Both the position numbers and the translations under genes were made by a program. From Bdellovibrio sp. (GTDB lineage: Bacteria; Bdellovibrionota; Bacteriovoracia; Bacteriovoracales; Bacteriovoracaceae): a stretch of 64,000 nucleotides of DNA. Of the stretch, positions 1-64,000 are shown one piece after another (within the stretch, counting starts at the first letter, position 1; every line of letters starts with the position of its first letter). Where the stretch lies: contig JACPIU010000026.1 of NCBI GenBank assembly GCA_016187935.1, positions 186,001 through 250,000 of the forward strand. The letters run 5' to 3'. Under the pieces are notes generated by a model, which was not told the DNA's origin, made no database searches, and was given only the letters and a program-made list of their open reading frames with translations.

Positions 1-1
1 T

Positions 2-1549
2 GAATTGAAAAAGGGAGAGATTGGGTCTGTTGTTTTGAATCGACTATACAAATCCACTCAAATGCAAGTGTCCTTTGGGATTATCTTTTTGTCGATTAGC
101 AATGGTTCTCCTAAAGTCCTTAATCTGAAAGACCAGCTTCAGTGTTTTCTTGATCATCGGCGTGAAATTGTTATCAGAAGAACGGTTTTTGATCTAAAGC
201 GCGCCCGTGAAAAGGCGCATATCTTAGAAGGCTTGAAAATTGCCGTTGAAAATATCGATGCAATTATTGCTTTGATAAAGAGTTCAGAAGGTCCACAGCA
301 GGCCCGTGAACAGTTAATGGCAAATTTTAGCCTATCGGAAAAACAATCCCAGGCAATTTTAGAATTACGACTGCAGAGACTGACTGGACTTGAGCGAGAT
401 AAGATAATCCAAGAATTTCAGGATATTTTAAAAGAAATAGAGCGCCTCGAAAGAATCCTTGGCAGTGAAGATGAAATTAAGCAAATCATTAAAAATGAGT
501 TTAATGATGTTCTCGAAAAATATGGTGATGAGAGACGAACAAAAATTGAAGGTTTAGCAGAAGAGATTCAAATTGAAGATTTGATAAAGAAAGAAGATCA
601 AATTATTACGGTAACTCACAAGGGTTATATCAAAAGAATGGCACTAGATACCTATAAATCGCAAAAAAGAGGTGGAATGGGACTTAAGGGGGCCGATCAA
701 TCTGATGATGATATATATACTCATTTTTTTACAGCTGATACGCACTCAGATCTCTTATTTTTTACGAATAAAGGCACATGCCTATCTGTCAAAGTCTACA
801 ATATTCCTGAGGGATCACGCATTAACAAGGGTCGAAATATTGTTAACCTAGTTTCAATACCATCGGGAGAATACCTGAAAGAAATTTTGTGCATAAGAAC
901 TGATCAAAATCTTGAAAATCAATTTCTTATTTTTGCCACAGAAAAAGGAATCGTAAAAAAATCCGAATTGTCCGAATACAAACATATCAAGCAGGCAGGA
1001 TTACGGGCAATTAAGATTCAGGATGGTGATTCATTGCGAAGTGTTCGTATAACCGATGGTAAAAAAGATGTTTTATTATGTAGTTCATCCGGAAAGATCA
1101 TACGTTTCCCTGAATCAGAATGTCGGCCAATGGGAAGAGTTTCTCAAGGCGTGAAAGGTATTTCGCTAAATGATAATGAAAAAATTATTGGAATGGAAAT
1201 TATCGATGATTCCGTGGAAATTTTATCCATCACCGAAAATGGATTTGGAAAGCGGACAAAATCTTCAGACTATCGCAAGCAGAGTCGAGGTGGAAAAGGT
1301 ATTTTAGCAATGCGACTTACTGAAAAAAATGGTGATATTATTGCGATAAAACCTGTCACAGATAAAGATGATTTGATGATTATTACCGATAAGGGGCAGG
1401 TTATTAGAACAAAAATTGCAGGAATATCTTTAATGGGTCGGACCACACAAGGCGTTATTTTAATCAGGTTAAAAGAAAATGAAAAAGTTGTGGCCGTGGA
1501 AAAGATAATAGAGGCAGATGACGAAGAAAATACTCAGTTACCTCAATAA
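2..1549 (+). CDS. gyrA: DNA gyrase subunit A, C-terminal part (5' end outside window)
   Basis: This is the 3' portion of the gene for GyrA, the DNA-cleaving subunit of gyrase, which introduces negative supercoils. The reading frame is open from the left edge, so the start and active-site tyrosine lie outside. The visible part opens with the end of the breakage-reunion core (VLNRLYKSTQMQVSFG, then VLNLKDQL and FLDHRREIVIRRT), runs through the coiled-coil tower (about residues 60-170), and ends in the DNA-wrapping beta-pinwheel. A GyrA-box-like QKRGGMG sits in the first blade, with Met where the usual box has a basic residue. A second copy, QSRGGKG, is in a later blade. The tail is short and acidic. 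GyrA rather than ParC is favoured by the full-length pinwheel and the GyrA-box position. The 3' end overlaps the next gene by 32 bp. Confidence 0.93.
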   Translation, partial: ELKKGEIGSVVLNRLYKSTQMQVSFGIIFLSISNGSPKVLNLKDQLQCFLDHRREIVIRRTVFDLKRAREKAHILEGLKIAVENIDAIIALIKSSEGPQQAREQLMANFSLSEKQSQAILELRLQRLTGLERDKIIQEFQDILKEIERLERILGSEDEIKQIIKNEFNDVLEKYGDERRTKIEGLAEEIQIEDLIKKEDQIITVTHKGYIKRMALDTYKSQKRGGMGLKGADQSDDDIYTHFFTADTHSDLLFFTNKGTCLSVKVYNIPEGSRINKGRNIVNLVSIPSGEYLKEILCIRTDQNLENQFLIFATEKGIVKKSELSEYKHIKQAGLRAIKIQDGDSLRSVRITDGKKDVLLCSSSGKIIRFPESECRPMGRVSQGVKGISLNDNEKIIGMEIIDDSVEILSITENGFGKRTKSSDYRKQSRGGKGILAMRLTEKNGDIIAIKPVTDKDDLMIITDKGQVIRTKIAGISLMGRTTQGVILIRLKENEKVVAVEKIIEADDEENTQLPQ

Positions 1550-2315
1550 TATTGTCGTATTACTTTTTCTAGTTTCATGTAATCTCAATCCAAGGATTGA
1601 GCATGAATTGATTCTTGCACAGGAATTAATCAAATCCCAGAAATACAGTGAAGCGATTTTTTTGTTAGAAAAGATCTTAAAAGGAACTGTTCCAACTACA
1701 CTGAAGGGAAAGGTATATTATCAATTAGGAGAACTTTATTCCCTTCACTTCAGAGATTATCAAACATCGCTTAAATATTATGAAAAATTGAGACAAATTT
1801 CAGAAGATCCAAAGTGGCAAATAAAGGCGGAAGAAAAGAAGGCTGAAATTTATTTTTTATTTTTTAGGAATTATAACGAAAGCATCAAAATCTATTCGAA
1901 GTTAGTTTCATTTACACCACGGTTGGAAAACTATAGTTTATTTCTTTTGAGACTCGGTCAATCTTATCTATATAATAAGAATTTTGAACAAGCTGAAGTT
2001 ATCTTCAAAAGAATTGGAACTGAACAAGATGCAAAGATTGCCGGAAAATCACTATATTATTTGGGACTGATGAGTTTTATTAAAAAACAATATTTAGTGG
2101 CGATTGATTTTTGGAAAGAATATCTGAAGGTTGAAACAAATAAGGAAAGCATCGTGCAAGCCAAGTTTTTGATTGCGAACACTTATGAAACCATGGAAGA
2201 ACTTAAGAAGGCCTACAATCTTTATTATTCTCTGATGGGTGAATATCCAAACACAGAGGTGCTAAAGCAAAGACTTAACAGTATTTATAATCGCCGAATT
2301 GCCAGAAAACGATGA
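1518..2315 (+). CDS. TPR-repeat outer-membrane lipoprotein, BamD/YbgF-like
   Basis: This 265-residue protein has a lipoprotein signal with lipobox LVSC (Cys at about residue 21), followed by at least five TPR-like helix pairs, for example the segments starting EAIFLLEKIL, YYQLGELYS and YLGLMSFIKKQYLVAIDFW. The repeats resemble those of BamD and tol-associated YbgF, which hold outer-membrane or cell-division complexes together. No specific family signature was seen, so the partner is unknown. The start lies inside the end of gyrA, a 32-bp overlap suggesting translational coupling. Its stop overlaps the next gene's ATG. Lipid anchoring in the outer membrane is inferred: the residues after Cys are N-L-N, so there is no Asp at +2 that would act as an inner-membrane retention signal. 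Confidence 0.75.
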   Translation: MTKKILSYLNNIVVLLFLVSCNLNPRIEHELILAQELIKSQKYSEAIFLLEKILKGTVPTTLKGKVYYQLGELYSLHFRDYQTSLKYYEKLRQISEDPKWQIKAEEKKAEIYFLFFRNYNESIKIYSKLVSFTPRLENYSLFLLRLGQSYLYNKNFEQAEVIFKRIGTEQDAKIAGKSLYYLGLMSFIKKQYLVAIDFWKEYLKVETNKESIVQAKFLIANTYETMEELKKAYNLYYSLMGEYPNTEVLKQRLNSIYNRRIARKR

Positions 2316-2515
2316 TTAGATTTGATAAAAAATGGCGCAATATTGCGGCCTTTGCACTTGGAATACCAACGACAATATTTTCTGTTTCCTTATTGTTACA
2401 GCAAGCGGTAAATACAGGAACATTAACCAAAAAAATCAGCAATATGATATTGGTTATGTTTATAGTGCAATGTGTTGCTGTGCTGGTTTGGTATGCTGTA
2501 CGAAAAAAAAATTAA
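2312..2515 (+). CDS. Small two-TM protein, AtpZ-like (F1Fo accessory)
   Basis: A 67-residue protein with two predicted membrane helices (about residues 9-29 and 43-61) and short basic ends. Size, topology and position directly before an AtpI-like gene and atpB match the AtpZ/ATPase_gene1 family, which accompanies AtpI at the head of many atp operons and has been linked to cation uptake or c-ring assembly. Sequence similarity alone would not identify it, so the assignment rests on context. Its ATG overlaps the stop of the upstream lipoprotein gene, and its 3' end overlaps the next reading frame. Confidence 0.55.
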   Translation: MIRFDKKWRNIAAFALGIPTTIFSVSLLLQQAVNTGTLTKKISNMILVMFIVQCVAVLVWYAVRKKN

Positions 2516-2843
2516 TTTTGCGAAATATTTATTGATATCATTTTTACCGTATCTGGTTGGAATGAGTCTTGAGCAAAGCCTAGATGCCTTCATTGCTTAC
2601 CTCATAATCTATACCTGCATTGTGATAAATCACATAATGCTACTAACCGGTGTAAATATGCTTGTTAATGCCGCACAGGGCTACGATAGAGTTATAATTG
2701 TTTCACTCTTTATTGGCAAAATGGTTATTCTTTTCTTGGGAATTTCCGTGGGTGTACATTTTATTGGAAATAAAGTAATAATACCGGTGATTTTTTACAT
2801 CATACAAATCTTTGTTTTAGTTTTTTCACTTAAACGTCTTTAA
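2493..2843 (+). CDS. AtpI-like protein (ATP synthase I family)
   Basis: This is a four-helix membrane protein of about 116 residues located immediately before atpB. AtpI proteins are small chaperone-like or Mg/Ca-transport-linked factors that help assemble the c-ring. The helices can be read at YLLISFLPYLVG, FIAYLIIYTCIVINHIMLLTG, VIIVSLFIGKMVILFLGISVG and VIIPVIFYIIQIFVLVFSL, and the third has the Lys-containing pattern typical of AtpI. I chose the ATG at 2493 (MLYEKKINF), because an upstream in-frame start at 2472 would add only seven residues buried in the previous gene. The assignment leans on topology and neighbourhood. Confidence 0.6.
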   Translation: MLYEKKINFAKYLLISFLPYLVGMSLEQSLDAFIAYLIIYTCIVINHIMLLTGVNMLVNAAQGYDRVIIVSLFIGKMVILFLGISVGVHFIGNKVIIPVIFYIIQIFVLVFSLKRL

Positions 2844-2858
2844 ATTTGGGATTAAGTG

Positions 2859-3638
2859 ATGATTTTGCGTGGATTGTTTAAAGGGTTGTTTTTATTTTTT
2901 CTTCCAAGCATGGCATTTGCCAGCGGCGGGTTCACATGGGTGAATACATTGGCCCATAATTTTGAACTGCATCTTCCAGAACATGTTTTAACTTTTATTC
3001 TCGTTGGTGTAATTCTTTTGATCCTGGGTGTTTTGTACAGAGCTAAGCTGAACAGAGTAGAGAACATCGTTATTCCCGATGATGGGATTTCAATTAGAAA
3101 TGTATTTGAAGCATACGGCGAATTTATTATGGGCCAATGTCGCGCTGTGATTGGAGAAAAGCTAGGTCCCAAGTATTTTAATTATATTTCCACTATCTTC
3201 TTAGTTATTTTGACATCCAATTTAATTGGCTTGATCCCTGGGTTTATGCCCCCAACAGGTCATTTAAGTACAACTTTGGCCCTCGGACTCTTTTCTTTCA
3301 TCTATTACAATATTAAGGGATGCAAAGAAATGGGTGTGGTAAATTACTTAAAGCATTTTGCTGGACCACTTTGGTATATGGCGATACTTATCTTTCCAAT
3401 AGAGATTCTTTCAAATTGTATTAGGCCAATGTCGTTAGCTCTACGTCTTAAAGGAAATATGGATGCGGATCATCGCGTTCTTGCGATTTTTTCTGATCTC
3501 GTCCCCGTTGGTGTTCCCATTGTGTTTTTAGGCCTAGGCCTCTTGGTTTGTATTGTTCAGGCGTATGTATTTACTGTTCTATCAATGGTTTATATAAGTT
3601 TAGCGACGGCTCATCACGATCATGATGACCATCACTAA
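2859..3638 (+). CDS. atpB: F1Fo ATP synthase subunit a
   Basis: Subunit a forms the two ion half-channels of the Fo motor beside the c-ring. The family core is clear: the helix carrying the essential arginine reads SLALRLKGNMDADH, matching SLxxRLxGN of other a subunits. Upstream lie ILTSNLIGLIPGF and PTGHLSTTLALGL, also standard family segments. The N-terminus looks like a cleavable signal peptide (hydrophobic stretch ending SMAFA, then SGG). The C-terminus is a His/Asp tail (HHDHDDHH). A GTG at 2856 precedes the ATG at 2859 in frame and either could be used. No atpF, H, A, G, D or C follows, because atpE and a terminator end the block, so the remaining ATP synthase genes must be elsewhere. 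Confidence 0.93.
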   Translation: MILRGLFKGLFLFFLPSMAFASGGFTWVNTLAHNFELHLPEHVLTFILVGVILLILGVLYRAKLNRVENIVIPDDGISIRNVFEAYGEFIMGQCRAVIGEKLGPKYFNYISTIFLVILTSNLIGLIPGFMPPTGHLSTTLALGLFSFIYYNIKGCKEMGVVNYLKHFAGPLWYMAILIFPIEILSNCIRPMSLALRLKGNMDADHRVLAIFSDLVPVGVPIVFLGLGLLVCIVQAYVFTVLSMVYISLATAHHDHDDHH

Positions 3639-3659
3639 TCAAATTAATAGGAGGATTTT

Positions 3660-3959
3660 ATGAAAAGGGTTCTACTTGTTGCTCTTGCACTTTTAAGTAA
3701 TGCTGCATTGGCTGAAGAGGCCGTTGGTGCTTCTGGTTCTGGAAATGTAAATCTTATGAAGGCCGCATTCTATTTCTTGGCCGTAGGGCTTGCTGCTTTT
3801 GGCGGCACGACTGCACAGTCTCGCGCTGCTGTAGCTGCGCTTGAAGGTATTGCTCGTAACCCAGGCGCTACAGATAAGATTATGACACCAATGATTCTCA
3901 GCCTTGCTCTGATGGAATCTTTGGTGATTTTTACTTTGATTTCAGTGTTCTTGATTTGA
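3660..3959 (+). CDS. atpE: F1Fo ATP synthase subunit c
   Basis: This is the c-ring subunit, two helices joined by a polar loop. After an apparent signal peptide (MKRVLLVALALLSNAALA, then EEAVG), helix 1 is glycine/alanine-rich, the loop contains ARNPGA, and helix 2 carries the ion-binding Glu in ALMESLVIF. Aligning the loop with the Ilyobacter tartaricus c subunit puts a Gln of helix 1 (in TTAQSRAA) at the Gln32 position, and Glu-Ser of helix 2 at Glu65-Ser66. These are side chains of the sodium site. The Tyr70 position is Phe. A good Shine-Dalgarno (aggagg) precedes the ATG. The gene is followed directly by an intrinsic terminator. Confidence 0.93.
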   Translation: MKRVLLVALALLSNAALAEEAVGASGSGNVNLMKAAFYFLAVGLAAFGGTTAQSRAAVAALEGIARNPGATDKIMTPMILSLALMESLVIFTLISVFLI

Positions 3960-3986
3960 TGTATTTGTATTAAGCAAATTGGTTAT

Positions 3987-4017
3987 GGGGAGGCTTGATA
4001 GTCCTCCCCTTTTTTTT
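3987..4017 (+). terminator. Rho-independent terminator after atpE
   Basis: A 7-bp stem (ggggagg / cctcccc, arms 3987-3993 and 4003-4009) with a 9-nt loop is followed by eight T residues. It lies 27 bp after the atpE stop and ends immediately before the ribD ATG. Confidence 0.85.
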
Positions 4018-5097
4018 ATGTGTATTGATTCAGACCAACAGTATTTAAAGCAGTGTTTCTCATTGGCCATTCAGGCGAAGGGATTTACTTCTCCAAATCC
4101 ACTTGTAGGTGCTGTTCTTGTTAAGAATAATAAAATAATAGGTAGAGGATTTCATCAAGGACCCGGACTACCTCATGCCGAAGTAAATGCGATTAACTCG
4201 GCTTTGGGCACAGAAATTAGGGATTCAACATTATATTGCAATTTAGAACCATGTTGTCATTCCAATAAGCGAACCCCACCCTGTGTGAATTTAATAATAG
4301 AATCTGGCATTAAACGAGTAGTTGTTTCAAATATTGACCCGAATCCCTTTGTTCAAGAAAAGGGGATCAAAAAATTAAGAGAGAAAGGCATTGAAGTTGA
4401 TGTTGGTCAGTTTGCAATTGAAGGAGAACATTTAAATCGTATTTTTTTTAAAAATATGCGCTCCCATCTGCCATATATAACGATTAAAATAGCTTCTTCT
4501 CTTGATGGAAGAATTTGCTTAGAAAATGGATCATCAAAGTGGATAACGTCTCCGCTAAGTCGTCAATATGCCCATCAAATTCGTTTAGAGCATGATGCCA
4601 TAATGGTTGGCATAAACACCTTTCTCGCAGATATGCCGGCCTTAAACACCAGAGATAATTCCAATAAGGTAATTAAGGAGAATAAGAAAATAATTCTTGG
4701 AGATATGAACAAGCTAAAACCACAACATTGGCAACATTCTAACATTAGTCAAGCACTATTAATTCATACGGGAAATGAGGAGTATGTTTGTTCATCTGCA
4801 ATTAAAACATACCACTATAAAAGCTTTGGAAGTTCATTGAAAAATTTGATGACTGCCCTTTATTTGGATGGAATTACGTCAATCCTTGTCGAAGGTGGTC
4901 AAAAAGTTTTCTCAAGTTTTGTTGATGAAAAACTTTATGATGATGCTTTTATCTTCTATGCACCAATATTTTTAGGTAACGGTAAGAGTAATTATTTAAA
5001 CGTGGATATTTCTGCGATTAACTTAGGCCACAGAATGAAAATTATTGAAACAAGATCAATAGAGAATAATTTTCTTGTTCATTTAAGACAGGAGTGA
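4018..5097 (+). CDS. ribD: Bifunctional pyrimidine deaminase/reductase RibD
   Basis: RibD carries out the second and third steps of riboflavin synthesis: deamination of the diaminopyrimidine product of GTP cyclohydrolase II, then NADPH-dependent reduction of its ribose. The N-terminal deaminase domain shows the zinc/catalytic pair HAEVNAI and EPCCH...TPPC. The reductase domain starts around PYITIKIASSLDGRI and contains LVEGGQKVFSSF. The start chosen is the ATG at 4018 (MCIDSDQQYL), because earlier in-frame starts lie within the atpE terminator. There is no obvious ribosome-binding site, since the T-run abuts the ATG, which would suit a leaderless or weakly initiated transcript. It is first in a tight ribD-ribE-ribBA-ribH run. 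Confidence 0.93.
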   Translation: MCIDSDQQYLKQCFSLAIQAKGFTSPNPLVGAVLVKNNKIIGRGFHQGPGLPHAEVNAINSALGTEIRDSTLYCNLEPCCHSNKRTPPCVNLIIESGIKRVVVSNIDPNPFVQEKGIKKLREKGIEVDVGQFAIEGEHLNRIFFKNMRSHLPYITIKIASSLDGRICLENGSSKWITSPLSRQYAHQIRLEHDAIMVGINTFLADMPALNTRDNSNKVIKENKKIILGDMNKLKPQHWQHSNISQALLIHTGNEEYVCSSAIKTYHYKSFGSSLKNLMTALYLDGITSILVEGGQKVFSSFVDEKLYDDAFIFYAPIFLGNGKSNYLNVDISAINLGHRMKIIETRSIENNFLVHLRQE

Positions 5098-5104
5098 AAC
5101 CGGT

Positions 5105-5755
5105 ATGTTTACAGGATTAATCAAAGATGTAGGAAAAATTTTATCTTTGAATAGAATTAATGAAGGACTTGAACTCGAAATTGGATCGCGTTTGATTGAA
5201 GAGATGCTGGTTGATGATTCTGTTTCAATTAATGGCGTTTGCCAAACAGTGATTAGAAAATCATCAAAATCTTTTTTTGTTCAGGCTGTGCAAACAACTC
5301 TTGAAAAAACTACAGTTGGACTGTTTCGAATAAACGACAGGGTTAATTTAGAGTTGGCCCTAAAAATGAATGATCGCTTAGGTGGGCATTTTGTCCAAGG
5401 ACACGTTAATGGGATGGCCCAAGTTACCTCTATTGAGCGAATAGGTGAATCGCGCAAAGTTTGGCTGAATCTTCCGGCAGAGTTTTTTCGCTATATGATG
5501 AAGGAAGGATCGGTTGCGCTAGATGGAGTTTCTTTAACATTGGCAGACATCGACTCAAGTAACAGTACTATTGCGGTGTCAATAATACCCCATACGATGG
5601 ACAGAACCATAGCTAAGTATTGGAAAGTAGGTTCTAAAGTCAATATTGAGAATGATATGCTCGTTAAATTCGTGGAAAATTTGCTTTTATATTCTCCGCA
5701 TCGTACAAATGAACCGCTTTCTGAGGATAAAATTAAAAAGTTTCTAACTGATTGA
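5105..5755 (+). CDS. ribE: Riboflavin synthase alpha chain
   Basis: This enzyme dismutates two 6,7-dimethyl-8-ribityllumazine molecules to riboflavin. The protein has the diagnostic N-terminus MFTGLI and two tandem lumazine-binding beta-barrels: the first contains DSVSINGVCQT, the second GSVALDGVSLTL. The linker contains the LGGHFVQGHVNG motif. At 216 residues its length is normal. It starts 7 bp after ribD and is followed almost without a gap by ribBA. The gene order matches the common proteobacterial rib operon. Confidence 0.95.
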   Translation: MFTGLIKDVGKILSLNRINEGLELEIGSRLIEEMLVDDSVSINGVCQTVIRKSSKSFFVQAVQTTLEKTTVGLFRINDRVNLELALKMNDRLGGHFVQGHVNGMAQVTSIERIGESRKVWLNLPAEFFRYMMKEGSVALDGVSLTLADIDSSNSTIAVSIIPHTMDRTIAKYWKVGSKVNIENDMLVKFVENLLLYSPHRTNEPLSEDKIKKFLTD

Positions 5756-5756
5756 T

Positions 5757-6953
5757 ATGGTTATGTTTTCAACAATTAATTCTATTTTGGATGAATTTAA
5801 ACGTGGTCGGCCTGTTATTGTCGTTGATGATGAAGATCGCGAAAATGAAGGTGATTTTGTTTGTGCAGCAGAAAAAATTACTCCTGAGCTCGTGAACTTT
5901 TTTTGTACCGAAGGACGAGGATTAATTTGTACGCCGCTTTCAGAACGGAGAGCTTCTGAACTTGAGTTGCCGTTAATGGTTGCGGAAAACACATCCGTTC
6001 ATACCACGGCATTCACCGTTTCTATCGATAGCAAGCTTTGCCACACTGGAATTTCTGCATATGATCGCTACTTAACGATAAACGCACTTGTCAAAGATGA
6101 TACAAATTCTTCTGATTTTACGAGACCTGGACATATATTCCCTTTAATTGCACGACAAGGTGGAGTACTAGAAAGGCCAGGGCATACTGAAGCGGCCGTC
6201 GAACTTTGCAAACTTGCAGGTCTTCGAGAAGTGGGTGTCATTTGTGAAATAATGAATGATGATGGCACTATGGCCCGCCTTCCAGAATTAATTAAGATCG
6301 CTGAAAAATTTGATTTGAAAATTGTTTCGATTAAATCACTGATAACTTATCTGGCAAATAAACAGGATGTAGAGCTATTGTCATCTTCTAGTTTGCCGAC
6401 GAGCTTTGGTGATTTTCAAATTTCTGTTTTTGCCGCCTCCTCAAAGAGTGAAGTTATTGTGATGCACATGCGCAAGTCTGATGGGCCCGAAGTACCAATG
6501 ATTAGAATTCATTCAGAATGTTTAACAGGAGATGTTTTTGGGTCTTTGAGATGTGATTGTGGTGATCAGCTGAATAAATCACTTGAAAAAATCGCTCATT
6601 ATGGGCATGGAATGGTTATATATTTAAGGCAAGAAGGACGTGGAATTGGGTTGGCCAACAAGGTCAAAGCTTACAAACTTCAAGAAGAAGGTTTTGATAC
6701 CATCGACGCTAATGTTCACCTTGGTTTTTTACCCGATGAACGCGATTATAATGATGCAGCAATGATTATTAAAAGATTCGGGTATCAAAAAATTAAAATA
6801 ATTACTAATAATCCAAGAAAGATTGAAGGACTAGGTAATGTTGGCGTTGAAATCGTCGAGAGAATAGAACTTCATATACATCCCAATGAGCATAATTTTG
6901 AATATTTAAAAACTAAAAAAGAAAGATTTGGTCATTATCTTTTAATGCAATAA
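5757..6953 (+). CDS. ribBA: 3,4-dihydroxy-2-butanone-4-phosphate synthase / GTP cyclohydrolase II fusion
   Basis: This fusion supplies both riboflavin precursors. The N-terminal half (about residues 1-200) is RibB, with the acidic loop [11 protein letters not shown] and the RPGHIFPL and RPGHTEAAV segments. The C-terminal half is Rib[19 protein letters not shown] supplies the zinc cysteines, [11 protein letters not shown] the GTP-binding loop, and NPRKIEGL closes the domain. At 398 residues the length is that of a full fusion and both active sites look intact. Two ATGs six bases apart (5757, 5763) could start it. No FMN riboswitch was seen before the operon. Confidence 0.95.
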
Positions 6954-6966
6954 AAAGGGGCTTGAG

Positions 6967-7443
6967 GTGAATGTAATAGAAGGTAAATTTTCTGGACAGA
7001 ATTTTAAGATCGCAATTGTTGCAAGTCGATTTAATGAGCTAATAACAAATAAGCTCATTGAGGGTGCAAAAGATTGTCTTCAGCGACACGAGATGGACCT
7101 CCGAGAGATGACTCTGGCTTGGGTACCTGGTGCTTTTGAAATTCCTTTTGCCGCTCAGGAGCTTGCTGTTAGCAAAAAATTTGATGCAATTATTTGTCTC
7201 GGAGCAGTGATTCGAGGATCTACCCCACATTTTGATTATGTCGCCAGTGAAGCAACCAAAGGTATCGCCTCTATTTCTTTGAATACGAGAGTTCCCATAA
7301 TTTTTGGTTTGCTGACAACTGACTCCATTGAACAGGCAATTGAACGTGCCGGTACCAAGATGGGAAATAAAGGTTGGGAAGCAGCGCTTTCGGCATTGGA
7401 AATGATGAATTTGAATCGATTATTAAGAAAAGAAATTCTTTAA
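6967..7443 (+). CDS. ribH: 6,7-dimethyl-8-ribityllumazine synthase
   Basis: This enzyme condenses the RibD-pathway pyrimidine with dihydroxybutanone phosphate to give lumazine, the riboflavin synthase substrate. Family landmarks are [43 protein letters not shown] (with the catalytic His after it) and [15 protein letters not shown]. The start is GTG at 6967 with a purine-rich aaggggcttgag upstream. The 3' end overlaps the convergent uvrA gene by 21 bp, so no terminator fits between them. Confidence 0.95.
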
Positions 7444-10221
7444 ATATTTTCCAGTGAATGATTTTGGATTATTTGCCACTTCTTCTGGTGTCCCCGAGGC
7501 AATGAGTTGACCACCGAGATCTCCCCCTTCTGGTCCAAGATCAATAATATAGTCAGCATGTCTGATTACGTGCAGATTATGTTCGATTACAAAGACAGTA
7601 TGTCCTAAAGCGACTAAATCTAAGAGTGCGGAAAGTAATATTTTTACATCGCTAGTATGTAGCCCGGTAGTTGGTTCATCTAAAATATAGAGGCACTGGC
7701 CATTCACTCTACGCGATAACTCTCGGGAAAGCTTTAATCGTTGTGCTTCACCACCAGAAAGCGTCGTAGCAGGCTGACCAAGTTTAAGATATCCAAGTCC
7801 GATATCGAGAAGCACCTTTAAGGTGCGACTAATTTTGGGATGGTTCTTAAAAAAATCATAACTCTCTTCAACGGTTGATTCTAAAATATCTGCTATGTTT
7901 TTCCCGCGATATAATATAGATAAAGTCTCACGATTATATCGTAAGCCATTGCATTCTGTGCAAGTCACATAGACATCGGGTAAAAAATGCATCTCGATTT
8001 GCTTTATGCCATCACCCTCGCAATCCTCACAACGGCCACCTTTAACATTAAAACTGAATCGACCTGGATTATAACCTTTAACTTTAGATTCGGGAGTCTG
8101 TGCAAACACTTCACGGATGTGATCGAAAATTCCAGTGTACGTCGCGAGATTAGAATGAGGCGTACGTCCAATGGGACCTTGATCCAGTAATATGTAACTA
8201 TTTAGATGATTCAGGCCGATAATGGAATTGTAATGGGCACGAGTCGCAACTTTAGTAAAAAATTGAGAAAGAGCAGGAACAAGAATGTCTTCAAGTAGTG
8301 TGCTTTTTCCACTACCACTCACACCTGTTAAGCACACGAGACCATGCAGAGGAATTGCAACGTCGAGATTGCGAATGTTATGGCAATTGGCACCCTTGAT
8401 CTCGATAGAAGTCTTGGGAGAAAAATGATAATTCTTCCTGACAGAAAAGAGAGCTGGATCACTCAAATATTGCCCAGTTATTGAGCGCGGGTTGCTTTTA
8501 ATTTCTTCAGGAGAACCAACGGCAATTATTTCACCACCGTGAATTCCCGAACCAGGGCCAAGATCAATAATAAAATCGGCGTGCTCAATAGTCTCCTCGT
8601 CATGCTCAACAACGATAATGGTATTGTCGAGAGATTTGAGGTGTTTAAGCGAAGTAATAAGTCGATGAGTATCGCGCGCGTGCAGACCGATTGATGGTTC
8701 ATCCAGAACATAAATAATACCGGTCAGGGCCGAACCAATTTGTGTCGCTAAACGGATGCGCTGAGATTCTCCTCCAGATATTGTTTGCGCGCTTCGATTA
8801 AGGGTTAAATATCCAAGACCGACTTCACTCAGAAAGGACAATCTATTGCGGATTTCCTTAAGCAAATTAATACTTATCTGCTCCTTTTCTTTACTCATCC
8901 TGAGAGAGTTAAAAAATTTAAGACATTCAGTGATAGGAAGATCTGCTACCTCGATTATGTCTAAGTCAGCAAGTTTAACTTGCAATGAAAGGTTACTGAG
9001 TCGTTTTCCTTGGCAAGAGTTACAAATGTCCTCCTCCATATACTCTTCGAGATTTTTCCGTACTCTGTCAGATTCTGTTTCAAGATATTTTTTTTCTAGC
9101 CAAGGTATGACACCCTGAAATTGCTTCTTAAATTCAAATTTAGAATTTTCACTTGTAAAACTAAACTTATATATTTTTTTTGATCCCAATAGAATAGATT
9201 TTTTGAATTCGCGCGAGAGATCCTTGTAAGGGATATCAAGATTGATTTTCTCAGCAGAAGCGACATCAAGAATCATTTTATATATAAAATTACTCTTTTT
9301 GCTGATGAGAGGTATCGCACCCTCCAATAGGGGTAAAGATTTATCAAAAATAATTGCATGATCAGTAAATCCCTTGCTAATGCCGAGACCCTTGCACTTT
9401 TGGCAAGCCCCTAATGGTGAGTTGAATGAGAAATGCCTTGGCTCAAAATCTGGGAAAGTTATGTCAGCATCCTTAGAATAGAGGATTTCAGAAAAATCAA
9501 ACCTTTTATCGTTTACGTAAATATGACAATGACCATGTCCGTATTTAAAGGACTGCTCAATAGAAGAAACCACCCTTTCTCGCATATTTTCCTTAACAAT
9601 GAGCCGATCCAATACAATCGAAACCTCACAAGGATAAGAAAAGGATTTCTCTGTTAAATCATCAAGAAGTAATTCAAGATCATTATATTTCAATCGACGA
9701 AATCCACTCTGTTCAAGAAACTGTTTCAGATGATTCAATGCGCCTTTATTTTCTAATTTGCGGGAAAAACAAATAAATACCTTTGATGATTCTTGATTTT
9801 TGAGAATCTCGTTAGCAACTTGAGAGGGAGTATATTTCGAAATAATGCGTCCAGAAACTGGGCAATGGACATCACCAATTCGTGAATATAGAACCCGCAA
9901 GTAATCGAAAATTTCAGTGATAGTTCCAACTGTTGAACGAGGATTTTTATTACTTCCTTTTTGATCAATGGCGATAGCAGGTGAAAGTCCCTCAATTCTG
10001 TCGACATGGGCAGGACTAATGGCACCAAGGAATTGGCGCGCGTAACTGGATAATGACTCAATGTAACGTCGCTGCCCCTCTGCATATAAGGTATCGAAGG
10101 CAAGAGATGATTTGCCTGATCCACTTGGGCCAGTTATAACAACCAACTTATTTTTGGGGATTTTTATACTGACATTTTTTAAATTATGCTCACGCGCCCG
10201 CTCTATTGAGATGTAATCCAT
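7423..10221 (-). CDS. uvrA: Excinuclease ABC subunit A
   Basis: UvrA is the damage-recognition ATPase of nucleotide excision repair. The 932-residue product has two ABC modules: the first Walker A is [20 protein letters not shown] and the second [18 protein letters not shown] signatures are [15 protein letters not shown] and [15 protein letters not shown], each followed by a LDEPS/LDEPT Walker B. Zinc-finger cysteines occur as CQKCKGLG and CEDCEGDG...CTECNG. The start ([17 protein letters not shown]) aligns with the family N-terminus and overlaps the 3' end of pdxA by 32 bp, so uvrA is probably the last gene of the mfd-foldase-pdxA-uvrA run. Confidence 0.97.
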
Positions 10222-11137
10222 ATTTACTCGTAAAAATAGTATCTAACCCGTACAGTAGGCTTGACGGATCTGCTGAATTTTTACCATAAATATCTTCACC
10301 AGTCCCATGAACAACGCTCATTCTCAAAAAAGGTAAGCCAAAAGTAATTTGTGCAGAATGAAACATGGCCAGAGCTTTGAAAAGGGGAAGAATCTGATCG
10401 TGATAAGGAGAAACCAAAAGAGTCTTCTTTTTATACTTGAGGCCTGAAAGAAACACAGAGTCAGCAGCAAAAGGTCCCTTAAATGAAATAGTCGAAAATT
10501 TATCTCGTAAGGGCCTTAAAAAGGCCTCAAATGACATTTCTTCTGTACCAATACGACCACCTTCTCCCGCATGTGGATTCAAGCCTAAAATCACGACTTC
10601 GTCATAAGAAGTGAAATATTTCCTGCTACCGAGAAGCGATATCTCAATTTTGTGAAAAATGTCGGCATTAATTTGATTGACCACTTCACTCAGGGGAATA
10701 TGATCAGTAAGTAAAAGCAGATCAAAGTTTGGTCCCTTGAATGTCATTGAGATATCACTAATGTGGAAATAGTCTCGAAAAAAATCAGTATAGCCACGGT
10801 GATGAGTGTTTTGAAAATAAAATTGATCCTTAGAACTAGGTAAAGTGAATAAAATATCATTCTCTTGTATCAAAGGTAGCGCGGTAAGAAGTGAATTTAA
10901 GGTTTCTGAATGTTCGAAAAATCTTGGGGATAAAATGGGGATATTTCCGTTATGTAATTCCAGTCTTCCGGATGTGAGTTTATAGGGTATACATAACATT
11001 TCAAGTTCGCGGGCGAGATCATCATTATGAATCACCAAGCAAATATTTTCTAGGCAAGTTGGAGAAAGAACAAGAATGGCTTTGATTAATGCCTCAATGC
11101 CAATAGAGCCGTGCTTCCCTTGCGTGAAATAGATCAT
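10190..11137 (-). CDS. pdxA: 4-hydroxythreonine-4-phosphate dehydrogenase PdxA (divergent)
   Basis: PdxA oxidises 4-phosphohydroxy-threonine in pyridoxal phosphate synthesis. Family blocks include GLNPHAGEGGRIGTEE, FKGPFAADSVF, SPYHDQILPLFK and ITFGLPFLRMSVVHGTG. The three metal-ligand histidines appear kept: the His in LLTDHIPLSEV, the His in NPHAGEGG and the His in PYHDQ. One block is altered. The usual GHTEF near mid-protein reads RGYTDFF, so Tyr replaces a substrate-contacting His. At 315 residues it is slightly short. It could be a PdxA2-like paralogue acting on another substrate. It lies one base beyond the SurA-like gene and overlaps uvrA. Confidence 0.82.
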   Translation of the reverse strand: MIYFTQGKHGSIGIEALIKAILVLSPTCLENICLVIHNDDLARELEMLCIPYKLTSGRLELHNGNIPILSPRFFEHSETLNSLLTALPLIQENDILFTLPSSKDQFYFQNTHHRGYTDFFRDYFHISDISMTFKGPNFDLLLLTDHIPLSEVVNQINADIFHKIEISLLGSRKYFTSYDEVVILGLNPHAGEGGRIGTEEMSFEAFLRPLRDKFSTISFKGPFAADSVFLSGLKYKKKTLLVSPYHDQILPLFKALAMFHSAQITFGLPFLRMSVVHGTGEDIYGKNSADPSSLLYGLDTIFTSKYGLHLNRAGA

Positions 11138-11138
11138 C

Positions 11139-12047
11139 TTAGAAAAACTTAATAAAATGTTTTGATGATTCTCGCTGAAACCACATTTCAGTCATCTGTT
11201 TCTCACTTTCAGCATAAATTTTCTGTCTCAATATCTCCTTTTGCTTAAGAAATTTATCCGAATCGACAAGTTCCTTATGCTTAACAAAGAAGACATGAAT
11301 TTTATTTCCAATAGTAATCGGTGAAGAAAAATCGCCGGTATTTAATTTCTCAAGTTGACCCTTTATTTCTTTCGATAGGCCGTCCTCATTAATATTATTT
11401 ATGTTAGTTGCATCGAATTTTCCGAAATTGCCTCTTAGAGACTCACCCTTCTGAAGACCTTTTAGTACTCTTGGGAGTTGGGACATTTCAGATGGTTTAA
11501 GAATTCCTTTGGGTATGTAAAAATCCACAAGATCAAAGCGATGACCTAGCGTGCTGTTAGTAGGGTTAGTTTTATAAAATTCATTTTTAATTTCTTGTTC
11601 TGTTACTGAAATCATGGGAGAAATTACACGAGAGAGAAAAATATTGTATTCGATAGATTCTCTCGTTACTTCAAAATATTCCTCAAATTCAAGACCATTG
11701 GTTCTTAAAAAATTCAACAGCGCATCACGATTAAGGCCCAAACGATCCTCTGTTGATTTAATCTGTGATTCTACCTGATCATCGGCAATGACATATCCCA
11801 AGGCGTTCAACTTCTCACGGATGAGTTTCTTGTTAATAAGAATATTCATAATCTCTTTATCAGTAAGAGAAGTTTTTGGAAAAATTTGGGGTGAAATCTC
11901 GTTTCTGGCCCTGAGAGTATCTTTTATGCGCATTACGTCGAGCATGGAAATTGTCTGGTCATCAACAACTGCCATGATCTTATCTAATATTTTGGCATGA
12001 ACAAGAGTACAGAGAATGATTAAAAGGAATCCAAATAAGATTTTCAT
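11139..12047 (-). CDS. SurA-like periplasmic chaperone/peptidyl-prolyl isomerase
   Basis: This is a secreted 302-residue protein with a signal peptide ending around LVHA. The SurA-type N-terminal chaperone region follows (KIMAVVDDQTISMLDVMRIKDTL, then a helical segment with DKEIMNILINKKLIREKL). The distal part resembles one parvulin domain, with GDFSSPITIGNKIHVFFV corresponding to the usual fxxGYHIIkv strand, but the isomerase motif is degenerate. The likely role is escorting outer-membrane proteins through the periplasm, with weak or no isomerase activity. It sits between a second foldase gene and pdxA. A surA-pdxA pair is common in Gram-negative bacteria. Confidence 0.78.
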   Translation of the reverse strand: MKILFGFLLIILCTLVHAKILDKIMAVVDDQTISMLDVMRIKDTLRARNEISPQIFPKTSLTDKEIMNILINKKLIREKLNALGYVIADDQVESQIKSTEDRLGLNRDALLNFLRTNGLEFEEYFEVTRESIEYNIFLSRVISPMISVTEQEIKNEFYKTNPTNSTLGHRFDLVDFYIPKGILKPSEMSQLPRVLKGLQKGESLRGNFGKFDATNINNINEDGLSKEIKGQLEKLNTGDFSSPITIGNKIHVFFVKHKELVDSDKFLKQKEILRQKIYAESEKQMTEMWFQRESSKHFIKFF

Positions 12048-12077
12048 TAGGTAAAACTAGAATACTTTATGCAATTA

Positions 12078-12893
12078 TTAAAGGTACTTTTTATCGATTT
12101 TGATATTTGCACCCTTGCGAAGTGTTGCAAAATAATCGTTCAGGATTTCATCACGCTTCACATCGTATACGATCTTTTTATATAAGGGGATGTTAATCTC
12201 CTTATAATCGCGAACTGATAGCACTTTTATGATGTGGTATCCAAACTGGCTGCGTACGGGAGAAGTTATATGATCTTGGGGTTTACCATTGATCGCTGTG
12301 AAGTATTCTGGAGCGAGTCTTACGGCCGGTTGATACCCGATATCTCCACCATTCGGTGCGGCAGATGTCTGGCTAAATTTATTCGCAAGCTCCGAAAACT
12401 TATGTGGCTCAGCTTTTAACTGTTCGTAGACTTTGGTGGCAACTTCAAGTGCACCTTTAATTTCATTATCAGAAGGATTAGCGGTCATCCTAAAAAGAAT
12501 GTGAGCTGTACGATATTCGGGATGTTTTACGTAATAATTTTTGACATCATCATCTGTTACAACAATTTTCTTTAAAAGCGGTTCTAAATCCTTACTGACT
12601 TGAGCGTGATATAAAACATCTTCCATTTTTTGCCGAACAACCGCATCATCTTGCAGCCTCGATTTCTTGGCCCTATCGATACCGAGTTCTCGGTTAACTA
12701 GGTCATTGATTACTTTTTCTTTTGTTACAATTTTGTCTGCAATGAATAAAAGATTTTGCTGGTAAGTTGTTTCAAAATCCTTAAGTAAAATCGGACGACC
12801 GTTGACTTCGGCCACAACAAGTTTGTCTTTTTCATTTGCAAAAAGATTTCCAGAAATCAAAAGACATAAAACAGTAAATGACAGTCGAATCAT
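12078..12893 (-). CDS. PpiC/PrsA-type parvulin peptidyl-prolyl isomerase
   Basis: This secreted foldase has a signal peptide ending near LFAN and a SurA_N-like N-terminal domain (LVVAEVNGRPILLKDFE). It then has a well-preserved parvulin domain at about residues 130-235: YRTAHILFRM, FSELANKFSQTSAAPNGGDIGY and QFGYHIIKVL carry the expected His and Gly/Asp active-site framework. The domain is better conserved than in the neighbouring SurA-like protein, so this is probably the active isomerase of the pair. Thirty bases separate it from that gene, and 34 bp separate it from mfd. Confidence 0.85.
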   Translation of the reverse strand: MIRLSFTVLCLLISGNLFANEKDKLVVAEVNGRPILLKDFETTYQQNLLFIADKIVTKEKVINDLVNRELGIDRAKKSRLQDDAVVRQKMEDVLYHAQVSKDLEPLLKKIVVTDDDVKNYYVKHPEYRTAHILFRMTANPSDNEIKGALEVATKVYEQLKAEPHKFSELANKFSQTSAAPNGGDIGYQPAVRLAPEYFTAINGKPQDHITSPVRSQFGYHIIKVLSVRDYKEINIPLYKKIVYDVKRDEILNDYFATLRKGANIKIDKKYL

Positions 12894-12927
12894 AAGGTGT
12901 CCAAGTTATTAATACTTAATGTTAAAA

Positions 12928-15900
12928 TTAACATGATTTAATTTGCTGTGCAATAATTTTTGCGAAATTGAACACTTCTGTCGCATTGATACCGGTCTTC
13001 GGATAATAGCTAAAACTATAATCCTGATTAATTCGATAAGTCTTTGGTTCTCGCAGTAGAAAATTAATAAGGCGTACCCTCCATTCTTGATGCTTCTCGA
13101 AAACCTCAGGAGAGAATTTAATAGTGATTGTCTTATCATTAGCAGCAATCGCTATGACGCCAATCTGACCTAAGATAATTTTTGATTTGAGTACATAAAA
13201 AAGATTGGCGGCCTCAGGAGGTATTTTTTCATAATAATTCTCAAGTTCCTGATAAGCTTCGTCGAGTTGCTCTAAGTTTTTCAAACGAGAAAGCAATTTG
13301 TATTGTCTTAGTCGTTCTGAAGGATCGCAAATAAAATCATCGGGAATGAAACATGGAAAACTAATGTTAATTTCTAATTCAAGTGAGCGGTCTGTCTCCT
13401 GACCTTTAAGCTCATTAATTGCTTCCTGTAATAACTCCAGATAGAGTTCGAGGCCTACGATTTCAATATGGCCACTCTGCTCTACTCCTAAAATATCACC
13501 CGCACCTCGTATTTCCATATCGGCAGACGCAAGATTGAAACCACTACCAAGCTCTGCATATTGTTGAAGCGCCTTAATACGTCGTTCTGCTTCAACTCCT
13601 ATGGTTCGCTCAGGTATAATAAAATAAGCATATGCTTTACGATCACTTCTGCCGATGCGCCCTCTTAACTGGTGAAGTTGTGCTAAGCCAAATGTATCAG
13701 CACGATCAATAATCATTGTATTGGCATTAGGGATATCAATGCCTGATTCGATGATTGTAGTGCAAACCAAAACTTGAAATTTTCCCAAATAAAACTCACT
13801 GATGATTCTCTCAAGCTGAGTCTCATTCATTTGACCATGAGCAAAGGAGATGGAAACATCGGGAACAAGACTACGAATTTTCGCCACATAGGATTCCATG
13901 TCCTGAACTTTGTTGTGTACAATGAAAACTTGTCCGCCTCGTGAGGTTTCATTAGTGATTGCTGTTCGCAAAATTTCAAGATCATCATGAACGATATAGG
14001 TTTTGATAGATTGTCGATTCGGTGGAGGAGTTTTAATTAAAGCTATATCACGCAAACCCAGAAAAGAAAGTTGCAAAGTTCTTGGTATTGGCGTCGCTGT
14101 AAGAGTAAGGAAATCAACAGCGTTTTTCAAAAGTTTTAATTTTTCCTTGTGCCCGACACCAAAACGGTGTTCCTCATCGACAATAACCAAACCTAAATCT
14201 TTAAAAGCGATATCATTTGAAAGTAACTTATGTGTTCCGATCACAATATCAATATTCCCTTGCTTTAATTGGCCAATAATCTCTTTACATTCTTTTGCAG
14301 ATTTGAATCGTGATAGAAAATCGATTTTAATGGGAAACTGTTTAAATCGCTCTTGAAAAGTATGAAAGTGTTGCAAAGTTAAAATGGTTGTGGGTGCCAA
14401 TACTGCAACTTGCTTTTTATCTAAAACCGCCTTAAAGGCGGCACGCATTGCAACTTCTGTTTTTCCAAAACCAACATCACCACAAACCAAAAAATCCATT
14501 GGTTTTGAATCTTGCATTTTATCTAAGACTGCCTGGATGGCAGAAAGTTGATCAGGAGTTTCATCATAGGGAAAAGCCAACTCAAATTCATTGAACAGAT
14601 GATCTGGCGGAGAAAAAGCAAATCCTTTTGAAAGAGCTCTCGATGCATTTAATTGTAAAAGATCGAAGGCCAATTTCTTGGCGGATTCCTTTGCCCGCTT
14701 TTTTGCCTGTGAAAACTTGGAATTTCGAAGAGTGTCAAGTTTAAAAGATGCAGTTGAATCGGCATGCTTTTGAATTTGATCAATTTTAAAAACAGGGACA
14801 TAAACCTTGTCCTTCTCAGCATATTCAATAACAAAATAGTCCGATCTGCTTCCGCCCGTGAAAAGTGATTCAACCCCTAAGTATTTACCAACACCAAATT
14901 GGGTGTGAATCACAAAATCGCCAACTGTCAGACTTGCCATCTTCTCGGCAAATAGATCGACATTTCTTGCCTTTGGACGTGGGGGGAGCTTTTTTTTAAC
15001 ACCGAAAATATCGGGTTCAGATAGTAATAAGAGATTTTCATCCTTTAGGAACAACCCTTCACTCGCATCTAATCCAATAAAATTGATAGATTCAGACAAT
15101 GTTTCGAGATGCTTCTGCGCCAGAAAAAGAAATTCCTGCCTCGCCTTTTCAGTGGTGGACAAAAAAGAAACAAGTCCTCCTTGATGCATAAAGCTCTCTA
15201 AGATAGTAAATTTTTTCGTTATCAAATCATGTTGGGTATTACATTCGTATAACTTACTTCCCCAAAAAGCATGGGGGGGTTGCACGTTTATATTTACGAA
15301 AAATTGAAAATCGTGACTAGTTTCAATTTGAATGTTTTCAACATGAAGTGCGAAGGAAGGATTTAATACTGATGCGAAATCATAGAGCCTATTTTGTGAT
15401 GGTAGAATATTGTCGCTCTGATTTGAGTGTTCAGCGTCACGGTAGTGAGACTCTAGGTTTTCACGAAGGTGGTCTAATGTAAAAGATAATGCCCGCTCAT
15501 CGAATAAAATCGGAATATAGTTTTTGCTCAATAAATATTCAAAAATAGAGGGGACATCTCCAGAAAAGAAAAGTGGAAAAAAATTTGGGAACTTTTCAAA
15601 ATTTTTGCCTTCATTAGCACAAGCCAAGGCGTGGTTCCGAGGTCCAATCTTGCTTTTCTGATTTGGTGAAGGCATCGGAAGATTTGCTCTGAGATTGAGG
15701 CGAAGCTCTGGATCATGGAGAACACAAAAAGGAGTTGGGCCGATGCTGATGGTAGTGAATTTGGTTCCTTTGTCAATCTTTTGATGTTCCTCATCGAAGG
15801 GGTGCATTGACTCAATCATTTCATCAAAAAAATAAATCCTTATAGGTCGCTGCCCGAAAATATAAATATCAAATATTTCTCCTCGCCTTGAAAATGTACC

Positions 15901-16395
15901 AGGCCCATCAATTGTCAAAGCGTTGCGGTATCCTCTTTTAACAAGTAAGTGTCCCAATTCATCATGGGGAATGATGTCACTCTCTTTGAGGATTAGAAAA
16001 CTATTTCTAACCCATTCAAGGGGGCATAGGCGCCTCACAACATCAAAAACTGTGGCGCCGACAATTTGAGGAGCAGTTCCTGTCTCCAATTGATTAAAAA
16101 GCAAAAACTTTTCAAGAAATTCCTGCTCAGAAGGTATATACGGAGAATATGGATCGGAAAAAGTGGTAGGAAAAAAAGAACAGGAAAAACGATCCGTTTG
16201 CAAAGACAACATAAGAGATTCTAGGGCACTATCATCATGAGTGATTAGTAGAAATTTATATTTACTCCATTCGCGACCATCACAAATATGGTGCCAAAGG
16301 AGGCCGAATTGCGCAGATGAAGGTCCGTTGATAATGAATTTTCTACTACCAGTCTTTATCCATTCAAGAAGTTTAAGTTGCAGCGCATGAAGCAT
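12928..16395 (-). CDS. mfd: Transcription-repair coupling factor
   Basis: Mfd displaces RNA polymerase stalled at lesions and recruits UvrA. The 1155-residue protein has the UvrB-homology region (about 1-350), the RNA-polymerase-interacting domain (VGDFVIHTQFGVGKYLGVE, near 490-560), and a RecG-like translocase with Walker A CGDVGFGKTEVAMRAAF and DEEH box VIVDEEHRFGVGHKEKL. Further motor motifs are LTATPIPRTLQLSFLG, GMNET-like QMNETQLE, STIIESGID-like TTIIESGIDIPNANTMI and QLRGRIGRS. A C-terminal TRCF domain follows. It is probably the first gene of a minus-strand operon that ends in uvrA, whose product it recruits. The gene is divergent from nuoA across a 153-bp intergenic region. Confidence 0.97.
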   Translation of the reverse strand: MLHALQLKLLEWIKTGSRKFIINGPSSAQFGLLWHHICDGREWSKYKFLLITHDDSALESLMLSLQTDRFSCSFFPTTFSDPYSPYIPSEQEFLEKFLLFNQLETGTAPQIVGATVFDVVRRLCPLEWVRNSFLILKESDIIPHDELGHLLVKRGYRNALTIDGPGTFSRRGEIFDIYIFGQRPIRIYFFDEMIESMHPFDEEHQKIDKGTKFTTISIGPTPFCVLHDPELRLNLRANLPMPSPNQKSKIGPRNHALACANEGKNFEKFPNFFPLFFSGDVPSIFEYLLSKNYIPILFDERALSFTLDHLRENLESHYRDAEHSNQSDNILPSQNRLYDFASVLNPSFALHVENIQIETSHDFQFFVNINVQPPHAFWGSKLYECNTQHDLITKKFTILESFMHQGGLVSFLSTTEKARQEFLFLAQKHLETLSESINFIGLDASEGLFLKDENLLLLSEPDIFGVKKKLPPRPKARNVDLFAEKMASLTVGDFVIHTQFGVGKYLGVESLFTGGSRSDYFVIEYAEKDKVYVPVFKIDQIQKHADSTASFKLDTLRNSKFSQAKKRAKESAKKLAFDLLQLNASRALSKGFAFSPPDHLFNEFELAFPYDETPDQLSAIQAVLDKMQDSKPMDFLVCGDVGFGKTEVAMRAAFKAVLDKKQVAVLAPTTILTLQHFHTFQERFKQFPIKIDFLSRFKSAKECKEIIGQLKQGNIDIVIGTHKLLSNDIAFKDLGLVIVDEEHRFGVGHKEKLKLLKNAVDFLTLTATPIPRTLQLSFLGLRDIALIKTPPPNRQSIKTYIVHDDLEILRTAITNETSRGGQVFIVHNKVQDMESYVAKIRSLVPDVSISFAHGQMNETQLERIISEFYLGKFQVLVCTTIIESGIDIPNANTMIIDRADTFGLAQLHQLRGRIGRSDRKAYAYFIIPERTIGVEAERRIKALQQYAELGSGFNLASADMEIRGAGDILGVEQSGHIEIVGLELYLELLQEAINELKGQETDRSLELEINISFPCFIPDDFICDPSERLRQYKLLSRLKNLEQLDEAYQELENYYEKIPPEAANLFYVLKSKIILGQIGVIAIAANDKTITIKFSPEVFEKHQEWRVRLINFLLREPKTYRINQDYSFSYYPKTGINATEVFNFAKIIAQQIKSC

Positions 16396-16548
16396 AATTT
16401 AAGAGTTATCTTTACCTGGGTTTCCTGATAAATATAATGACGACACGTGTTGCCACATGTATTTAAATACATACCATTCCCAACTGTTAATTAATAGGAT
16501 ATTCTTTTTCTGCATTCTAATAATAAAGAACCTAACTAGAGAGGAAAT
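16396..16548. promoter_or_regulatory. mfd / nuoA divergent intergenic region with a 16-bp palindrome
   Basis: This 153-bp AT-rich gap must hold promoters for mfd (minus) and the nuo operon (plus). A perfect 16-bp palindrome, atgtatttaaatacat, lies at 16457-16472. It sits between TTGCCA (16450-16455) and TACCAT (16472-16477), a loosely sigma-70-like pair with 16-bp spacing, so a bound repressor or activator could cover the promoter. An 8-bp palindrome acacgtgt lies just upstream (16443-16450). The promoter call is tentative and the palindrome is exact. Confidence 0.35.
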
Positions 16549-16977
16549 GTGGCGACATTCAACATGGACGTCTATCTTCCAATTTTTTTATTAATTTTCA
16601 TTGCCCTACTTATTATTTTTGGCGCCCTTATTCTGAGTTATTTGATTCGCCCATCGAACCCTTCATTAATCAAACAAACAGCTTATGAGTGCGGTGAGCT
16701 TCCTGTTGGAACAGCATGGGCCAATTTTAATGTGCGCTTCTATGTTGTTGCGCTGGTGTTTATTATTTTTGACGTCGAAAGTGCGCTGATGTTCCCTGTG
16801 GTTGCTGTTTATAAAAGATTTTTACAGTTGGGTTCTGGCGGTGCAGTTCTTTTGTCTCTGTTGGTCTTTATAGGGGTGCTTATACAGGGCGTGATTTATT
16901 GTTGGCGTAAGGGTGATTTGGATTGGATTAAAAGTTATCGAACATCTTCAGATGTGCGCGCAAAGGGTCTTAAATAA
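16549..16977 (+). CDS. nuoA: NADH-quinone oxidoreductase subunit A
   Basis: NuoA is a three-helix subunit of the complex I membrane arm next to the quinone cavity. Diagnostic segments are TAYECGELPVG, with the conserved loop Cys, and VRFYVVALVFIIFDVESALMFP, with the Asp and Glu of IFDVE. The start is GTG at 16549 behind a gagaggaa Shine-Dalgarno, since the ATG two bases earlier is out of frame. The 142-residue product has a normal length plus a short basic tail. The stop overlaps the nuoH ATG by one base. nuoB, nuoC and nuoD, which usually follow, are absent. Confidence 0.96.
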   Translation: MATFNMDVYLPIFLLIFIALLIIFGALILSYLIRPSNPSLIKQTAYECGELPVGTAWANFNVRFYVVALVFIIFDVESALMFPVVAVYKRFLQLGSGGAVLLSLLVFIGVLIQGVIYCWRKGDLDWIKSYRTSSDVRAKGLK

Positions 16978-18086
16978 TGAATGAGACTATTGTTTCTTAT
17001 TTGGGCGAGACATTGGGTTATTCTTTTAATTGGGCAGGAACTTTGGCCATATTTTTCATTGCATCACTAGTTCTTGCTAGCATTATGGCATTGATCGGTG
17101 GGCTTGGTACGTATGCTGAAAGAAAAATTTCTGCTGACATCCAAATGCGATATGGTCCCAACAGGGTTGGTCCATATGGAATTCTGCAATTCTTAGCAGA
17201 TGGTGTAAAAATGCTATTAAAGGAAGATTGTATTCCGAGGGATTCCGATAGATTCATCTTCAAATTATCACCCATGCTCTGTTTGGTGGGTGTCTTAGCA
17301 TCTCTTGCTGTTTTACCAACGAGTAGTGGGTTTATTTTGGCGAATCTCAATGTCGGGATCTTTTATTTGTTAGGTGCCACTTCTGTCGTTGGGGTTGGCA
17401 TTTTTTTGGGTGGATATTCTTCCAATTCTAAATGGGCCATGTTGGGTGGGATGCGAGGAGCAGCGCAAATTATTAGTTATGAGGTTCCGGTAACATTGAC
17501 TATCTTATCGATTGTGTTGATTGCGGGTGGGCTTTCGATGAACACACTTGTGGGTGGGCAAGGCGCTTTTCCTAACGATTGGTATATCTTTCATAATCCA
17601 TTTTCTTTTATTGGTTTCTTTGTCTACTTCATAGGGTCTTTAGCTGAAACCAATCGTGCACCATTTGATATACCAGAGGCAGAATCTGAGTTGGTTAGTG
17701 GTTATCACACTGAGTTCTCAGGGATGAGGTTTGCTTTCTTTGCACTCTCGGAATACATCGAGGTATTTGTATTGTGTGCAATTGCAGCGGCATTATTCCT
17801 GGGTGGATATAATATCCCCTTTGGCTTACAAGAGCATGGACTCCTTGGCCAGTTGTTACAGCTTGCTGTTTTTTTCACGAAGTCATTTTTCTTATATTAT
17901 GTTGTTATTTGGATTCGTTGGACACTTCCACGCATGCGTGTTGATCATCTTATGATTCTCTGTTGGAAATACCTAACTCCGATCGCGCTCCTTAATTTGG
18001 TGGGCACGGCAGTTTGGATGTATTGTTTTGATGGAAAATCATTCTATATGATATTGAAGCAGTTGTTTGTAGCTTCAGGTCAATAA
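16977..18086 (+). CDS. nuoH: NADH-quinone oxidoreductase subunit H
   Basis: NuoH has eight membrane helices, lines much of the quinone chamber and connects it to the proton-pumping arm. The canonical blocks are present: TYAERKISADIQMRYGPNRVGP, LADGVKMLLKED, RGAAQIISYEVP, and the cytoplasmic quinone loop AETNRAPFDIPEAESELVSGYHTEFSG. The Lys-containing FFTKSFFLYYVVIWIRWTLPR closes the fold. At 369 residues the length is normal and nothing is missing. Unusually, nuoI does not follow: nuoJ starts 13 bp downstream. Confidence 0.97.
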   Translation: MNETIVSYLGETLGYSFNWAGTLAIFFIASLVLASIMALIGGLGTYAERKISADIQMRYGPNRVGPYGILQFLADGVKMLLKEDCIPRDSDRFIFKLSPMLCLVGVLASLAVLPTSSGFILANLNVGIFYLLGATSVVGVGIFLGGYSSNSKWAMLGGMRGAAQIISYEVPVTLTILSIVLIAGGLSMNTLVGGQGAFPNDWYIFHNPFSFIGFFVYFIGSLAETNRAPFDIPEAESELVSGYHTEFSGMRFAFFALSEYIEVFVLCAIAAALFLGGYNIPFGLQEHGLLGQLLQLAVFFTKSFFLYYVVIWIRWTLPRMRVDHLMILCWKYLTPIALLNLVGTAVWMYCFDGKSFYMILKQLFVASGQ

Positions 18087-18099
18087 CTAACAAGATGGT

Positions 18100-18651
18100 A
18101 TGAATATGTTCTTAATGATTATTTTCACCCTCTCGGCATTTTTAGCGGTTGGCGGTGCGCTGTCGGTGGCCTTTGCGAAAAACCTAATTCATGCCTGCGT
18201 TTATCTATTATTTTCTTTAATCGGTGTCGCAGGTCTCTATTTAACTTTGGGCGCTGAATTCGTGGCTGCAACTCAGCTAGTGGTTTATGTTGGCGGCGTT
18301 GTTGTTCTCTTGCTTTTTGCGATTATGTTAACTGGAGGGTCCAATCTTCATCATGTGACAAGTCGTTTTGGACTTGAATCCACACCCCTTATGGGGAACT
18401 TGCGAACCTATATTATGGGTATTGTGACGGCCCTATTGTTAATAGCTGTCCTGTGCAATGTCTTGCAGGGTTCAATTTCAGCATCTGCTGTTGTTGAGAG
18501 TAAATTTTCTTCGACGGTTGAACAGATAGGAGTCAAGCTTGTAACAGATCATATTCTTGCTTTTGAAATTTCCTCAGTTCTACTTTTGGGTGCTCTCGTT
18601 GGTGCAGCTATAATTGCACGGCCCTATAGATCTTCTGAAACGGAGAATTGA
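18100..18651 (+). CDS. nuoJ: NADH-quinone oxidoreductase subunit J
   Basis: This five-helix membrane subunit packs against NuoA, NuoH and NuoK. The third helix carries the pi-bulge region with the family motif TQLVVYVGGVVVLLLFAIMLT. KNLIHACVYLLFSLIGVAGLY corresponds to helix 2, and the last helix reads ISSVLLLGALVGAAIIAR. At 183 residues it is of ordinary length. The next gene starts two bases after its stop. Confidence 0.95.
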   Translation: MNMFLMIIFTLSAFLAVGGALSVAFAKNLIHACVYLLFSLIGVAGLYLTLGAEFVAATQLVVYVGGVVVLLLFAIMLTGGSNLHHVTSRFGLESTPLMGNLRTYIMGIVTALLLIAVLCNVLQGSISASAVVESKFSSTVEQIGVKLVTDHILAFEISSVLLLGALVGAAIIARPYRSSETEN

Positions 18652-18652
18652 C

Positions 18653-18955
18653 ATGGGTATTATTCCCTACATTGTTGTTTCAAGTATTTTGTTCATTTGT
18701 GGAATCATCGTGATGATTGCCAGGAAAAACATTATAGCAATCTTACTTGGCATTGAACTTGTTTTGAATGCAGCGGCATTGAATTTTGTGGCCTTCACTA
18801 AGTTTAACAATATGAATATCGACGGGCATGTTTTTGCACTGTTTATTATATTGGTTGCTGCAGCGGAAGCTGCGGTTGGATTGGCAATTGTGATTAGATT
18901 TTTCCAAGTGAGAGAAAGTATTCACATTGATAGTGCCACACAGCTACAAAGTTAA
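18653..18955 (+). CDS. nuoK: NADH-quinone oxidoreductase subunit K
   Basis: NuoK is a three-helix, MrpC-like subunit that relays protons through two buried glutamates. Both are visible: LLGIELVLNAAALNFVAF carries the Glu36 equivalent, and ILVAAAEAAVGLAIVI the Glu72 equivalent. I chose the ATG at 18653 (MGIIPYIVV), giving 100 residues, the normal size. An earlier in-frame start would extend into nuoJ. The gene is closely spaced with nuoJ and nuoL. Confidence 0.96.
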   Translation: MGIIPYIVVSSILFICGIIVMIARKNIIAILLGIELVLNAAALNFVAFTKFNNMNIDGHVFALFIILVAAAEAAVGLAIVIRFFQVRESIHIDSATQLQS

Positions 18956-18970
18956 GAAAGGTAGATAAAC

Positions 18971-21157
18971 ATGGAATACTCTATTTCAACGATTCTTCCA
19001 ATAATGTTGTTGCCGTTTTTTGCTTTTGTGCTTAATGCATTTATCGTAAAGAAATTTACAAAAACTGCTGTTGCAATTAGTTGCGTTGCGATTTTTATCC
19101 CATTTATTATGGCGATGAGGATTTTCATCGACTTCGTCTTTAATAAATATTCTTCCGATTACTATATTCATAAAACTTTCACTTGGTTTGATTTGTCCGC
19201 TGGTGCTCAAATTTTTAAAGTCCAGATGGGTATCTATCTCGACAATATGTCTGCAGTCATGCTGCTAATGGTAACTGGAGTGGCTTTTTTGATACACCTT
19301 TTTAGCACCTACTATATGCATGATGATCCACGCTATGGGAGATTTTTTGTTTATCTTTCACTTTTTACGTCCGCGATGCTCGGTTTGGTACTTTCAGACA
19401 ACCTCTTTTCCGTATTTATCTTTTGGGAACTCATGGGCTTTTGCTCATATAGCCTGATTGGTTTTTATTACGAGAAAGAAGGTGCTGGTAATGCCTCACT
19501 AAAAGCATTCATGACAACTCGGGTGGGAGATGTATTTTTCTTGCTTGGCATAGTTGCTCTTTGGACCACAATTGGTAGTGTTTCGTATGTCGAAATTTAC
19601 AAGGCCATCGCTGAGAGTTCATTGAGTAGTCCCGTTATCCTTTTTGGTCTTGGTATTCCCTTGGCCACTTTTGCTGGGTTCTGTATTTTTATGGGAACAA
19701 TTGGCAAGTCAGCTCAATTTCCGCTACAGGTTTGGTTGCCAGATGCCATGTTCGGCCCGACTCCGTGCTCGGCACTAATTCATGCTGCTACGATGGTTGC
19801 CGCTGGCGTTTATCTTTCTCTGCGAATGTATCCCTTGATGGATGCAGGAGGCTTGCTTGAATTCATAGCTTATATAGGTGGGATTACCGCCCTGGGTGCG
19901 GCCACAATTGCTTTAGTTCAAACTGATATAAAAGCTGTGTTGGCCTATTCGACAATTTCACAATTAGGCTACATGGTGCTTGGCATCGGTGTTGGTGCTT
20001 ATAGCGCATCACTTATGCACTTAATAACTCATGCCGTCTTTAAGGCTTGTCTGTTCCTATCCGCCGGTTCAGTGATTCATGCGCTCCATGATCATCATAC
20101 TCATGCTCCAGTACAAGAAATGCCTCGAATGGGTGGATTAAGAAAAAAACTTCCATATACTTTTATAGCAATGCTCTTTTGCACGCTTGCCATTTCAGGT
20201 ATTCCTCTCTTCTCAGCTTTTGTTAGTAAGGACCGTATTCTCGGTGATGCTCTGGTTATGGCCGCTCACTCACCAATATATATTGTCCCTGCGATTTTAG
20301 GATTTTGTGGAGCTTTTTTAACTCCATTTTATATGTTTCGAATGATCTTCTTAACTTTTTACGGTGAGCCTCGCGATCAAGAGCTTTATAAGCATGCCCA
20401 TGATGAACATTTTTCCTATAACCGCAACTTGCCTTTGTTAATTTTGGCGGTATTTACCCTTGGATTCTGGTATTCAGGATCTCTTACAGGTCAGGGAATA
20501 GTGAAGGTATTTCCTGAATCGAAATATGAATGGTTCCAGGTTTTAGTTGAAAAGCCGGTTCTAAATAAGTTTTTAGGAAGAACAGCTACGCCACTTGAAG
20601 TTTCAGAGAGTAAAGAATTTATTGAGCACTCACATTATGATCCCAACCATGGAATCGCCTCTGAAGAAGAAGCTCATCATGTGCATCTGATTCATCGCTT
20701 TGGAGCAGCCGCTTCGTTTTTGATCGCACTTTGTGGGATTTTGCTTGCATACTCCATGTACATCACAAGGAAATTTTCGCCAGAATGGTGGACTACGACA
20801 TTTGCGCAATGGACGAAAGCTCTTAAGAATCGCTATTACTTTGATCACCTCTACATCGATATTTTAATTCAGAAATTACTTCATCCCTTTAATAATTTAC
20901 TCGCATGGATAGATATGGGATTTTATGATCGCTATGCAGTGGACGGTTGGGAAAGAGTGCTGGCACTTTCTTATAGCGTGGCACGTTGGTTTGATAATAT
21001 CGTCATAGATTCAGTTCTTGTGGATGGTTCAGGGATATCGGTAAGATTTTTTAATATAGTATTAAGAACGATTCAAAATGGGAAAATTCAATTTTATTTT
21101 CTCGTATTGCTGTTTGTGTTGGCAAGCTATGTACTTGCCTTCAAACCAGTGATTTAG
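18971..21157 (+). CDS. nuoL: NADH-quinone oxidoreductase subunit L
   Basis: NuoL is the distal antiporter-like proton-pump subunit. The 728-residue protein has the Glu of FWELMGFCSYSLIG, the Lys of IGKSAQFPLQVWLPDAMFGP, the His-bearing TPCSALIHAATMVAAGVYL, and the DIKAVLAYSTISQLGYM broken helix. The downstream FSAFVSKDRILG region follows. A long C-terminal extension of about 200 residues includes a His-rich loop and the region expected to form the lateral helix and final anchor helix. It is complete and apparently functional. Confidence 0.97.
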   Translation: MEYSISTILPIMLLPFFAFVLNAFIVKKFTKTAVAISCVAIFIPFIMAMRIFIDFVFNKYSSDYYIHKTFTWFDLSAGAQIFKVQMGIYLDNMSAVMLLMVTGVAFLIHLFSTYYMHDDPRYGRFFVYLSLFTSAMLGLVLSDNLFSVFIFWELMGFCSYSLIGFYYEKEGAGNASLKAFMTTRVGDVFFLLGIVALWTTIGSVSYVEIYKAIAESSLSSPVILFGLGIPLATFAGFCIFMGTIGKSAQFPLQVWLPDAMFGPTPCSALIHAATMVAAGVYLSLRMYPLMDAGGLLEFIAYIGGITALGAATIALVQTDIKAVLAYSTISQLGYMVLGIGVGAYSASLMHLITHAVFKACLFLSAGSVIHALHDHHTHAPVQEMPRMGGLRKKLPYTFIAMLFCTLAISGIPLFSAFVSKDRILGDALVMAAHSPIYIVPAILGFCGAFLTPFYMFRMIFLTFYGEPRDQELYKHAHDEHFSYNRNLPLLILAVFTLGFWYSGSLTGQGIVKVFPESKYEWFQVLVEKPVLNKFLGRTATPLEVSESKEFIEHSHYDPNHGIASEEEAHHVHLIHRFGAAASFLIALCGILLAYSMYITRKFSPEWWTTTFAQWTKALKNRYYFDHLYIDILIQKLLHPFNNLLAWIDMGFYDRYAVDGWERVLALSYSVARWFDNIVIDSVLVDGSGISVRFFNIVLRTIQNGKIQFYFLVLLFVLASYVLAFKPVI

Positions 21158-21181
21158 TTTTTTGAATAAGGAGAACTAGTC

Positions 21182-22708
21182 GTGCAGCACCTCTTGAATT
21201 GGATTTTGTGGACCCCAGCACTTGGTATTATTGGGACATTGCTTATTCCGGGTAAGGCCCATAACACAATTCGTATTTGGAGTCTTTTAGTCACTGCGAT
21301 TACTTTCGCTATGACCATCTTGCTTTACTGTCAATTCGATCAAGCAGCGCCAGGAATGCAAGAATACTTCAATATTAAATTTCCTTGGATAGAACAATTT
21401 CATATTTATTACTCATTAGGAGTTGATGGCATTTCTCTTCCGATGGTTCTTCTAACTGGGCTTTTATTTTTTCTATGTATTCTCAGTTCCTGGACAATTG
21501 AGAAATCAGTAAAAAGTTATTTTGCCTTGTTTCTTATGCTTGAAGCCAGTGTTTTTGGTGTTTTCTTGGCACTGGATTTTTTCCTATTTTATGTCTTCTG
21601 GGAAGTTATGTTGATTCCGATGTTTTTTCTGATAGGAATTTGGGGTGGCGAGAATCGTGAATATGCCGCTGTTAAATTTTTCCTTTATACATTTGCAGGC
21701 TCTGTTCTCATGTTGGTGGGTTTGATTGCCTTATACTTTCAATCCGGTGCGAATAGTGAATCGTTTAATATTCTTGCACTTCAAGGTGGAAAGTTTGGTG
21801 ACGAAGTCGTGACCCTTTTTGGTACTGATTGGAATTTTGGAATACTTGTTTTCATCGGAATGTTTATCGCCTTTGCGATCAAGGTTCCCATTTTTCCATT
21901 CCACACCTGGTTGCCACATGCCCATGTGCAGGCACCAACTGCTGTTTCTGTCATTCTGGCCGGGGTTTTACTGAAGATGGGAACGTATGGCTTTTTGAGA
22001 ATTGCATTTCCGATTCTCCCCGAAGCCGCGGTATATTTTCGGGATTGGATTGCATGGCTCGGCCTCATCAATGTGATCTATGGTGCACTCTGTGCTATGG
22101 CACAAAGTGATATGAAAAAGTTGATAGCATATTCTTCTGTCTCACATATGGGGTTTGTTATGTTGGGACTTGCCGCTATGACTACTCAAGGTACTAACGG
22201 TGCTGTACTGCAGATGTTTAATCATGGAACCTCGACCTCTATGATGTTTTTGATGGTAGGCGTATTATATGAGCGATCACATCATCGTTGGATTGTTCGT
22301 CCTGATGGTACTAAGGGGTTTGGTGGCCTTTATACAAAGCTTCCGATTTATTCCATAGTCTTTATCATTTCTATGTTTGCCTCGATGGGATTGCCAGGTT
22401 TGTCAGGGTTTATTTCAGAGGCCCTTATCTTTTTGGGAATCTATAAAGAATTCACAACTATTACGGTGCTAGCTTTGATTGGACTATTAGTCGGTGCTGC
22501 CTATTTATTATGGATGTTTAAGCGAATGTTTTTTGGTGAAGTTATTCCATCAGTAGCTGGATACCATGATATGAATGCCCGTGAAATTCTTTATATGGCC
22601 CCATTGTGTATCACTGTTATTCTGCTTGGCGTTTACCCTGCGCCTATATTGAATATTATGAAGGAATCCGTGGGATCATTGGTGCAATTGTTGGCAAAAT
22701 TTCAATAG
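21182..22708 (+). CDS. nuoM: NADH-quinone oxidoreductase subunit M
   Basis: This is the middle antiporter-like subunit of the membrane arm. Key features are the Glu in VFWEVMLIPMFFLIG, the Lys in AFAIKVPIFPFHTWLPHAH, the second Lys in AGVLLKMGTYG, and SDMKKLIAYSSVSHMGFVMLG. Its length of 508 residues is normal. The start is GTG at 21182 after aaggagaa, in good Shine-Dalgarno position. nuoN begins 18 bp after the stop. Confidence 0.97.
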   Translation: MQHLLNWILWTPALGIIGTLLIPGKAHNTIRIWSLLVTAITFAMTILLYCQFDQAAPGMQEYFNIKFPWIEQFHIYYSLGVDGISLPMVLLTGLLFFLCILSSWTIEKSVKSYFALFLMLEASVFGVFLALDFFLFYVFWEVMLIPMFFLIGIWGGENREYAAVKFFLYTFAGSVLMLVGLIALYFQSGANSESFNILALQGGKFGDEVVTLFGTDWNFGILVFIGMFIAFAIKVPIFPFHTWLPHAHVQAPTAVSVILAGVLLKMGTYGFLRIAFPILPEAAVYFRDWIAWLGLINVIYGALCAMAQSDMKKLIAYSSVSHMGFVMLGLAAMTTQGTNGAVLQMFNHGTSTSMMFLMVGVLYERSHHRWIVRPDGTKGFGGLYTKLPIYSIVFIISMFASMGLPGLSGFISEALIFLGIYKEFTTITVLALIGLLVGAAYLLWMFKRMFFGEVIPSVAGYHDMNAREILYMAPLCITVILLGVYPAPILNIMKESVGSLVQLLAKFQ

Positions 22709-22726
22709 CATTTAAAGAGTGGATAT

Positions 22727-24205
22727 ATGGAACTTAGTCTGAATTATCTTTATAGCATTACGTTTTACATTCCTGAATGTATCGCAGTTCTCGTGATGGC
22801 AGGGATTTTGTTCCTTGAGATAGCGTATAAGAAACATGATTCGAAACGCATACTGTTGAAGGTATTTACGATCGTAGGTTTAATTGTAACGTTTGGCGCT
22901 TTAGTATTTAATCTGGATTTGCCTTCAAAGAACATTTTTTATGATGCGATTGTTATAGATCGCTTTAGTGTGCTAGTGAAAATTATCGCTGTAATTGCAG
23001 CATTAATTTCATATTGGTATGGATTAAGCTCGCGAGATATTTATGATTCTTTAAAATCTGAATTCGGGATACTGATTGTTGGGGGATTAATTGGCACCAT
23101 GCTTTTAGCTAGTGCAAATAATATGCTCACTCTTTACCTTGGAATTGAGATGTTATCGATACTTTCCTACCCTCTTGCCGCTATGAAGCGTTTAGATGAA
23201 AAGTCTGTTGAAGCAGGACTTAAATATGCACTCTATGGTGGTCTTTCTGCGGGAATTATGTTGTTCGGCATGAGTTTGATATTTGGGATACTTGGGACAA
23301 TTCAGTTTGGAGAAATTGCTGGGAGAATTACGACCCTTGACGTAACTCAAAAAGCAATTCTTGTCCCTGCATTTCTTTTTTTCTTTGTCGGGCTCGGTTA
23401 CAAAATTTCATGCGTTCCTTTTCACATGTGGACCCCAGACGTATATGAGGGTTCACCAATTCCTGTTACCGCGTTTTTCTCAGTTGTTCCAAAAATTGGT
23501 GGTATTGCGGCATTGGTTCGAGTTACATCTGCCTTTTTTGTTAACGAAAATCTAATTCAATATTCGTGGGTTGCTGTTTTGACGTTAGTGGCAGCCCTTA
23601 CAATGACAGTTGGCAATGTCTCGGCGCTAGGGCAACGTTCGGTGAAAAGGATGCTGGCATATTCTTCTATCGCGCAGATCGGAAATATATTGCTAGGAGT
23701 TCTTGTTCTTGATTCGATCGGACAGCAAGCGATTATTTTTTATTTCTTTGGATATATGATCATGACACTTTTGGCATTTGGTATTACTGCAGTTTTGTCT
23801 GATCAGTATGGAAATGATTATTTTGATCGGTTTAACGGGCTTATCTACCGAAACCCATTTATGGCGATTTGCCTTATCATCGCAATGCTATCTTTGGCCG
23901 GTATGCCACCACTAATTGGATTTGTTGCTAAATTTAACATTATTGCTGCTATCGTCAAAAAAGGCCTATTTGGTCTTGCTATCATTGCTGTACTAAATTC
24001 CGTGATATCTTTGTATTACTATATGCGCCTGGCGCGGTTGGTTGTGTTTAAAATGCCTGATTCCACTGAAAAATTATTTCGTCTTAGCATTGGACGACAA
24101 GCACTTTTTGTTTCGATGGCACTTTTCATTTTAATCGTCGGTATTTTTTGGGAAGATTTATACAAATTTTCAGATGTTACAAACCAAATAAAACTGGCCC
24201 ACTGA
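22727..24205 (+). CDS. nuoN: NADH-quinone oxidoreductase subunit N
   Basis: This is the antiporter-like subunit closest to NuoK. It shows LYLGIEMLSILSYPLAAMKR (conserved Glu), VEAGLKYALYGGLSAGIML (Lys), GLGYKISCVPFHMWTPDVYEGSP (Lys), SVKRMLAYSSIAQIGN, and AGMPPLIGFVAKFNI with the distal Lys. At 492 residues it is complete. The next gene begins one base after its stop, so the canonical nuo membrane genes and the unusual block that follows are probably co-transcribed. Confidence 0.97.
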   Translation: MELSLNYLYSITFYIPECIAVLVMAGILFLEIAYKKHDSKRILLKVFTIVGLIVTFGALVFNLDLPSKNIFYDAIVIDRFSVLVKIIAVIAALISYWYGLSSRDIYDSLKSEFGILIVGGLIGTMLLASANNMLTLYLGIEMLSILSYPLAAMKRLDEKSVEAGLKYALYGGLSAGIMLFGMSLIFGILGTIQFGEIAGRITTLDVTQKAILVPAFLFFFVGLGYKISCVPFHMWTPDVYEGSPIPVTAFFSVVPKIGGIAALVRVTSAFFVNENLIQYSWVAVLTLVAALTMTVGNVSALGQRSVKRMLAYSSIAQIGNILLGVLVLDSIGQQAIIFYFFGYMIMTLLAFGITAVLSDQYGNDYFDRFNGLIYRNPFMAICLIIAMLSLAGMPPLIGFVAKFNIIAAIVKKGLFGLAIIAVLNSVISLYYYMRLARLVVFKMPDSTEKLFRLSIGRQALFVSMALFILIVGIFWEDLYKFSDVTNQIKLAH

Positions 24206-24206
24206 A

Positions 24207-24491
24207 TTGGCAATTAATTCACCGATTTTTTTATTTGTACTTGTTGCCGGGTTGTTTGCAATCCCCATAATGTCATCTCTTAAGAGAACTTCAAGAAGTT
24301 ATCGTGAGGCAAATGATGCAGATAGAGTTAACAGCAATCTATATTTTGCGTATCTAAGATATTTTTCGTGGTTGTTGTTTCTATTTTCGATCTATTTTCT
24401 AGCTACACCAATCAACGTAATGGATAAAGGCAGCCGACAGATACTCTTTGGTTTTACAGTTATAATATTATTATTATTAGGTAAGAAGTAA
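24207..24491 (+). CDS. NuoA-like membrane protein, degenerate (paralogue set)
   Basis: This is an unrecognised 94-residue protein with three membrane helices (about 8-24, 47-66, 77-91). By hand alignment it matches NuoA. NLYFAYLRYFSWLLFLFSIYFLATPINV lines up with NFNVRFYVVALVFIIFDVESALMFPVV, sharing the Asn, the Arg-aromatic pair and a Pro, but the NuoA acidic residues of IFDVE are replaced by neutral ones (SIYFL). The loop Cys-Gly-Glu motif is absent. A TTG start one base after the nuoN stop keeps the first helix, while the first ATG would remove it. The stop overlaps the next start (TAATG). It is first in a run of seven genes repeating the order A-H-J-K-L-M-N. Homology is plausible but unproven. 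Confidence 0.55.
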   Translation: MAINSPIFLFVLVAGLFAIPIMSSLKRTSRSYREANDADRVNSNLYFAYLRYFSWLLFLFSIYFLATPINVMDKGSRQILFGFTVIILLLLGKK

Positions 24492-25408
24492 TGTTAGGAA
24501 ATTTGCTTTTGTTCACACTCCTGTTTTGCGCTTTGCTATATGTCTGGTATTTCCTTTCATTGATCAGATCTAATGGTGCATTTAAAATGTATCGACATGT
24601 TTCTTTTTTTGCCATCATCAGCAAAGAGTATGAAGCAAACTTAATTAGCGCGAGTGCCAAAATATTTTTCTTTGCTCTTAAGCTTATTTTACTTTTTGTA
24701 ATAATCGGAAGTTTAGATTTTTTCTCATTCTCGGAAAATCGAGTTTTTTTCACCGGATACAGTGGAGCACAAGTTAAATATGAGAGTCTATTCTATGGTC
24801 TTTTTGTCTGGGAAATTTTGCGCTTACTAGAAAATTTTTTTGAAAATGCCGGAAAAATTGAAACTATCTTTCAAAAATCAACGCGATCGATTTTTTTTCT
24901 GCTCTTCTTTTTTTCATTTTCAAATTATTATCAAACACCGTTTAGCGACTATCTTGTCTTGCGTCAGCAAGAGACGATTTTTTGGGGGATTAAAAATCTG
25001 GGATGTATAAGTCACATTTTCTTTTTCCTACTTTTTTTATTTTATATTGCACATGATTTAAGTCGATTAGGAAGTAATGTCATCCAAAGTAAAATTGGCC
25101 TTTTAAGTGGAGTGTTTAGGTTTGTGGAAATATTTCTTCTACAGTTGTTTCTAATCTATGCTTTTTTAGGTTGGACTTCCCAAATACCATTTACTGAAAT
25201 CCTTACGGATAAATTTCCTGATAGTAGAGGAGTTTTTGAAGTTTTATCTCTGTTTGTGAAACTGATTTGTGTCCATTTCTGTGGAGTAATTGTCGGCAAG
25301 TATTTTGGCAATGTCGAATCAATATACATACGCGGTATTGAAAAATATTTGCATATATTGTCAGGACTAAACGTAATATTTTTGATTGGTTTGCAATTAT
25401 GGTCATAA
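24491..25408 (+). CDS. NuoH-like eight-TM membrane protein, degenerate
   Basis: This 305-residue integral membrane protein has about eight helices, like NuoH. The last third aligns best by eye: LSGVFRFVEIFLLQLFLIYAFLGW with ALSEYIEVFVLCAIAAALFLGG, then EVLSLFVKLICVHFCGVIVG with LQLAVFFTKSFFLYYVVIWI (shared Lys), then VESIYIRGIEKYLHILSGLNV with MRVDHLMILCWKYLTPIALLNL. The signatures that make NuoH work are gone, namely ERK, GPNRVG and the acidic quinone loop ETNRAPFDIPEAESE, so quinone chemistry is unlikely. It overlaps its neighbours on both sides. The fold relationship is inferred from topology, order and this alignment. Confidence 0.55.
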   Translation: MLGNLLLFTLLFCALLYVWYFLSLIRSNGAFKMYRHVSFFAIISKEYEANLISASAKIFFFALKLILLFVIIGSLDFFSFSENRVFFTGYSGAQVKYESLFYGLFVWEILRLLENFFENAGKIETIFQKSTRSIFFLLFFFSFSNYYQTPFSDYLVLRQQETIFWGIKNLGCISHIFFFLLFLFYIAHDLSRLGSNVIQSKIGLLSGVFRFVEIFLLQLFLIYAFLGWTSQIPFTEILTDKFPDSRGVFEVLSLFVKLICVHFCGVIVGKYFGNVESIYIRGIEKYLHILSGLNVIFLIGLQLWS

Positions 25409-25827
25409 ATATTGTTGAGGTTATTTTGTTATTGATTGTATTGGCGATGCTTTTGCCATTGAAGCTATCTCTAATGAAAATATTTGTTGAACTTTTTCTA
25501 ATCATCCTGACGTTTGCTTTCGTTAGTCAGAACTTTGAAATAGGTACAGTTTTCTTGTGCCTGATAATGTTAGGAAATCTCTTTTTTGTTAAAAGTCTTG
25601 CGTCGAAAGAAAATGAGGAGTTGCTAGTTCATTCCGAAGATATTGTGGTGAAGTTCTCATACGTTCTTATATTAATAGCATTTATAGTGACATTCTCTTT
25701 TTATTGGTTCAAAGAAGATCTATTTCCAATTAGAGATCGACAGAATCCGCTGGCCATCAATTCGATAGGGTTATTTGTCATTATTTTTATCTTAATGAAC
25801 GTGAGCCAAAAAGAGACGAATAAATGA
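25399..25827 (+). CDS. NuoJ-like five-TM membrane protein, degenerate
   Basis: This 142-residue protein has five predicted helices (about 4-21, 26-46, 52-67, 87-108, 119-135), the NuoJ count. By eye, KLSLMKIFVELFLIILTFAFVSQNF aligns with KNLIHACVYLLFSLIGVAGLYLTLG, and the following FEIGTVFLCLIMLGNLFFVKSLA with AEFVAATQLVVYVGGVVVLLLFAIML. The glycines of the NuoJ pi-bulge helix are mostly lost. The last helix (AINSIGLFVIIFILMNV) matches EISSVLLLGALVGAAI in position. It overlaps the NuoH-like gene by 10 bp and the next gene by an ATGA. Alone it would be unclassifiable, and the placement in a mirrored gene order carries most of the weight. Confidence 0.5.
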   Translation: MVINIVEVILLLIVLAMLLPLKLSLMKIFVELFLIILTFAFVSQNFEIGTVFLCLIMLGNLFFVKSLASKENEELLVHSEDIVVKFSYVLILIAFIVTFSFYWFKEDLFPIRDRQNPLAINSIGLFVIIFILMNVSQKETNK

Positions 25828-26057
25828 AGGTCGTATTGATTCCTTTTTTGATTTTTATCATCTCACTCAGTGGGCTGGTGCTCAATCCAAGAAACAATCC
25901 GCTATTGCGCATATTGGTAATATGCTCGAGTATAATTTTTCTTATAATGCGTTTTGGTGATAGCGGAATTAATGGGATGCTTTTGCTAATATTTCTAACT
26001 ATCAGTGCATTTATTGGAACATATTATTATGTATTGATTGAGAAGAAGAGGTCGTAG
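25824..26057 (+). CDS. NuoK-like three-TM membrane protein lacking the proton-relay glutamates
   Basis: This 77-residue protein has three helices. It aligns end to end with NuoK of the same window: IPFLIFIISLSGLVLNPRNN with IPYIVVSSILFICGIIVMIARKN, PLLRILVICSSIIFLI with IIAILLGIELVLNAAAL, and INGMLLLIFLTISAFIG with IDGHVFALFIILVAAAEAAVG. Both NuoK glutamates fall on non-acidic residues (Ser, and Ser/Ala). The shared IP start, the Arg-Asn turn, the I(N/D)G before helix 3 and the Ile/Val-Gly in helix 3 make this one of the more persuasive pairs. It overlaps both neighbours (ATGA upstream, TAGTG downstream). Confidence 0.58.
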   Translation: MKVVLIPFLIFIISLSGLVLNPRNNPLLRILVICSSIIFLIMRFGDSGINGMLLLIFLTISAFIGTYYYVLIEKKRS

Positions 26058-27283
26058 TGTTGTTGTTGCTTGAATTATTTATTCCTATAGTGCTTCTTTG
26101 CATCGCATACTTTCGTAATAGAATTATGATGAATCCTTCTGGGGATAGATATCTTCTAGCTTTGGTTTATTGTGTACAAATTGTTGCATTGTTTTTTACA
26201 CTTCGAGTTGAGTATGACGTCGTAAGCGCAATGAATCAAAGTAGTTTTGCTTTTTTCTATCGGCATCATATTACGATTCTTATCTGTTTTTTTCATATTT
26301 TCTTTGCTTTAGATTTTGCTAAAAAAATTATATCAATGAAGACCCTGTACGCACTTTCAATGATGCTTTCATTTTTTGCACCGTCAGATATTCTGATACT
26401 AGGAAGCGTTTTTATTTTTAGTATCCTTTTTATTTTAGTAATGTCTAAAGGAACATCAGCACAACCTAAAATAGGTTTTCTTCTTACCATTTTTGCATGT
26501 CTTTTATTGCAAACTCAATTAAAGTATAAGGTTCTAGCTGATCTCGTGGGTGTTGAAGTATTTATTGCACTTCTCTTTCTGTTATTTTCGATATTTACCA
26601 ATAAGAATGAGGAGAATACTCTCTTGTGGGCCTTATTTTTAATTATAATTTGCAGGTTCATGATGCCAGTAAATTCCTATTTGGGGGCAGCAATTTGCAT
26701 TCCATTTGTTATTTATTATCTTGTTAAAATTTTTGCCAATGGTCTCCTAGATGAAAGGAAATCTACAGCGGATTTATTTTTTGTGCTGGTTCCATTTGAC
26801 TTATTGCTTGGTCATACATTGTATTTTGTACAAACGTTGTTCGTTTTAGTTATCTATAAATCATTCCAAATGTTTAAGTTTGATTCGCGCTTCAATGCGA
26901 TTAAATCATCCCTGTTCTGCGCACTTGCCTGTGTTGTTTTAGCGATTGGAGAGGAACTTATTGATGTCAAAATTCTTTCAATTCTTGTTTTCTTGTTAAA
27001 AATGTCTATCATCTTATATTTTTTGCTATCAGAACGTCGTCAATCGAAAATTGAGCACGCAGGAGTAGATCAACAATTCGTTTTTATACTTGTAATACCA
27101 TCATTGTTTTTTTTATTCCAATATGGAATTATTTCGTTTAATCCCATTTTTGCAAGTCTCGTGATCGTCGCTTTCTTAACTAAGATTATTTTGCTTTATT
27201 ATCCGGAATTATGGGAAAAACTTAATTTGACTCACATTAAAAGGTTTAAATTGTATATGAAATTAAGGCTTGAGGGTAAATGA
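26057..27283 (+). CDS. NuoL-like polytopic membrane protein, shortened and degenerate
   Basis: This 408-residue protein has about 12 membrane helices. Two spans resemble antiporter-like subunits. APSDILILGSVFIFSILFIL aligns with LSDNLFSVFIFWELMGFCS but has no Glu. CRFMMPVNSYL aligns with KSAQFPLQVWL of the broken-helix region, keeping the Pro and final Leu, with Cys at the Lys position. The PDAMFGPTP loop is deleted, and the 300-residue C-terminal lateral-helix region of NuoL is missing. The start is GTG, overlapping the previous stop. The protein could be a structural relic, or a repurposed scaffold that no longer moves protons. Individual homology is weak and order supports it. Confidence 0.48.
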   Translation: MLLLLELFIPIVLLCIAYFRNRIMMNPSGDRYLLALVYCVQIVALFFTLRVEYDVVSAMNQSSFAFFYRHHITILICFFHIFFALDFAKKIISMKTLYALSMMLSFFAPSDILILGSVFIFSILFILVMSKGTSAQPKIGFLLTIFACLLLQTQLKYKVLADLVGVEVFIALLFLLFSIFTNKNEENTLLWALFLIIICRFMMPVNSYLGAAICIPFVIYYLVKIFANGLLDERKSTADLFFVLVPFDLLLGHTLYFVQTLFVLVIYKSFQMFKFDSRFNAIKSSLFCALACVVLAIGEELIDVKILSILVFLLKMSIILYFLLSERRQSKIEHAGVDQQFVFILVIPSLFFLFQYGIISFNPIFASLVIVAFLTKIILLYYPELWEKLNLTHIKRFKLYMKLRLEGK

Positions 27284-28284
27284 GCAATCGAGAATCACCA
27301 AAATTGTTCTCTTTATTGAGTGGAGAGATACAGAATAGTATTCTCTTGAATTTTAGAAAATATTTTATTTTATTTTTTTCAATTGCTCTAATGGCTTTGT
27401 TTCATTTCGGTGCCAATCACTTTAGAGCACCCTTTTATGTTTCAGTGAACCCAGAGTTAATCTGTACTTTCTTATCCCTGGTCATTTGTTCATCATTTGC
27501 TCTGGTGACTCAAAATAAATATTTTTATGAAAAGGCCATTTTGCTCTCTTTTGCATTCCTGGCAGTATTTATCGACCCCAAATTTGCACCATTTGCATTG
27601 GAATGCTTATACACGCTCTGGCTAATATCGAATTTTGCAAACAGTAGCATCTATTTAAGATTGTTTAATTTTATAATCTCAATTTTGTTAATGACAAGCG
27701 TATTACTCAATAGCACTTTCCATTTTTATGATTCCTTTTTGCAAAAGATGATTATCATCTGTTCTTTCTTGAGATATGCATTTGTAAATTATAAGTATTT
27801 CAACGACTCAAGTTCCATTGGATTTGAGGATGTTGTGTTTTCAGCCTTATCCCTCCTTCTTATTTCAAAAACTACAGTAATCACGTCTAGCGTGATTACT
27901 GTAGTTTTTATACCGATATTACTTATCGCTTATATCACCAAGCGCCCACAGCAAAAATTTGGTGCCGCACTGGTATGGCAATATTTTATTCTTACAACCT
28001 CAGGAATAATTCAAGCAATTGCGATACCAATGTATTTAGTTGGTTTAAGGCAAATTATAGGGACATCACAGAAGCACTATCCAAGTCATACGGCAATAAT
28101 GGCCTATGCTTTTGTTCTTATGCTTTTTTTGATAAAGGGTTTTACTCAACAGACGTTTCCATTCGAAATTATAGATTTTTTTGCTTTGCATTGGATTTTC
28201 TGGAATGCTTTTTTTGTAAGGATTTTATATAGGGAATTTTTACATATAACACTAATAATTTTTATTATTTATTTGTTTTATTAG
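27280..28284 (+). CDS. NuoM-like polytopic membrane protein, degenerate
   Basis: This 334-residue membrane protein has roughly nine or ten helices. AILLSFAFLAVFIDPKFAPF followed by ALECLYTLWLI aligns with ALFLMLEASVFGVFLALDFF and YVFWEVMLIPMFFLI of NuoM. The key Glu coincides with the Glu of ALECLY. Further on, SFLRYAFVNYKYF parallels FAIKVPIFPFHTW with Arg at the Lys position, and a Lys (LLLISKTTV) lies near the NuoM LLK. So this member may keep more charged channel residues than its L- and K-like neighbours. It overlaps the L-like gene (ATGA). The coding sequence contains an exact 19-bp inverted repeat (27867-27909). Confidence 0.48.
   Translation: MSNRESPKLFSLLSGEIQNSILLNFRKYFILFFSIALMALFHFGANHFRAPFYVSVNPELICTFLSLVICSSFALVTQNKYFYEKAILLSFAFLAVFIDPKFAPFALECLYTLWLISNFANSSIYLRLFNFIISILLMTSVLLNSTFHFYDSFLQKMIIICSFLRYAFVNYKYFNDSSSIGFEDVVFSALSLLLISKTTVITSSVITVVFIPILLIAYITKRPQQKFGAALVWQYFILTTSGIIQAIAIPMYLVGLRQIIGTSQKHYPSHTAIMAYAFVLMLFLIKGFTQQTFPFEIIDFFALHWIFWNAFFVRILYREFLHITLIIFIIYLFY
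27867..27909 (+). repeat. Perfect 19-bp inverted repeat inside the NuoM-like gene
   Basis: Arms at 27867-27885 and 27891-27909 are exact reverse complements (from aaaaactacagtaatcacg) around a 5-nt loop (tctag). RNA from either strand would form a very stable hairpin ending in a short U-run. The hairpin encodes the repetitive peptide KTTVITSSVITVVF. It could act as an internal attenuator, an RNase-protection hairpin, or the scar of a small mobile palindrome. Confidence 0.8.
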
Positions 28285-28293
28285 AGAAACTAG

Positions 28294-29478
28294 ATGCAAG
28301 TTTTAGCTGCCAAATATGGTTTATTTTTTCCACTGATTTTGCTGGTGATTTCTAAACAAATTACTTTTTCAAAATCAGTGATGATAGCACTTAATTCTTT
28401 TGTATTAATAATTTTTATCGCGATTTTTGTCTTCGCGAAGCAAAAGTTTTTTTACACTTTAGGAATTGAACAAAATATTTTTTTTATTTACATGATTATA
28501 TTGGCCAGCTTTGTTGCGATTTCTGTTTCCCAGGAAAAACACGAATTATTAGGTTTTTACTCTTGCACCTTTTTGATTGCGGCCTTTTTTGTGAATGATG
28601 TAACTATCGTCTTTCCATTGGTTAGGATGTTTATCGATTATATTCTTTTTCAACATGAAAAAATTGATATCAGAAGAGCAAATATGTTCCTATATCGATT
28701 CATGGCGAGCATATGTGAAATTGCGCTGCTATATCTCGTAACCAATTTTGAATTTGCTCCGAAGGCAGCTCAAATTCTTTCCTTGGCAATCTTTTTCATG
28801 TTTGTTTTTCAAATGATGCTGGCATATTTTTTCGAAAAATGTTTTCATGAAACTTTTACTCCAATAAGGATAGCTGGAAATTTTGTGAATTATTTCTTGT
28901 ATCCAGGCTGGGCATTAATGATTATGAGGCAAGTGAAGTGTGCCGAAACATTGACGTCGCTTTCCGTTCTTGTTCTTATTCTGGCGGTGTTTGTGATCGT
29001 GCTCGATGTATATTTTGGCAAAAAAACATTATATGCTCTATTAGTAGTAAACATTCTGATATTCTTTTGCCCGATAAGGGGCAACGAATATATCTTTTAT
29101 AAGCTTTCATCCTATTCATTCATGATCGGGCTATTTTTGATTTGGACTGAAGGAGCTCTTTCGATGTCCACTCCTGTTTCGCGGACTGCAAGTTTTCTAA
29201 GATATATTTTTGCTTTATTAATAGCATTGCCAATTTTGGGGAACGGAAATTTGACAAAGTTTATTATATTGCTCAAGTTACATAGCGAGCACCTAGTAAT
29301 TTACTTGGTTATTCTCGCGTGTTTCATGGCCCTCCAGGCCTTTTATCGTTCAGATACTTTGAAACCGCGTGCAAAAGGATTAATCAAAAATTTCCAGCCG
29401 TTTTGGATTATAATTGTTACTAATATACTAGTAATAATTGCGCTGAATTTGTCGTTACTCGTTAATGCAAAAATTTAG
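28294..29478 (+). CDS. NuoN-like polytopic membrane protein, degenerate
   Basis: This 394-residue protein has about 12 helices. The best segment lies near the C-terminus: RTASFLRYIFALLIALPILGN, then GNLTKFIILLKL, aligns with NPFMAICLIIAMLSLAGMPP and LIGFVAKFNIIAAI of NuoN, including the shared Lys-Phe at the distal-lysine position. The trailing LVIYLVILACFMALQAFYRS parallels LAIIAVLNSVISLYYYMRL. Earlier, IVFPLVRMFIDYILF sits where NuoN has LYLGIEMLSILSYPL, with Arg replacing the conserved Glu. There is a 9-bp gap from the M-like gene, the only non-overlap in the set. Its 3' end overlaps the GYF/TPR gene by 14 bp, tying that protein to the membrane module. Confidence 0.52.
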   Translation: MQVLAAKYGLFFPLILLVISKQITFSKSVMIALNSFVLIIFIAIFVFAKQKFFYTLGIEQNIFFIYMIILASFVAISVSQEKHELLGFYSCTFLIAAFFVNDVTIVFPLVRMFIDYILFQHEKIDIRRANMFLYRFMASICEIALLYLVTNFEFAPKAAQILSLAIFFMFVFQMMLAYFFEKCFHETFTPIRIAGNFVNYFLYPGWALMIMRQVKCAETLTSLSVLVLILAVFVIVLDVYFGKKTLYALLVVNILIFFCPIRGNEYIFYKLSSYSFMIGLFLIWTEGALSMSTPVSRTASFLRYIFALLIALPILGNGNLTKFIILLKLHSEHLVIYLVILACFMALQAFYRSDTLKPRAKGLIKNFQPFWIIIVTNILVIIALNLSLLVNAKI

Positions 29479-32400
29479 AGTCAAAGTAAATAATTCACGT
29501 GTTGTAGGTCCGTTCTCAAAAGAGCAGATCGCAGAACTATTTTTAAAAAAGCACATTAAATCAGAAGATCTATGTCAGATCTTTCCAACAGGGGAATGGC
29601 TCCCACTTCGAGCGCATCGTGATCTTTGTGATTTCATAGAATCAGCAAAGAAAAATCCATTATTGATCAAACATGAGGGCGATTCAAAAACCGTAGTTAA
29701 TTTAGCGGCCAGAAAAGTCTCGCGCCCGCCCGAAGCAAAGCAAGAAAAAACGCAAGATGAGATAGTGATAGAAAAGACTCCAAATAAAGCAATCAGTGTA
29801 GAGGATCTGGAAGTACTTGATCCTGACGTCAAGAATGAAGGATTTGAAGAATTTAAATTTGAAAAGAAAACACAAAAATTTTCTATTTCGGAGGCAATGA
29901 AAAAAGAAGAAGCAACTGAGCAAGCAATAAATCCTGGAGTAGGATTAGATAAAACAATTATAGCAAAAGGTCAAAAAAAAGAAGCTAATCTAGATAAAAC
30001 CATAGTACGTCCAGAAAACTTGGCAAGAAAATTACAAGAGCAGGCAGCTCAAAAAGAGGCCGCAACAAAGACTGAGCAGGAAAATCCTGAAAAGGCAGAG
30101 TCAACCAATTTGCCAACAATTGCCACCGAAAAGGAAATAGATATTTATGCCGAGGCAACATCAGTTTCAAACGTTTCAGATTATCTTGAAGAGCTAAAGA
30201 AAAATATAGTGCAGACAGAACAAGATTTTGCGCAGGAGCAACAACGGCTTATTGATGAGGTGAACAAGGACACCAGCGAAGAGAAACTTGAAACTGAATC
30301 TGAAAACAAAGAGCTGCCCAAGCAGAAGAAGGCCATGAAGCCTGTAATCGCTCTAGTATTTATCGTACTCATCTATTTCCTTTTTTTTGAAGAAGAAGAA
30401 CAGAGCAAAAGCTATGAACCGCTCGCAATTAAGATTACATTTCCGGTAGTCTTGGAAGTTGAAAATGACCTTGTATCGACTGAAGAAATGGAAAAAGGGA
30501 AAGCTTTTGCGACACAAAATAGCTACATGGCAAAAATAAATGCTATCAACCACCTTCAGTTATCACTCGCCAATAAATTCAAGGATAATCCATCTTTTGG
30601 ATTATTATTGCTCTTGTATGCAGAGTTGCTGCCCAATGCTGGGAATCAGCAGGAAGCCTTAAAGACAATATATAGAATGTTAAAAATTGTAAGCGCTCGC
30701 ACACTCGCGGATGTGAATATGGCGCTAGGTGCCGCCCTGTATTATTATCATCAGGGACGGTACAAAACTGCAAAAAATACCATAGAAAATTTTCGTCGAG
30801 TGACCAAAGGACTTACGCCTAAATTTCTGGCGATATGGATGGAAATATGCATTAAGGCAGGGGATTTTGTTACTGCAAAAGAACTTCTTGATAAGCTCAG
30901 TTCTGTAAAGCCAAAAACGCTTGATATATACCTTGCTTTGTCTCACTTCTATCAACAGGATTCTCAGCCAGAAAAGGCCTTAGAAATTTTACAGGAAGGC
31001 AGCAAAGTTCATAAAGGTTCTGTTGCACTTTTATTAGAGTATGCGAAATTAAAACTGGAGGCCGGCGATTTTAAACAGTTTTCCGCTGCCCTTAGAACGA
31101 TTAATGATTTAAAAGCAGAGTACAGTCCCGTCTATTTTTCAAAATATATGGAGTATATGGGAATTCTGAATGCCAAACAAGGTAAAATGGAGGAAGCAAC
31201 TAAATACTTTAAATTGGCCCTGAAAGTAATGGACACTGAAGAATTAAGATCCAAACTTGCCTCGTTAGAGGTTGGTGGTACCAGTTCTGTGCAGAGTTTA
31301 ATTTTAGAAAGCAAAATTTTGTTTCTTATGAACAAGGCCAAATTTGAGATAGAGAAAAAAAATTGGGATCAGGCAATGGCCTACGCAATTTCTGCATCTG
31401 ATCTATCCGAGACATACCTACCATCGAAACTCTTATTAGCAGAAATTCAAATTCAGAGAGGATATTTCGATTTTGCTTTAAAAAAATTGCTTGATCTCCA
31501 AAAGATCGCGCCGATGAATACGAAAGTAAACCATCTGCTTCTCTATGCATATATCGAGTCATTTAAAATTGATGATGCGCAAAAGGAAATCCAGCAAATG
31601 CTACGGACTCCGTTTTCCAAAACGTACGAATATGCATCGCTGTTAGGACTTTTCTATAAGAAACAGAACAACACGCCACTCGCAATTAGATGGTATCAAG
31701 AAAGCATTAATAGAAATCCCTTAAACGACAAAGACTATTTTCATCTTGCAGAAATTTTGGTTTATATGAAAAAGTTTAAGGATGGTTCACGGATGCTGGC
31801 AGAGTCATTAGCTTTGGATCCTGATAATGTCGATTATGTGGCTTTGAATGCTGAAATTCTATATGAAGAAAAGGGAGCAGATACAGCAATAGGATATCTT
31901 CGTGAGCAATTAGAGAAGCATCTGGAAGATCCCAAACTAATTGGAGAAATCGCAAAGTATTATTATAGATCAGGGCAGACAAAATTTTTTGATCAATACA
32001 AAGAGAAAATGGAATCGCTTGTAAATAAAGATGCAGGATTCTATTTGTTTTTAATTGATGCTTCTCGTAAGGAAGATAAATTTGAGGAAGTTGTTGCCTA
32101 TAGTAAGGAACTTCTTAAAATTGATCCAGGAAATTTAGCAACACGCATGCAGCTATCTGAATTTTTCCTGGATAATGGTAAGACAGAAGATGCGCTGAGA
32201 GAATTTGAACAAGTCAATGCGCGTCTTCCTTCTTATCCAAAAGTGCACTACTACTTGGCAAAAGTATATATTCTTATGAAAAATTTGGAAAAAGCACAAC
32301 AAAATGCCGAGGAGGAAATCAAAAACAATCCAAACTTAGAATTTGGGTATTCTATTTTGGGACAAATTTATAGAGAGAAAAATGATTGGCCTAATGCTAT

Positions 32401-32689
32401 AAAAAATTATGAAGCTGCTGTAACTAAAAATGGTAAATCAGTAGAGGCAATGGCAGGAATGGCCTGGATAAAAGACAAACAAAACAACCACTCTGTTGCA
32501 AGAGAGCTATATATGCGTGCCATTAAAGAAGAGCCGGGGAATGCAAAACTTCACAAGGAATTAGCATTTGTATATAAGAATATGGGCCAAAGTGGATTGG
32601 CCGTTGAATCATTTCAGGTGTACTTAAGCTTAGTACCAAATGCTACCGATAGATCAAACATTGAAGCCGAGATAAAAAATTTACAGTAG
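29465..32689 (+). CDS. GYF-domain / single-TM / multi-TPR protein
   Basis: This 1074-residue protein is built in three parts. A GYF_2-type domain (about residues 3-58, with VVGPFSKEQIAELF and GEWLPLRAH) is cytoplasmic. A long charged, low-complexity linker (about 60-288) contains the repeated motif LDKTII / LDKTIV (162-166, 177-181) and a related SKTVV (74-78), which resemble phospho-Thr sites recognised by FHA domains. One membrane helix (about 292-308) leads into some 750 residues of TPR repeats, presumably periplasmic. Such an architecture suits an envelope-spanning scaffold. GYF-bearing envelope proteins are known from gliding machineries such as Myxococcus GltJ, but I see no direct orthology. 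It overlaps the NuoN-like gene, so it is probably made together with that module. Confidence 0.72.
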   Translation: MQKFRVKVNNSRVVGPFSKEQIAELFLKKHIKSEDLCQIFPTGEWLPLRAHRDLCDFIESAKKNPLLIKHEGDSKTVVNLAARKVSRPPEAKQEKTQDEIVIEKTPNKAISVEDLEVLDPDVKNEGFEEFKFEKKTQKFSISEAMKKEEATEQAINPGVGLDKTIIAKGQKKEANLDKTIVRPENLARKLQEQAAQKEAATKTEQENPEKAESTNLPTIATEKEIDIYAEATSVSNVSDYLEELKKNIVQTEQDFAQEQQRLIDEVNKDTSEEKLETESENKELPKQKKAMKPVIALVFIVLIYFLFFEEEEQSKSYEPLAIKITFPVVLEVENDLVSTEEMEKGKAFATQNSYMAKINAINHLQLSLANKFKDNPSFGLLLLLYAELLPNAGNQQEALKTIYRMLKIVSARTLADVNMALGAALYYYHQGRYKTAKNTIENFRRVTKGLTPKFLAIWMEICIKAGDFVTAKELLDKLSSVKPKTLDIYLALSHFYQQDSQPEKALEILQEGSKVHKGSVALLLEYAKLKLEAGDFKQFSAALRTINDLKAEYSPVYFSKYMEYMGILNAKQGKMEEATKYFKLALKVMDTEELRSKLASLEVGGTSSVQSLILESKILFLMNKAKFEIEKKNWDQAMAYAISASDLSETYLPSKLLLAEIQIQRGYFDFALKKLLDLQKIAPMNTKVNHLLLYAYIESFKIDDAQKEIQQMLRTPFSKTYEYASLLGLFYKKQNNTPLAIRWYQESINRNPLNDKDYFHLAEILVYMKKFKDGSRMLAESLALDPDNVDYVALNAEILYEEKGADTAIGYLREQLEKHLEDPKLIGEIAKYYYRSGQTKFFDQYKEKMESLVNKDAGFYLFLIDASRKEDKFEEVVAYSKELLKIDPGNLATRMQLSEFFLDNGKTEDALREFEQVNARLPSYPKVHYYLAKVYILMKNLEKAQQNAEEEIKNNPNLEFGYSILGQIYREKNDWPNAIKNYEAAVTKNGKSVEAMAGMAWIKDKQNNHSVARELYMRAIKEEPGNAKLHKELAFVYKNMGQSGLAVESFQVYLSLVPNATDRSNIEAEIKNLQ

Positions 32690-32697
32690 GTATATAT

Positions 32698-33978
32698 ATG
32701 CACGATATTAATTATTTTCATGAAAACACTATTGCCGTAAAACAAAATCTTGGGAAAAGAAAAATTAGTGCATCTATTGTTGATGAATGTCTCGTTGTTA
32801 ATTCAAAACGAAAAGAACTCACGCTTTTCGTTGAAACTACCCGGGCTGAGATTAATCATTTAAGTAAGCAGGTCGGAGAATTAAAGAAAAACAAGCAGGA
32901 TGCAGATGTTCAAATTCAAAAAGTTGGACAACTCAAGTCCCTTATTGCGGAAAAGGAAAAAGAACTGGAAGCTACCCAAAGTGACCTAAATTTGCGTTTG
33001 GCCGCAATTCCTAATCTTCTCGATGATGTTGTACCTGCAGGTGAAAGCGAGAAAGATAATATAGAGATTTTTCAAAAAGGAAGTCCAAAGCAATTTTCTT
33101 TCAAAGTTAAAGACCATGTCGCCCTCGGCGAATCTCTTGGTATGCTGGATTTTGAAGCAGCTTCAAAAATGTCAGGTTCACGTTTCGTGGTTTATAAAAG
33201 TCAATTTGCTCAATTGGAGCGAGCACTCATTAATTTGATGATTGAGGAACATACTAAGGCCGGATATGAAGAAATAATTCCACCATACATTGTTAACAGC
33301 AATTCCTTATTTGGGACAGGGCAGTTGCCTAAATTTAAGGAAGATTTGTTTCGATTAGATCTTCCCGATCGCGATTGGTTTCTGATTCCGACGGCCGAAG
33401 TACCTGTCACCAATCTCAAGCGGGAGCAATTGTTTAATGGCAGTGAATTACCATTAAAATATGTGTCTTATACTCCGTGCTTTAGAAGTGAAGCTGGTTC
33501 CTATGGTAAAGACACGCGTGGTCTTATCCGGTTGCATCAGTTTAATAAGGTTGAACTAGTAAACATTGTTGCTTGCGATAAGTCTGAAGAGGCACACCAA
33601 GAAATGATCAAACGCGCCTGCTCCATTCTCGATCTGTTGGAGCTTCCCTATAGGGCCATTCTTCTTTGTGGTGCTGACATCGGTTTTTCTGCGCGTAAGT
33701 GTGTCGATCTGGAAGTATGGTTACCATCGCAAAATGTTTACCGCGAAATCTCATCTATTTCCAATTGCTGGGATTTTCAGGCGAGGCGTGCCAGCATAAG
33801 ATATCGCGACGCGCAAGGCAAACCTGTCTTTGCCCATACTTTGAATGGATCCGGTTTGGCCGTAGGCAGGGCCTTGGTGGCCGTAGTTGAGAATAACCAA
33901 AATGAAGATGGGTCCATTACAATTCCGAAAATATTACGTCCTCTAATGGGGGGGCGGGAACGGATCGCCAAAATTTAA
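32698..33978 (+). CDS. serS: Seryl-tRNA synthetase
   Basis: SerS charges tRNA-Ser. The N-terminal coiled-coil arm that grips the long variable arm is clear (about residues 30-110, RAEINHLSKQVGELKKNKQD). The class II catalytic core follows: motif 2 is TPCFRSEAGSYGKDTRGLIRLHQFNKVELV, and motif 3 is the GSGLAVGRALVAVVENNQ region. TAEVPVTNL forms part of the serine-binding TxE loop. At 426 residues it is full length. It lies 8 bp after the GYF/TPR gene, so it may be part of the same transcript. Three tRNA-Ser genes follow directly, an apt neighbourhood. Confidence 0.97.
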   Translation: MHDINYFHENTIAVKQNLGKRKISASIVDECLVVNSKRKELTLFVETTRAEINHLSKQVGELKKNKQDADVQIQKVGQLKSLIAEKEKELEATQSDLNLRLAAIPNLLDDVVPAGESEKDNIEIFQKGSPKQFSFKVKDHVALGESLGMLDFEAASKMSGSRFVVYKSQFAQLERALINLMIEEHTKAGYEEIIPPYIVNSNSLFGTGQLPKFKEDLFRLDLPDRDWFLIPTAEVPVTNLKREQLFNGSELPLKYVSYTPCFRSEAGSYGKDTRGLIRLHQFNKVELVNIVACDKSEEAHQEMIKRACSILDLLELPYRAILLCGADIGFSARKCVDLEVWLPSQNVYREISSISNCWDFQARRASIRYRDAQGKPVFAHTLNGSGLAVGRALVAVVENNQNEDGSITIPKILRPLMGGRERIAKI

Positions 33979-33980
33979 TC

Positions 33981-34009
33981 TTGTCACTTTTGTTTCAACG
34001 ACTTATTAT
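33981..34009 (+). promoter_or_regulatory. Sigma-70-type promoter of the tRNA-Ser cluster
   Basis: TTGTCA (33981-33986) and TATTAT (34004-34009) are separated by exactly 17 bp. The predicted transcription start is about 8-10 bases before the first tRNA-Ser (34025). It lies immediately after the serS stop. Confidence 0.6.
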
Positions 34010-34024
34010 CGCGTCAAAGATTTT

Positions 34025-34112
34025 GGAGGATTGGCTGAGTGGTCGATAGCGGCGGTTTTGAAAACCGTTGGCCCGTAAGGGCCCGCAGGTTCGAATCCTG
34101 TGTCCTCCGCCA
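34025..34112 (+). tRNA. tRNA-Ser (anticodon TGA)
   Basis: A complete type II tRNA with acceptor stem ggagga / tcctcc, D-arm, anticodon stem-loop gcggttttgaaaaccgt with anticodon TGA, long variable arm (ggcccgtaagggccc), T-loop ggttcgaatcc and encoded CCA (34110-34112). It reads UCA and other UCN codons. Confidence 0.95.
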
Positions 34113-34120
34113 TCTTTTAC

Positions 34121-34212
34121 GGAGACGTGCCCGAGTGGTCGAAGGGAGCGCCTTGCTAAGGCGTCGTACGGGTAACACCGTACCGTGAGTTCAAATCTCA
34201 CCGTCTCCGCCA
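34121..34212 (+). tRNA. tRNA-Ser (anticodon GCT)
   Basis: Type II tRNA: acceptor ggagacg / cgtctcc, anticodon loop ttgctaa (GCT, reads AGC/AGU), long variable arm tcgtacgggtaacaccgtacc, T-loop gttcaaatc, encoded CCA. It starts 8 bp after the preceding tRNA. Its 3' end is repeated at 36009-36029. Confidence 0.95.
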
Positions 34213-34219
34213 TTTTTTT
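34199..34219 (+). repeat. attL-like copy, tRNA-Ser(GCT) 3' end
   Basis: This is the left copy of the 21-bp direct repeat that bounds the Fic islet. It includes caccgtctccgcca of the tRNA acceptor arm and seven Ts. Confidence 0.7.
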
Positions 34220-34252
34220 CTGCCTGTACTTTCCTTTTAGAAACAATGAGTT

Positions 34253-34297
34253 CTTGGTTCGAAAATAGTGTCGCCTTCGAGGGACTTTCGAACCAAG
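34253..34297. repeat. 12-bp perfect inverted repeat upstream of fic
   Basis: Arms cttggttcgaaa (34253-34264) and tttcgaaccaag (34286-34297) flank a 21-nt spacer, 65 bp before the Fic gene. It could be an operator for an autoregulating Fic module or a recombinase-binding site. Confidence 0.6.
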
Positions 34298-34361
34298 ATG
34301 GGTTACAGACTTCATACCGAAAGAATATTGAAAGAATAGCGAAAGAATGATATTATGAGTC

Positions 34362-35417
34362 ATGCTGGAATTTAAGCCTCATATTTATAACTTGGACTCA
34401 ACCGTTGTTAATCTTATTGCGGAAATTTCTTCCCTGCAGGGAGAACTTAATACGTCTCTGCGGGCCCTGAGAGATGACTATCAAATCTATGCACTCGCCA
34501 ACATAGATGCAGTCCACTATTCAACGAAAATTGAAGGAAACAAACTTACCAGAGATCAGGTAACGCAGATTCTTGAAAGCAAAAAAAAATCTTCTTCTGC
34601 AAATCACGACATTCAAGAAGTTGTGAATTATTCAAAGGCAAGACAATTTGTTCTTGAGCAGGCCAAGAACAAAATAGATATCGATTTTATTCTTTCAGTT
34701 CATGCTCAGTTATTAAACAAAATAGTAAAAGGAAAGCTTAAAGGGCATTTTAGGGAGGCGCAAAATGTCATAAAAGATTCTCGTTCAGGCGAAATTGTCT
34801 ATTTACCTCCCGAGGCAAAAGATGTCATGCCACTTATGAAAGGTCTTTTGAACTACATTCATCGGAATCAAATAGAAAAAATGAGTCCGCTAATTTTGGC
34901 CCCGATTTTCCATTATGAATTTGTTACGATTCACCCTTTTATGGATGGTAATGGCAGGATTGCCCGTCTCATTAGCAATGCCCTTCTTTCTCATGGCGGA
35001 TATGAAGTTGAAAAGTATGCAGCCCTTGAAAAACAGCATGAGAAAGAAAGAGCGCTTTATTACAAGTCTCTGCGTTCTCTCCAAGTACAAAATTATTACG
35101 ACATTCATCCCTTGCAAAATATCACTTCATGGATTATTTATTGGCTAACATGTCTCAGAGAAACATATAAAGAGGCCATGGACAGAGTGTCTCCTCTAGT
35201 TCATGCCGTTGTTTCAGAAGAGATCATCCATAGTGATCGACTGACAAAGGCCATATCTCTTTTCAAACGCCATATAACCATTAAGGCCGCTGACTACGCT
35301 GTCATGATGGGACTTGAAAGAACACAGGCCGTTTCTGATTTAAATATTCTTCTTGAAAAAAAGTTGATCAAACGAATTGGCGGGGGAAGATCGACTGTTT
35401 ATCGGATCAATAAATGA
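34362..35417 (+). CDS. Fic-family protein (class II AMPylase-like) with C-terminal winged helix
   Basis: Fic enzymes transfer AMP, or related groups, to target hydroxyls. The catalytic motif is intact: HPFMDGNGRIAR (HPFx(D/E)GNGRxxR) at about residue 190. An N-terminal inhibitory helix of the (S/T)xxxE(G/N) type is visible as STKIEGNKL near residue 47, which marks a class II, self-inhibited Fic. The last 60 residues (AISLFKRHITIKAADYAVMMGLERTQAVSDLNIL) look like a winged helix that could bind DNA and autoregulate. It overlaps the kinase gene by an ATGA, so both are made together. Similar chromosomal Fic proteins act as toxins, regulators or possible defence factors, and the target here is unknown. 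Confidence 0.88.
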   Translation: MLEFKPHIYNLDSTVVNLIAEISSLQGELNTSLRALRDDYQIYALANIDAVHYSTKIEGNKLTRDQVTQILESKKKSSSANHDIQEVVNYSKARQFVLEQAKNKIDIDFILSVHAQLLNKIVKGKLKGHFREAQNVIKDSRSGEIVYLPPEAKDVMPLMKGLLNYIHRNQIEKMSPLILAPIFHYEFVTIHPFMDGNGRIARLISNALLSHGGYEVEKYAALEKQHEKERALYYKSLRSLQVQNYYDIHPLQNITSWIIYWLTCLRETYKEAMDRVSPLVHAVVSEEIIHSDRLTKAISLFKRHITIKAADYAVMMGLERTQAVSDLNILLEKKLIKRIGGGRSTVYRINK

Positions 35418-35890
35418 AGATCAGAATTGTTGGCGGTTCTGGGAGTAGCAAAACGTATATAGGCAAAGAACTTTCGTTAAAACATGGGATTCCCCATTTC
35501 GATCTGGATGATATTTTATGGGATAATTTGGCTGATACATACGGGGTTAAAGCTTCCAAAGAATTAAGAGATACAAAGCTAAATGAAATTTTACAAAAGG
35601 ATAACTGGATTATTGAGGGGGTGTATTTTGGTGATTGGACGAAAGAATCTTTCTTGAACGCCGACCAGGTAATTTTACCAATGCCTTCTGTCTATCTCCA
35701 GCATTGGCGAATAGTTGTGCGTTGGTTAAAGCGTAGGATTGGTCTTGTTCATTCCAAGAAGCAGGAAACACTTATTTTTGTGCGACTCCTTAAGAGCCTA
35801 TTCGAACTGATTATTTGGAATCATCGTTACAATCGTGAAGATCTTCAAAAAGTAGAACGACTCTATCCCTTCGCTGTAAAACAGAGTTAA
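35414..35890 (+). CDS. P-loop NTPase, adenylate-kinase-like (DNA topology modulation/FlaR-like family)
   Basis: This 158-residue protein opens with a Walker A motif, IVGGSGSSKTYIGKEL, and continues with HFDLDDILW and NWIIEGVYFGDW. It resembles the small kinase-like family annotated as FlaR or topology modulation proteins. The C-terminus (LYPFAVKQS) is abrupt, but no frameshift is visible. The start overlaps the Fic stop, implying paired function. Possible roles are handling the nucleotide product of the Fic reaction or acting as a partner in a toxin/defence pair. Both are guesses. Confidence 0.7.
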   Translation: MKIRIVGGSGSSKTYIGKELSLKHGIPHFDLDDILWDNLADTYGVKASKELRDTKLNEILQKDNWIIEGVYFGDWTKESFLNADQVILPMPSVYLQHWRIVVRWLKRRIGLVHSKKQETLIFVRLLKSLFELIIWNHRYNREDLQKVERLYPFAVKQS

Positions 35891-35897
35891 CAAAAGC

Positions 35898-35933
35898 TGG
35901 CAACAAAAGTGTTCAGTGATTATTTTGTTGCCA
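35898..35933. terminator. Inverted repeat after the kinase gene, possible terminator
   Basis: Exact 11-bp arms tggcaacaaaa (35898-35908) and ttttgttgcca (35923-35933) with a 14-nt loop begin 7 bp after the kinase stop. No T-run follows, so it is either a weak terminator or a protein-binding site at the islet end. Confidence 0.45.
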
Positions 35934-36008
35934 AAGATGACTGTAACGCTATAGTTTTAAGGTGTTAGGTTGAAATGTGTTTGGCAACACGCAGTTAGAA
36001 AGTTGTCA

Positions 36009-36029
36009 CACCGTCTCCGCCATTTTTTT
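36009..36029 (+). repeat. attR-like copy of the tRNA-Ser(GCT) 3' end
   Basis: This is an exact second copy of 34199-34219, lying 7 bp before tRNA-Ser(CGA). Upstream bases do not form a tRNA, so it is only the 3' tail. Confidence 0.7.
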
Positions 36030-36036
36030 TCTAACC

Positions 36037-36126
36037 GGAGAGATGCCAGAGTGGTCGAATGGGCCGGTTTCGAAAGCCGGTGTGGGGTTTACTCTACCTA
36101 GGGTTCGAATCCCTATCTCTCCGCCA
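36037..36126 (+). tRNA. tRNA-Ser (anticodon CGA)
   Basis: Type II tRNA: acceptor ggagaga / tctctcc, anticodon stem-loop ccggtttcgaaagccgg with anticodon CGA (reads UCG), long variable arm tgtggggtttactctacct, T-loop ggttcgaatcc, encoded CCA at 36124-36126. Its 3' end is the integration site of the 7.6 kb element downstream and stays intact on the left side. Confidence 0.95.
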
Positions 36127-36129
36127 TTT
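36110..36129 (+). repeat. attL core of the integrated element
   Basis: This 20-bp sequence covers the T-stem end, acceptor strand and CCA of tRNA-Ser(CGA) plus three Ts, and is repeated exactly at 43680-43699. The bases before the two copies differ (tRNA T-loop here, unrelated there). Confidence 0.88.
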
Positions 36130-36134
36130 CATTT

Positions 36135-37367
36135 CTATCTTCCTGAAACTGCAAAATTTACTTCCTGAAAATTCTGATTTGCTCGCAGTTGCTCGCACGC
36201 CTGAGATTTTTTCATGTATGCCTCCACTTGTATCACCGCATTTTTCTGGGCCCCTTCTGGAACGCTCGCATAGTGCTGAACGAGCTTTGAATCTTTGTGG
36301 CCAGTAACAGCTTGAGTGGCATCTAGGCTACCAGTTACAAGTCGAGTAATGGTGGCCATGGAGTGTCGCATGATGTGGGTACTGGAATACTTGTCAGACA
36401 AACCACACTTCTTTAGCGCCCTATTATAGGCGTTTTGAATTGATCTATATGACAGTGCCCCACCATCGTCATGAAAAACGTAATCTGAACCGACTGCTTT
36501 GGCCGTTAAACGTCGCCTGAGTATTGTCTCAAGGGTTTCATTCATGTGGCAGTAACGAACGGCCTTATTTTTTGTGTAAGGCCTGAGCTGCATGAATCGT
36601 TTACAGTGATCCCAAACAACAACGTGCATCACAAGAATTGAGCTATTACTAAAATCAATGCTTGAGAATTGAAGCCCGGCCACTTCTGATACCCGACTAG
36701 CTAGATAGAATTGAACCATAGCAAAATCTCGGTAGAAATCAGGAAGTGCAGAGAAGAAAAGATTTACCTCATCTGGCATCATCTTTTTATTTCGCTCGAC
36801 TGGTTTTTTAATCATCCCCATCGAGTAATGACGTTTGAGCACTGGATTTCTAAAACTGAAATCGTAATTTTCCTGATACCAATTAAAAAATGCTCTGAGC
36901 TGGGTGAGAGGGTGGTCAAAATTCATTCGCCTGCTATTCGTCAAAATAGCTTTTTGTTTTTTGCTATTCACAAGCTCGTCAATAATCTCTGGAAAAATGT
37001 GGGCCATGTTCATTGGGCCAAGCGTGATAAAAAACTCAGTGTACTTTTTTATGAAATCAATAGTGGACTGCTCAAGAGTCGCAACTTTGATTTGTAGATA
37101 CAAAACCCAAGCTTGCTCAAAATTCATACCACGATCACGGCCATTTAATTCAATCGGGTCACTGTGAAAACTCTGAGCTGATTTCAACGCTGGTACATTT
37201 GGGTTAAAATTATTTTTCCATTCAATCGCATCACGAAGGCCATCAAAGGCTTCATAGTATCGTTTTCCTCTAAAGCTCTTTGTGACAACGTATGTATTGC
37301 TTGCAGTATCCTTTCGGATACCTGGGTGGTGTTTAAGCGTAAGATAACGCTTTGATTTCTCTTTCAT
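36135..37367 (-). CDS. Tyrosine recombinase/integrase
   Basis: A 410-residue phage-type integrase with an N-terminal arm-binding/SAM-like region and a C-terminal catalytic domain. Catalytic residues are readable: the first Arg in LASRVSEVAGLQF, the HxxR box in THIMRHSMATI, the third His in VTGHKDSKLVQHY, and the nucleophile Tyr in HYASVPEG. The stop lies 6 bp inside the left attachment core, the usual placement for a tRNA-targeting integrase. One pair of candidate arm-type sites (36179-36197) lies within its 3' coding end. The start overlaps the HTH gene by 4 bp, so both are read as one unit. Confidence 0.93.
   Translation of the reverse strand: MKEKSKRYLTLKHHPGIRKDTASNTYVVTKSFRGKRYYEAFDGLRDAIEWKNNFNPNVPALKSAQSFHSDPIELNGRDRGMNFEQAWVLYLQIKVATLEQSTIDFIKKYTEFFITLGPMNMAHIFPEIIDELVNSKKQKAILTNSRRMNFDHPLTQLRAFFNWYQENYDFSFRNPVLKRHYSMGMIKKPVERNKKMMPDEVNLFFSALPDFYRDFAMVQFYLASRVSEVAGLQFSSIDFSNSSILVMHVVVWDHCKRFMQLRPYTKNKAVRYCHMNETLETILRRRLTAKAVGSDYVFHDDGGALSYRSIQNAYNRALKKCGLSDKYSSTHIMRHSMATITRLVTGSLDATQAVTGHKDSKLVQHYASVPEGAQKNAVIQVEAYMKKSQACEQLRANQNFQEVNFAVSGR
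36179..36197 (+). repeat. Left arm-type integrase sites (TTGCTCGCA x2)
   Basis: Two direct copies of ttgctcgca (36179-36187 and 36189-36197, 10-bp period) lie 50 bp inside the left att core. The same doublet recurs near the right end in the same orientation. Confidence 0.65.
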
Positions 37368-37609
37368 TCTTTCTCTCCTTCATCAATCCATTTCAGGATT
37401 TCAGAGGGAAAAAAGAACAACTTGCCACCTTTTTTTCTAAACGGGATTTCTCGTCTTGAAGCCAAGTTATACACGTGCCCTACGGAGACACGCAGAAACT
37501 CAGCAACTTCATTTATGCGCCATATCTGATTGATGTAAAAGAGCTGTGACTGTCTATCACGACTATTTTGATGGCTCAAGTTATTGTCGGGGAAGGGTAC
37601 TTTTTCCAT
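37364..37609 (-). CDS. Excisionase/AlpA-like helix-turn-helix protein
   Basis: An 81-residue protein with a MerR-like HTH_17 domain: RINEVAEFLRVSVGHVYNLASRREIPFRKKGGKLFFFPSEILKWI, where YNLASRREIPF forms the recognition helix and wing. Proteins of this type act as recombination directionality factors or regulators of the linked integrase. It overlaps the integrase gene by 4 bp and lies 3 bp after the rep gene, so rep-xis-int form one minus-strand operon. In evolutionarily similar elements this order couples replication to excision. Confidence 0.85.
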   Translation of the reverse strand: MEKVPFPDNNLSHQNSRDRQSQLFYINQIWRINEVAEFLRVSVGHVYNLASRREIPFRKKGGKLFFFPSEILKWIDEGEKE

Positions 37610-37612
37610 GGG

Positions 37613-38848
37613 TCAAACACCTAAATCCATGGGGTCAGTTGGGGATGTTATAGAACCCCCAACTGAGCTTCCCGACAAATACCCATCAAGCATATCTAAG
37701 TTCTCAGCTATGCCATTATTATGAGGACTTGTGACCCGACTTCGTATCCCTTCAAGAACACGTTGAGTTTTTTCATAGTCAGCCCGTTTCTTATTGGCCT
37801 TTTGCATAAGGGGGGCCATTTGAAAGGTGGCCAAAGTTTCTAAAAATAAGTTTGGCGCAATTTCACGATGCGCACAAAGATCGGCAATCATGTCCATGAT
37901 CTGTTTCGCTGTTTTTTCAGGTGCAGTCAGACGGCGCTCGCGTAACTTAATTAACTCAAAAGGGGCAGGTTCCTCAATATAAAAAAGCCTCAACCAGTTT
38001 TTATGTATGGGCCACCGATCATATTTTTTCGTAACGGAACCGTTAGAACGAGTTCTCAGATTATGCCTTTTTGCAAATGTTTTGAGAACGAGCTTGCAAA
38101 AAGAAATCTCAGAGATACTTTTGTCAAAAATTATCTCAAGGAATGGTTCACAGTTTTCCTGCTTTAGTCGTAATTCGCATCGAGTAAGCGGAGTCTCTCC
38201 TCCAATCGCTTCAAGATATTTGTCATAATATTCTTTTTTTCTCTGGCTTCTACAGTGCTGCAACTCCTCCTTTTTATCATAAACAACGAGTTCAAACCGA
38301 GAGGTCTTAATTCCAAAACCAGTATAGATCATGGAGGCATTATCGCATTTATGGTATTCTGCATACGTGTGCTTAAAGTGATAGATATACCCATCCTGAA
38401 TAGTTTGCATATTACTCGCAGGTAATATCTCGAAAGGATTGAGCATGATGTCCTGACAGACATCTATTCTTGTAACACGAAAAGGTATATCAAACTTCTT
38501 AATCAGTCCGAGAGCTATGTCTTGCATCGACTTGAAAGCATCATCGTCTGCAAAAAAAACACCTTTAAACTGAACAGTAAGTTTGAGTTCATTTCCCGCC
38601 ATGTAGACGCTGGCAAAAATGCCGATTGTGGTTAGTTCACCTACTTCATATCTACGTCGAACTTTCTCTGGCTTACCAATGCCAGAAAATAAAATATTAT
38701 CCAATTCATTGGCATAATATTGCATCGTACTTTCAGAAATATCGGTCAAGTCTTTGTCGTCGCGAATTTTCTTTGAGGCAGTAAAAAAAACTGTATCAAG
38801 GGCCATTCTACAAATTTTTTTGTCAAGACTCTTAAGCTCAGTCTTCAT
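37613..38848 (-). CDS. Replication initiation protein, Rep_trans family-like
   Basis: This 411-residue protein resembles Rep_trans/phage-replication initiators that nick a double-strand origin for rolling-circle replication. The characteristic block FRVTRIDVCQDIML fits the family core xxRxDxxxD, preceded by LTVQFKGVFF, and TRCELRLKQENC fits the conserved downstream (R)xE(x)R strand. A nicking Tyr is likely in the YYDKYLEAIGG region but I cannot assign it firmly. An excellent Shine-Dalgarno (aggagg) lies 8 bp upstream. A 27-bp perfect palindrome lies immediately before it, a candidate origin. The acidic Asp-Pro tail is not diagnostic. Confidence 0.75.
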   Translation of the reverse strand: MKTELKSLDKKICRMALDTVFFTASKKIRDDKDLTDISESTMQYYANELDNILFSGIGKPEKVRRRYEVGELTTIGIFASVYMAGNELKLTVQFKGVFFADDDAFKSMQDIALGLIKKFDIPFRVTRIDVCQDIMLNPFEILPASNMQTIQDGYIYHFKHTYAEYHKCDNASMIYTGFGIKTSRFELVVYDKKEELQHCRSQRKKEYYDKYLEAIGGETPLTRCELRLKQENCEPFLEIIFDKSISEISFCKLVLKTFAKRHNLRTRSNGSVTKKYDRWPIHKNWLRLFYIEEPAPFELIKLRERRLTAPEKTAKQIMDMIADLCAHREIAPNLFLETLATFQMAPLMQKANKKRADYEKTQRVLEGIRSRVTSPHNNGIAENLDMLDGYLSGSSVGGSITSPTDPMDLGV

Positions 38849-38862
38849 TTTTTTGTCCTCCT

Positions 38863-38944
38863 GACCTGGCTTTTTTTATAAATCAAGGCTCCCCTCGCTT
38901 ACGCGAGGCGCTTCGCGGCCTTGATTTATAAAAAAAGCCAGGTC
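38863..38944. repeat. 27-bp perfect inverted repeat (candidate replication origin/cruciform)
   Basis: Arms 38863-38889 and 38918-38944 are exact reverse complements over 27 bp. They enclose a 28-nt loop that itself holds a 6-bp hairpin (cctcgc ttac gcgagg) and a smaller cgc-ttc-gcg. The left edge is 14 bp upstream of the rep start. Loop-in-stem structures of this kind serve as double- or single-strand origins in rolling-circle replicons. It could also be a terminator read from either strand, because the arms contain A7/T7. Confidence 0.85.
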
Positions 38945-39129
38945 TTAAAAAAGCGAGGAAACCGCTTCGCGGTTCCCCCGCAACAACTAATTATGCGAAG
39001 ACGGGTGCAAAAGCACCCTCCGGGGGCGGGGCCGGGGAAGGGGCTTTCGCTTCGTGAAAGCAGGCAGCAACGCACTGCTGTTCCAAGTGGGAGGAAAAAC
39101 TGGTAAAGTAACCTCGTCCCACTAAACTA
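38945..39129 (+). other. GC-rich, hairpin-rich non-coding region beside the palindrome
   Basis: No credible gene lies here. The segment is much richer in GC than its surroundings and has consecutive hairpins: accgcttcgcggt (38961-38973), gggtgcaaaagcaccc (39003-39018) and gctttcgcttcgtgaaagc. With the flanking palindrome and the terminator at 39130-39174 it could be a structured origin (single-strand origin) or a small plus-strand RNA opposing rep. Confidence 0.45.
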
Positions 39130-39174
39130 TTAAGGCCAAGCTCTTCGCTAAAAGTTCGCTTGGCCTTAATTTTT
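39130..39174 (+). terminator. Intrinsic terminator, plus direction
   Basis: A perfect 12-bp stem (ttaaggccaagc / gcttggccttaa, arms 39130-39141 and 39158-39169) is followed by tttttaat on the plus strand. The right arm contains the stop codon of the minus-strand gene 39166-39672. On the minus strand no T-run follows, so the main orientation is plus, implying a transcript through 38945-39130. Confidence 0.6.
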
Positions 39175-39672
39175 AATAACCAAAAGCACCAGCACTTTTT
39201 GATTCCCTTTCCAGTATTGCAAAAAGGAATCCACGGGCATTCTTGAATAATCTTGAGTCAGGTCGTCTGGTTCCAGATAGAGCAACTCGTCATTCTCAAC
39301 GCCGTACACGCACACACAATGATTTGGTGGAAAAATGATCACCGGCCTTTTTGCTTGCAATTCCCGCAATAGAAATCGGTATGCAAATTTTTCCCGTTCA
39401 TAGATTACATAATGTTCGTAGCAAAATCCGAGGCGTGCAATCACACGAACCATCTGTGAAATAGAAAGTCCAAATCTCGTAACTTGTGCTAATGAATGAT
39501 CATAGCAAGCCGCCCACATGAGATCATCCAATGCCAACTCAACCCCGTAAGCCTTTAGTGCTCCGTCGATAGAGATGAGAGGGCACGCCCAGTCAAGGGC
39601 GCGCACACTCGAAAAATCATTCTGCTTCAACGGTCGAGTTGGCAATGAGTAGGGGTCAATTCCTGTGATCAT
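39166..39672 (-). CDS. C39-peptidase-like (papain-fold) protein
   Basis: A 168-residue protein without a signal peptide. The layout resembles C39/papain-fold peptidases. The Cys block WACPLISIDGALKAYGVELALDDL (residues about 29-52) aligns with the DCGxxxxxxxxxxYG...L..L pattern. The His block FPPNHCVCVYGVENDELLYLEPDD aligns with HxVxVxG...xxxDP, with Glu-Pro-Asp where the family has Asp-Pro. The catalytic Cys and His are therefore present, but the oxyanion Gln/Gly positions differ. It could be a cytoplasmic protease processing an element product, or an inactive relative. It overlaps the upstream acidic-protein gene by an ATGA. Confidence 0.6.
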   Translation of the reverse strand: MITGIDPYSLPTRPLKQNDFSSVRALDWACPLISIDGALKAYGVELALDDLMWAACYDHSLAQVTRFGLSISQMVRVIARLGFCYEHYVIYEREKFAYRFLLRELQAKRPVIIFPPNHCVCVYGVENDELLYLEPDDLTQDYSRMPVDSFLQYWKGNQKVLVLLVIKN

Positions 39673-39983
39673 GCGACATCCTCCGACTCATCATCTTCAG
39701 ATTCGTCACTCTCATCTGAATCAGTGCAGCTATCATCGTTAAAATTTTCGTCATCATCATCCGATGATTCATCAAGCATTGCGTCTGTATCAGCAATTGC
39801 TTGATTTAAGACGGCGAAATCGACAGATTTTAGCTGTTCAATCAGTTCGTCGATAGTTCCTCTCTTGGTTAGCTCTATTTCATTGAGCGGCTCCGATTGA
39901 AGAATCGTGATCAAGCACTTCGCAAAGTCACAACCACTTTCTCTGACTGAAATTAAAGCTTCACGCTTTGTTCTAAATCCCAT
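39669..39983 (-). CDS. Small protein with highly acidic Asp/Ser/Glu tail
   Basis: A 104-residue protein of unknown function. I start it at the ATG at 39983 (MGFRTKREALISVRES) because ggag lies at good spacing upstream. A longer frame upstream would overlap the preceding gene and has no such site. The first 60 residues are helical and the last 35 consist of Asp, Glu and Ser (DESSDDDDENFNDDSCTDSD). Such tails occur in DNA mimics and in anti-restriction or histone-chaperone-like proteins. The gene overlaps the C39-like gene, so the acidic protein could be the peptidase's substrate or partner. Confidence 0.6.
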   Translation of the reverse strand: MGFRTKREALISVRESGCDFAKCLITILQSEPLNEIELTKRGTIDELIEQLKSVDFAVLNQAIADTDAMLDESSDDDDENFNDDSCTDSDESDESEDDESEDVA

Positions 39984-40104
39984 ACGAGTACTCCTTTCTG
40001 CGGAAACATAATTGCTCCATAGAAAGAAAGTAATACAAGGAGAAAGGCATTTCCACACGAGGTGCCCGCCGGATGTTTTTTTAATCAGCGGGATGAAAAA
40101 TCTG

Positions 40105-40944
40105 CTATTTTTCTTGTAAAGTTCTGTCAGGTTGTAAATACCATGCATCTCTCACGCCAGGATATGGGCATAAGATATTATTTCTTCTTAGTAGATGTTT
40201 TGGTGGCCAGAGGTTTTGGAATCTTCTCTTCTGATACGGATAATTACTGGAATATATTTTCGGATTACATTGGAGAATATCGCGGTGGTAAAAATAAGAT
40301 CGCTTCTCCTTGATATGGTGCTTTTCCACCGTCTTGAGATATTCCATACGCTCATCTGTAAGGGTGCAAAGTTTTTCCTTCCCCACACGAATCACTCTAT
40401 AGTCAGGACTAATTTCCATGTAGTTTTTCAAAGATGGTTCAGTCTTGTCACTTTTGTCATGTGACACGTGGTCTATTATCCCTGTGCCTTCTACGGTGGC
40501 GAAACCTTTTGTGTCTATAAACAAATCATCTTCAGAAAACACTTGCGATGTACCAAACTGAATAACACCCGCTTTAAACGGAAGGGAAAGAAACTTTTGT
40601 TCTCTAAAAGATGGCATTTGCTTCTTTAAAATAAATGCAAATGAAGAATTTGCTATTTTGCAACGCTGCCTTTTTATATGGTAGGTGAAGATAAGATCAT
40701 TATTGTCTTCCGCATACTTCTCTTTATTAGTTGTAACCGACCTACATACACACCTCAACTCGCTCTCTAACTCAGTGGAAATGTCATCCCAATATTTAGA
40801 AATGACGACAAGTTCATCGCGAACCATGGCGTAAGCATCGAATTTATAGTTTTCAATATTCTCTATCAGCTCGCGTCTCTTGTATTGGCCATCGTTCAGA
40901 TATTCGGCAAATGTTGGTAATTTGTCCAAGGCGGCAGAATCCAT
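40105..40944 (-). CDS. Hypothetical protein of the integrated element
   Basis: This 279-residue soluble protein is not recognised. A strong ribosome-binding site (aaaggagaa) precedes the ATG at 40944. The N-terminal 70 residues are helical (KRRELIENIENYKFDAYAMVRDELVVISKYWDD). The middle is beta-rich (FLSLPFKAGVIQFGTS), and the C-terminus is basic and aromatic (YFYHRDILQCNPKIYSSNYPYQKRRFQNL). There is no signal peptide or membrane helix. It is the first gene downstream of a phased T-tract array. A mobilisation or DNA-binding role is conceivable from the basic tail, but no family can be named. Confidence 0.55.
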   Translation of the reverse strand: MDSAALDKLPTFAEYLNDGQYKRRELIENIENYKFDAYAMVRDELVVISKYWDDISTELESELRCVCRSVTTNKEKYAEDNNDLIFTYHIKRQRCKIANSSFAFILKKQMPSFREQKFLSLPFKAGVIQFGTSQVFSEDDLFIDTKGFATVEGTGIIDHVSHDKSDKTEPSLKNYMEISPDYRVIRVGKEKLCTLTDERMEYLKTVEKHHIKEKRSYFYHRDILQCNPKIYSSNYPYQKRRFQNLWPPKHLLRRNNILCPYPGVRDAWYLQPDRTLQEK

Positions 40945-41077
40945 AACTTCTCCTTTTACTGAGACAGATGCCTGCCAGAACGTACTTCGCTCTTAATGAT
41001 TCGTCGAATATTTTGTTTATAAACTGTCAGAAGCTAGGCAATATATTGTAAGATTTCAAAGTCGATTTCTCTCTGAG

Positions 41078-41137
41078 TTTTTGAGCAGTTTTTTTTCATT
41101 TTTAGTGAGTTTTTACTGAGTTTTCAGTCAGTTTTTT
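41078..41137. promoter_or_regulatory. Phased A/T-tract array (predicted curved DNA)
   Basis: Six T-tracts begin at 41078, 41089, 41099, 41110, 41121 and 41132, intervals of 11, 10, 11, 11 and 11 bp, close to the helical repeat. The unit is roughly (c/a)TGAGTTTTT. Phased tracts bend DNA strongly. The array ends about 135 bp upstream of the gene starting at 40944 and could be an upstream activating curve, an iteron set or an initiator/recombinase-binding site. Nothing else recognisable occupies the 297-bp gap 40945-41241. Confidence 0.65.
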
Positions 41138-41241
41138 CCTACTCTCATATATCATTTTCGCCATAGTAAACCCAGACAGCTTGACGACATTTTGCTTGAA
41201 ATAAGGTTAGAATGCAGGCGTTTATGTCAAAATAGGGTGTA

Positions 41242-41574
41242 TTAATCTGCCGATTTTGTTATTTGACTCGATTCCAGTTTCTTATAAACTGTCCCATCGT
41301 ACAAGAGATAGACGTTATTCCCTTTGCTTGCAAAGTAATTTCCGTTGTCCTTAAAAAGAGTGTACCCTTTTTTTTTAAAACGAAGGCCGACTTTTTTTAG
41401 CCACACTTTATCTTCAGAACTTGAAAGGCTGGCCGGCGCACGCCCCCCTTTGCCGTCCTCTGACTGTGCCTTTACGGATGAATTGACCAAACTTGGGTGA
41501 TGGAATTCCTTATTAAAATGGGAACACCCAACGGTAGTAACAAGCAGTGCCCCTATAAGAATCAGACATTTCAT
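41242..41574 (-). CDS. Small lipoprotein
   Basis: A 110-residue protein with a lipoprotein signal (MKCLILIGALLVTTVGC, lipobox TVGC, Cys at residue 17), then a short flexible Ser/Gly/Lys region. A compact C-terminal part follows (WLKKVGLRFKKKGYTLFKDNGNYFASKGNNVYLLYDGTVYKKL) that looks like a small beta-meander. No family was recognised. It lies alone on the minus strand inside the element, beside the XRE regulator. Confidence 0.65.
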   Translation of the reverse strand: MKCLILIGALLVTTVGCSHFNKEFHHPSLVNSSVKAQSEDGKGGRAPASLSSSEDKVWLKKVGLRFKKKGYTLFKDNGNYFASKGNNVYLLYDGTVYKKLESSQITKSAD

Positions 41575-41646
41575 TGTATCAGTATCGGTATTTCGTTTAG
41601 GTACTTTAGAGTTATATGTAGATTAAAGTGGCTTAAAACAGCCAAA

Positions 41647-41931
41647 TTACTTACCTATGTCCTCAAAGAATTCAGCAAGATTTCTGTATCCAAGGTTTTT
41701 GACAAGTCTATAAAGCGTGACTATTCTCAGGTCACTTTCACCACTTACTATCTTTCTAATGGCACTCCTAGCAATTCCAGTCTCGAATGAAATTGGCTCA
41801 ATTTTACCCTCAAGTATCCGTTGCTTTATCTTTTTGCCTATTTTTTCAAGAAGTGCTTTCTCGACTTCGTCGATTACGCGTTCCCGCTTGTGTTTTTCTT
41901 GCCCCATGAACTCAATCATAGGATTACACAC
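41647..41931 (-). CDS. XRE-family helix-turn-helix regulator
   Basis: A protein of 86-94 residues. The C-terminal half is a Cro/C1-type HTH: ISFETGIARSAIRKIVSGESDLRIVTLYRLVKNLG, with the recognition helix at RSAIRKIVSGE. Upstream is a basic helix (GQEKHKRERVIDEVEKALLEKIGKKIKQRILEGK). Starts at 41931, 41919 and 41907 are possible, the last giving MGQEKHK. It is the likely repressor of the element. A palindrome (41942-41957) sits in its 5' region, and a related imperfect one (41629-41644) just beyond its stop. Confidence 0.8.
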   Translation of the reverse strand: MCNPMIEFMGQEKHKRERVIDEVEKALLEKIGKKIKQRILEGKIEPISFETGIARSAIRKIVSGESDLRIVTLYRLVKNLGYRNLAEFFEDIGK

Positions 41932-41941
41932 ATTTACAGAC

Positions 41942-41957
41942 TGGCTTAGTTAAGCCA
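41942..41957. promoter_or_regulatory. Candidate operator tggctta-gt-taagcca
   Basis: Perfect 7-bp arms with a 2-bp centre, located 11-26 bp upstream of the XRE gene and 53 bp before the porin gene on the other strand. It could control both. A similar tggct...agcca element lies at 41629-41644. Confidence 0.5.
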
Positions 41958-42009
41958 AACTCATAGCCATTTCCGCAAGGTATAAAAGTAAACCGCACAG
42001 CGGCTCTAT

Positions 42010-43455
42010 ATGAATTTCGATAAGTTGGAGTGCTCTATGTTAGACTTGGTATCGGTTCTGCTTCTTTTATCCGCTTTTTTTGGTTACTTTTTCAGCGCAT
42101 GCTGTAAGTCATTGTTTTTTAGCTGTTGTATTTTGCTGTGCCCTTTCTGCATCGTGTCCTTGAAAGCAGAAGTATTGATTGCAAATTACAGTCTTCTTTC
42201 TCTTGGGGAGCGAGGTGGAGTGCAAGGTGGAGCCATGACTGCAAGAGCAGACGATGCCTCGGCAGCCTGGTATAATCCCGCTGGCCTTTCTAAACCCTAT
42301 TCCAATTCTGTAAGTGCCAACGCATCTCTTTATGGCTTCTCGTCAACTCAAATAGGTGCCGCTCCAAAATCCTCGGGCATGATAGTTTCACCTTCATTCG
42401 CCGGGAATATCGGTCATATCTCTCCTAACTTAGCATGGAGTTTTTCTGTAGTTACACCTATTCACTCCAAGACCGGGAAAAAAACCCAAGAGATAAAGCA
42501 ATTTCCGGTCGAAGGATATAAGGACGTAAGTGTGAACACTAAAGAATCAGCCGAGTATTTAGTGTCCGCACCAGGCATCTCTTTGGCAACAACACTGACA
42601 GATCATATCCGCTTAGGTTTCGGCGTTCGTTATTATAAGTTTGAAATAAATACATCATCTAATTCGACAGTGTTAAGCAAGGACACTGGTGCTGATGCTA
42701 CATTCATTGACGATTCCTACAGAGACACCTATTCGATTGAGCAAGGATCACTACGTGGTGACTTAGGGATTCAGGTAGATATCAGTGATCATATCACGAT
42801 GGGTCTAGTAATTAAGAGCCCCACGTATCGAATTTCATCCTTGAGTAAGATTGATCAATCAGGAAATAGCACAGACGCAAATTTTGAAACTCAGAGCTAT
42901 ACTGCGGTCAACGATAAAGGAAATTCCAATTTAAAATTGCCACCTGAAATCCATTTTGGCGTTGCCGGTACATATAACACCTGGGATTTTGAGTTTAGTC
43001 CAAAATACTATCATCGAATTAGTAAAACTTATGCTTCAGCTTTCCCTTCAATTGAAGTCAAGGGATATACACGAGAAGATGGCTTCCAGCCAAATTTTGA
43101 TAATTTCGAAACCGAACCCTATATACAGGAATACGAGTTCAAATCAACGTTAAATATTGCCATTGGTGTCAGTAAATTAATTTCCAATAAGTATCTACTC
43201 CAATGGGGGGCATTTACTGACAATTCTCCTGTTACAAACCAGAAGCAGGCAGATTTCTTTGAAAAAGTAGATTTCTTTGGAACCACCCTTGGCATCTCGA
43301 TTTTTGCAAAGAATACATCAACAACAATTGGAGCATTTTATCTAAAAGGGAGTGGCACATCTACAACCATCGAGGAGGTATCAGAAAAAGAACTTCTTAC
43401 GCCTATTAGTATTCAAATTATCGGTGTCCAGATGGCGGGTTCATTCTATTTTTAG
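42010..43455 (+). CDS. FadL/TodX-family outer-membrane transporter
   Basis: This is a predicted outer-membrane beta-barrel of the FadL (OMPP1/TodX) family, which passes hydrophobic compounds such as long-chain fatty acids. The family landmark is the N-terminal hatch: GAMTARADDASAAWYNPAGLS. The sequence then alternates amphipathic strands to the end, finishing MAGSFYF with a C-terminal Phe. The N-terminus before mature SLGERGG is unusually long and Cys-rich (SACCKSLFFSCCILLCPFC). The true start may be the ATG at 42037 or later. It is the only plus-strand gene in the element and looks like cargo acquired from a host chromosome. At 481 residues its length is normal for FadL. Confidence 0.85.
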   Translation: MNFDKLECSMLDLVSVLLLLSAFFGYFFSACCKSLFFSCCILLCPFCIVSLKAEVLIANYSLLSLGERGGVQGGAMTARADDASAAWYNPAGLSKPYSNSVSANASLYGFSSTQIGAAPKSSGMIVSPSFAGNIGHISPNLAWSFSVVTPIHSKTGKKTQEIKQFPVEGYKDVSVNTKESAEYLVSAPGISLATTLTDHIRLGFGVRYYKFEINTSSNSTVLSKDTGADATFIDDSYRDTYSIEQGSLRGDLGIQVDISDHITMGLVIKSPTYRISSLSKIDQSGNSTDANFETQSYTAVNDKGNSNLKLPPEIHFGVAGTYNTWDFEFSPKYYHRISKTYASAFPSIEVKGYTREDGFQPNFDNFETEPYIQEYEFKSTLNIAIGVSKLISNKYLLQWGAFTDNSPVTNQKQADFFEKVDFFGTTLGISIFAKNTSTTIGAFYLKGSGTSTTIEEVSEKELLTPISIQIIGVQMAGSFYF

Positions 43456-43541
43456 TCACAAGAAAACCTTTGAATATTTTGGCCGCAGAGCAACGCGGTG
43501 CATACGTGCTGCATCCATATCGTTTCGAGTAAGAAGGTTTC

Positions 43542-43561
43542 TTGCTCGCAAATTGCTCGCA
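43542..43561 (+). repeat. Right arm-type integrase sites (TTGCTCGCA x2)
   Basis: Direct copies at 43542-43550 and 43553-43561 (11-bp period), matching the left doublet (36179-36197). They lie 118 bp from the right core. Confidence 0.65.
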
Positions 43562-43679
43562 CAGAAATATGAAATAGAATGAAAAACGATGAAACCCCGT
43601 GAAGATCGAAAAGTACGCAAGTTGCTAATTTCCCTGTAACATCCTAAAATCGTTTTGTTATTCTTTGCGGAGCTGGGTT

Positions 43680-43699
43680 TCCCTATCTCTCCGCCATTT
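43680..43699 (+). repeat. attR core of the integrated element
   Basis: An exact 20-bp copy of 36110-36129. It is preceded by non-tRNA sequence, so this end is only a tRNA fragment. Confidence 0.88.
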
Positions 43700-43812
43700 T
43701 CTAAGTTAAATCGTTGGTTAAAATATAAAAGCGACATACTACAGTATCATTTGTCGAGTTGCATTTTTCGGCACTAATTGAATTTTTTTTTGGAGCGTTT
43801 AAGATTACCTAC

Positions 43813-46152
43813 ATGAAAAATACAAATTTGATGTTTAGAAAGTGGAACCAAGATTACTCATTCCTGGTGATTAGTCTTGCGCTGGGAATACTTGTGAGTT
43901 GTTCGAGTGGTTCTGTGAATCATAAACTTGGCAGCGAACAAGCTAAGGCCGGAAATTATGAAGAAGCGATAAAGTCTTTTGAGACCTCACGCTCTGAAGG
44001 AAATGATAAAGACGAGCTACGCTTACACCTTGCGGAAGCCAAATATCAACATGCCAATAATTTATATACGAAAATTGAATCAGTACATGATGTTAAGGAT
44101 CTACCCAATATCATTTCAGATTTATCAAAAGCAAAGCAATATACTGAAGAAGCAATCAATGAAGTAAATGCTATTAAAGATGAAGATATTAAAGAAAGTG
44201 ACAAGAAGCTAAGTGAAAAAAATGATCTTTTGAAGCAAATTGTAGAATCTCTTGCAAAAAAAAATTCAGAGCATGATAGCTTAATTACCAAGGCGAATGA
44301 ACTTAAGGTCAATGCTAATAATAAAAGTGAAAATGCCTTTTTAGAATTTGTTCCTTTGTTACCATTTAAAAGTTACATCCAAGAGGTTAATGAAGCCTAT
44401 GGTGAAATTTGTAACTTGTTGATCAATGAATTAAATACTAAAGGTTTGGCTGCACTTGATATTTCTAAAACAAAAGTAGCAAAAGAGTTTTTCGAAAAAT
44501 TACAGAAATACTTCCCTGACGTAACTAAGGGGCAAGAGGGTTTATTGGCAGTGAATGCTGCTGATTTTTATAAAGCAAAGAAATATAGTGATGCCTATGC
44601 AGCTGTGAGAGAATTAAAAAAGATTAACCCAGAAAATGAATATCTTAAAAAATATGGTGTCGTGATTCGCGATGCTGTGCTTGCTAACGAGACTAAGGCA
44701 CTAGCAGGTTCCATCAAAGCGAAAACCAATACTGCCTACATGAAGGCCATTGATGGATATCGTTTGCTACTGCAAGTTGAAGACCTTTCGAAAGAGCAAG
44801 CAGATGGCTTTAATGGCGAAATAAAAAAGCTTCGCGCAGGAATTGCCGAAAATTTAATTAAAAAGGCTAAACAACTTGCGAAAGTTAAAAATTCTTTGCC
44901 TCTTGCATGGATGATTTTGAAGAACGCATGGCGATTTGATCCGGAGCAAACGCAAGCTCAAAATGAACTTGTAAAAGAAGCTTTTGAGTATATTCAGAAG
45001 AAGAGCTTGCTTAAAAGTATGCTTGTAATTAGAAGTAATGCGGACCCAGCACAGACAGTGGCCGCAAACTCCCCTATTGAGCTAGAAACGCATTTGAAAC
45101 AGCAACTCGTTCCAACATCAACCTCACTATCTACATGGCCAATGGGGGTTTCGATCGTTCTCGCTAATGAACTGCTGCCGGTAGATTATGTGTATTCATT
45201 AAAAAAACCCCAAGATCTCTCTAAAAAACCTAACTCTGATGCCGAGAAGATGAACGATATTGATGTTGTTTTATGGGCAAATGTTTTAGAGAACAAATCC
45301 GAGGAGTATGGGAACACACAGGTTATTTATAAAGTGTCACGATTTGTTTCGAGTACCAGAATGGTAGATAATCCTGAGTGGTTTACGGCTCAACAAGAAT
45401 TGACACAAGCGGAGCAGAGTTACAATAGTAGCTATCAACAAATGCAAAATCTTAGTAATCAATGTGATAGTATGGGAAACCCATTCGCCATTGGTATCTG
45501 TAAAGGAGCTATACAGGGAATTAGTACTTCAGCTGTGGACTCGGCAAGGGAAAAATTTAATGCCACACCAAGATATTTGCAAGAAGATGTCCATTCTGAT
45601 TATACCTACCGCTATTACCGTATAGGTCTCAATTTATCCATGAAAATAGATTTTCAATACATTGATCTTGTAAACAAAATCAATACGCCTTCTAAAATTC
45701 TTGAATATGTGGTGAAAAATAAGGAAGGTGACCTGTATGAGGGAATTATGCCCAGCGATTTGAATGGATTAAAAAATGGACCTGTGAATGTTCCAGAATT
45801 AATGGCAGAAAAAAGACAAGGACAAAAAACCATCTTGGAGCAGATTCAGAAGGAGTTCGTAGATAAGTTTACAAGGGAGAAAGGTCTTCGTTATTGTCAC
45901 AAAGGAGAGAAGATGCTGCGTACCTCAAAGCCGGAAACTAATTATCTCCCAGAGTTTCAGCTTTGCACCCTTTTGACTAAAAATCAGCAGGACATTAAGG
46001 AAGGTCAAGATGCTGCTGAGCTAGATGTCGCCAGAAAAGTTCTTGCGAAGTATTATCAAATCACAGATGAAGAAATGCAGAAATATGCTCTGAGCGAAAG
46101 CGAACTTCCTGCACCTGTTACAGAGAATCTATTTACGGCTTCTTTCTTGTAA
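43813..46152 (+). CDS. Large TPR-containing lipoprotein
   Basis: A protein of about 779 residues from the ATG at 43813 (MKNTNLMFRKW). A longer frame from 43759 has no ribosome-binding site. The lipobox is LVSC, followed by CSSGS. The N-terminal third has TPR-like repeats (KAGNYEEAIKSFETS, ADFYKAKKYSDAYAAVRELKK) and a coiled coil rich in Lys/Glu. The C-terminal half has no recognised domain and contains several Cys residues (NQCDSMGNPFAIGICKG, LRYCHKGEK, FQLCTLL) that could form disulfides in the envelope. It is the first chromosomal gene after the integrated element. Its role is unknown. Confidence 0.65.
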   Translation: MKNTNLMFRKWNQDYSFLVISLALGILVSCSSGSVNHKLGSEQAKAGNYEEAIKSFETSRSEGNDKDELRLHLAEAKYQHANNLYTKIESVHDVKDLPNIISDLSKAKQYTEEAINEVNAIKDEDIKESDKKLSEKNDLLKQIVESLAKKNSEHDSLITKANELKVNANNKSENAFLEFVPLLPFKSYIQEVNEAYGEICNLLINELNTKGLAALDISKTKVAKEFFEKLQKYFPDVTKGQEGLLAVNAADFYKAKKYSDAYAAVRELKKINPENEYLKKYGVVIRDAVLANETKALAGSIKAKTNTAYMKAIDGYRLLLQVEDLSKEQADGFNGEIKKLRAGIAENLIKKAKQLAKVKNSLPLAWMILKNAWRFDPEQTQAQNELVKEAFEYIQKKSLLKSMLVIRSNADPAQTVAANSPIELETHLKQQLVPTSTSLSTWPMGVSIVLANELLPVDYVYSLKKPQDLSKKPNSDAEKMNDIDVVLWANVLENKSEEYGNTQVIYKVSRFVSSTRMVDNPEWFTAQQELTQAEQSYNSSYQQMQNLSNQCDSMGNPFAIGICKGAIQGISTSAVDSAREKFNATPRYLQEDVHSDYTYRYYRIGLNLSMKIDFQYIDLVNKINTPSKILEYVVKNKEGDLYEGIMPSDLNGLKNGPVNVPELMAEKRQGQKTILEQIQKEFVDKFTREKGLRYCHKGEKMLRTSKPETNYLPEFQLCTLLTKNQQDIKEGQDAAELDVARKVLAKYYQITDEEMQKYALSESELPAPVTENLFTASFL

Positions 46153-46166
46153 GATAACTCTATTGT

Positions 46167-46970
46167 ATGAAAATTACTCATTCGTTACTTCGAATACCCT
46201 ACGAAGTCACAAAATGCTTATTAATGCGTCCTACTCCGTTCCTTTTGAAGGAAAATCAAAAATCATGGGCCAGTAGAGCAAAATCTTTCTATCTTGAAGT
46301 AAAAGAAATTAAAAAGCGTATTTGTGTCTATGAATATGGGGATGGGCCGACAATTCTTTTGATTCATGGGTGGGGAGGACGTGGTTTACAACTCTGTCCT
46401 CTTATTCAACCCCTCATGAACCTGGGTTATCAGGTGGTGCTTTTCGATGCTCCCGGACATGGTGAGTCTGACGGAGTTGGTTCGACTTATTTAGAATTCG
46501 TTAAGTCATTATCTCATCTGGCGAATCATTATTCCGACATTAGAGGAGTTGTCGCCCATTCTATGGGATGTGGAGCTGCTGTTGTACTGGCCAATCAGAT
46601 TGCGCGATCGAATTTTAAGACAGTTCTCATTGCGCCTCATTATGATATGCAAGCAGAGTTCAAAGATTGGGCCAAATCTACCAAAGGATTAGGCCATGTT
46701 TTAAATCTCTACATTCAACTTTCAGAAATACTTTTTTCCTACAATTTGAGCGAGATTAATCCTAAGAATCTTCTTAAAACGCAAAAAGGCCCATTTCTAC
46801 TCATCCATGATATTGATGATCCAGCATCTAAATTTAACAATTCCGAACTTTTGCATCAGTACCTTCCCAATTCCAAATTACTGAAGACTGTTGGAAAAGG
46901 ACACAATCGCATTTTGCATGAACCGGAAGTTTTAAAAAATATCTGTTCTTTTTTTGCGTGGCCATCATGA
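46167..46970 (+). CDS. Alpha/beta-hydrolase
   Basis: A 267-residue serine hydrolase of the alpha/beta fold. ILLIHGWGGRG gives the oxyanion-loop HGW, FDAPGHGESDG follows strand 4, and VVAHSMGCGAAVVL is the nucleophile elbow with Ser in HSMGCG. The acid is probably Asp in IHDIDDPAS, and the catalytic His is in VGKGHNRIL. The substrate is unknown. The gene begins 14 bp after the lipoprotein stop. A hydrophobic N-terminus is short, so it is probably cytoplasmic. Confidence 0.85.
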   Translation: MKITHSLLRIPYEVTKCLLMRPTPFLLKENQKSWASRAKSFYLEVKEIKKRICVYEYGDGPTILLIHGWGGRGLQLCPLIQPLMNLGYQVVLFDAPGHGESDGVGSTYLEFVKSLSHLANHYSDIRGVVAHSMGCGAAVVLANQIARSNFKTVLIAPHYDMQAEFKDWAKSTKGLGHVLNLYIQLSEILFSYNLSEINPKNLLKTQKGPFLLIHDIDDPASKFNNSELLHQYLPNSKLLKTVGKGHNRILHEPEVLKNICSFFAWPS

Positions 46971-47127
46971 GCTAGATCACTATGACCTGTTACAATTCCT
47001 TCCAGAGTAAAATGGTAAGAAATTTATGGCGATTTTTGAATTTATGTCCAAGGTTAGACCATGCAGAAATCGTATAAAGCATGTTAGAATTCGGCAGTTC
47101 GCAGTTTAAAAATGTTTTGAGGTAACA

Positions 47128-48210
47128 ATGCAAGGGTCCTATCTTGCCATTCAGTCGAATTTTGAGAGTGAGGAGCTGCTCAAAAAGGAAATCGCCATAC
47201 GTTTTCCTGAACTGCGACCGAGTTTTTCAGCACCCGGTTTTTTGACCTATAAATGCGGCCAAAGCGCCATGAGTGAAAAAGACCTTACGAAGTTTTTGCC
47301 TGCGTATGCATTAAAAGTCTCTTTATTCTATGCCAAAGTTGGTCGCAAGCAACTTGCCGACAAACTTAAGCAATTAGAAAAGGAGCTACTGGCTCCCGTT
47401 TTTATAGACCCAACCTCTTCACAGTGTCTTGAAATTGACCAGTTGGTTGCAAATCAGAAAAATGTAATTCCCAAAGTTAATGATTGGATTGTTTGGATAT
47501 ATCTTTTTGAGCAGAAAGAATGTTGGATAAATATTTATCCATACTGGCCTCCGATTACGAGTTTTGGGAAATTTACTTCAACAATCCCGAAGGAGGCACC
47601 TTCCCGAGCCTATTTGAAGATGGCCCAGACTTTTGATCGACTCCGATTGAAAAAAATTCAGGATCCGCAGACTTTTCTAGAAATTGGGTGTGCTCCAGGC
47701 GGTGTCGCTTATTTTCTCTTACAAGAAGGACATTTTGTTTTGGGGATTGATTCTGGAGAAATGGAGCAAAAGCTCCTTAATTCACCTATGGCCGATCGTT
47801 TAAAAATGATTCGGCGACCTGTGCAAGAAGTTCGTAAAAACGACATTGAAAAATCTTTGCAACGTCTTAGTGTCCCGAATTTCGAATGGCTTGCTAATGA
47901 CCTCAATTTACCAATTCCGATGGCGTTTAATGAGGCAATGCGAATTTCTCAATATTCCCAGGACCTCTGGGGTTTATTGGTAACTTTAAAAACACCTTCC
48001 ATTGAAAGTTTGCCTCAGCTTATGACAGCAATCAAGAAGATGTCTGAATCAGAGAGAGATTTCTATTATGTCCAGGCATTACACTTGCCTGCTCACAAGA
48101 AAGAATGTCTTTTGATCGCACTCAAAGAGAAAGCATGTAAAATTCTAGAGATTGCGCCGCTGAAACCGTATTTTGGTGACGACGAGGATTGCTCCAAGAA
48201 TAATCAATAA
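47128..48210 (+). CDS. RlmM-like 2'-O-methyltransferase (FtsJ/RrmJ fold)
   Basis: A 360-residue class I methyltransferase. The SAM-binding motif reads FLEIGCAPGGVAYFLLQEGHFVLGID, close to DLGxAPGGxxxxL in RlmM, which methylates 23S rRNA C2498. The N-terminal 140 residues could be a THUMP-like RNA-binding part (MQGSYLAIQSNFESEELLKKEI). WLANDL and LVTLKTP sit at the Asp and Lys positions of the K-D-K-E tetrad. The first Lys (near RAYLKMAQ) and the Glu are plausible. Overall identity is low, so the exact target site is uncertain. Its 3' end overlaps the convergent EamA gene by 66 bp. Confidence 0.72.
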   Translation: MQGSYLAIQSNFESEELLKKEIAIRFPELRPSFSAPGFLTYKCGQSAMSEKDLTKFLPAYALKVSLFYAKVGRKQLADKLKQLEKELLAPVFIDPTSSQCLEIDQLVANQKNVIPKVNDWIVWIYLFEQKECWINIYPYWPPITSFGKFTSTIPKEAPSRAYLKMAQTFDRLRLKKIQDPQTFLEIGCAPGGVAYFLLQEGHFVLGIDSGEMEQKLLNSPMADRLKMIRRPVQEVRKNDIEKSLQRLSVPNFEWLANDLNLPIPMAFNEAMRISQYSQDLWGLLVTLKTPSIESLPQLMTAIKKMSESERDFYYVQALHLPAHKKECLLIALKEKACKILEIAPLKPYFGDDEDCSKNNQ

Positions 48211-49038
48211 TGCACCCACGAAGCTCTGCCATCCGAGAACTTCATAAGGGATAAAGTCAAATTGATAAATTTTTAGAATTTGCATTAAAAAAATAGTGAG
48301 GAGAGGGTTCAAAGCAATAATGACACTGACCTGATTTGCAGGTATCCGTTGGAGAGCTTCAGACATACACCCATAAGCAACAACAGTATTAACTCCCAAA
48401 AAAATCAATATGGCATGATTATTAAAATCAAGTGAAGCAAGTGATGAAAAATCAACAAAAGGTAAAAAGGCAAGCGCACAAAATCCGTCAATCATTATAT
48501 TAAGAGATTGTGGATGTGAATACTTTAGAATTCTCTTCTGAACAATCGCGTAAAAAGACCAAAATATTGCAGCTATGACGATCCACAAAATACCTTTTGT
48601 GTACTGATTACGTGGAATCACTGCAAGTGAGTACTGATTCATGTAAAAAAGAAAAAAGCCTGCAAAAAATGATGTAATGCCCAACCACTTAATAAATGAA
48701 AGACTCTCTCCAAAATATAATACTCCTGAAAGGGCCAAAATCATTGGGCCAAGTTGAATTACAATTTGTGCATTACTCGGAGAGGTATAATCTACACCAA
48801 CCAAATAGGCCCAATAATTAAACGCTAGACACAAAATTGCCAAGATTGGAATGGGCCTTATGAGTGGTTTTATATGAAGTGCCAGTGGCTGAAACTTAAG
48901 TAGATAGAAAAACAATAAGAAAAATGCAACAACAAAACGAAACCAGACAATCGTCATAGTTGAACATGCTTTAAGTGAAAACTTGAGAAATATTGCCAGC
49001 ACTGCCCACATTAGTGCTGTCAAGCATGCAAATATCAA
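48145..49038 (-). CDS. EamA/DMT-family transporter
   Basis: A 297-residue protein with ten predicted membrane helices in two five-helix repeats, typical of the drug/metabolite transporter superfamily. Family-like segments are FACLTALMWAVLAIFLKFSL (repeat 1), ILAILCLAFNYWAYLVGVDYTSPSNAQIVIQLGPMI, and ILWIVIAAIFWSFYAIVQKR (start of repeat 2), followed by YGCMSEALQRIPANQVSVIIALNPLLTIFL. The substrate cannot be predicted. Its 3' end overlaps the plus-strand methyltransferase gene. Confidence 0.88.
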   Translation of the reverse strand: MIFACLTALMWAVLAIFLKFSLKACSTMTIVWFRFVVAFFLLFFYLLKFQPLALHIKPLIRPIPILAILCLAFNYWAYLVGVDYTSPSNAQIVIQLGPMILALSGVLYFGESLSFIKWLGITSFFAGFFLFYMNQYSLAVIPRNQYTKGILWIVIAAIFWSFYAIVQKRILKYSHPQSLNIMIDGFCALAFLPFVDFSSLASLDFNNHAILIFLGVNTVVAYGCMSEALQRIPANQVSVIIALNPLLTIFLMQILKIYQFDFIPYEVLGWQSFVGALLIILGAILVVTKIRFQRRNL

Positions 49039-49153
49039 TCCCTTTGCCCGGTCAGAAATAATTTATCCATTGTTAAAGAAATTTTCTTGGATGTTTTAAA
49101 ACCTTAGTGGTAAAGATTTTAAAAAATATCCTATATAAGGTTAGTTGTACAAT

Positions 49154-50428
49154 ATGACAATGCAAAAACTTTCACGCGTAGGCCTTGGCGGATACAGAAT
49201 GAGTATCAAATCACAGGAGCATGAGGAAGCCTTACGTCTTGCACTCGACCTTGGTTGCAATTTAATTGATACTTCGACTAACTATACGTATGGAGATTCA
49301 GAATTATTAATTGGGAAAGTGTTGGCAGATTATAAAGGTCCAAGACCTACTATTATCAGTAAGGCCGGTTATATTCAGGGGCCTAACCTCAAACAATATG
49401 AGGAGTTACGATCGAATGGAAAAGCAAAGGAAGATTTAGTTGATTTAGGGCAAGATTTTAAGCATTCGATTCATCCGGAATTCTTGGAAAACCAAATTAC
49501 TTTATCTCTTGCTCGACTTGGAGCACAGGATATCGACTTTTTTTTACTCCACAATCCTGAGAACTACTTTAAAACGAAAGGGCCATCTGAGGAAATCTAT
49601 TTGCAGAGATTGAAAAAAGCTTTTATGCATCTTGAAGAAGAGGTTTTTCGAGGGCGAATAAAATATTATGGGATTAGTTCAAATACTTTTCCCAGTAACC
49701 CTACCGATTCCAACTACTCTAATTTAGAAAAAATTTTGAGTGTAGCAAAATCAGTTGCCAGGAATCACCACTTTAAAATGATTCAATTTCCAATGAATCT
49801 GATAGAACGTGGGGCTTTAGGACAACGCTTTGGTGAGAAAAATTTAATCCAATTTGCAAAGATTAATAATCTCGTAACAATGGCCAATAGACCCTTGAAT
49901 GCATTTGCTCCAGATGGTTTTTTAAGACTCGCTCAATATGTTTCCATGATTCCCACACTCCACGAGTGTGGTGAAATGCTATCGGAAAGGTTAGAGATGC
50001 TTCAGCGAATAGTTGACCAGCGACATGTTGAAGAGCATATCAATATTCATGAGTTGCCATTTATCAAACAGTTCAAGGAAATATGGGCCACATTGCCAAC
50101 ACCGGATGTTGTTGAACAAGTATTCATATGCAATTTCTTTCCACTAATTGCACAGCTATATGGAAGTGCACTCTCATTGGAAGAATCTAAACCCTATTAC
50201 ATGCTTTACGACATTGCATTATCTCGGTCACGTCAATTAATGACAGAAAGAGCTTCGAAATATAGGGTGAAACTCGAAGATGAAGGCATTATTGTTCCCC
50301 ATGCAAATCAACCTCTTCCTGTTCTTGCAATCCAAAAATATTTGGAATGGGGTGTGGATCATGTTTTGGTGGGCATGAAGCGCCCACAATATGTGCGAGA
50401 GCTTCAAGCCTTTTTTCCCGCGAACTAA
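49154..50428 (+). CDS. Aldo/keto reductase family oxidoreductase
   Basis: A protein of about 424 residues with an aldo/keto reductase N-terminal domain: RVGLGGYRM, NLIDTSTNYTYGDSELLIGKVL (the Asp and Tyr of the catalytic tetrad), TIISKAGYIQGPN (Lys) and IDFFLLHNPENY (His). GRIKYYGISSNTF and HFKMIQFPMNLIERGAL match the NADPH-binding strands. At the C-terminus, NQPLPVLAIQKYLEWGVDHVLVGMKRPQYVRE is a variant of the usual end. It is longer than most members. Starts at 49145 (TTG), 49154 and 49160 (ATG) are possible. It ends convergently, 4 bp into the FliF/FliG-like gene. Confidence 0.85.
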   Translation: MTMQKLSRVGLGGYRMSIKSQEHEEALRLALDLGCNLIDTSTNYTYGDSELLIGKVLADYKGPRPTIISKAGYIQGPNLKQYEELRSNGKAKEDLVDLGQDFKHSIHPEFLENQITLSLARLGAQDIDFFLLHNPENYFKTKGPSEEIYLQRLKKAFMHLEEEVFRGRIKYYGISSNTFPSNPTDSNYSNLEKILSVAKSVARNHHFKMIQFPMNLIERGALGQRFGEKNLIQFAKINNLVTMANRPLNAFAPDGFLRLAQYVSMIPTLHECGEMLSERLEMLQRIVDQRHVEEHINIHELPFIKQFKEIWATLPTPDVVEQVFICNFFPLIAQLYGSALSLEESKPYYMLYDIALSRSRQLMTERASKYRVKLEDEGIIVPHANQPLPVLAIQKYLEWGVDHVLVGMKRPQYVRELQAFFPAN

Positions 50429-52512
50429 GCAGCAGCTTTTACAGCACGATTGGTAGCTGTTTTTTCAGGATCTACAGCATGGGCAGCCATTTCAGGAGAT
50501 TCACCACCCATTATTTTATCGGCCCACTGTGTGATCATATTGTCATAATCGGAAGCGTTTAATTTATCGTTTCGAATTATTTTTCGAGTATAATCGACAA
50601 ATTCCTTCCAAACAGTATCTGGCGTTTCACGAATCTTACGCTGAATAACCAAATCGTTTTCGACTTTTTCCAATTCTAGGGTGAGCATATCGCTGGCCTT
50701 AGAACCCTTGGGAGCAAAAAGATTGACAAATTTTTCTCGTAAATCATCCTTAAGGGTTGAGACGAGTTCAATTTTCTGTGCCATAGGATACTGTTGCAAG
50801 GCCGATTTTAGAATCTTGTCGGGTAAAACAGGGACAAGCACTGCTGGGAAATTACTAAGGGCAATCTTTTTTAAAGTATCGACATCCTCACCACTTTGGG
50901 CCAAGGCCTTAAATAGTGAGTTTTCACGTGCAGGCATGGAAATCGGAATGAGATCGATAATTTTTTCCAAGAAGGGTATTCTTGTTTTTTGTTCCTTGTA
51001 TTTTGCAAGTTTTGATTTGAATTCACTTAACATTTGACCAACATCTTCACGCCTATATTCCATACCACGCGCAATCGCTAATTCGACATATTCCTCGTCC
51101 AGATTTTCGAGAATTTTAGCGATAAATTTAGAGGACATAACGTTCATAAGGATTTTCCCCAAATCGGGATTTTCTTTAACAAATTGAGCAGCTCTTTCAG
51201 GATTGATTCGCATAAGCGTATCACAAGCCTCCGCATCGACAATGGCCGAAGGAACAAGAATATCTTCTACGATCTGATTGGAAATGTAAGCATTGGTCTC
51301 TACAAGATCTGTTCCAATGACTTGCTTGTCTAAGAATGACTTCCAAAGGTCACGTTCCTCTTGAGTTAGTTTAGCAAAAATTTTAAGAAGAGTGTCATTT
51401 TTGAGTTGCTGAACCAAAGCGCGCAAAGCGTTTTTCTCCTTATTTTCACCACTAGCAATCCATTTTTTAACAAGCATAACAGCTTCCACCGGGGAATGGT
51501 CCAAGAAGGTTTGATACCGCTCTACCCCGGCAACGGCTGATGTATTCTCTTGATCAAAAGGTCCGGCAGGACCGCCAGTTGCAGCTTTCTCATCATCTTC
51601 TTCATCTTCATCTTTCTGAGTTTGTGCAGCCAAAGCCTGCGCTTGTGCATCATTCTTATCTTTATCTAATTTTGCCCATTTATTGAATAGAGTAAAGGCA
51701 ATGAGACCAATTACAATAGCGGCCAAGATCAAGCCGAGCATGTTTGAAAATCGTGACATGAGCGCCAAGATTTCGCCAACAGAAGTTGGCAGGTCGAGTC
51801 CTGACTTCTTTTCCTCCATATTGATGTAAGTAATCTCAAGTTCTGGAGTGATATCGTTAAGATTGAACTTGAGAGTATTCAACATCTTTTTAATATTTTC
51901 ACGAGTCGTGGGATGCAATTTTTCACTGAGTTGAATATAGATTTTAACACTTTCTAAGTTGTTAAAAATATCCAAACTTTTATTGTATTTCCATAACTGT
52001 TCAAAGGGAGGAAGTGGTTCTTTCTTTTTATCTCCTCCTGTCTTTCCCTTTTCATCTTTGAAATCATTGAAATCTTCAATGAGAGGAGCTTCTAAGCCAA
52101 GTTTTGAAAAAACGATATAATCTTTAGGTAGTTGGTCAGGAAGTATATCCTTTATTTTTACTTTGCCTTTCTCATCCTCGCCTGCTCCATCGCCAGCACC
52201 GTCCTCACCATCCTGAGGCGTAAATTTGGGTTTGGTAGCTTGATTTACATTAATTTCCACATCAACAAGATATTCATTTGATTTGATGATTCGAGAAAGG
52301 GCAGTTCTCACCTTCTCACCAACCGCCTTTTCCAGGCCGACTTTCTGCCAGTCAAGCGAAGGTAAAAAAGAGCCACTGGTAGGAATCTCAGTGGCGTTTG
52401 CACTGAGCAAGAAAACATTGAGAAATACTGCAATAGATTTACGAACAGAAACTCCAATGTTCATAGATTTCTTCCCCGGCCTTAAAATATTAAAAAGAGG
52501 ATGATTTTTCAT
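50425..52512 (-). CDS. FliF/FliG-like fusion membrane protein
   Basis: This 695-residue protein resembles the end of FliF joined to FliG. After a signal-like N-terminus (a nearer ATG at 52464 starts MNIGVSV), residues about 55-235 resemble the FliF periplasmic ring-building domain: KVRTALSRIIKSNEYLVDVEINV, then VKIYIQLSEKLHPTTRENIKKMLNTLKF. A single membrane helix spans about 257-275. The cytoplasmic part carries DHSPVEAVMLVKKWI, like the EHPQ motif of FliG, and a C-terminal helical domain (PVLPDKILKSALQQYPMAQK, then KDDLREKFVNLFAPKGSKASDMLTLELEKVEND) with the pattern of the FliG torque domain. N-terminal FliF domains are absent. It is last in a six-gene minus-strand cluster beside motAB. Confidence 0.62.
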   Translation of the reverse strand: MKNHPLFNILRPGKKSMNIGVSVRKSIAVFLNVFLLSANATEIPTSGSFLPSLDWQKVGLEKAVGEKVRTALSRIIKSNEYLVDVEINVNQATKPKFTPQDGEDGAGDGAGEDEKGKVKIKDILPDQLPKDYIVFSKLGLEAPLIEDFNDFKDEKGKTGGDKKKEPLPPFEQLWKYNKSLDIFNNLESVKIYIQLSEKLHPTTRENIKKMLNTLKFNLNDITPELEITYINMEEKKSGLDLPTSVGEILALMSRFSNMLGLILAAIVIGLIAFTLFNKWAKLDKDKNDAQAQALAAQTQKDEDEEDDEKAATGGPAGPFDQENTSAVAGVERYQTFLDHSPVEAVMLVKKWIASGENKEKNALRALVQQLKNDTLLKIFAKLTQEERDLWKSFLDKQVIGTDLVETNAYISNQIVEDILVPSAIVDAEACDTLMRINPERAAQFVKENPDLGKILMNVMSSKFIAKILENLDEEYVELAIARGMEYRREDVGQMLSEFKSKLAKYKEQKTRIPFLEKIIDLIPISMPARENSLFKALAQSGEDVDTLKKIALSNFPAVLVPVLPDKILKSALQQYPMAQKIELVSTLKDDLREKFVNLFAPKGSKASDMLTLELEKVENDLVIQRKIRETPDTVWKEFVDYTRKIIRNDKLNASDYDNMITQWADKIMGGESPEMAAHAVDPEKTATNRAVKAAA

Positions 52513-52515
52513 CTC

Positions 52516-53142
52516 TCACCCGCCTGTTGCTTGCTGTAATTTAAATTTTTCTTCGAGATAGTTTTTCATAATAAAGGCGTCACGGTTGTCTGCGTTCATG
52601 CTGAAGGCCTTGCGGTAATAACTTAAGGCCTTGGAAAAATCCTTGCTTAGATAATAGGTACTCGCTTTAAGTTCATAAACTACAGAATAATGCGGAAAAT
52701 CTTTCTCAAGCTGGTCCAATCTCTTGAGCGCGTCGACATAATCCTTAATACGAATTTGACGTTGAACCTCAAAAAGTTGAGTTACCAAATAATCAACATC
52801 TTTTACAAGCTTTAGGTTTTTTGATACTTCCAAGTTGACGGAAAGTTCAATGTCGTTGCTACCTGTGCGTGTGAGCAGTAATCGATAAGAATCAAAACCT
52901 TCCTTGCTAATTTCCAAGATAAACACATTGCTCTTGGCAAAATTATTTACAACTTCATTCATAGGAATTTTTAAAGGTGTCCTACCAATTTTGACACCGG
53001 GATCATTACTAGTTGATTTGATAAAGATATCCGCTTGCTCAGGGTTACTGGTGATAGTCAGATCCTCAGCAAAACCAGAATGAGAAAAGAGACCGAAAAC
53101 TGAAGTCAAAATCAAGATGAGTAAGATATATTTTGTTGCCAT
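52516..53142 (-). CDS. PEGA/TPR-type periplasmic protein
   Basis: A 208-residue exported protein (signal peptide ending HSGFAED). Residues about 26-100 form a PEGA-like domain (LTITSNPEQADIFIKSTSNDPGVKIGRTPLKIPM), a small beta-fold found in surface-associated proteins. A TPR region follows (YSVVYELKASTYYLSKDFSKALSYYRKAFSMNADNRDAF). Start codon ATG at 53142 has a strong Shine-Dalgarno (aaggagt). It lies 3 bp before the FliF/FliG-like gene, so they are co-translated. The likely role is scaffolding of an envelope complex. Confidence 0.72.
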   Translation of the reverse strand: MATKYILLILILTSVFGLFSHSGFAEDLTITSNPEQADIFIKSTSNDPGVKIGRTPLKIPMNEVVNNFAKSNVFILEISKEGFDSYRLLLTRTGSNDIELSVNLEVSKNLKLVKDVDYLVTQLFEVQRQIRIKDYVDALKRLDQLEKDFPHYSVVYELKASTYYLSKDFSKALSYYRKAFSMNADNRDAFIMKNYLEEKFKLQQATGG

Positions 53143-53235
53143 AGGAATATACTCCTTCGTTTATTCATTCGGAACAAACGTGGAAGTGTATTAAGATTTG
53201 ACAGTACATTTTAGGAGAAGGAAGAGTTTGCCGAT

Positions 53236-53862
53236 TTATTCCAGGTAATAACTTAAACCAACGAAAACCTTGAAACCGATAGTTGACGAGGATACTCCGG
53301 TTCCTCGACTGATTCCAGCTTCGCCTCGTAATCCATAGTCACGCTTGAAATTTAGAACCCCGCCACCGTGCAGTTCAATATCGAAAATCAAATCTGATTT
53401 CTTTGCAGTCGTTGTATTGTAGACCACAAAACCGATCCCGGCAGATGGACCCCAATAGAAGCGCATGGTGGGATTCATGGTCAAAGAAGTTCCTGAATCA
53501 CTAAAAGTGAACATGGAACTTAGTGAGTTCATGTAAAAATTCATTCCCAATCCACCCAAGAAGAAACCCGCCCCATCAGAGGATAAAAGTGGCGCCACCG
53601 CCCTTATAAAGTAGGATTTTGTGGCATAATTGAGAAATTCGTAAGTTACATCGCCCGAAATAACTGCTGCGGTGGCAGACTGTGCCTCCGAGGCGGTATT
53701 CGACTCTGTTTCCGTACTTCCAGCTGCAGCGGAAAGTGTAGACGCGTTCTCAGTGATGTTCACTGACACGAATCCTAAGCTTGTTGTCATGACTTGATGG
53801 TAATTGCTTGTGGCCATTGCCGTTTGGGCCATAAAAGCAAAGATAATGACAAGAATTCTCAT
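53236..53862 (-). CDS. Small outer-membrane beta-barrel protein
   Basis: A 208-residue protein with signal peptide (FAFMAQTAMA) and alternating amphipathic strands such as GAGFFLGGLGMNFYMNSL, TMRFYWGPSAGIGFVVYN and TIGFKVFVGLSYYLE. A low-complexity Ala/Thr/Ser loop follows the N-terminus (TLSAAAGSTETESNTASEAQ). The size suits an 8-stranded barrel. The closing residue is Glu rather than Phe, so the C-terminal strand differs from the classic Bam signal. Its place in the cluster suggests it anchors the complex in the outer membrane. Confidence 0.65.
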   Translation of the reverse strand: MRILVIIFAFMAQTAMATSNYHQVMTTSLGFVSVNITENASTLSAAAGSTETESNTASEAQSATAAVISGDVTYEFLNYATKSYFIRAVAPLLSSDGAGFFLGGLGMNFYMNSLSSMFTFSDSGTSLTMNPTMRFYWGPSAGIGFVVYNTTTAKKSDLIFDIELHGGGVLNFKRDYGLRGEAGISRGTGVSSSTIGFKVFVGLSYYLE

Positions 53863-53887
53863 TACACCATTATAGCAAATGGTGGTG

Positions 53888-55843
53888 TCATTGAAAGTCT
53901 TTCGGGCGAAGAGTTGAATTTTGTTTGCTCTTTTTTTCTTTTGTTGCCGTCGTAGCTTGAGAGTCTTTTACTTTTTCAGCTGTTTTGACGACTCGATGAA
54001 CCCGGCGTCTCTTTTCTAGCGTTTGCAGGTTAAAAAGAGCGTCGTCTGATTCAGTTAGCTCCCACTCGATTACAGCGTCATCCAGCCCATCTTTTTGTAC
54101 ATTTTTGAGAGTGATGCGGCCATTATATTTTTGGAAGGAATTTTCGATTTGTTCCAAATAGGCCGATAAAGATGGATAGGTTTTATCCCGAAAGACTAAT
54201 GGAGCGGTTACTTCTCTAAATTTGTGACCTGGAATAGCAAAAGTCATACTAAAAACATCACCCACTTTTTGATAGGTTGCGGTTAATCGACGGGAATTAA
54301 TTTGAGCGAGATAAATCACTAGTCCTGTCAAAAATGTTTTGAGGTTTTTACGCATGAGCACTTTGTCAAAAGCAATATAAACAGGTCGATCATCCTCGAC
54401 TTTAAAGAGTGTATCAGTAGTTTGGAAAAGATAAGAGATTTCGCTAGAGACTTCAGAAATTGTCTCTCCCGCTTCATAAATATCAACACCGGGAATATCT
54501 GTGAATGGGGACAATCGAGATATGGTTTTCTGCATTTCAGCTTGGTAATTATAAATTGGCACAAATTCCAAAACACGCTTTTCTGCTGCTTCAGATGAGG
54601 TCTTGGGTGTTTTACTTGCCAATTTAAGCTCTTTACCTGGTCGTCCTAATATGGATACAGCTCCCTCGATTCCAAGCGCACTATTGGATCGTACGATGTG
54701 ACTTTCGAGAAGTTGATTCCAATTATAGTCTCTCGATGGATCTAATCCTAATGTCTGATAGAAACTATGACTGGCCCAAGTGATATTTTCCGCAGCATCT
54801 GTAACCGCAGTGGCGGTGGTCATGTTTTCCGCAAGAAAACGGCTTAATGATGAACCTCGAATTTGATTCGCATCAGGATGTATGCTGGATGTGACTTCAG
54901 GTGCCATAACGGAAACAGTTACAGAATTCTGGGCCTTAGGTCTGGAAAAAATTCTCGCGATGGCCAAAAAGGACATTCCAAATAAAATTAGGACAATCAT
55001 CATGGCAACCTGAGTGATGTGCTCATGACCCAATCTAAGGTAGGCACTTTGCACTCCAACCTTATCCGCAAGTCGTTCCTGAATGGTTGCAATATGATTA
55101 CCAAGAGAAAGAACAGAGGGCATTTGGGACGCTACGAAGGAGTTCTTATTTTGAAGAGTAATTAGCTTATCAATCAACAATTCGGTTGGAGTAACTAATT
55201 GCACTCTATAATCCCGCACTGCTTTTTCTAGAATTCTACCCTTATCCTGAGTAAGTACTTTGTAAGTTTCTTTGGCGGAGGTGATTGTTTCACTAAGAAG
55301 AATATATTGGTCATGACCAATAGCTACATCCTTGAATTTTTCAAGTGATTTCTGCATGTTTTCAAATGTTCTTTTTATACCATGAAAAGCGATGACAGTT
55401 TCGGGCCCTTTTAATGACGGTGAGATCACCTTCATTCTTTCGTTGATGCTCGCTACTTCGGCATTAATATCATTCAAAAGTGTACCAAAAGTGCTTATAT
55501 CACCGCGACTAATCAGAAATTCATTGTAAGTATTTAATGCTGTCTGAATATTATTTGAATAGTTAATAGCTTTAATCGTGCTATCCCTCATGGTCTGCTC
55601 TAGATTTTTAATATGGCCTGCTGGTAACGTGATCAGAGTTTGCGGTTTGGCGAAAACGGCCAGCTTATTTTGCAGTTTCTCAAGGTGAAGCTGCTCTCTC
55701 CTGAGTATGCTCATTTCTTTTTCTGTACTCAGAATATGCAAGGTTAAAAAAATGCTGATTACGATAAGTGTCGTGCCGACTATGCGACCAACTCCAAGTT
55801 TTGCCATAGCTAAGGTGGTTATTCCATCATGAAACACTTTCAT
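53888..55843 (-). CDS. Two-TM receptor-like protein with PAS-like cytoplasmic part
   Basis: A 651-residue protein laid out like a sensor. Helix 1 (about 17-36) is followed by a periplasmic helical bundle of 235 residues (KNLEQTMRDSTIKAINYSNNIQ). Helix 2 (about 274-297) is followed by a linker and a PAS-like domain near 335-400 (MTTATAVTDAAENITWASHSFYQTLGLDPSRDYNW). A further alpha/beta region resembles a worn histidine-kinase ATPase fold (FDKVLMRKNLKTFLTGLVIYLAQINSRRL), but I see no H-box or G-box motif. It could sense envelope status or only scaffold. Position between the barrel gene and a soluble coiled-coil gene ties it to the cluster. Confidence 0.6.
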   Translation of the reverse strand: MKVFHDGITTLAMAKLGVGRIVGTTLIVISIFLTLHILSTEKEMSILRREQLHLEKLQNKLAVFAKPQTLITLPAGHIKNLEQTMRDSTIKAINYSNNIQTALNTYNEFLISRGDISTFGTLLNDINAEVASINERMKVISPSLKGPETVIAFHGIKRTFENMQKSLEKFKDVAIGHDQYILLSETITSAKETYKVLTQDKGRILEKAVRDYRVQLVTPTELLIDKLITLQNKNSFVASQMPSVLSLGNHIATIQERLADKVGVQSAYLRLGHEHITQVAMMIVLILFGMSFLAIARIFSRPKAQNSVTVSVMAPEVTSSIHPDANQIRGSSLSRFLAENMTTATAVTDAAENITWASHSFYQTLGLDPSRDYNWNQLLESHIVRSNSALGIEGAVSILGRPGKELKLASKTPKTSSEAAEKRVLEFVPIYNYQAEMQKTISRLSPFTDIPGVDIYEAGETISEVSSEISYLFQTTDTLFKVEDDRPVYIAFDKVLMRKNLKTFLTGLVIYLAQINSRRLTATYQKVGDVFSMTFAIPGHKFREVTAPLVFRDKTYPSLSAYLEQIENSFQKYNGRITLKNVQKDGLDDAVIEWELTESDDALFNLQTLEKRRRVHRVVKTAEKVKDSQATTATKEKKSKQNSTLRPKDFQ

Positions 55844-55846
55844 AAT

Positions 55847-56614
55847 TTACATCTCCAATGGCAAGTTTGATTTTCTCTTCATTTTCGACTGGGGGGCTTT
55901 ACTAGACTCTACGACCTTTTCAACTACAGGCGAGTACACAAATACAATAACTATAAATTCTGATGCTTCAAGTGTGCTTTTGTTATGTTGTAACTGGATT
56001 TTGATTTCATCGGATTCCTCTCGACATTTGATTTGGTAGAGGAATCGTAAAGTTTTAAGCTTACTATCTTGATTGTGTCGCATTTCCTCGATAGTTTGAT
56101 TGGTCTTAAGCGCTTCTACGTCAAGGCCCAATAAAACTGAACAGCGCCCATTCTCATTCATCGATTCAGAACTACCACGAAATTTCTGTGTGACACTTAA
56201 GTTAAAAAAATCCGGATATTTTTTTAGGATGCGACATATCTGCTGAAAAAGCTTTCCCATGCCATCGGTATTTTTAGGAATGTTGCTAAAAACTAGGTCG
56301 ATATTTGAGGGCGCCATAAAGCGAATATTATGAGTGAATTGTTCCCACTCACTTTCCACTTTTGGAGTGGTTCCGCTCATTGCCTTTTCATCATTGTTCG
56401 TACGAAAGCTATGCGATTGTTTTTTCCAAAGCACAATTTCTTCTTCAACTCGGGCATTGGCCAAAACCGCCGGAGGTTCGTTGGCACTGCTTGCGATGTT
56501 TTGGAGAAGGTCTGATTGTGCGATTGTTTCAGCCAGACTTTCAACTTCATGGAATTTCATCTGAAGTTTGTTTATCTTTTCGGAACGTGGCAATTTACTA
56601 TTTTGCTCGGACAT
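55847..56614 (-). CDS. Hypothetical soluble protein of the motor-linked cluster
   Basis: A protein of about 255 residues, starting MSEQNSKLPRS. I use the ATG at 56614, which has gaggtg at good spacing, rather than the upstream in-frame start at 56635. The first 80 residues are helical (KINKLQMKFHEVESLAETIAQSDLLQN). The middle and C-terminal part alternate strands and helices (RFMAPSNIDLVFSNIPKNTDGMGKLFQQICRILKKYPDFF). No signal peptide or membrane helix is seen. The end is basic (SKMKRKSNLPLEM). No family was recognised. It lies 3 bp from the receptor-like gene, consistent with an interacting partner. Confidence 0.55.
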   Translation of the reverse strand: MSEQNSKLPRSEKINKLQMKFHEVESLAETIAQSDLLQNIASSANEPPAVLANARVEEEIVLWKKQSHSFRTNNDEKAMSGTTPKVESEWEQFTHNIRFMAPSNIDLVFSNIPKNTDGMGKLFQQICRILKKYPDFFNLSVTQKFRGSSESMNENGRCSVLLGLDVEALKTNQTIEEMRHNQDSKLKTLRFLYQIKCREESDEIKIQLQHNKSTLEASEFIVIVFVYSPVVEKVVESSKAPQSKMKRKSNLPLEM

Positions 56615-56698
56615 GAGACACCTCACCATAACCATTATTTCATAGGGAGATTTTTAATGCAGGCAGGCCATTTTTGCCCAGACAATGGCCGACCACAA

Positions 56699-58555
56699 TC
56701 AGAGCGGCATAACAACAGACGCGTAAGATGTTGTTTGTTCGTTGACGAGCTTGCTTAATCCTTGCGATTGCATTCGGGCCTGCTGGGTTATCAATTCAAG
56801 AAAAGCACCACGCCACAGTTCAATGCCAATACCACCTTCAACACGGCTACCGTCGATGTTGACAGTTTTACCATTCCCTCCATAATCGGTACTGCCAGCA
56901 AAAGTTCTCGCCATGCCGCCCTTAAGAGAAAAAATTCGCCAACCAATGTGAAAGCGAAGTTCTCCGATACCCTTGTACCAAAGCAATTTATTTTCATTAA
57001 CTTCCAATCCTGCACCTTGAGTGTTGAGGTTAACGAATGATTGTGTTTCATATTCAAATCCCCCGTAGGGGTAAAAATTCAAAACAGGAATACCTAACAT
57101 ATAACCAAGCCCAAACTGCTTCATTCCCGGCACACTATATTCACCGCTTTCGACTACTTGGGTAAGACGCAAATTAATTTTCAAAGCATTGGAAGATTTC
57201 GGGTCAAAGCGGAGGGCCGCTGTACCATTAAATCCTATATGGGTGAAAGTATTATTTACTGTAATAAGATCGGTGCTTGTCACCTGTTGAACGAGCACAT
57301 CAAAGCCCATGGTATATGTTTTATCTATTTTTGAAGTCGTTCGATTTGGGTTTCCACTGGGGGTTGGCGCTTGTGCCGTTAATTGAAAAGGAATATCATC
57401 AGCGTCCATGTTGTCTTTATCACGTTTAACAACTTCTGCCTTTTTCTCTTCTTCGTTTATTTCGTCTTCCAAAGTTTTCTTTTTCTTCTTTAGAAGCCGT
57501 ATATGGGCTTCAAGTTCCTTTTGAATCGACTCTGCTAAATCATCATTAGGTTCAGGTTTCTCACTCTCATGACCGAGTTTAGGCTCTTCATCCTGTGGTG
57601 GAGGGGCAGATTTTTCAGCTCCTTTGGGCGGTTTGAGATCAGGTTTTGAATTTCTTTCAGGCTTTTTTGCTCCATCCTTACCGCCATCCTCACCTTCCTC
57701 TTTATTAGGAGGGTTTTCGGGAGGTGTCTTTTTTACCGGGATTTCTATTTCTGGTGGCTTCTTCGGAATCGGGGAGGAACTTGGAACTTTTGGGGTCTTG
57801 ATCTTTTTTTCAAGCTCGTCCTCAGATTTTTTACTTGGGTCTGTCTCTGGTGGTTTTTCGCGGGTCTTTTTCTGTGTATTCGCTTGATCCTTGCCTTCGT
57901 CTTTTTCGCTTCCTGATTCAGTGTTTGGTTGCTTCTCCCTTTCTGAGGCCTTTTTTTGCGCCAGCTCCTTACCGTAAAAAACTTCATAGAGCATTACACG
58001 AGTAGTATATTGGAGATGTCGATCAAAAACTCGTTCGCGGTGTGATTCAGTAACAAGTTTTCCGGATTTACCATTAAATAGAAAATAATCGAGATCAAAA
58101 CCTTTTTGGCCATCACCCCAATGAACTTCTTTACCACGAAGATGAAGTTCGAAGAAGATATAGTTTGCATCACGAAATGCTTGGGTGGAGCTAAACACCA
58201 ATTCAAATTTTTGAGTTCGGATGATTTCATCCATGGCGACCTTTATAATTTCTGATCGTGGATAACTTTGTTTAGTTTCAAATTCCGGACCTTTTACAGC
58301 GATATAGGCACGTTGAATATCTGAGGGAGGGACATCTTTACTACTAGAGCTTGTGGGGGACTGGCCGTTCGATGCAGACTCGGCTTTGGTGTTATCATCC
58401 ATTGCCGTTGCGGCAGTATCACCTCTTTCACTCGGACCACCGAAGGCATAGCTAAGTGGCGCAAAAAAAGTGATTGCGCAAAAAACCAAGCAAAAAAATA
58501 TGATATTTTTCTTCCAACAATGCAGCATCATCTTTATTTTAAACAGTTTGTGCAC
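56699..58555 (-). CDS. Outer-membrane protein with disordered Pro/Lys/Glu linker and C-terminal barrel
   Basis: A 618-residue exported protein. After a signal segment (FCLVFCAITFFAPLSYAF) comes a folded domain of about 130 residues (QRAYIAVKGPEFETKQSYPR...VMLYEVFYGKEL). A 140-residue Pro/Lys/Glu-rich linker follows, then a coiled coil (IQKELEAHIRLLKKKKKTLEDEINEEEKKAEVV). The last 230 residues look like an 8-10-strand barrel (TYTMGFDVLVQQVTSTDL...FLELITQQARMQSQGL). The linker could thread peptidoglycan. Start options are GTG at 58555 or ATG at 58531. It is the first gene of the cluster, divergent from motA across 126 bp. Confidence 0.6.
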   Translation of the reverse strand: MHKLFKIKMMLHCWKKNIIFFCLVFCAITFFAPLSYAFGGPSERGDTAATAMDDNTKAESASNGQSPTSSSSKDVPPSDIQRAYIAVKGPEFETKQSYPRSEIIKVAMDEIIRTQKFELVFSSTQAFRDANYIFFELHLRGKEVHWGDGQKGFDLDYFLFNGKSGKLVTESHRERVFDRHLQYTTRVMLYEVFYGKELAQKKASEREKQPNTESGSEKDEGKDQANTQKKTREKPPETDPSKKSEDELEKKIKTPKVPSSSPIPKKPPEIEIPVKKTPPENPPNKEEGEDGGKDGAKKPERNSKPDLKPPKGAEKSAPPPQDEEPKLGHESEKPEPNDDLAESIQKELEAHIRLLKKKKKTLEDEINEEEKKAEVVKRDKDNMDADDIPFQLTAQAPTPSGNPNRTTSKIDKTYTMGFDVLVQQVTSTDLITVNNTFTHIGFNGTAALRFDPKSSNALKINLRLTQVVESGEYSVPGMKQFGLGYMLGIPVLNFYPYGGFEYETQSFVNLNTQGAGLEVNENKLLWYKGIGELRFHIGWRIFSLKGGMARTFAGSTDYGGNGKTVNIDGSRVEGGIGIELWRGAFLELITQQARMQSQGLSKLVNEQTTSYASVVMPL

Positions 58556-58609
58556 TAAAGCGTCACACTGGCAAAATTTGCAGACTCATTCTTGAGTGTT
58601 TTTCTTGAA

Positions 58610-58634
58610 TTTATATGAAATTAAATGATGTCAA
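58610..58634 (-). promoter_or_regulatory. Possible sigma-70 promoter of the minus-strand envelope cluster
   Basis: On the minus strand TTGACA (58634-58629) is a perfect -35, followed by an AT-rich stretch with TATAAA (58615-58610). The spacing of 13 bp is short, and a weaker TAAATT at 15 bp is possible. It overlaps the sigma-28 promoter region of motA, so the two transcripts may interfere. Confidence 0.3.
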
Positions 58635-58648
58635 AAAGTTACCGATAA
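58622..58648 (+). promoter_or_regulatory. Sigma-28 (FliA)-type promoter of motA-motB
   Basis: TAAA (58622-58625), exactly 15 bp, then ACCGATAA (58641-58648). The sigma-28 consensus is TAAA-N15-GCCGATAA, so only one of twelve defined positions differs. The motA ATG is 33 bp downstream with aagga as ribosome-binding site. The match implies control by the flagellar sigma factor. Confidence 0.75.
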
Positions 58649-58681
58649 AGAGTTTGCACAATTTTATTAAGGAACCTAGTT

Positions 58682-59476
58682 ATGAGTATTACCTCTTTCG
58701 TCGGATTATTTCTTAGTTCGTTTGTCTTTATCTATAGTTTGAAGCTGGCAACTCCTAATAATCCCATGTCGATATTTCTAGACTATCCATCACTTTTCAT
58801 TGTTCTCGGTGGAACTTTTACCTCAGCGGCGATTAGCTACAAAATAAGTCACATGTTCATGTTGTTTAAAATTTTTATTAAGCATGTAGCGGGAGCTTAT
58901 AAGGTCAATTACGCAGAGGTTATTGCAGAGATTATGAAAATTGGTGATGCCTATCGCCGAGGTGAATCACTTGAAGCCCACATCAATAAGACTAGTGATT
59001 TTTTTTTGAAAGAAGCGCTTGAACTCATTAACGATGGGATTCTTGAGGGAGAGCATGTCGTGCGTATTCTCACCGATCGGGCCAATAACATGAATTATAT
59101 GCACTTGGAAGATGCCGGTAAAATTAAGTATCTTGGCCAATATCCGCCTGCCATGGGAGCGTTAGGGACGACTATCGGGATGATCGTTCTTCTTGCTAAC
59201 CTTGGTGGCGAAGATGCTATGAAGATGATCGGTCCGGCCATGGGATTTTGTCTAATCACGACGCTGTACGGGAGTGCAATTGCAAATTTATTTGTAATTC
59301 CCGTATCTGAAAATTTAATTGAAGCCAGTAAAATCGGCCATGTTAAGAATCTGATTATTATTGAAGGGATTAAACATCTTCTCAATAAAGCAAACCCTGT
59401 TGTGGTGGCGGAAGAATTGAATTCCTACCTCCCACCACGGGATAGGCTTGATTGGAAAGAAATTATCGGAAAATAA
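58682..59476 (+). CDS. motA: Flagellar-type motor stator protein MotA
   Basis: MotA forms the ring around MotB in the stator that converts ion flow into rotation by pushing FliG. The 264-residue protein has four membrane helices: two near the N-terminus (SITSFVGLFLSSFVFIYSL; YPSLFIVLGGTFTSAAISY) and two after the cytoplasmic loop (MGALGTTIGMIVLLANLGG; MGFCLITTLYGSAIANLFV). The loop's charged stretch AYRRGESLEAHINK is where MotA touches FliG, and the conserved Pro lies in QYPPAMGALGTTIG. It is preceded by a sigma-28 promoter and followed by motB. The opposite-strand neighbour cluster encodes a FliG-like protein, a possible specific rotor partner. Confidence 0.93.
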   Translation: MSITSFVGLFLSSFVFIYSLKLATPNNPMSIFLDYPSLFIVLGGTFTSAAISYKISHMFMLFKIFIKHVAGAYKVNYAEVIAEIMKIGDAYRRGESLEAHINKTSDFFLKEALELINDGILEGEHVVRILTDRANNMNYMHLEDAGKIKYLGQYPPAMGALGTTIGMIVLLANLGGEDAMKMIGPAMGFCLITTLYGSAIANLFVIPVSENLIEASKIGHVKNLIIIEGIKHLLNKANPVVVAEELNSYLPPRDRLDWKEIIGK

Positions 59477-59494
59477 AGTAGGAGCAGAGAAAAC

Positions 59495-60226
59495 ATGGGA
59501 GATCTGTCAGCTAACAAACCATCTGGTGTAGATACAAGCATGCTATGGCTGGTTACCTATGCAGATATGATGACGCTGATCTGCTGTTTCTTCATTCTGA
59601 TGATGGTTTTTGCTAACTATGATCCTCCTGGTGCTTCGAAGAAAATGGAAGAAGTTTCCAAGGCCTTTAATAAAGATAAATACAAAAGTTCCAATACTAA
59701 ATTTACTCAGTTGCAGGAAGAAATTGCCAAGCATCCTGAGCTTAAGGATTTGATCAAAACTTCTATTGTTGATAACTCTCTTGTTGTTACATTTAGTGGC
59801 AGCATCCTATTTGACAAAGAGTCTTATGATTTGACAGATGAGAGTCGTTTTTTGCTTGATTCACTTATTGATTTAATTAAAGTTAAAGACGCCAATTATC
59901 GCATCTTAGTAGAAGGTCATGACGATAATCAGGCCTTGGGCAAGGAGAGCAAATTCACAACGCATTGGGGTTTGAGTGCGGCACGGGCCTCGTCTGTTGT
60001 TGGTCGCTTTGAATATTTTGGGTTTGATCCTCAAAACCTTGTTGCTATAGGTCTTGCTGATACCAAACCCATTGTTCCAAATGAGGACGACAAAGGTGAT
60101 CCATTGCCCGAAAATATGCGGTTAAATCGCCGAATTGTAATCAAAGTTTTAGAGCCTCAAAATAAAAGCAAAATGGTTCGTCTAGGTCTCGGCGTCTATT
60201 TTACTAACGATAATAAGGGAGAATAG
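59495..60226 (+). CDS. motB: Flagellar-type motor stator protein MotB
   Basis: MotB carries the ion-binding Asp and anchors the stator to peptidoglycan. Its one membrane helix contains WLVTYADMMTLICCFFILMM, with the essential Asp at residue 24. A plug/linker region follows. The OmpA-like peptidoglycan-binding domain has ILVEGHDDNQ (usually GHTDN), LSAARASSVV, ADTKPI and RLNRRIVI. Glycan-binding positions are mostly normal, with Asp for Thr in the first block. Length (243) is typical. The gene is 18 bp after motA. Confidence 0.93.
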   Translation: MGDLSANKPSGVDTSMLWLVTYADMMTLICCFFILMMVFANYDPPGASKKMEEVSKAFNKDKYKSSNTKFTQLQEEIAKHPELKDLIKTSIVDNSLVVTFSGSILFDKESYDLTDESRFLLDSLIDLIKVKDANYRILVEGHDDNQALGKESKFTTHWGLSAARASSVVGRFEYFGFDPQNLVAIGLADTKPIVPNEDDKGDPLPENMRLNRRIVIKVLEPQNKSKMVRLGLGVYFTNDNKGE

Positions 60227-60391
60227 TTTTTCTAAATCTTGTCTTTTACGGTTGGTTATCTTTTTACTATTCATTGCATTATTAGCTGACATAAATCTTC
60301 CATATCTCAACGCAGAGAGTAGGGAAATTACACCCGCGCCAAGTTAGAATGCACACCACTAAAACAATCATTTTGAACGAAGGATTTTCAC

Positions 60392-62713
60392 ATGGAAAAG
60401 CAGCAGGAAATTGATCAAAAATACAAAGCCGCACTTGACTACCACTCTCAAGGACGACCCGGGAAAATTGAGGTTCGCTCAACTAAACCTTTCGCCACCT
60501 CGAGCGACTTATCATTGGCCTATACACCAGGAGTAGCTGCTCCTTGCTTAGAGATCGCTAAAAACTCTGAAGATGCCTATAAATATACTGCCAAAGGAAA
60601 CTTAGTCGCTGTTGTTTCCAATGGTACCGCAGTTCTCGGTCTCGGTGATATTGGTGCCTTGGCAGGAAAACCTGTTATGGAAGGGAAAGGAATACTTTTT
60701 AAGCGATTTGCAGATATTGACGTTTTTGACATTGAAATCAATGCTCCCACCATTGAAGAAATGGTGAACACCGTCAAAGCATTGGAACCAACTTTCGGGG
60801 GAATCAATCTTGAGGATATAAAGGCTCCTGAATGTTTTGAAGTAGAACGGATTTTGATTGAGAAAATGAATATACCGGTTTTTCACGATGACCAACATGG
60901 CACTGCCATTATAGCTTCTGCCGGATTTTTAAATGCGCTAGAGATTACAAAGAGAAAAATTAGTGAAGTGAAATGTGTGTTTTCCGGGGCCGGTGCTGCT
61001 GCTATTGCATGTGCCAAACTATTTATCCACCTTGGTGTTCGAAGAGAAAACCTAATTATGTGTGATTCTCAGGGCGCGATTTATCAAGGGCGTACCAAGG
61101 GAATGAATAAATATAAGGATGAGTTCGCGGTTAATACATATGCTCGCACATTAGCGGATGCTTTTAAGGGCGCTGATGTCTTTATCGGTTGCTCGGCAAA
61201 GGGGCTTGTTTCCCAGGATATGATTAAATCTATGGCCAAAGATCCAATTGTATTTGCGATGGCAAACCCAGACCCAGAAATCTATCCTGATGAAGTCTTG
61301 GCGGTGAGAAAAGATGCTATCGTGGCCACCGGTCGCTCGGATTTTCCGAATCAAGTAAATAACGTTCTTGGATTTCCATTTATTTTTCGTGGCGCTCTTG
61401 ATGTGCGTGCGACTCAAATAAATATGGAAATGAAATTAGCCGCAGTTAGAGCTTTGGCAGCTTTGGCCAAGGAAGATGTGCCAGACGAAGTCAAGATTGC
61501 CTATGGTGGTGAAAACTTTACTTTTGGACGCAATTATCTCATCCCTAAGCCATTCGACCGTAGAGTCCTTACACGGGTAGCTCCTGCTGTGGCCCGCGCA
61601 GCCATGGAAAGTGGAGTGGCAAAAAATCCAATCAAGGATTTTACTGAATATGCCCTTCACTTAGAGTCACGCTTAAGTTCAGGTGGAGAATTTTTACGCT
61701 ACTTACGCGATAATCTCAGGACATTAAATAAACAACTTGGACGCAAGATTACCTTGGCCTTTGCTGAGGGTGAAGATAAGAAAGTGCTTCAAGCCGTCAA
61801 AATGTTAAATGATGAGGGAGATATCGAGCCTATTCTGCTCGGCCGCAAAGACCGAATTTCTGATGTGATGAAGTCAATCGGTCTTGAGGAACTTCTTGGG
61901 CTCAAGGTAATAGAACCTGTAGACGATTCAAACTATGAAAAATATAGCGAAGATTATTGCATTATGAAGCAACGTGAAGGGGTCAGTCGTGCTCATGCCT
62001 ACGAGTTTATGAGTTTACCTAACTATTTTGGGGCAATGATGGCAATGAAAGGGCATGTTGACGCTTTCATGAATGGTCCAAGCTTAAGTTATCCTGAGTG
62101 CTTCAGTCCCTTGATGAAAGTCGTTGGCACACAAAGGGGTAGTCGATCAAATGGTATCTACATTATGGCATTTAAACAGCGCGTGTTATTCTTTGCTGAC
62201 TGTACAGCGCAAATCAATCCTAAAGCAGATGATCTTTCTGAAATTGCGGCTTCAACCGCGCAAGTATTTCGTGACATCATGAAGAGGGAGCCACGAGTTG
62301 CATTTTTAAGCTTCAGTAATTTTGGAAGTAACGAACATTCTGAGGCTAGAAAAGTAAAGGAAGCTGTTCGACTGACCAAGCAAAAATATCCGGATCTCAT
62401 TTGTGACGGTGAAATGCAGGCAGATGTTGCGACGAATCCGCAAATTATGAAAAATTTATTCAGTTTCTGCACTCTTGATAAGCCAGCAGATATTTTAATT
62501 TTTCCTGATCTTAACTCTGCCAATATCAGCTACAAACTGTTAACTCAATTAAGTGAAGCTCATGCCATTGGCCCCTTGCTGGTTCCGATGGCCAAAACTG
62601 TTAACATTATCGCCCGTACAGCTTCAGCAAGCGAAATTGTTAACATGAGTATTTTGACTGCTATCATGGCACATAAGAGGATAAACAATGAAAAAAGCAA
62701 TCGTACAAACTGA
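60392..62713 (+). CDS. maeB: NADP-dependent malic enzyme with phosphotransacetylase-like domain
   Basis: A 773-residue MaeB-type enzyme that decarboxylates malate to pyruvate with reduction of NADP. The malic-enzyme half (about 1-430) shows [39 protein letters not shown], the metal/substrate block [11 protein letters not shown], and [15 protein letters not shown] for dinucleotide binding. The second half (from about 440, [21 protein letters not shown]) resembles phosphotransacetylase and in this family is regulatory, responding to acetyl-CoA. Both halves are complete. A 165-bp gap upstream (60227-60391) shows nothing clear. The 3' end overlaps ridA by 26 bp. Confidence 0.95.
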
Positions 62714-63068
62714 CCTAGCACCAAAGGCCATAGGCCCTTATTCACAAGGTGTGCGAGTGGGAGATTTTTTCTTCTTCTCGGGCCAGATTGGAATCGATCC
62801 AGCGACGGGAGAGCTTAATAAGAGTTTCGATGAGCAACTTGACCAAGTTTTGAGCAATATCGATAGCTTGTTAAAGTCGGAAAAACTAACGCATGATAAC
62901 GTGATTAAAACAACTATTTTTATGACGGATTTAGGGCAATTTTCCAGGGTAAATGCTGCGTATGAAACGTTTTTTCATTCTCCTTATCCATCACGATCCA
63001 CTGTTCAAGTCGCCGCTCTTCCCAAGGGCGCACTTATTGAGATTGAGGTGATTGCGGTAAATTCATAA
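62688..63068 (+). CDS. ridA: RidA family reactive-intermediate deaminase
   Basis: RidA hydrolyses reactive enamine/imine intermediates made by PLP enzymes. The 126-residue protein carries the family features: [48 protein letters not shown] and the C-terminal signature [26 protein letters not shown], including the substrate-binding Arg. The start ([14 protein letters not shown]) overlaps the maeB end. The following gene begins one base after its stop. Confidence 0.95.
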
Positions 63069-63069
63069 T

Positions 63070-63729
63070 ATGTTTGCAAAGAAATATACGTTTGAGACAA
63101 AAGAAACTCGGGCCTGGAGAAAAATAAAAAACTTTTTCTTTTTCTCCGGGCTTATTGTTTTTGCTTATTTTGTTTTTTGTACTTACTTGGTTTTACAAGG
63201 TGATGAAGAGACAAAGCGATCTGAGTCTTCTCTTTTTAACCGACCTCCTGACCTTATTGTGGTTTTTACGGGAGATAAGGGAAGAATTTCATTTGCCTTA
63301 GAAAAGGCCAGGGAATATCGGCAATCACATATTTTTGTAAGTGGTGTCTATGAAAAAAACACCGTTCATACTCTTTTTCCCACGAGCGATGATCTTCGTA
63401 ATTTGGATTCAAATCTTTTTGACCTAGATTATGCTTCTCGCAATACTTTTGAAAATGTATTAAATACTGTGCACTATATAAACAGAACAAAGGGAATCAA
63501 TAGAATTCTGGTGATTTCTCATGATTATCATATTCCTCGCATTAAATTAGTTATGGAAAAACTTATGGATTCTACCCGAGAGAATGCACCGGCCTTTTTT
63601 TATTGGGGATTAAAGTCTGATACTTCAGAATGGCGAAATGCTAAAATCATCGTGAAAGAATCTTTTAAAATCTTTCGAACAATTGCCATTCTTCTATTTT
63701 GGGAAGGCGCAAGTGACGTTCGCCTTTAA
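63070..63729 (+). CDS. YdcF/SanA-like (DUF218) membrane protein
   Basis: A 219-residue protein with one membrane helix near the N-terminus (FFFFSGLIVFAYFVFCTYLVL). A DUF218-like alpha/beta domain follows: PDLIVVFTGDKGRISFALEKAREY, HIFVSGVY, YASRNTFENVLNTVHYI (the Thr/Asn-rich loop) and RILVISHDYHIPRIKLVMEKL. Related SanA and YdcF proteins affect envelope integrity and cofactor binding, and function here is unknown. Its stop overlaps the convergent relA/spoT end. Confidence 0.8.
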   Translation: MFAKKYTFETKETRAWRKIKNFFFFSGLIVFAYFVFCTYLVLQGDEETKRSESSLFNRPPDLIVVFTGDKGRISFALEKAREYRQSHIFVSGVYEKNTVHTLFPTSDDLRNLDSNLFDLDYASRNTFENVLNTVHYINRTKGINRILVISHDYHIPRIKLVMEKLMDSTRENAPAFFYWGLKSDTSEWRNAKIIVKESFKIFRTIAILLFWEGASDVRL

Positions 63730-64000
63730 ACTCTTCCAACAGAGATGACTTCTTCTAATTGCTCAATGCATCCGATGGCCTTTAAAAGCTCGGCATAATC
63801 TTTTACTTCAATTTCGAAGATAAAACTTCCCTTGCGATCGGGAAGGGATTTAGCAAGAGCACTCCTAATATTTAGGCCAATATTCGAGATGCTTTTAGAA
63901 ATGGTTGATAAGATACCGGGACGATCGTGAGTGATTACACGAATATTAACTGGATGTTTAAAACTGAAATCTGGATTCCATTCGACCTTGATGCTACGAG
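63726..64000 (-). CDS. (p)ppGpp synthetase/hydrolase, C-terminal part (5' end outside window)
   Basis: Translating the reverse strand at the window end gives an open frame reaching the edge. RSIKVEWNPDFSF starts the ACT-like regulatory domain, which continues HPVNIRVITHDRPGILSTI, SKSISNIGLNIRSALA, IFEIEVKDYAELLKAIGCI and ends EEVISVGRV. The R-x-I-x-V-x-W pattern followed by an ACT domain is typical of RelA/SpoT/Rsh proteins, whose C-terminus senses ribosomes or amino-acid state. The catalytic domains lie outside the window, so RelA and SpoT cannot be told apart. It is convergent with the YdcF-like gene. Confidence 0.85.
   Translation of the reverse strand, partial: RSIKVEWNPDFSFKHPVNIRVITHDRPGILSTISKSISNIGLNIRSALAKSLPDRKGSFIFEIEVKDYAELLKAIGCIEQLEEVISVGRV

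Follow-up and report, generated by a model that had tools for sequence, protein, structure and literature searches.

A degenerate membrane arm of a probable second complex I beside the canonical nuo genes in Bacteriovoracaceae

The seven plus-strand ORFs at positions 24207-29478 of the analysed stretch of 64,000 nucleotides (the window) very probably represent, by ancestry, the membrane arm of a second complex I (arm 2). They overlap or abut each other and follow, with no gap, the nuoN gene of a first arm whose nuoA, H, J, K, L, M and N are canonical by NCBIfam (arm 1), while none of their seven products (dA to dN, Table 1) had a Pfam or NCBIfam match above the cut-off. To our knowledge, complex I is usually either present and working, or lost. 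Here, the pattern of residues and genes rather favours a complex I-derived complex that was replaced as an enzyme, but whose products may still assemble and would have been retained.

Table 1. Features of the window and of the associated peripheral cluster on contig C14 (window positions unless a contig is given)
Feature	Location	Strand	Remarks
mfd	12928..16395	-	left border of the slot, divergent; abuts arm 2 where arm 1 is missing
canonical arm 1, nuoA,H,J,K,L,M,N	16549..24205	+	11-subunit-type complex I; partner nuoB-C-D-I on contig C15
dA, NuoA-like small subunit of arm 2	24207..24491	+	94 aa; DxE motif gone; profile and position
dH, NuoH-like subunit of arm 2	24491..25408	+	305 aa; quinone-loop and E-channel residues gone; profile, HMM, AF2
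dJ, NuoJ-like subunit	25399..25827	+	142 aa, ~5 TM; profile and position
dK, NuoK-like subunit	25824..26057	+	77 aa, 3 TM; Glu36 and Glu72 gone; profile and position
dL, NuoL-position polytopic protein	26057..27283	+	408 aa; channel Lys/Glu unrecognisable; position, size, topology only
dM, NuoM-position polytopic protein	27280..28284	+	334 aa; position and topology only
dN, NuoN-position polytopic protein	28294..29478	+	394 aa; degenerate-family profile and alignment
GYF/TPR membrane protein	29465..32689	+	1074 aa, 1 TM; always adjoins the slot
serS	32698..33978	+	right border of the locus
lipoprotein of peripheral cluster	contig C14, ~141,995-143,557		
nuoB2	contig C14		Pfam Oxidored_q6 3.7e-19
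nuoCD2	contig C14, 144,130-145,776		Pfam Complex1_49kDa 1e-34 and Complex1_30kDa
nuoI2	contig C14		Pfam Fer4

The closest relatives of the window are found in the Bacteriovoracaceae/Halobacteriovoraceae (Bdellovibrionota), with GWA2_49_15 as a congener and Bacteriovorax sp., Halobacteriovorax marinus and B. stolpii among the other close relatives of its genome. As a search with dN across the family returned only the sister species, positional homologues were gathered by synteny: the region after nuoN was taken from approximately 65 genomes, and the ORFs between nuoN and the TPR gene were read. In 38 complete nuoN-to-TPR loci (the window and 37 others) the slot contained exactly seven ORFs whose sizes follow the same order, it was empty in 14 complete loci (genera g2, g4, g7, g24, g32, g46, and g47), and in g5 it held five small genes. 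The GYF/TPR gene stays where arm 2 is absent and is therefore not strictly tied to it. A second nuoA-H-J-K-L-M-N was plainly recognisable in the slot of 3-4 genera, and an unrecognisable seven-ORF block with the same order occurred in about 30. The slot ORFs of g15, together with the visible part of those in g28 and g31, are unmistakably NuoA, H, J, K, L, M and N (by blastp for g15, E 1e-12 to 1e-108), with identities between intact arm 2 and arm 1 of, for example, 35-39% for NuoH, 34-41% for NuoL and ~35% for NuoM. The blocks of g21, g40, g33, and g9 are intermediate, and those of most other genera are unrecognisable, so that the contents form a graded series within one synteny slot. The A-H-J-K-L-M-N order claimed by the sequence-only reading for the seven proteins after nuoN is not a matter of chance, given the 37 other seven-ORF loci and the intact blocks that are nuo by blastp. 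The paired operons that it had suggested looking for in related genomes were also found, the second arm lying in the same slot in states from intact to unrecognisable.

Profiles of the window-genus proteins, searched against other genera, placed the positional counterpart first for A (76%), H (97%), J (73%), and K (24%), and weakly so for dN, while those of dL and dM gave no signal. When degenerate-family profiles were compared with canonical and recognisable copies, the positional partner ranked first for A, H, J, K, and N (69-95% for J, 39-86% for K, and 62-98% for N), but not for L and M. Iterated HMMs built from intact copies recruited, outside the L/M/N group, almost only same-position proteins, and dH was the only window protein that they reached (E 1.9e-6 before inclusion, from intact NuoH). 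The AlphaFold2 model of dH (pLDDT 85, pTM 0.84), for which the input alignment contained recognisable NuoH relatives, retrieved almost exclusively NuoH/ND1/NdhA chains of complex I among the PDB matches listed (probability 1.00, TM up to 0.63, best E 0.0065). One formate hydrogenlyase homologue appeared near the end of these matches. The dL model, obtained with 28 relatives, was poor (pLDDT 54), and a fold search of such a model is meaningless. The subunit-by-subunit correspondence proposed from the sequence is thus borne out by profiles for A, H, and J, and by fold for dH, is weak for K and N, and finds nothing in the profiles of L and M; dL and dM of the window are assigned by position, size, and topology alone. 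Taken with the graded slot series, these profiles and the dH fold agree with the original proposal of a second, degenerate membrane arm.

Where arm 2 is intact, the genome also encodes a second NuoD in the form of a NuoCD fusion, and the second peripheral cluster of g15 and g31 consists of lipoprotein-nuoB-nuoCD-nuoE-nuoF-nuoG-nuoI (in g28 the cluster is cut by a contig end, with at least nuoE present). EFG has been lost from the cluster of g21, and NuoEFG is decayed in g6, g27, and g44. The window genome has a lipoprotein-nuoB2-nuoCD2-nuoI2 cluster on contig C14, a locus from which the NADH module (E, F, G) is absent; the cluster lipoprotein occurs in most of the family and is nearly absent outside it. 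Arm 1 has its own nuoB-C-D-I, without EFG. Contig C32 carries yet another nuo operon, the third, which stands apart from these and includes both peripheral and membrane genes. The sequence-only reading had missed the loss of the NADH module, the survival of arm 2 without arm 1, and the peripheral arm, which it overlooked because these genes lie outside the window, on another contig.

Arm 1 groups with planctomycete complex I in the NuoM and NuoL trees (in NuoM also with acidobacterial complex I), while intact arm 2 groups with the C32/Oligoflexia (14-subunit) type; these trees have few outgroups and a long arm 2 stem. Forcing both arms into one clade was rejected (p-AU 8e-4 for NuoM, 1e-5 for NuoL), and NuoD2 shares 49% identity with the 14-subunit C32 copy vs. 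39% with the NuoD of arm 1. These comparisons indicate that arm 2 belongs to a second complex I whose descent is separate from that of arm 1. The tandem duplication of arm 1 suggested by the sequence-only reading is rejected by the same NuoM and NuoL tests, the two arms belonging to different complex I lineages.

The intact arm 2 (g15, and g28 and g31 where visible) keeps the Glu/Lys residues of NuoL/M/N, Glu36 and Glu72 of NuoK, the DxE of NuoA, and the NuoH acids. Some of these channel residues are gone in g21, and essentially all that were tested are gone in the window genus, with the possible exception of the NuoN TM12 Lys (the alignment of window L and M being uncertain in this scoring). 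The Lys of LTKFII in dN aligns with NuoN K395, the TM12 Lys, and MAFFT gave the same alignment as the one made earlier by hand for GNLTKFIILLKL. The key acids of NuoA and NuoK were kept in 0% of the decayed copies. On the peripheral side, the quinone-site His of NuoCD2 was kept in 5/5 intact and lost in 25/25 decayed copies, with His replaced by Asn and Tyr by His in the window genome. Retention was measured against residues invariant in intact copies, with p-values that treat sequences as independent: decayed NuoD kept the quinone-site H/H/Y at 13% vs. 63% for other invariants (p 1.6e-18), decayed NuoI kept its eight Fe-S cysteines at 87% vs. 30% (p 2.5e-41), and decayed NuoB its N2 cysteines at 57% vs. 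46%. All Fe-S ligands are present in the window genome (NuoB 4/4 Cys, NuoI 8/8 Cys), and the N2 ligands are lost in many genera (g33, g19, g11, and others). By this pattern, quinone-site catalysis was dropped selectively and the NuoI Fe-S ligands were selectively kept.

The state of the second complex I was also compared with the presence of Na+-NQR, already reported in Bacteriovorax marinus (PMC4014512). NqrA was absent from all six genomes with an intact second complex I (five of them at least 90% complete) and present in 44/44 genomes of at least 90% completeness with a decayed or absent second complex I and no other complete nuo operon, while NQR was lacking in 12 of the 15 genomes with another complete nuo operon, a label set by hand from contig neighbours. 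Fisher p for this NQR pattern was 5e-7 (without phylogenetic correction). An intact arm 2 goes with intact EFG and catalytic residues and no Na+-NQR, a decayed one with NQR or another complete nuo operon. Functional replacement, then loss of catalysis, would be the economical reading of this pattern.

Whether the decayed copies are still maintained is addressed by their selection and persistence. The dN/dS values of the closest decayed pairs, a comparison already suggested from the sequence, are mostly 0.03-0.25, with dS saturated in many pairs: 0.03-0.20 in g5 (G070-G087) and g18, mostly 0.1-0.3 in g1 and g3, and 0.2-0.6 in g8, g44, and g17, reaching 0.4-0.6 in g8 and g17, where constraint is therefore weak (arm 1 NuoN for comparison, 0.03-0.11). 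Signs of pseudogenes were not seen, frames being open in all blocks and dN/dS below 1. In g3 pairs, L, M, and N change faster (33-53% identity) than A, H, J, and K (64-74%); in the intact g15 they do not. In at least nine genomes that lack arm 1 (G011, G022, G009, G037, G015, G084, G059, G017, and G036), the seven genes of arm 2 come right after mfd, and several of these genomes also hold the lipoprotein-CD2-I2 cluster. The membrane arm is nevertheless dispensable, as g24 and g47 kept the peripheral cluster with no membrane arm at the slot and g46, g32, g2, and g4 lost everything. Where it is present, these values suggest that arm 2 is apparently kept under purifying selection. The main rival to a retained complex is a relic in slow neutral decay, made redundant by the takeover of NQR or another nuo operon, with genes that were not deleted and have no present function. 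This would fit the NQR pattern, the loss of key residues, the outright loss in several genera, and the very fast divergence (20-29% identity in arm 2 between g8 congeners vs. 83% for arm 1 NuoN), but it sits poorly with exactly seven open ORFs in the 38 nuoN-to-TPR loci and, where arm 1 is missing, between mfd and the TPR gene, with the low dN/dS of most closest pairs, with NuoI Fe-S cysteines kept far above background, and with the survival of arm 2 after loss of arm 1; we regard it as possible, though rather unlikely.

The remaining explanations appear much less probable. Adjacency and identical gene order could be taken for a tandem duplicate working for the arm 1 enzyme, which might give its peripheral arm a second membrane arm, help in its assembly, or pair with it as a dimer, yet this is very improbable with the joint clade rejected and with a separate peripheral set for arm 2, which cannot be a mere accessory of arm 1 since it stays in genomes without it. 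For the same reason, of the options raised by the sequence-only reading, an assembly factor of arm 1 is unlikely, while the relic and the reused scaffold both stand as candidates. Equally improbable is that the old arm was turned into an Mrp- or Hyf-type ion channel or antiporter: the L, M, and N positions still encode polytopic proteins, but neither the window genus nor most others retain the antiporter Glu/Lys, and in g3 no other subunits change as fast as L/M/N. A set of small hydrophobic proteins that is unrelated to nuo and resembles it in order only would agree with the lack of family matches for all seven proteins, but it is hardly credible next to the intact and intermediate versions in the same slot, the diagonal of positional profile matches, and the H-like fold; for A, H, and J, the profiles and the fold refute a chance hydrophobic operon.

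For the retained complex, the following course may be proposed. The intact form, present in a few genera, would be a 13-14-subunit NADH:quinone proton pump with its genes split over two loci, nuoA-H-J-K-L-M-N beside arm 1 and lipoprotein-nuoB-nuoCD-E-F-G-I elsewhere. After NADH oxidation had passed to Na+-NQR or to another complete nuo operon, the NADH module would be lost or decay, the quinone-site His and the proton-channel residues would go, and the L/M/N antiporter subunits would lose most of their sequence constraint. Assembly would be kept under purifying selection, even where arm 1 was lost, through the NuoCD fold, the NuoI Fe-S clusters (in most genera), and a membrane set of A-H-J-K-L-M-N shape. 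The products may still form a membrane-anchored complex that neither pumps nor reduces quinone, with NuoB/CD/I on an A-H-J-K anchor and L-M-N vestigial. We infer that its function would lie on the NuoCD/NuoI side, as electron transfer or redox sensing via N6a/N6b, or as a structural scaffold. That some function is retained seems somewhat probable to us, and a new role may be suggested from these patterns.

Arm 2 belongs to the complex I family by descent, as the membrane homologues A, H, J, K, L, M, and N are present by series and position and the Q-module genes B, C, D, and I of the window genome by Pfam, but it was not filed as complex I, since it lacks the NADH module, quinone His, and channel residues that define the working enzyme. 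With 14-subunit complex I containing a fused NuoCD it shares the A-H-J-K-L-M-N order, the nuoB-CD-(E-F-G)-I partner, the NuoH fold, and, in the intact arm 2 of g15/g28/g31, the catalytic residues; it differs in that the genes lie at two loci and the window-genus arm 2 has subunits of only ~60-80% of the length and is without EFG, quinone His, and channel residues. The 11-subunit complex I keeps its quinone and proton sites. Arm 1, with its nuoB-C-D-I, looks like that type, whereas arm 2 does not. Like 11-subunit enzymes lacking the NADH module (e.g., Desulfitobacterium hafniense, PMC11238625), the window-genus arm 2 has no NuoEFG. Group 4 hydrogenases and formate hydrogenlyase, where HycE is a NuoCD paralogue (PMC7050243), also combine a complex I-derived membrane anchor with a NuoCD/NuoI-like module, but arm 2 descends from Nuo via intact Nuo intermediates, and no alternative active site was identified in its complex. 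Na+-NQR has the same presumed electron task, and its presence tracks the decay of the arm 2 complex, yet it is an unrelated enzyme and a probable replacement, not a relative. No earlier account of a second, degenerate complex I from these bacteria was found in a literature search; the sequence-only reading likewise knew of no described paired membrane arm of such kind.

A single family here retains all steps between a working enzyme and a set of genes that can no longer be recognised but is still open, ordered, and selected. Complex I is in this way dissected by nature: the NADH module, the quinone His, and the channel charges are the first to go, and the NuoI Fe-S ligands, the NuoCD fold, and the membrane topology stay. 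It also carries a warning, as the seven "hypothetical membrane proteins" here are former Nuo subunits unseen by any family model. There is about an even chance that arm 2 is part of a pseudoenzyme, a membrane complex of some ten subunits with Fe-S clusters, its NADH, quinone, and proton sites gone, which outlives the working complex I in several genera and would have acquired a new role, essential or relevant to fitness, in predatory Bacteriovoracaceae. Arm 2 bears on the question of whether the complex I scaffold has a use without catalysis.

The canonical membrane arm encoded in the window (arm 1) has its own peripheral genes on contig C15 (106500-124500, L115), where nuoB-C-D-I stand without E-F-G, and it appears to belong to an 11-subunit complex I. 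The set is preceded by a gene for a protein of 320-360 aa that is conserved in genera g1, g3, g15, and g46. In the peripheral cluster of the degenerate second arm (P2 cluster, of arm 2) of genome G005 (L246, genus g6), E, F, and G are all retained yet strongly decayed (PF01512 E-value 9e-8), and this cluster is an intermediate stage in the decay of the NADH module.

Arm 2 itself is reduced in genus g5 (L053, L059, L069, and L230) to A-, H-, J-, and K-like genes and one further protein, a single product of 212-214 aa standing where L, M, and N would be expected. In L239 and L240 (g47, g24) the lipoprotein-nuoCD2-nuoI2 genes are kept, while the TPR slot, the usual site of arm 2, is without it. 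A protein of 358-368 aa with a few transmembrane helices recurs after lipoprotein-nuoCD2-nuoI2 in g5, g10, g19, g24, and g47.

The window also carries a small element integrated at a tRNA gene; past its integrase come a gene of excisionase type (HTH_17) and one that encodes a Rep_trans replication protein.

Features at and near the tRNA-Ser integration site (window positions)
Feature	Positions	Strand	Remark
Fic/DOC-family protein	34362-35417		flanked by tRNA-Ser genes and the integrated element
Region of the integrated element	36037-38848		at tRNA-Ser(cga)
tRNA-Ser(cga)	36037-36126		
Tyrosine integrase	36135-37367	minus	immediately after tRNA-Ser(cga)

A third nuo operon in the same genome (C32, 116000-135900, L101) encodes both membrane and peripheral subunits, B-C-D-E-F-G-I included, and is accompanied by the absence of Na+-NQR, the proposed replacement NADH oxidiser, in g1, g24, g20, g25, g29, and g4. 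An extra nuoB-nuoCD-nuoI trio in a congener (L112, contig C31 of G023), with 80-90% identity to the C32 copies, stands without the remainder of a nuo operon and is possibly another peripheral arm coming apart from its enzyme.

Follow-up and report, generated by a model that had tools for sequence, protein, structure and literature searches.

A candidate non-flagellar, MotAB-driven rotor with outer-membrane partners in Bdellovibrionota

Does a motA-motB pair that faces a set of envelope genes serve the flagellum or another machine? This question is raised by a 64,000-nucleotide stretch of Bdellovibrio sp. DNA (GenBank assembly GCA_016187935.1, contig JACPIU010000026.1, positions 186,001 to 250,000), referred to here as the window. 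The first-pass annotation had described six minus-strand genes (50425-58555) diverging from motA-motB (58682-60226), and the list of open reading frames agrees with these positions (Table 1). The minus-strand genes are separated by intergenic gaps of only 3, 93, 25, 3 and 63 bases, and 126 bases lie between this set and the divergent motA. Loci consisting of rotor, TPR protein, barrel and MotAB were found repeatedly across Bdellovibrionota, and the recurrence of the same arrangement in many genomes argues that it is not due to chance. We consider it probable that the cluster encodes a non-flagellar, MotAB-driven rotor passing force to the outer membrane and to surface adhesins, presumably for gliding. 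A plasmid-borne system was also considered and was rejected, as a plasmid match was absent.

Table 1 Features of the cluster, with positions in the window
Feature	Position	Strand	Remarks
Rotor gene	50425-52512	minus	695 aa; from N- to C-terminus a signal peptide, a FliF-like ring domain, a single TM helix and a cytoplasmic region resembling FliG
FliG-like helical part, N/M/C order	50509-51528	minus	rotor residues 329-668
Torque-helix counterpart	50656-50700	minus	rotor residues 605-619; from alignment
Single transmembrane helix	51673-51771	minus	rotor residues 248-280; hydropathy; long helix 245-295 in model
FliF RBM3-like ring domain	51814-52365	minus	rotor residues 50-233; alpha-beta-(insert)-beta-alpha-beta in AF2 model
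PEGA/TPR periplasmic protein	52516-53142	minus	core partner, directly upstream of rotor
Small 8-stranded outer-membrane beta-barrel	53236-53862	minus	core partner; AF2 and Foldseek
Two-TM receptor-like protein, weak PAS match	53888-55843	minus	sub-type A accessory
Soluble protein, fold not recognised	55847-56635	minus	sub-type A accessory
Large protein 'bar'	56699-58555	minus	periplasmic region at the N-terminus, predicted barrel at the C-terminus; sequence only
MotA, cluster sub-family	58682-59476	plus	
MotB	59495-60226	plus	plug, Asp24, OmpA-like peptidoglycan-binding domain

Stators and a single-chain rotor protein

Among the eight window proteins, only the stators received confident Pfam or NCBIfam names, with MotA_ExbB (55.7 bits), MotB_plug (44.5 bits) and OmpA (50.5 bits) all scoring above the Pfam cut-offs. 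The ion-binding Asp24 of MotB was invariant in 19/19 rows, and MotA was nearest to flagellar MotA/PomA. Judged by sequence, the MotAB pair is a stator of the flagellar class. In the MotA tree, all 55 rotor-linked rows fell into one group of 63 rows, apart from the flagellar-type rows (97/95). MotB shares its likeness with the MotB-like subunit of Zorya (ZorAB; best ZorB match at E 1.5e-14), but scores better with flagellar models. A role in Zorya defence was rejected, as the likeness is limited to MotB and ZorB and no ZorA, ZorC, ZorD or ZorE was found among the eight window proteins.

The rotor, initially annotated as FliF/FliG-like, proved to resemble FliG in its sequence and FliF/FliG in its predicted fold. 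Searched against PDB sequences, a profile of relatives from the phylum (A8) gave 11 matches at E <= 0.01, all of them FliG (best 7.9e-18), and also picked up the genome's own FliG (E 2.0e-8); a profile of the family rotors (A1) matched FliG at E 1.6e-7. A separate FliF/FliG locus sits on contig C31. The rotor of an HD100-like Bdellovibrio genome exceeds the Pfam cut-offs for FliG_N, FliG_M and FliG_C, and the window's own copy, searched singly, stays below the cut-off for the FliG domains. In hhalign, the family of the window's rotor matched FliG at E 1.8e-4, compared with a best value of 0.054 among 30 column-shuffled FliG alignments and 0.24 for the reversed control. Foldseek searches with the rotor model returned FliG in rows 1-6. 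K605 and E613 of the rotor align with R281 and D289 of E. coli FliG, respectively; the former position is basic in 21/24 and the latter acidic in 24/24 rotor rows. The sequence matches show that the rotor is a true FliG homologue, and its FliG-like part is complete. A relationship to MgtE was dismissed, since the Pfam and NCBIfam matches were weak and below cut-off and are outweighed by the evidence for FliG. FliG itself is a soluble protein of about 330-350 aa and forms a C-ring subunit of its own, whereas its counterpart here is the cytoplasmic region of a 695-aa membrane protein.

Towards the N-terminus, the resemblance is to FliF and stems from the structural model (AF2; pLDDT 67.7, pTM 0.34). 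The best VIA-align rows for the ring domain were FliF RBM3/collar (Z 10.2 over 98 residues), with unrelated OsmC-type rows not far below at 8.8. Homology to FliF at the sequence level was rejected, as hhalign of rotor against FliF was not significant, and no FliF Pfam match was found in the rotor. FliF has two transmembrane helices and FliF_C (PF08345), whereas the rotor has one internal helix and no FliF_C match. The predicted periplasmic part may be a single RBM3-like domain. A stand-alone second ring protein was also sought in the 193- and 322-aa genes between the TPR and rotor genes of Bdellovibrio; the idea was rejected, as hhalign returned nothing, in a poor test whose set had been mixed with MotB ORFs and, by length, with one spurious ORF.

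Inheritance with and without a flagellum

The cluster resembles the flagellar MotAB-FliF-FliG motor in its stator class, in FliG N/M/C homology, in the charged torque-helix positions and perhaps in the RBM3-like fold of the model. It differs in that a single chain, with one transmembrane helix and one ring domain, combines what are ring and switch proteins in the flagellum. Barrels and the PEGA/TPR protein are its core partners, and no rod, hook, filament or export families were detected among the eight window proteins with Pfam and NCBIfam.

Linked inheritance was examined in 95 genomes of the family. All 33 genomes with the rotor also possess the cluster MotA subfamily, which occurs in 2 of the 62 rotor-less genomes and is lacking from the other 60 (p 1.6e-23); motAB and the cluster are thus inherited together and not independently of each other. 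The stricter statement that a rotor lies beside every stator of the group had to be abandoned, as two loci, L283 (G030) and L284 (G063), contain a group MotAB without a recognised rotor. In the stator-rotor survey, loci L182 and L173 were cut by a contig end or unseen.

The cluster also persists where the flagellar ring proteins are absent. In genus g32, FliG_C and FliF_C were found in 0/4 genomes each; here, G097 encodes two rotors, each with MotAB, G033 encodes MotAB with a split rotor, and G087 and G105 have neither. MotA in this genus is limited to the two genomes with rotor sequence. Rotor and stators are therefore independent of FliF and FliG in g32.

These distributions bear on the possibility that MotAB is an additional stator set for a normal flagellum, with the rotor as a paralogue that serves as an adaptor close to its motor, such as a brake or an added ring. 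FliG_C occurs in 91/95 family genomes, and most genomes with a rotor are also flagellated, so that the cluster stators could serve the flagellum as well. The flagellar class of MotA is in line with such a role, as is a 2011 paper on HD100, in which the products of three motAB are reported to contribute to motility by the single flagellum. We nonetheless regard this explanation as unlikely: the MotA sub-family follows the rotor and not the flagellum, branches apart from the flagellar-type rows and is retained in g32 only together with rotor sequence, and flagellar structural genes are absent from the cluster.

Envelope partners and surface lipoproteins

Both envelope-facing core partners had been named from the sequence. 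The small barrel folded as an 8-stranded barrel in AF2 (pLDDT 81.4), with Ail, OmpA and NspA as best Foldseek rows, and the PEGA/TPR label holds with Pfam matches that are weak and below the cut-offs. In an HD100-like genome, the latter protein takes the form of a lipoprotein. The large 'bar' protein is conserved and has a hydrophobic N-terminus; its C-terminal barrel is predicted. Giant surface-lipoprotein genes flank most loci: ORFs of at least 1000 aa occurred at 22/24 rotor loci in the family vs 1/20 control loci; this count takes in some ORFs for enzymes or coiled coils that are plainly unrelated. The copy of the cluster in the window has no giant lipoprotein gene next to it.

As annotated, the receptor-like protein has two hydrophobic stretches and the soluble protein none. 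Their genes, with 10 and 9 matches among the searched ORFs, were rejected as core parts, as they were found in sub-type A only. A T9SS PorW relationship was likewise discarded, since the weak match was below cut-off and concerned the receptor-like protein, not the rotor. With its weak PAS match, this protein might point to a mechanosensor in which drag on the rotor signals contact with prey or a surface via the receptor-like protein and c-di-GMP proteins, and a PilZ protein is encoded between motB and the TPR gene in G097, with the same layout in G033. As neither the receptor-like nor the soluble gene belongs to the core and an ion-driven rotor would be costly for sensing alone, we give this idea very little credence.

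Two known envelope motors offer comparisons. Glt machinery includes TPR and outer-membrane barrel proteins. Myxococcus Agl-Glt thus resembles the cluster in combining a proton-channel motor with such partners, but the Agl stators are reported to be of a TolQR-like class, whereas the cluster has a flagellar-class stator and a FliG-type rotor. The Bacteroidota type IX/gliding motor GldLM is reported to be rotary and to move surface adhesins, and is described as non-homologous to MotAB. No match above cut-off to GldK, GldL, GldM, GldN or other Gld/Spr/Por families was obtained with Pfam and NCBIfam for the eight window proteins.

The T9SS motor of Bacteroidota is reported to serve secretion and gliding alike. 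The cluster could similarly energise the envelope without moving the cell, powering export or display of giant lipoproteins or outer-membrane upkeep in a Tol-Pal- or T9SS-like manner, as the adjoining lipoprotein genes and the barrels among the core partners would allow. A TolQR-like push-pull device, however, needs no complete FliG torque module or ring domain, and Pfam and NCBIfam revealed neither a secretion channel nor an ATPase family in the eight proteins of the cluster; we hold this account to be improbable.

A possible gliding machine

In the force-transmitting machine that we favour, MotAB would be held to the peptidoglycan via the OmpA-like domain of MotB and, driven by the ion-motive force, would push single-chain rotors arranged in a ring. 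Every one of these rotors would expose a FliG torque surface in the cytoplasm, span the membrane by one helix and place its FliF-like ring domain in the periplasm, from where motion could cross the envelope by way of the PEGA/TPR protein and the barrels in the outer membrane. Giant surface lipoproteins may serve as adhesins, being either transported along the cell surface or rotated there, and the likeliest use would be flagellum-independent surface motion, that is, gliding, in Bdellovibrio and like organisms. The original suggestion that the set links stator force to the outer membrane is strengthened by the FliG-related rotor, its persistence without FliF and FliG and the adjacent barrel genes, and has to be narrowed by the receptor-like and soluble genes; ring formation, rotation, the force path, the adhesin role and gliding are what we infer.

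The recurring loci probably include MotAB2 of B. bacteriovorus HD100. It is quite possible, if short of probable, that the cluster is the gliding and prey-entry motor of Bdellovibrionota and, next to flagellum and injectisome, a third machine that makes use of flagellum-type ring proteins. HD100 MotAB2 (Bd3020-Bd3021) and a single-chain FliF-FliG rotor would then drive barrels and giant lipoproteins, and sister loci carrying lipoproteins of other types (RCC1 propellers, fibronectin type III, Hydin-like Ig) would form different surface tracks in one cell. In the literature searched, with subscription papers and bioRxiv mostly beyond reach, we found no prior description of a non-flagellar MotAB-FliF/FliG rotor.

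To our knowledge, the gliding motor of Bdellovibrio-like predators has so far gone without identification. The locus supplies a candidate motor together with stator, envelope partners and adhesin candidates and, as HD100 has a probable counterpart, opens the question to a few gene deletions. If our reading is true, the torque module of the flagellum has found a second use, in driving a structure that is not a filament.

Cluster layout and the FliG-like rotor

The first-pass annotation had described six minus-strand genes diverging from a motA-motB pair, and the ORF listing bears this arrangement out (see table). The genes encode the rotor (a candidate FliF-like ring domain, a transmembrane helix and a FliG-like part), a PEGA/TPR protein, a small barrel, a receptor-like protein, a soluble protein and a large barrel-like protein. 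They are separated by short gaps of 3, 93, 25, 3 and 63 bases, which suits a single operon. The stators are the sole confident assignments in the cluster by Pfam and NCBIfam. The host is an uncultured member of the Bdellovibrionota; among the closest named records are MAG GWA2_49_15 (90% rotor identity), Bacteriovoracaceae MAGs, Bacteriovorax sp. BSW11_IV and a B. stolpii MAG. Elsewhere in the window, a recombinase-like ORF and small ORFs of unknown kind come after a tRNA-Ser gene, a setting suggestive of an integrated element.

Coordinates of the features discussed
Feature	Location	Strand	Remark
Rotor gene	window 50425-52512	minus	695 aa
Six minus-strand ORFs	window 50425-58555	minus	
motA-motB	window 58682-60226	plus	126 bases from minus-strand set
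Candidate integrated element	window 36037-40944		
Recombinase-like ORF	window 36135-37367		
Stand-alone FliG_C-like ORF, L091	G000:C23:53179-53496		genome of the window
Stand-alone FliG_C-like ORF, L092	C19:426877-427161		
PilZ-domain gene, genome G097	L070:7263-8327		directly 3' of motB
PilZ-domain gene, genome G033	L174:11112-12176		directly 3' of motB

Profile comparisons demonstrate homology to FliG for the rotor, which the first reading had called FliF/FliG-like. In hhalign, the cytoplasmic part of the family rotors matched 31 FliG sequences at E 1.8e-4 over 168 columns, against a best E of 0.054 among 30 column-shuffled FliG alignments and 0.24 for a reversed alignment. The profile of family rotors (A1) reached FliG at E 1.6e-7. 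The A8 profile, built from nine rotors more distantly related within the phylum, gave 11 matches at E ≤ 0.01 among PDB sequences, all 11 being FliG (best 7.9e-18), and recovered the flagellar FliG of the window's own genome at E 2.0e-8. The rotor relative in genome G154, which we take to be B. bacteriovorus HD100, lies above the Pfam cut-offs (FliG_C 40.2 bits, FliG_M 32, FliG_N 25.5 with a cut-off of 25). Rotor residues K605 and E613 align in hhalign with R281 and D289 of E. coli FliG; the former position is basic in 21/24 rotors and the latter acidic in all 24, while among the A8 rotors the D288 and D289 positions are acidic in 8/9 each. The partner arginine of MotA is retained in 16/21 and basic in 17/21 sequences, and the cluster MotA alignment gave no clear retention of a counterpart to E98. 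PMC12505986 describes the MotA-FliG contacts as R90/D288-D289 and E98/R281. In addition to full-length FliG, most family genomes encode stand-alone FliG_C-like ORFs (about 142-160 aa), and often at least two of them.

The rotor N-terminus resembles a signal peptide, and residues 248-280 form the single internal hydrophobic helix. In the structural model, which at pLDDT 67.7 and pTM 0.34 is trustworthy at domain level only, this helix is preceded by a helix-strand, insert, strand-helix-strand arrangement and followed by about 340 helical residues. FliG took the top six Foldseek ranks (best E 2.9e-4). VIA-align ranked the FliF RBM3/collar first (Z 10.2, 98 residues, within model residues 50-233) and FliG just below (Z 9.8), the isolated FliG C domain aligning over 89 residues at 2.5 Å. 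As chains of the unrelated OsmC type come next with Z 8.8, the predicted FliF likeness is, taken alone, only moderate; sequence comparison of the rotor with FliF yielded nothing significant, though the correct segment was indicated.

Linked inheritance of rotor and stators

At E ≤ 0.001 the rotor profile matched 36 of the 95 family genomes, 33 of them at E < 1e-20; the remainder were G033 (contig-end fragments) and G035 and G114 (weak). The cluster MotA profile divides the 95 genomes, with 35 scoring at least 302 bits and the next 243; the upper set comprises the 33 rotor genomes together with G033 and G112. Rotor and motAB, whose co-occurrence the first-pass annotation had proposed to examine, are thus linked: the cluster MotA is found in 33/33 rotor genomes against 2/62 others (p 1.6e-23, G033 scored as rotor-less). 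The large barrel-like protein occurs at E < 1e-20 in 31/33 rotor genomes (not G059 and G060) and in 0/62 others; these family counts were tallied by hand from the profile-search listings. Among 39 distinct rotor loci (42 fetched minus three duplicates), a TPR gene lies immediately upstream of the rotor in 37, the small barrel inside the fetched stretch in 32, and a MotA of the cluster group within 20 kb in 28, including six at 18-20 kb across giant genes; most of the remaining 11 apparently lie on short contigs. Matches to the receptor-like and soluble genes were confined to one sub-type (10 and 9 ORFs).

The ion-binding Asp of MotB is present in 19/19 aligned rows, and the solved relatives of the cluster MotA are flagellar MotA and PomA. 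FliG_C was found in all but four of the 95 family genomes, all four belonging to one genus (g32), and FliF_C was likewise absent from these four. The stator accompanies the rotor in this genus (four draft genomes, 88-99% complete), since both occur in G097, with two rotor loci and MotAB at each, and in G033, where MotAB and TPR sit at the end of one contig and the rotor's ends on a different one, and neither was found in G087 and G105. In G097 and G033 a PilZ-domain protein (31.9 bits in the G097 locus) adjoins motB, hinting at c-di-GMP control in this flagellum-less genus.

Distribution across the phylum

The family rotor profile matched 87/368 phylum genomes at E ≤ 0.001 and A8 matched 147/368, the weaker matches being largely FliG itself; at E < 1e-20 the numbers were 65 and 57, with a union of 112 (hand count). 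Loci of other families retain TPR, rotor, small barrel or a barrel-sized ORF, and MotAB. Three loci, L287 (G099), L288 (G020:C35) and L289 (G083:C4), display an alternative layout, in which TPR-motA-motB precedes an ORF of 556-629 aa with rotor-like order, two of them with Ig-type or giant ORFs close by.

All 55 rotor-linked rows of an 81-row MotA tree fell inside one 63-row group (support 97/95). Of the eight other rows in that group, two (L183, L185) go with a second type of rotor and three (L173, L174, L182) have incomplete context. Wider views of the last three revealed a rotor-like ORF (E 1e-7) in L285 (from L282) and no recognised rotor in L283 and L284 (from L280 and L281); in L283 (G030:C39), the group MotAB is flanked by ORFs of 1713, 1032 and 1063 aa. 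As the bootstrap is unsettled and long branches were flagged, the tree may be taken as supportive only. The second rotor type is encoded in the window's own genome on contig C18 (L183), where two RCC1-type giant lipoprotein ORFs stand divergent to motA-motB and to a rotor-like protein of 660 aa, which matches the rotor family in hhalign at E 0.0026 over 520 columns; L185 (G002:C23) is another such locus.

We further take G160 to be B. bacteriovorus Tiberius and G041 to be B. exovorus, an epibiotic predator, in which no MotA of the cluster group was found and no A8 rotor match was among the matches listed. G154, the presumed HD100 genome, carries at about 2.913-2.920 Mb a 577-aa rotor, a TPR lipoprotein, a barrel-like ORF and MotAB. 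Position and gene order fit motA2 (bd3021) and motB2 (bd3020), as named in PMC11323537, and we infer that these are the MotAB of this locus. The main argument against a non-flagellar motor is that the three MotAB pairs of HD100 are treated in the literature as flagellar stators.

Giant surface lipoproteins and a proposed role in gliding

Of 24 rotor loci, a subset of those fetched, 22 contain an ORF of 1000 aa or more; in the same genomes this holds for 1 of 20 control stretches (Fisher p 3.8e-9). A few of the large ORFs at rotor loci are plainly unrelated. The domains recognised in the giant ORFs are fibronectin type III, Hydin/ASH Ig-like and RCC1 propellers. An automatic lipobox pattern, too strict for separating the groups, matched 3/24 against 0/20 (p 0.24); lipobox-like starts, e.g. 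..SCVGTIED.., are visible in many giant ORFs at rotor loci, and the lone control ORF has one too. In six genomes, two giant lipoprotein-type genes lie between the divergent motBA and the barrel gene; none adjoins the window's own cluster.

We found no prior description of such a MotAB-driven rotor in the literature searched. A 2026 review (PMC13104615) states that the machinery behind Bdellovibrio gliding has yet to be identified, and that gliding is independent of flagella and pili. In the proposed mechanism, MotAB would drive the rotor, whose motion would be passed via the PEGA/TPR protein and the barrels to surface lipoproteins. The most likely use of such a motor would be gliding.
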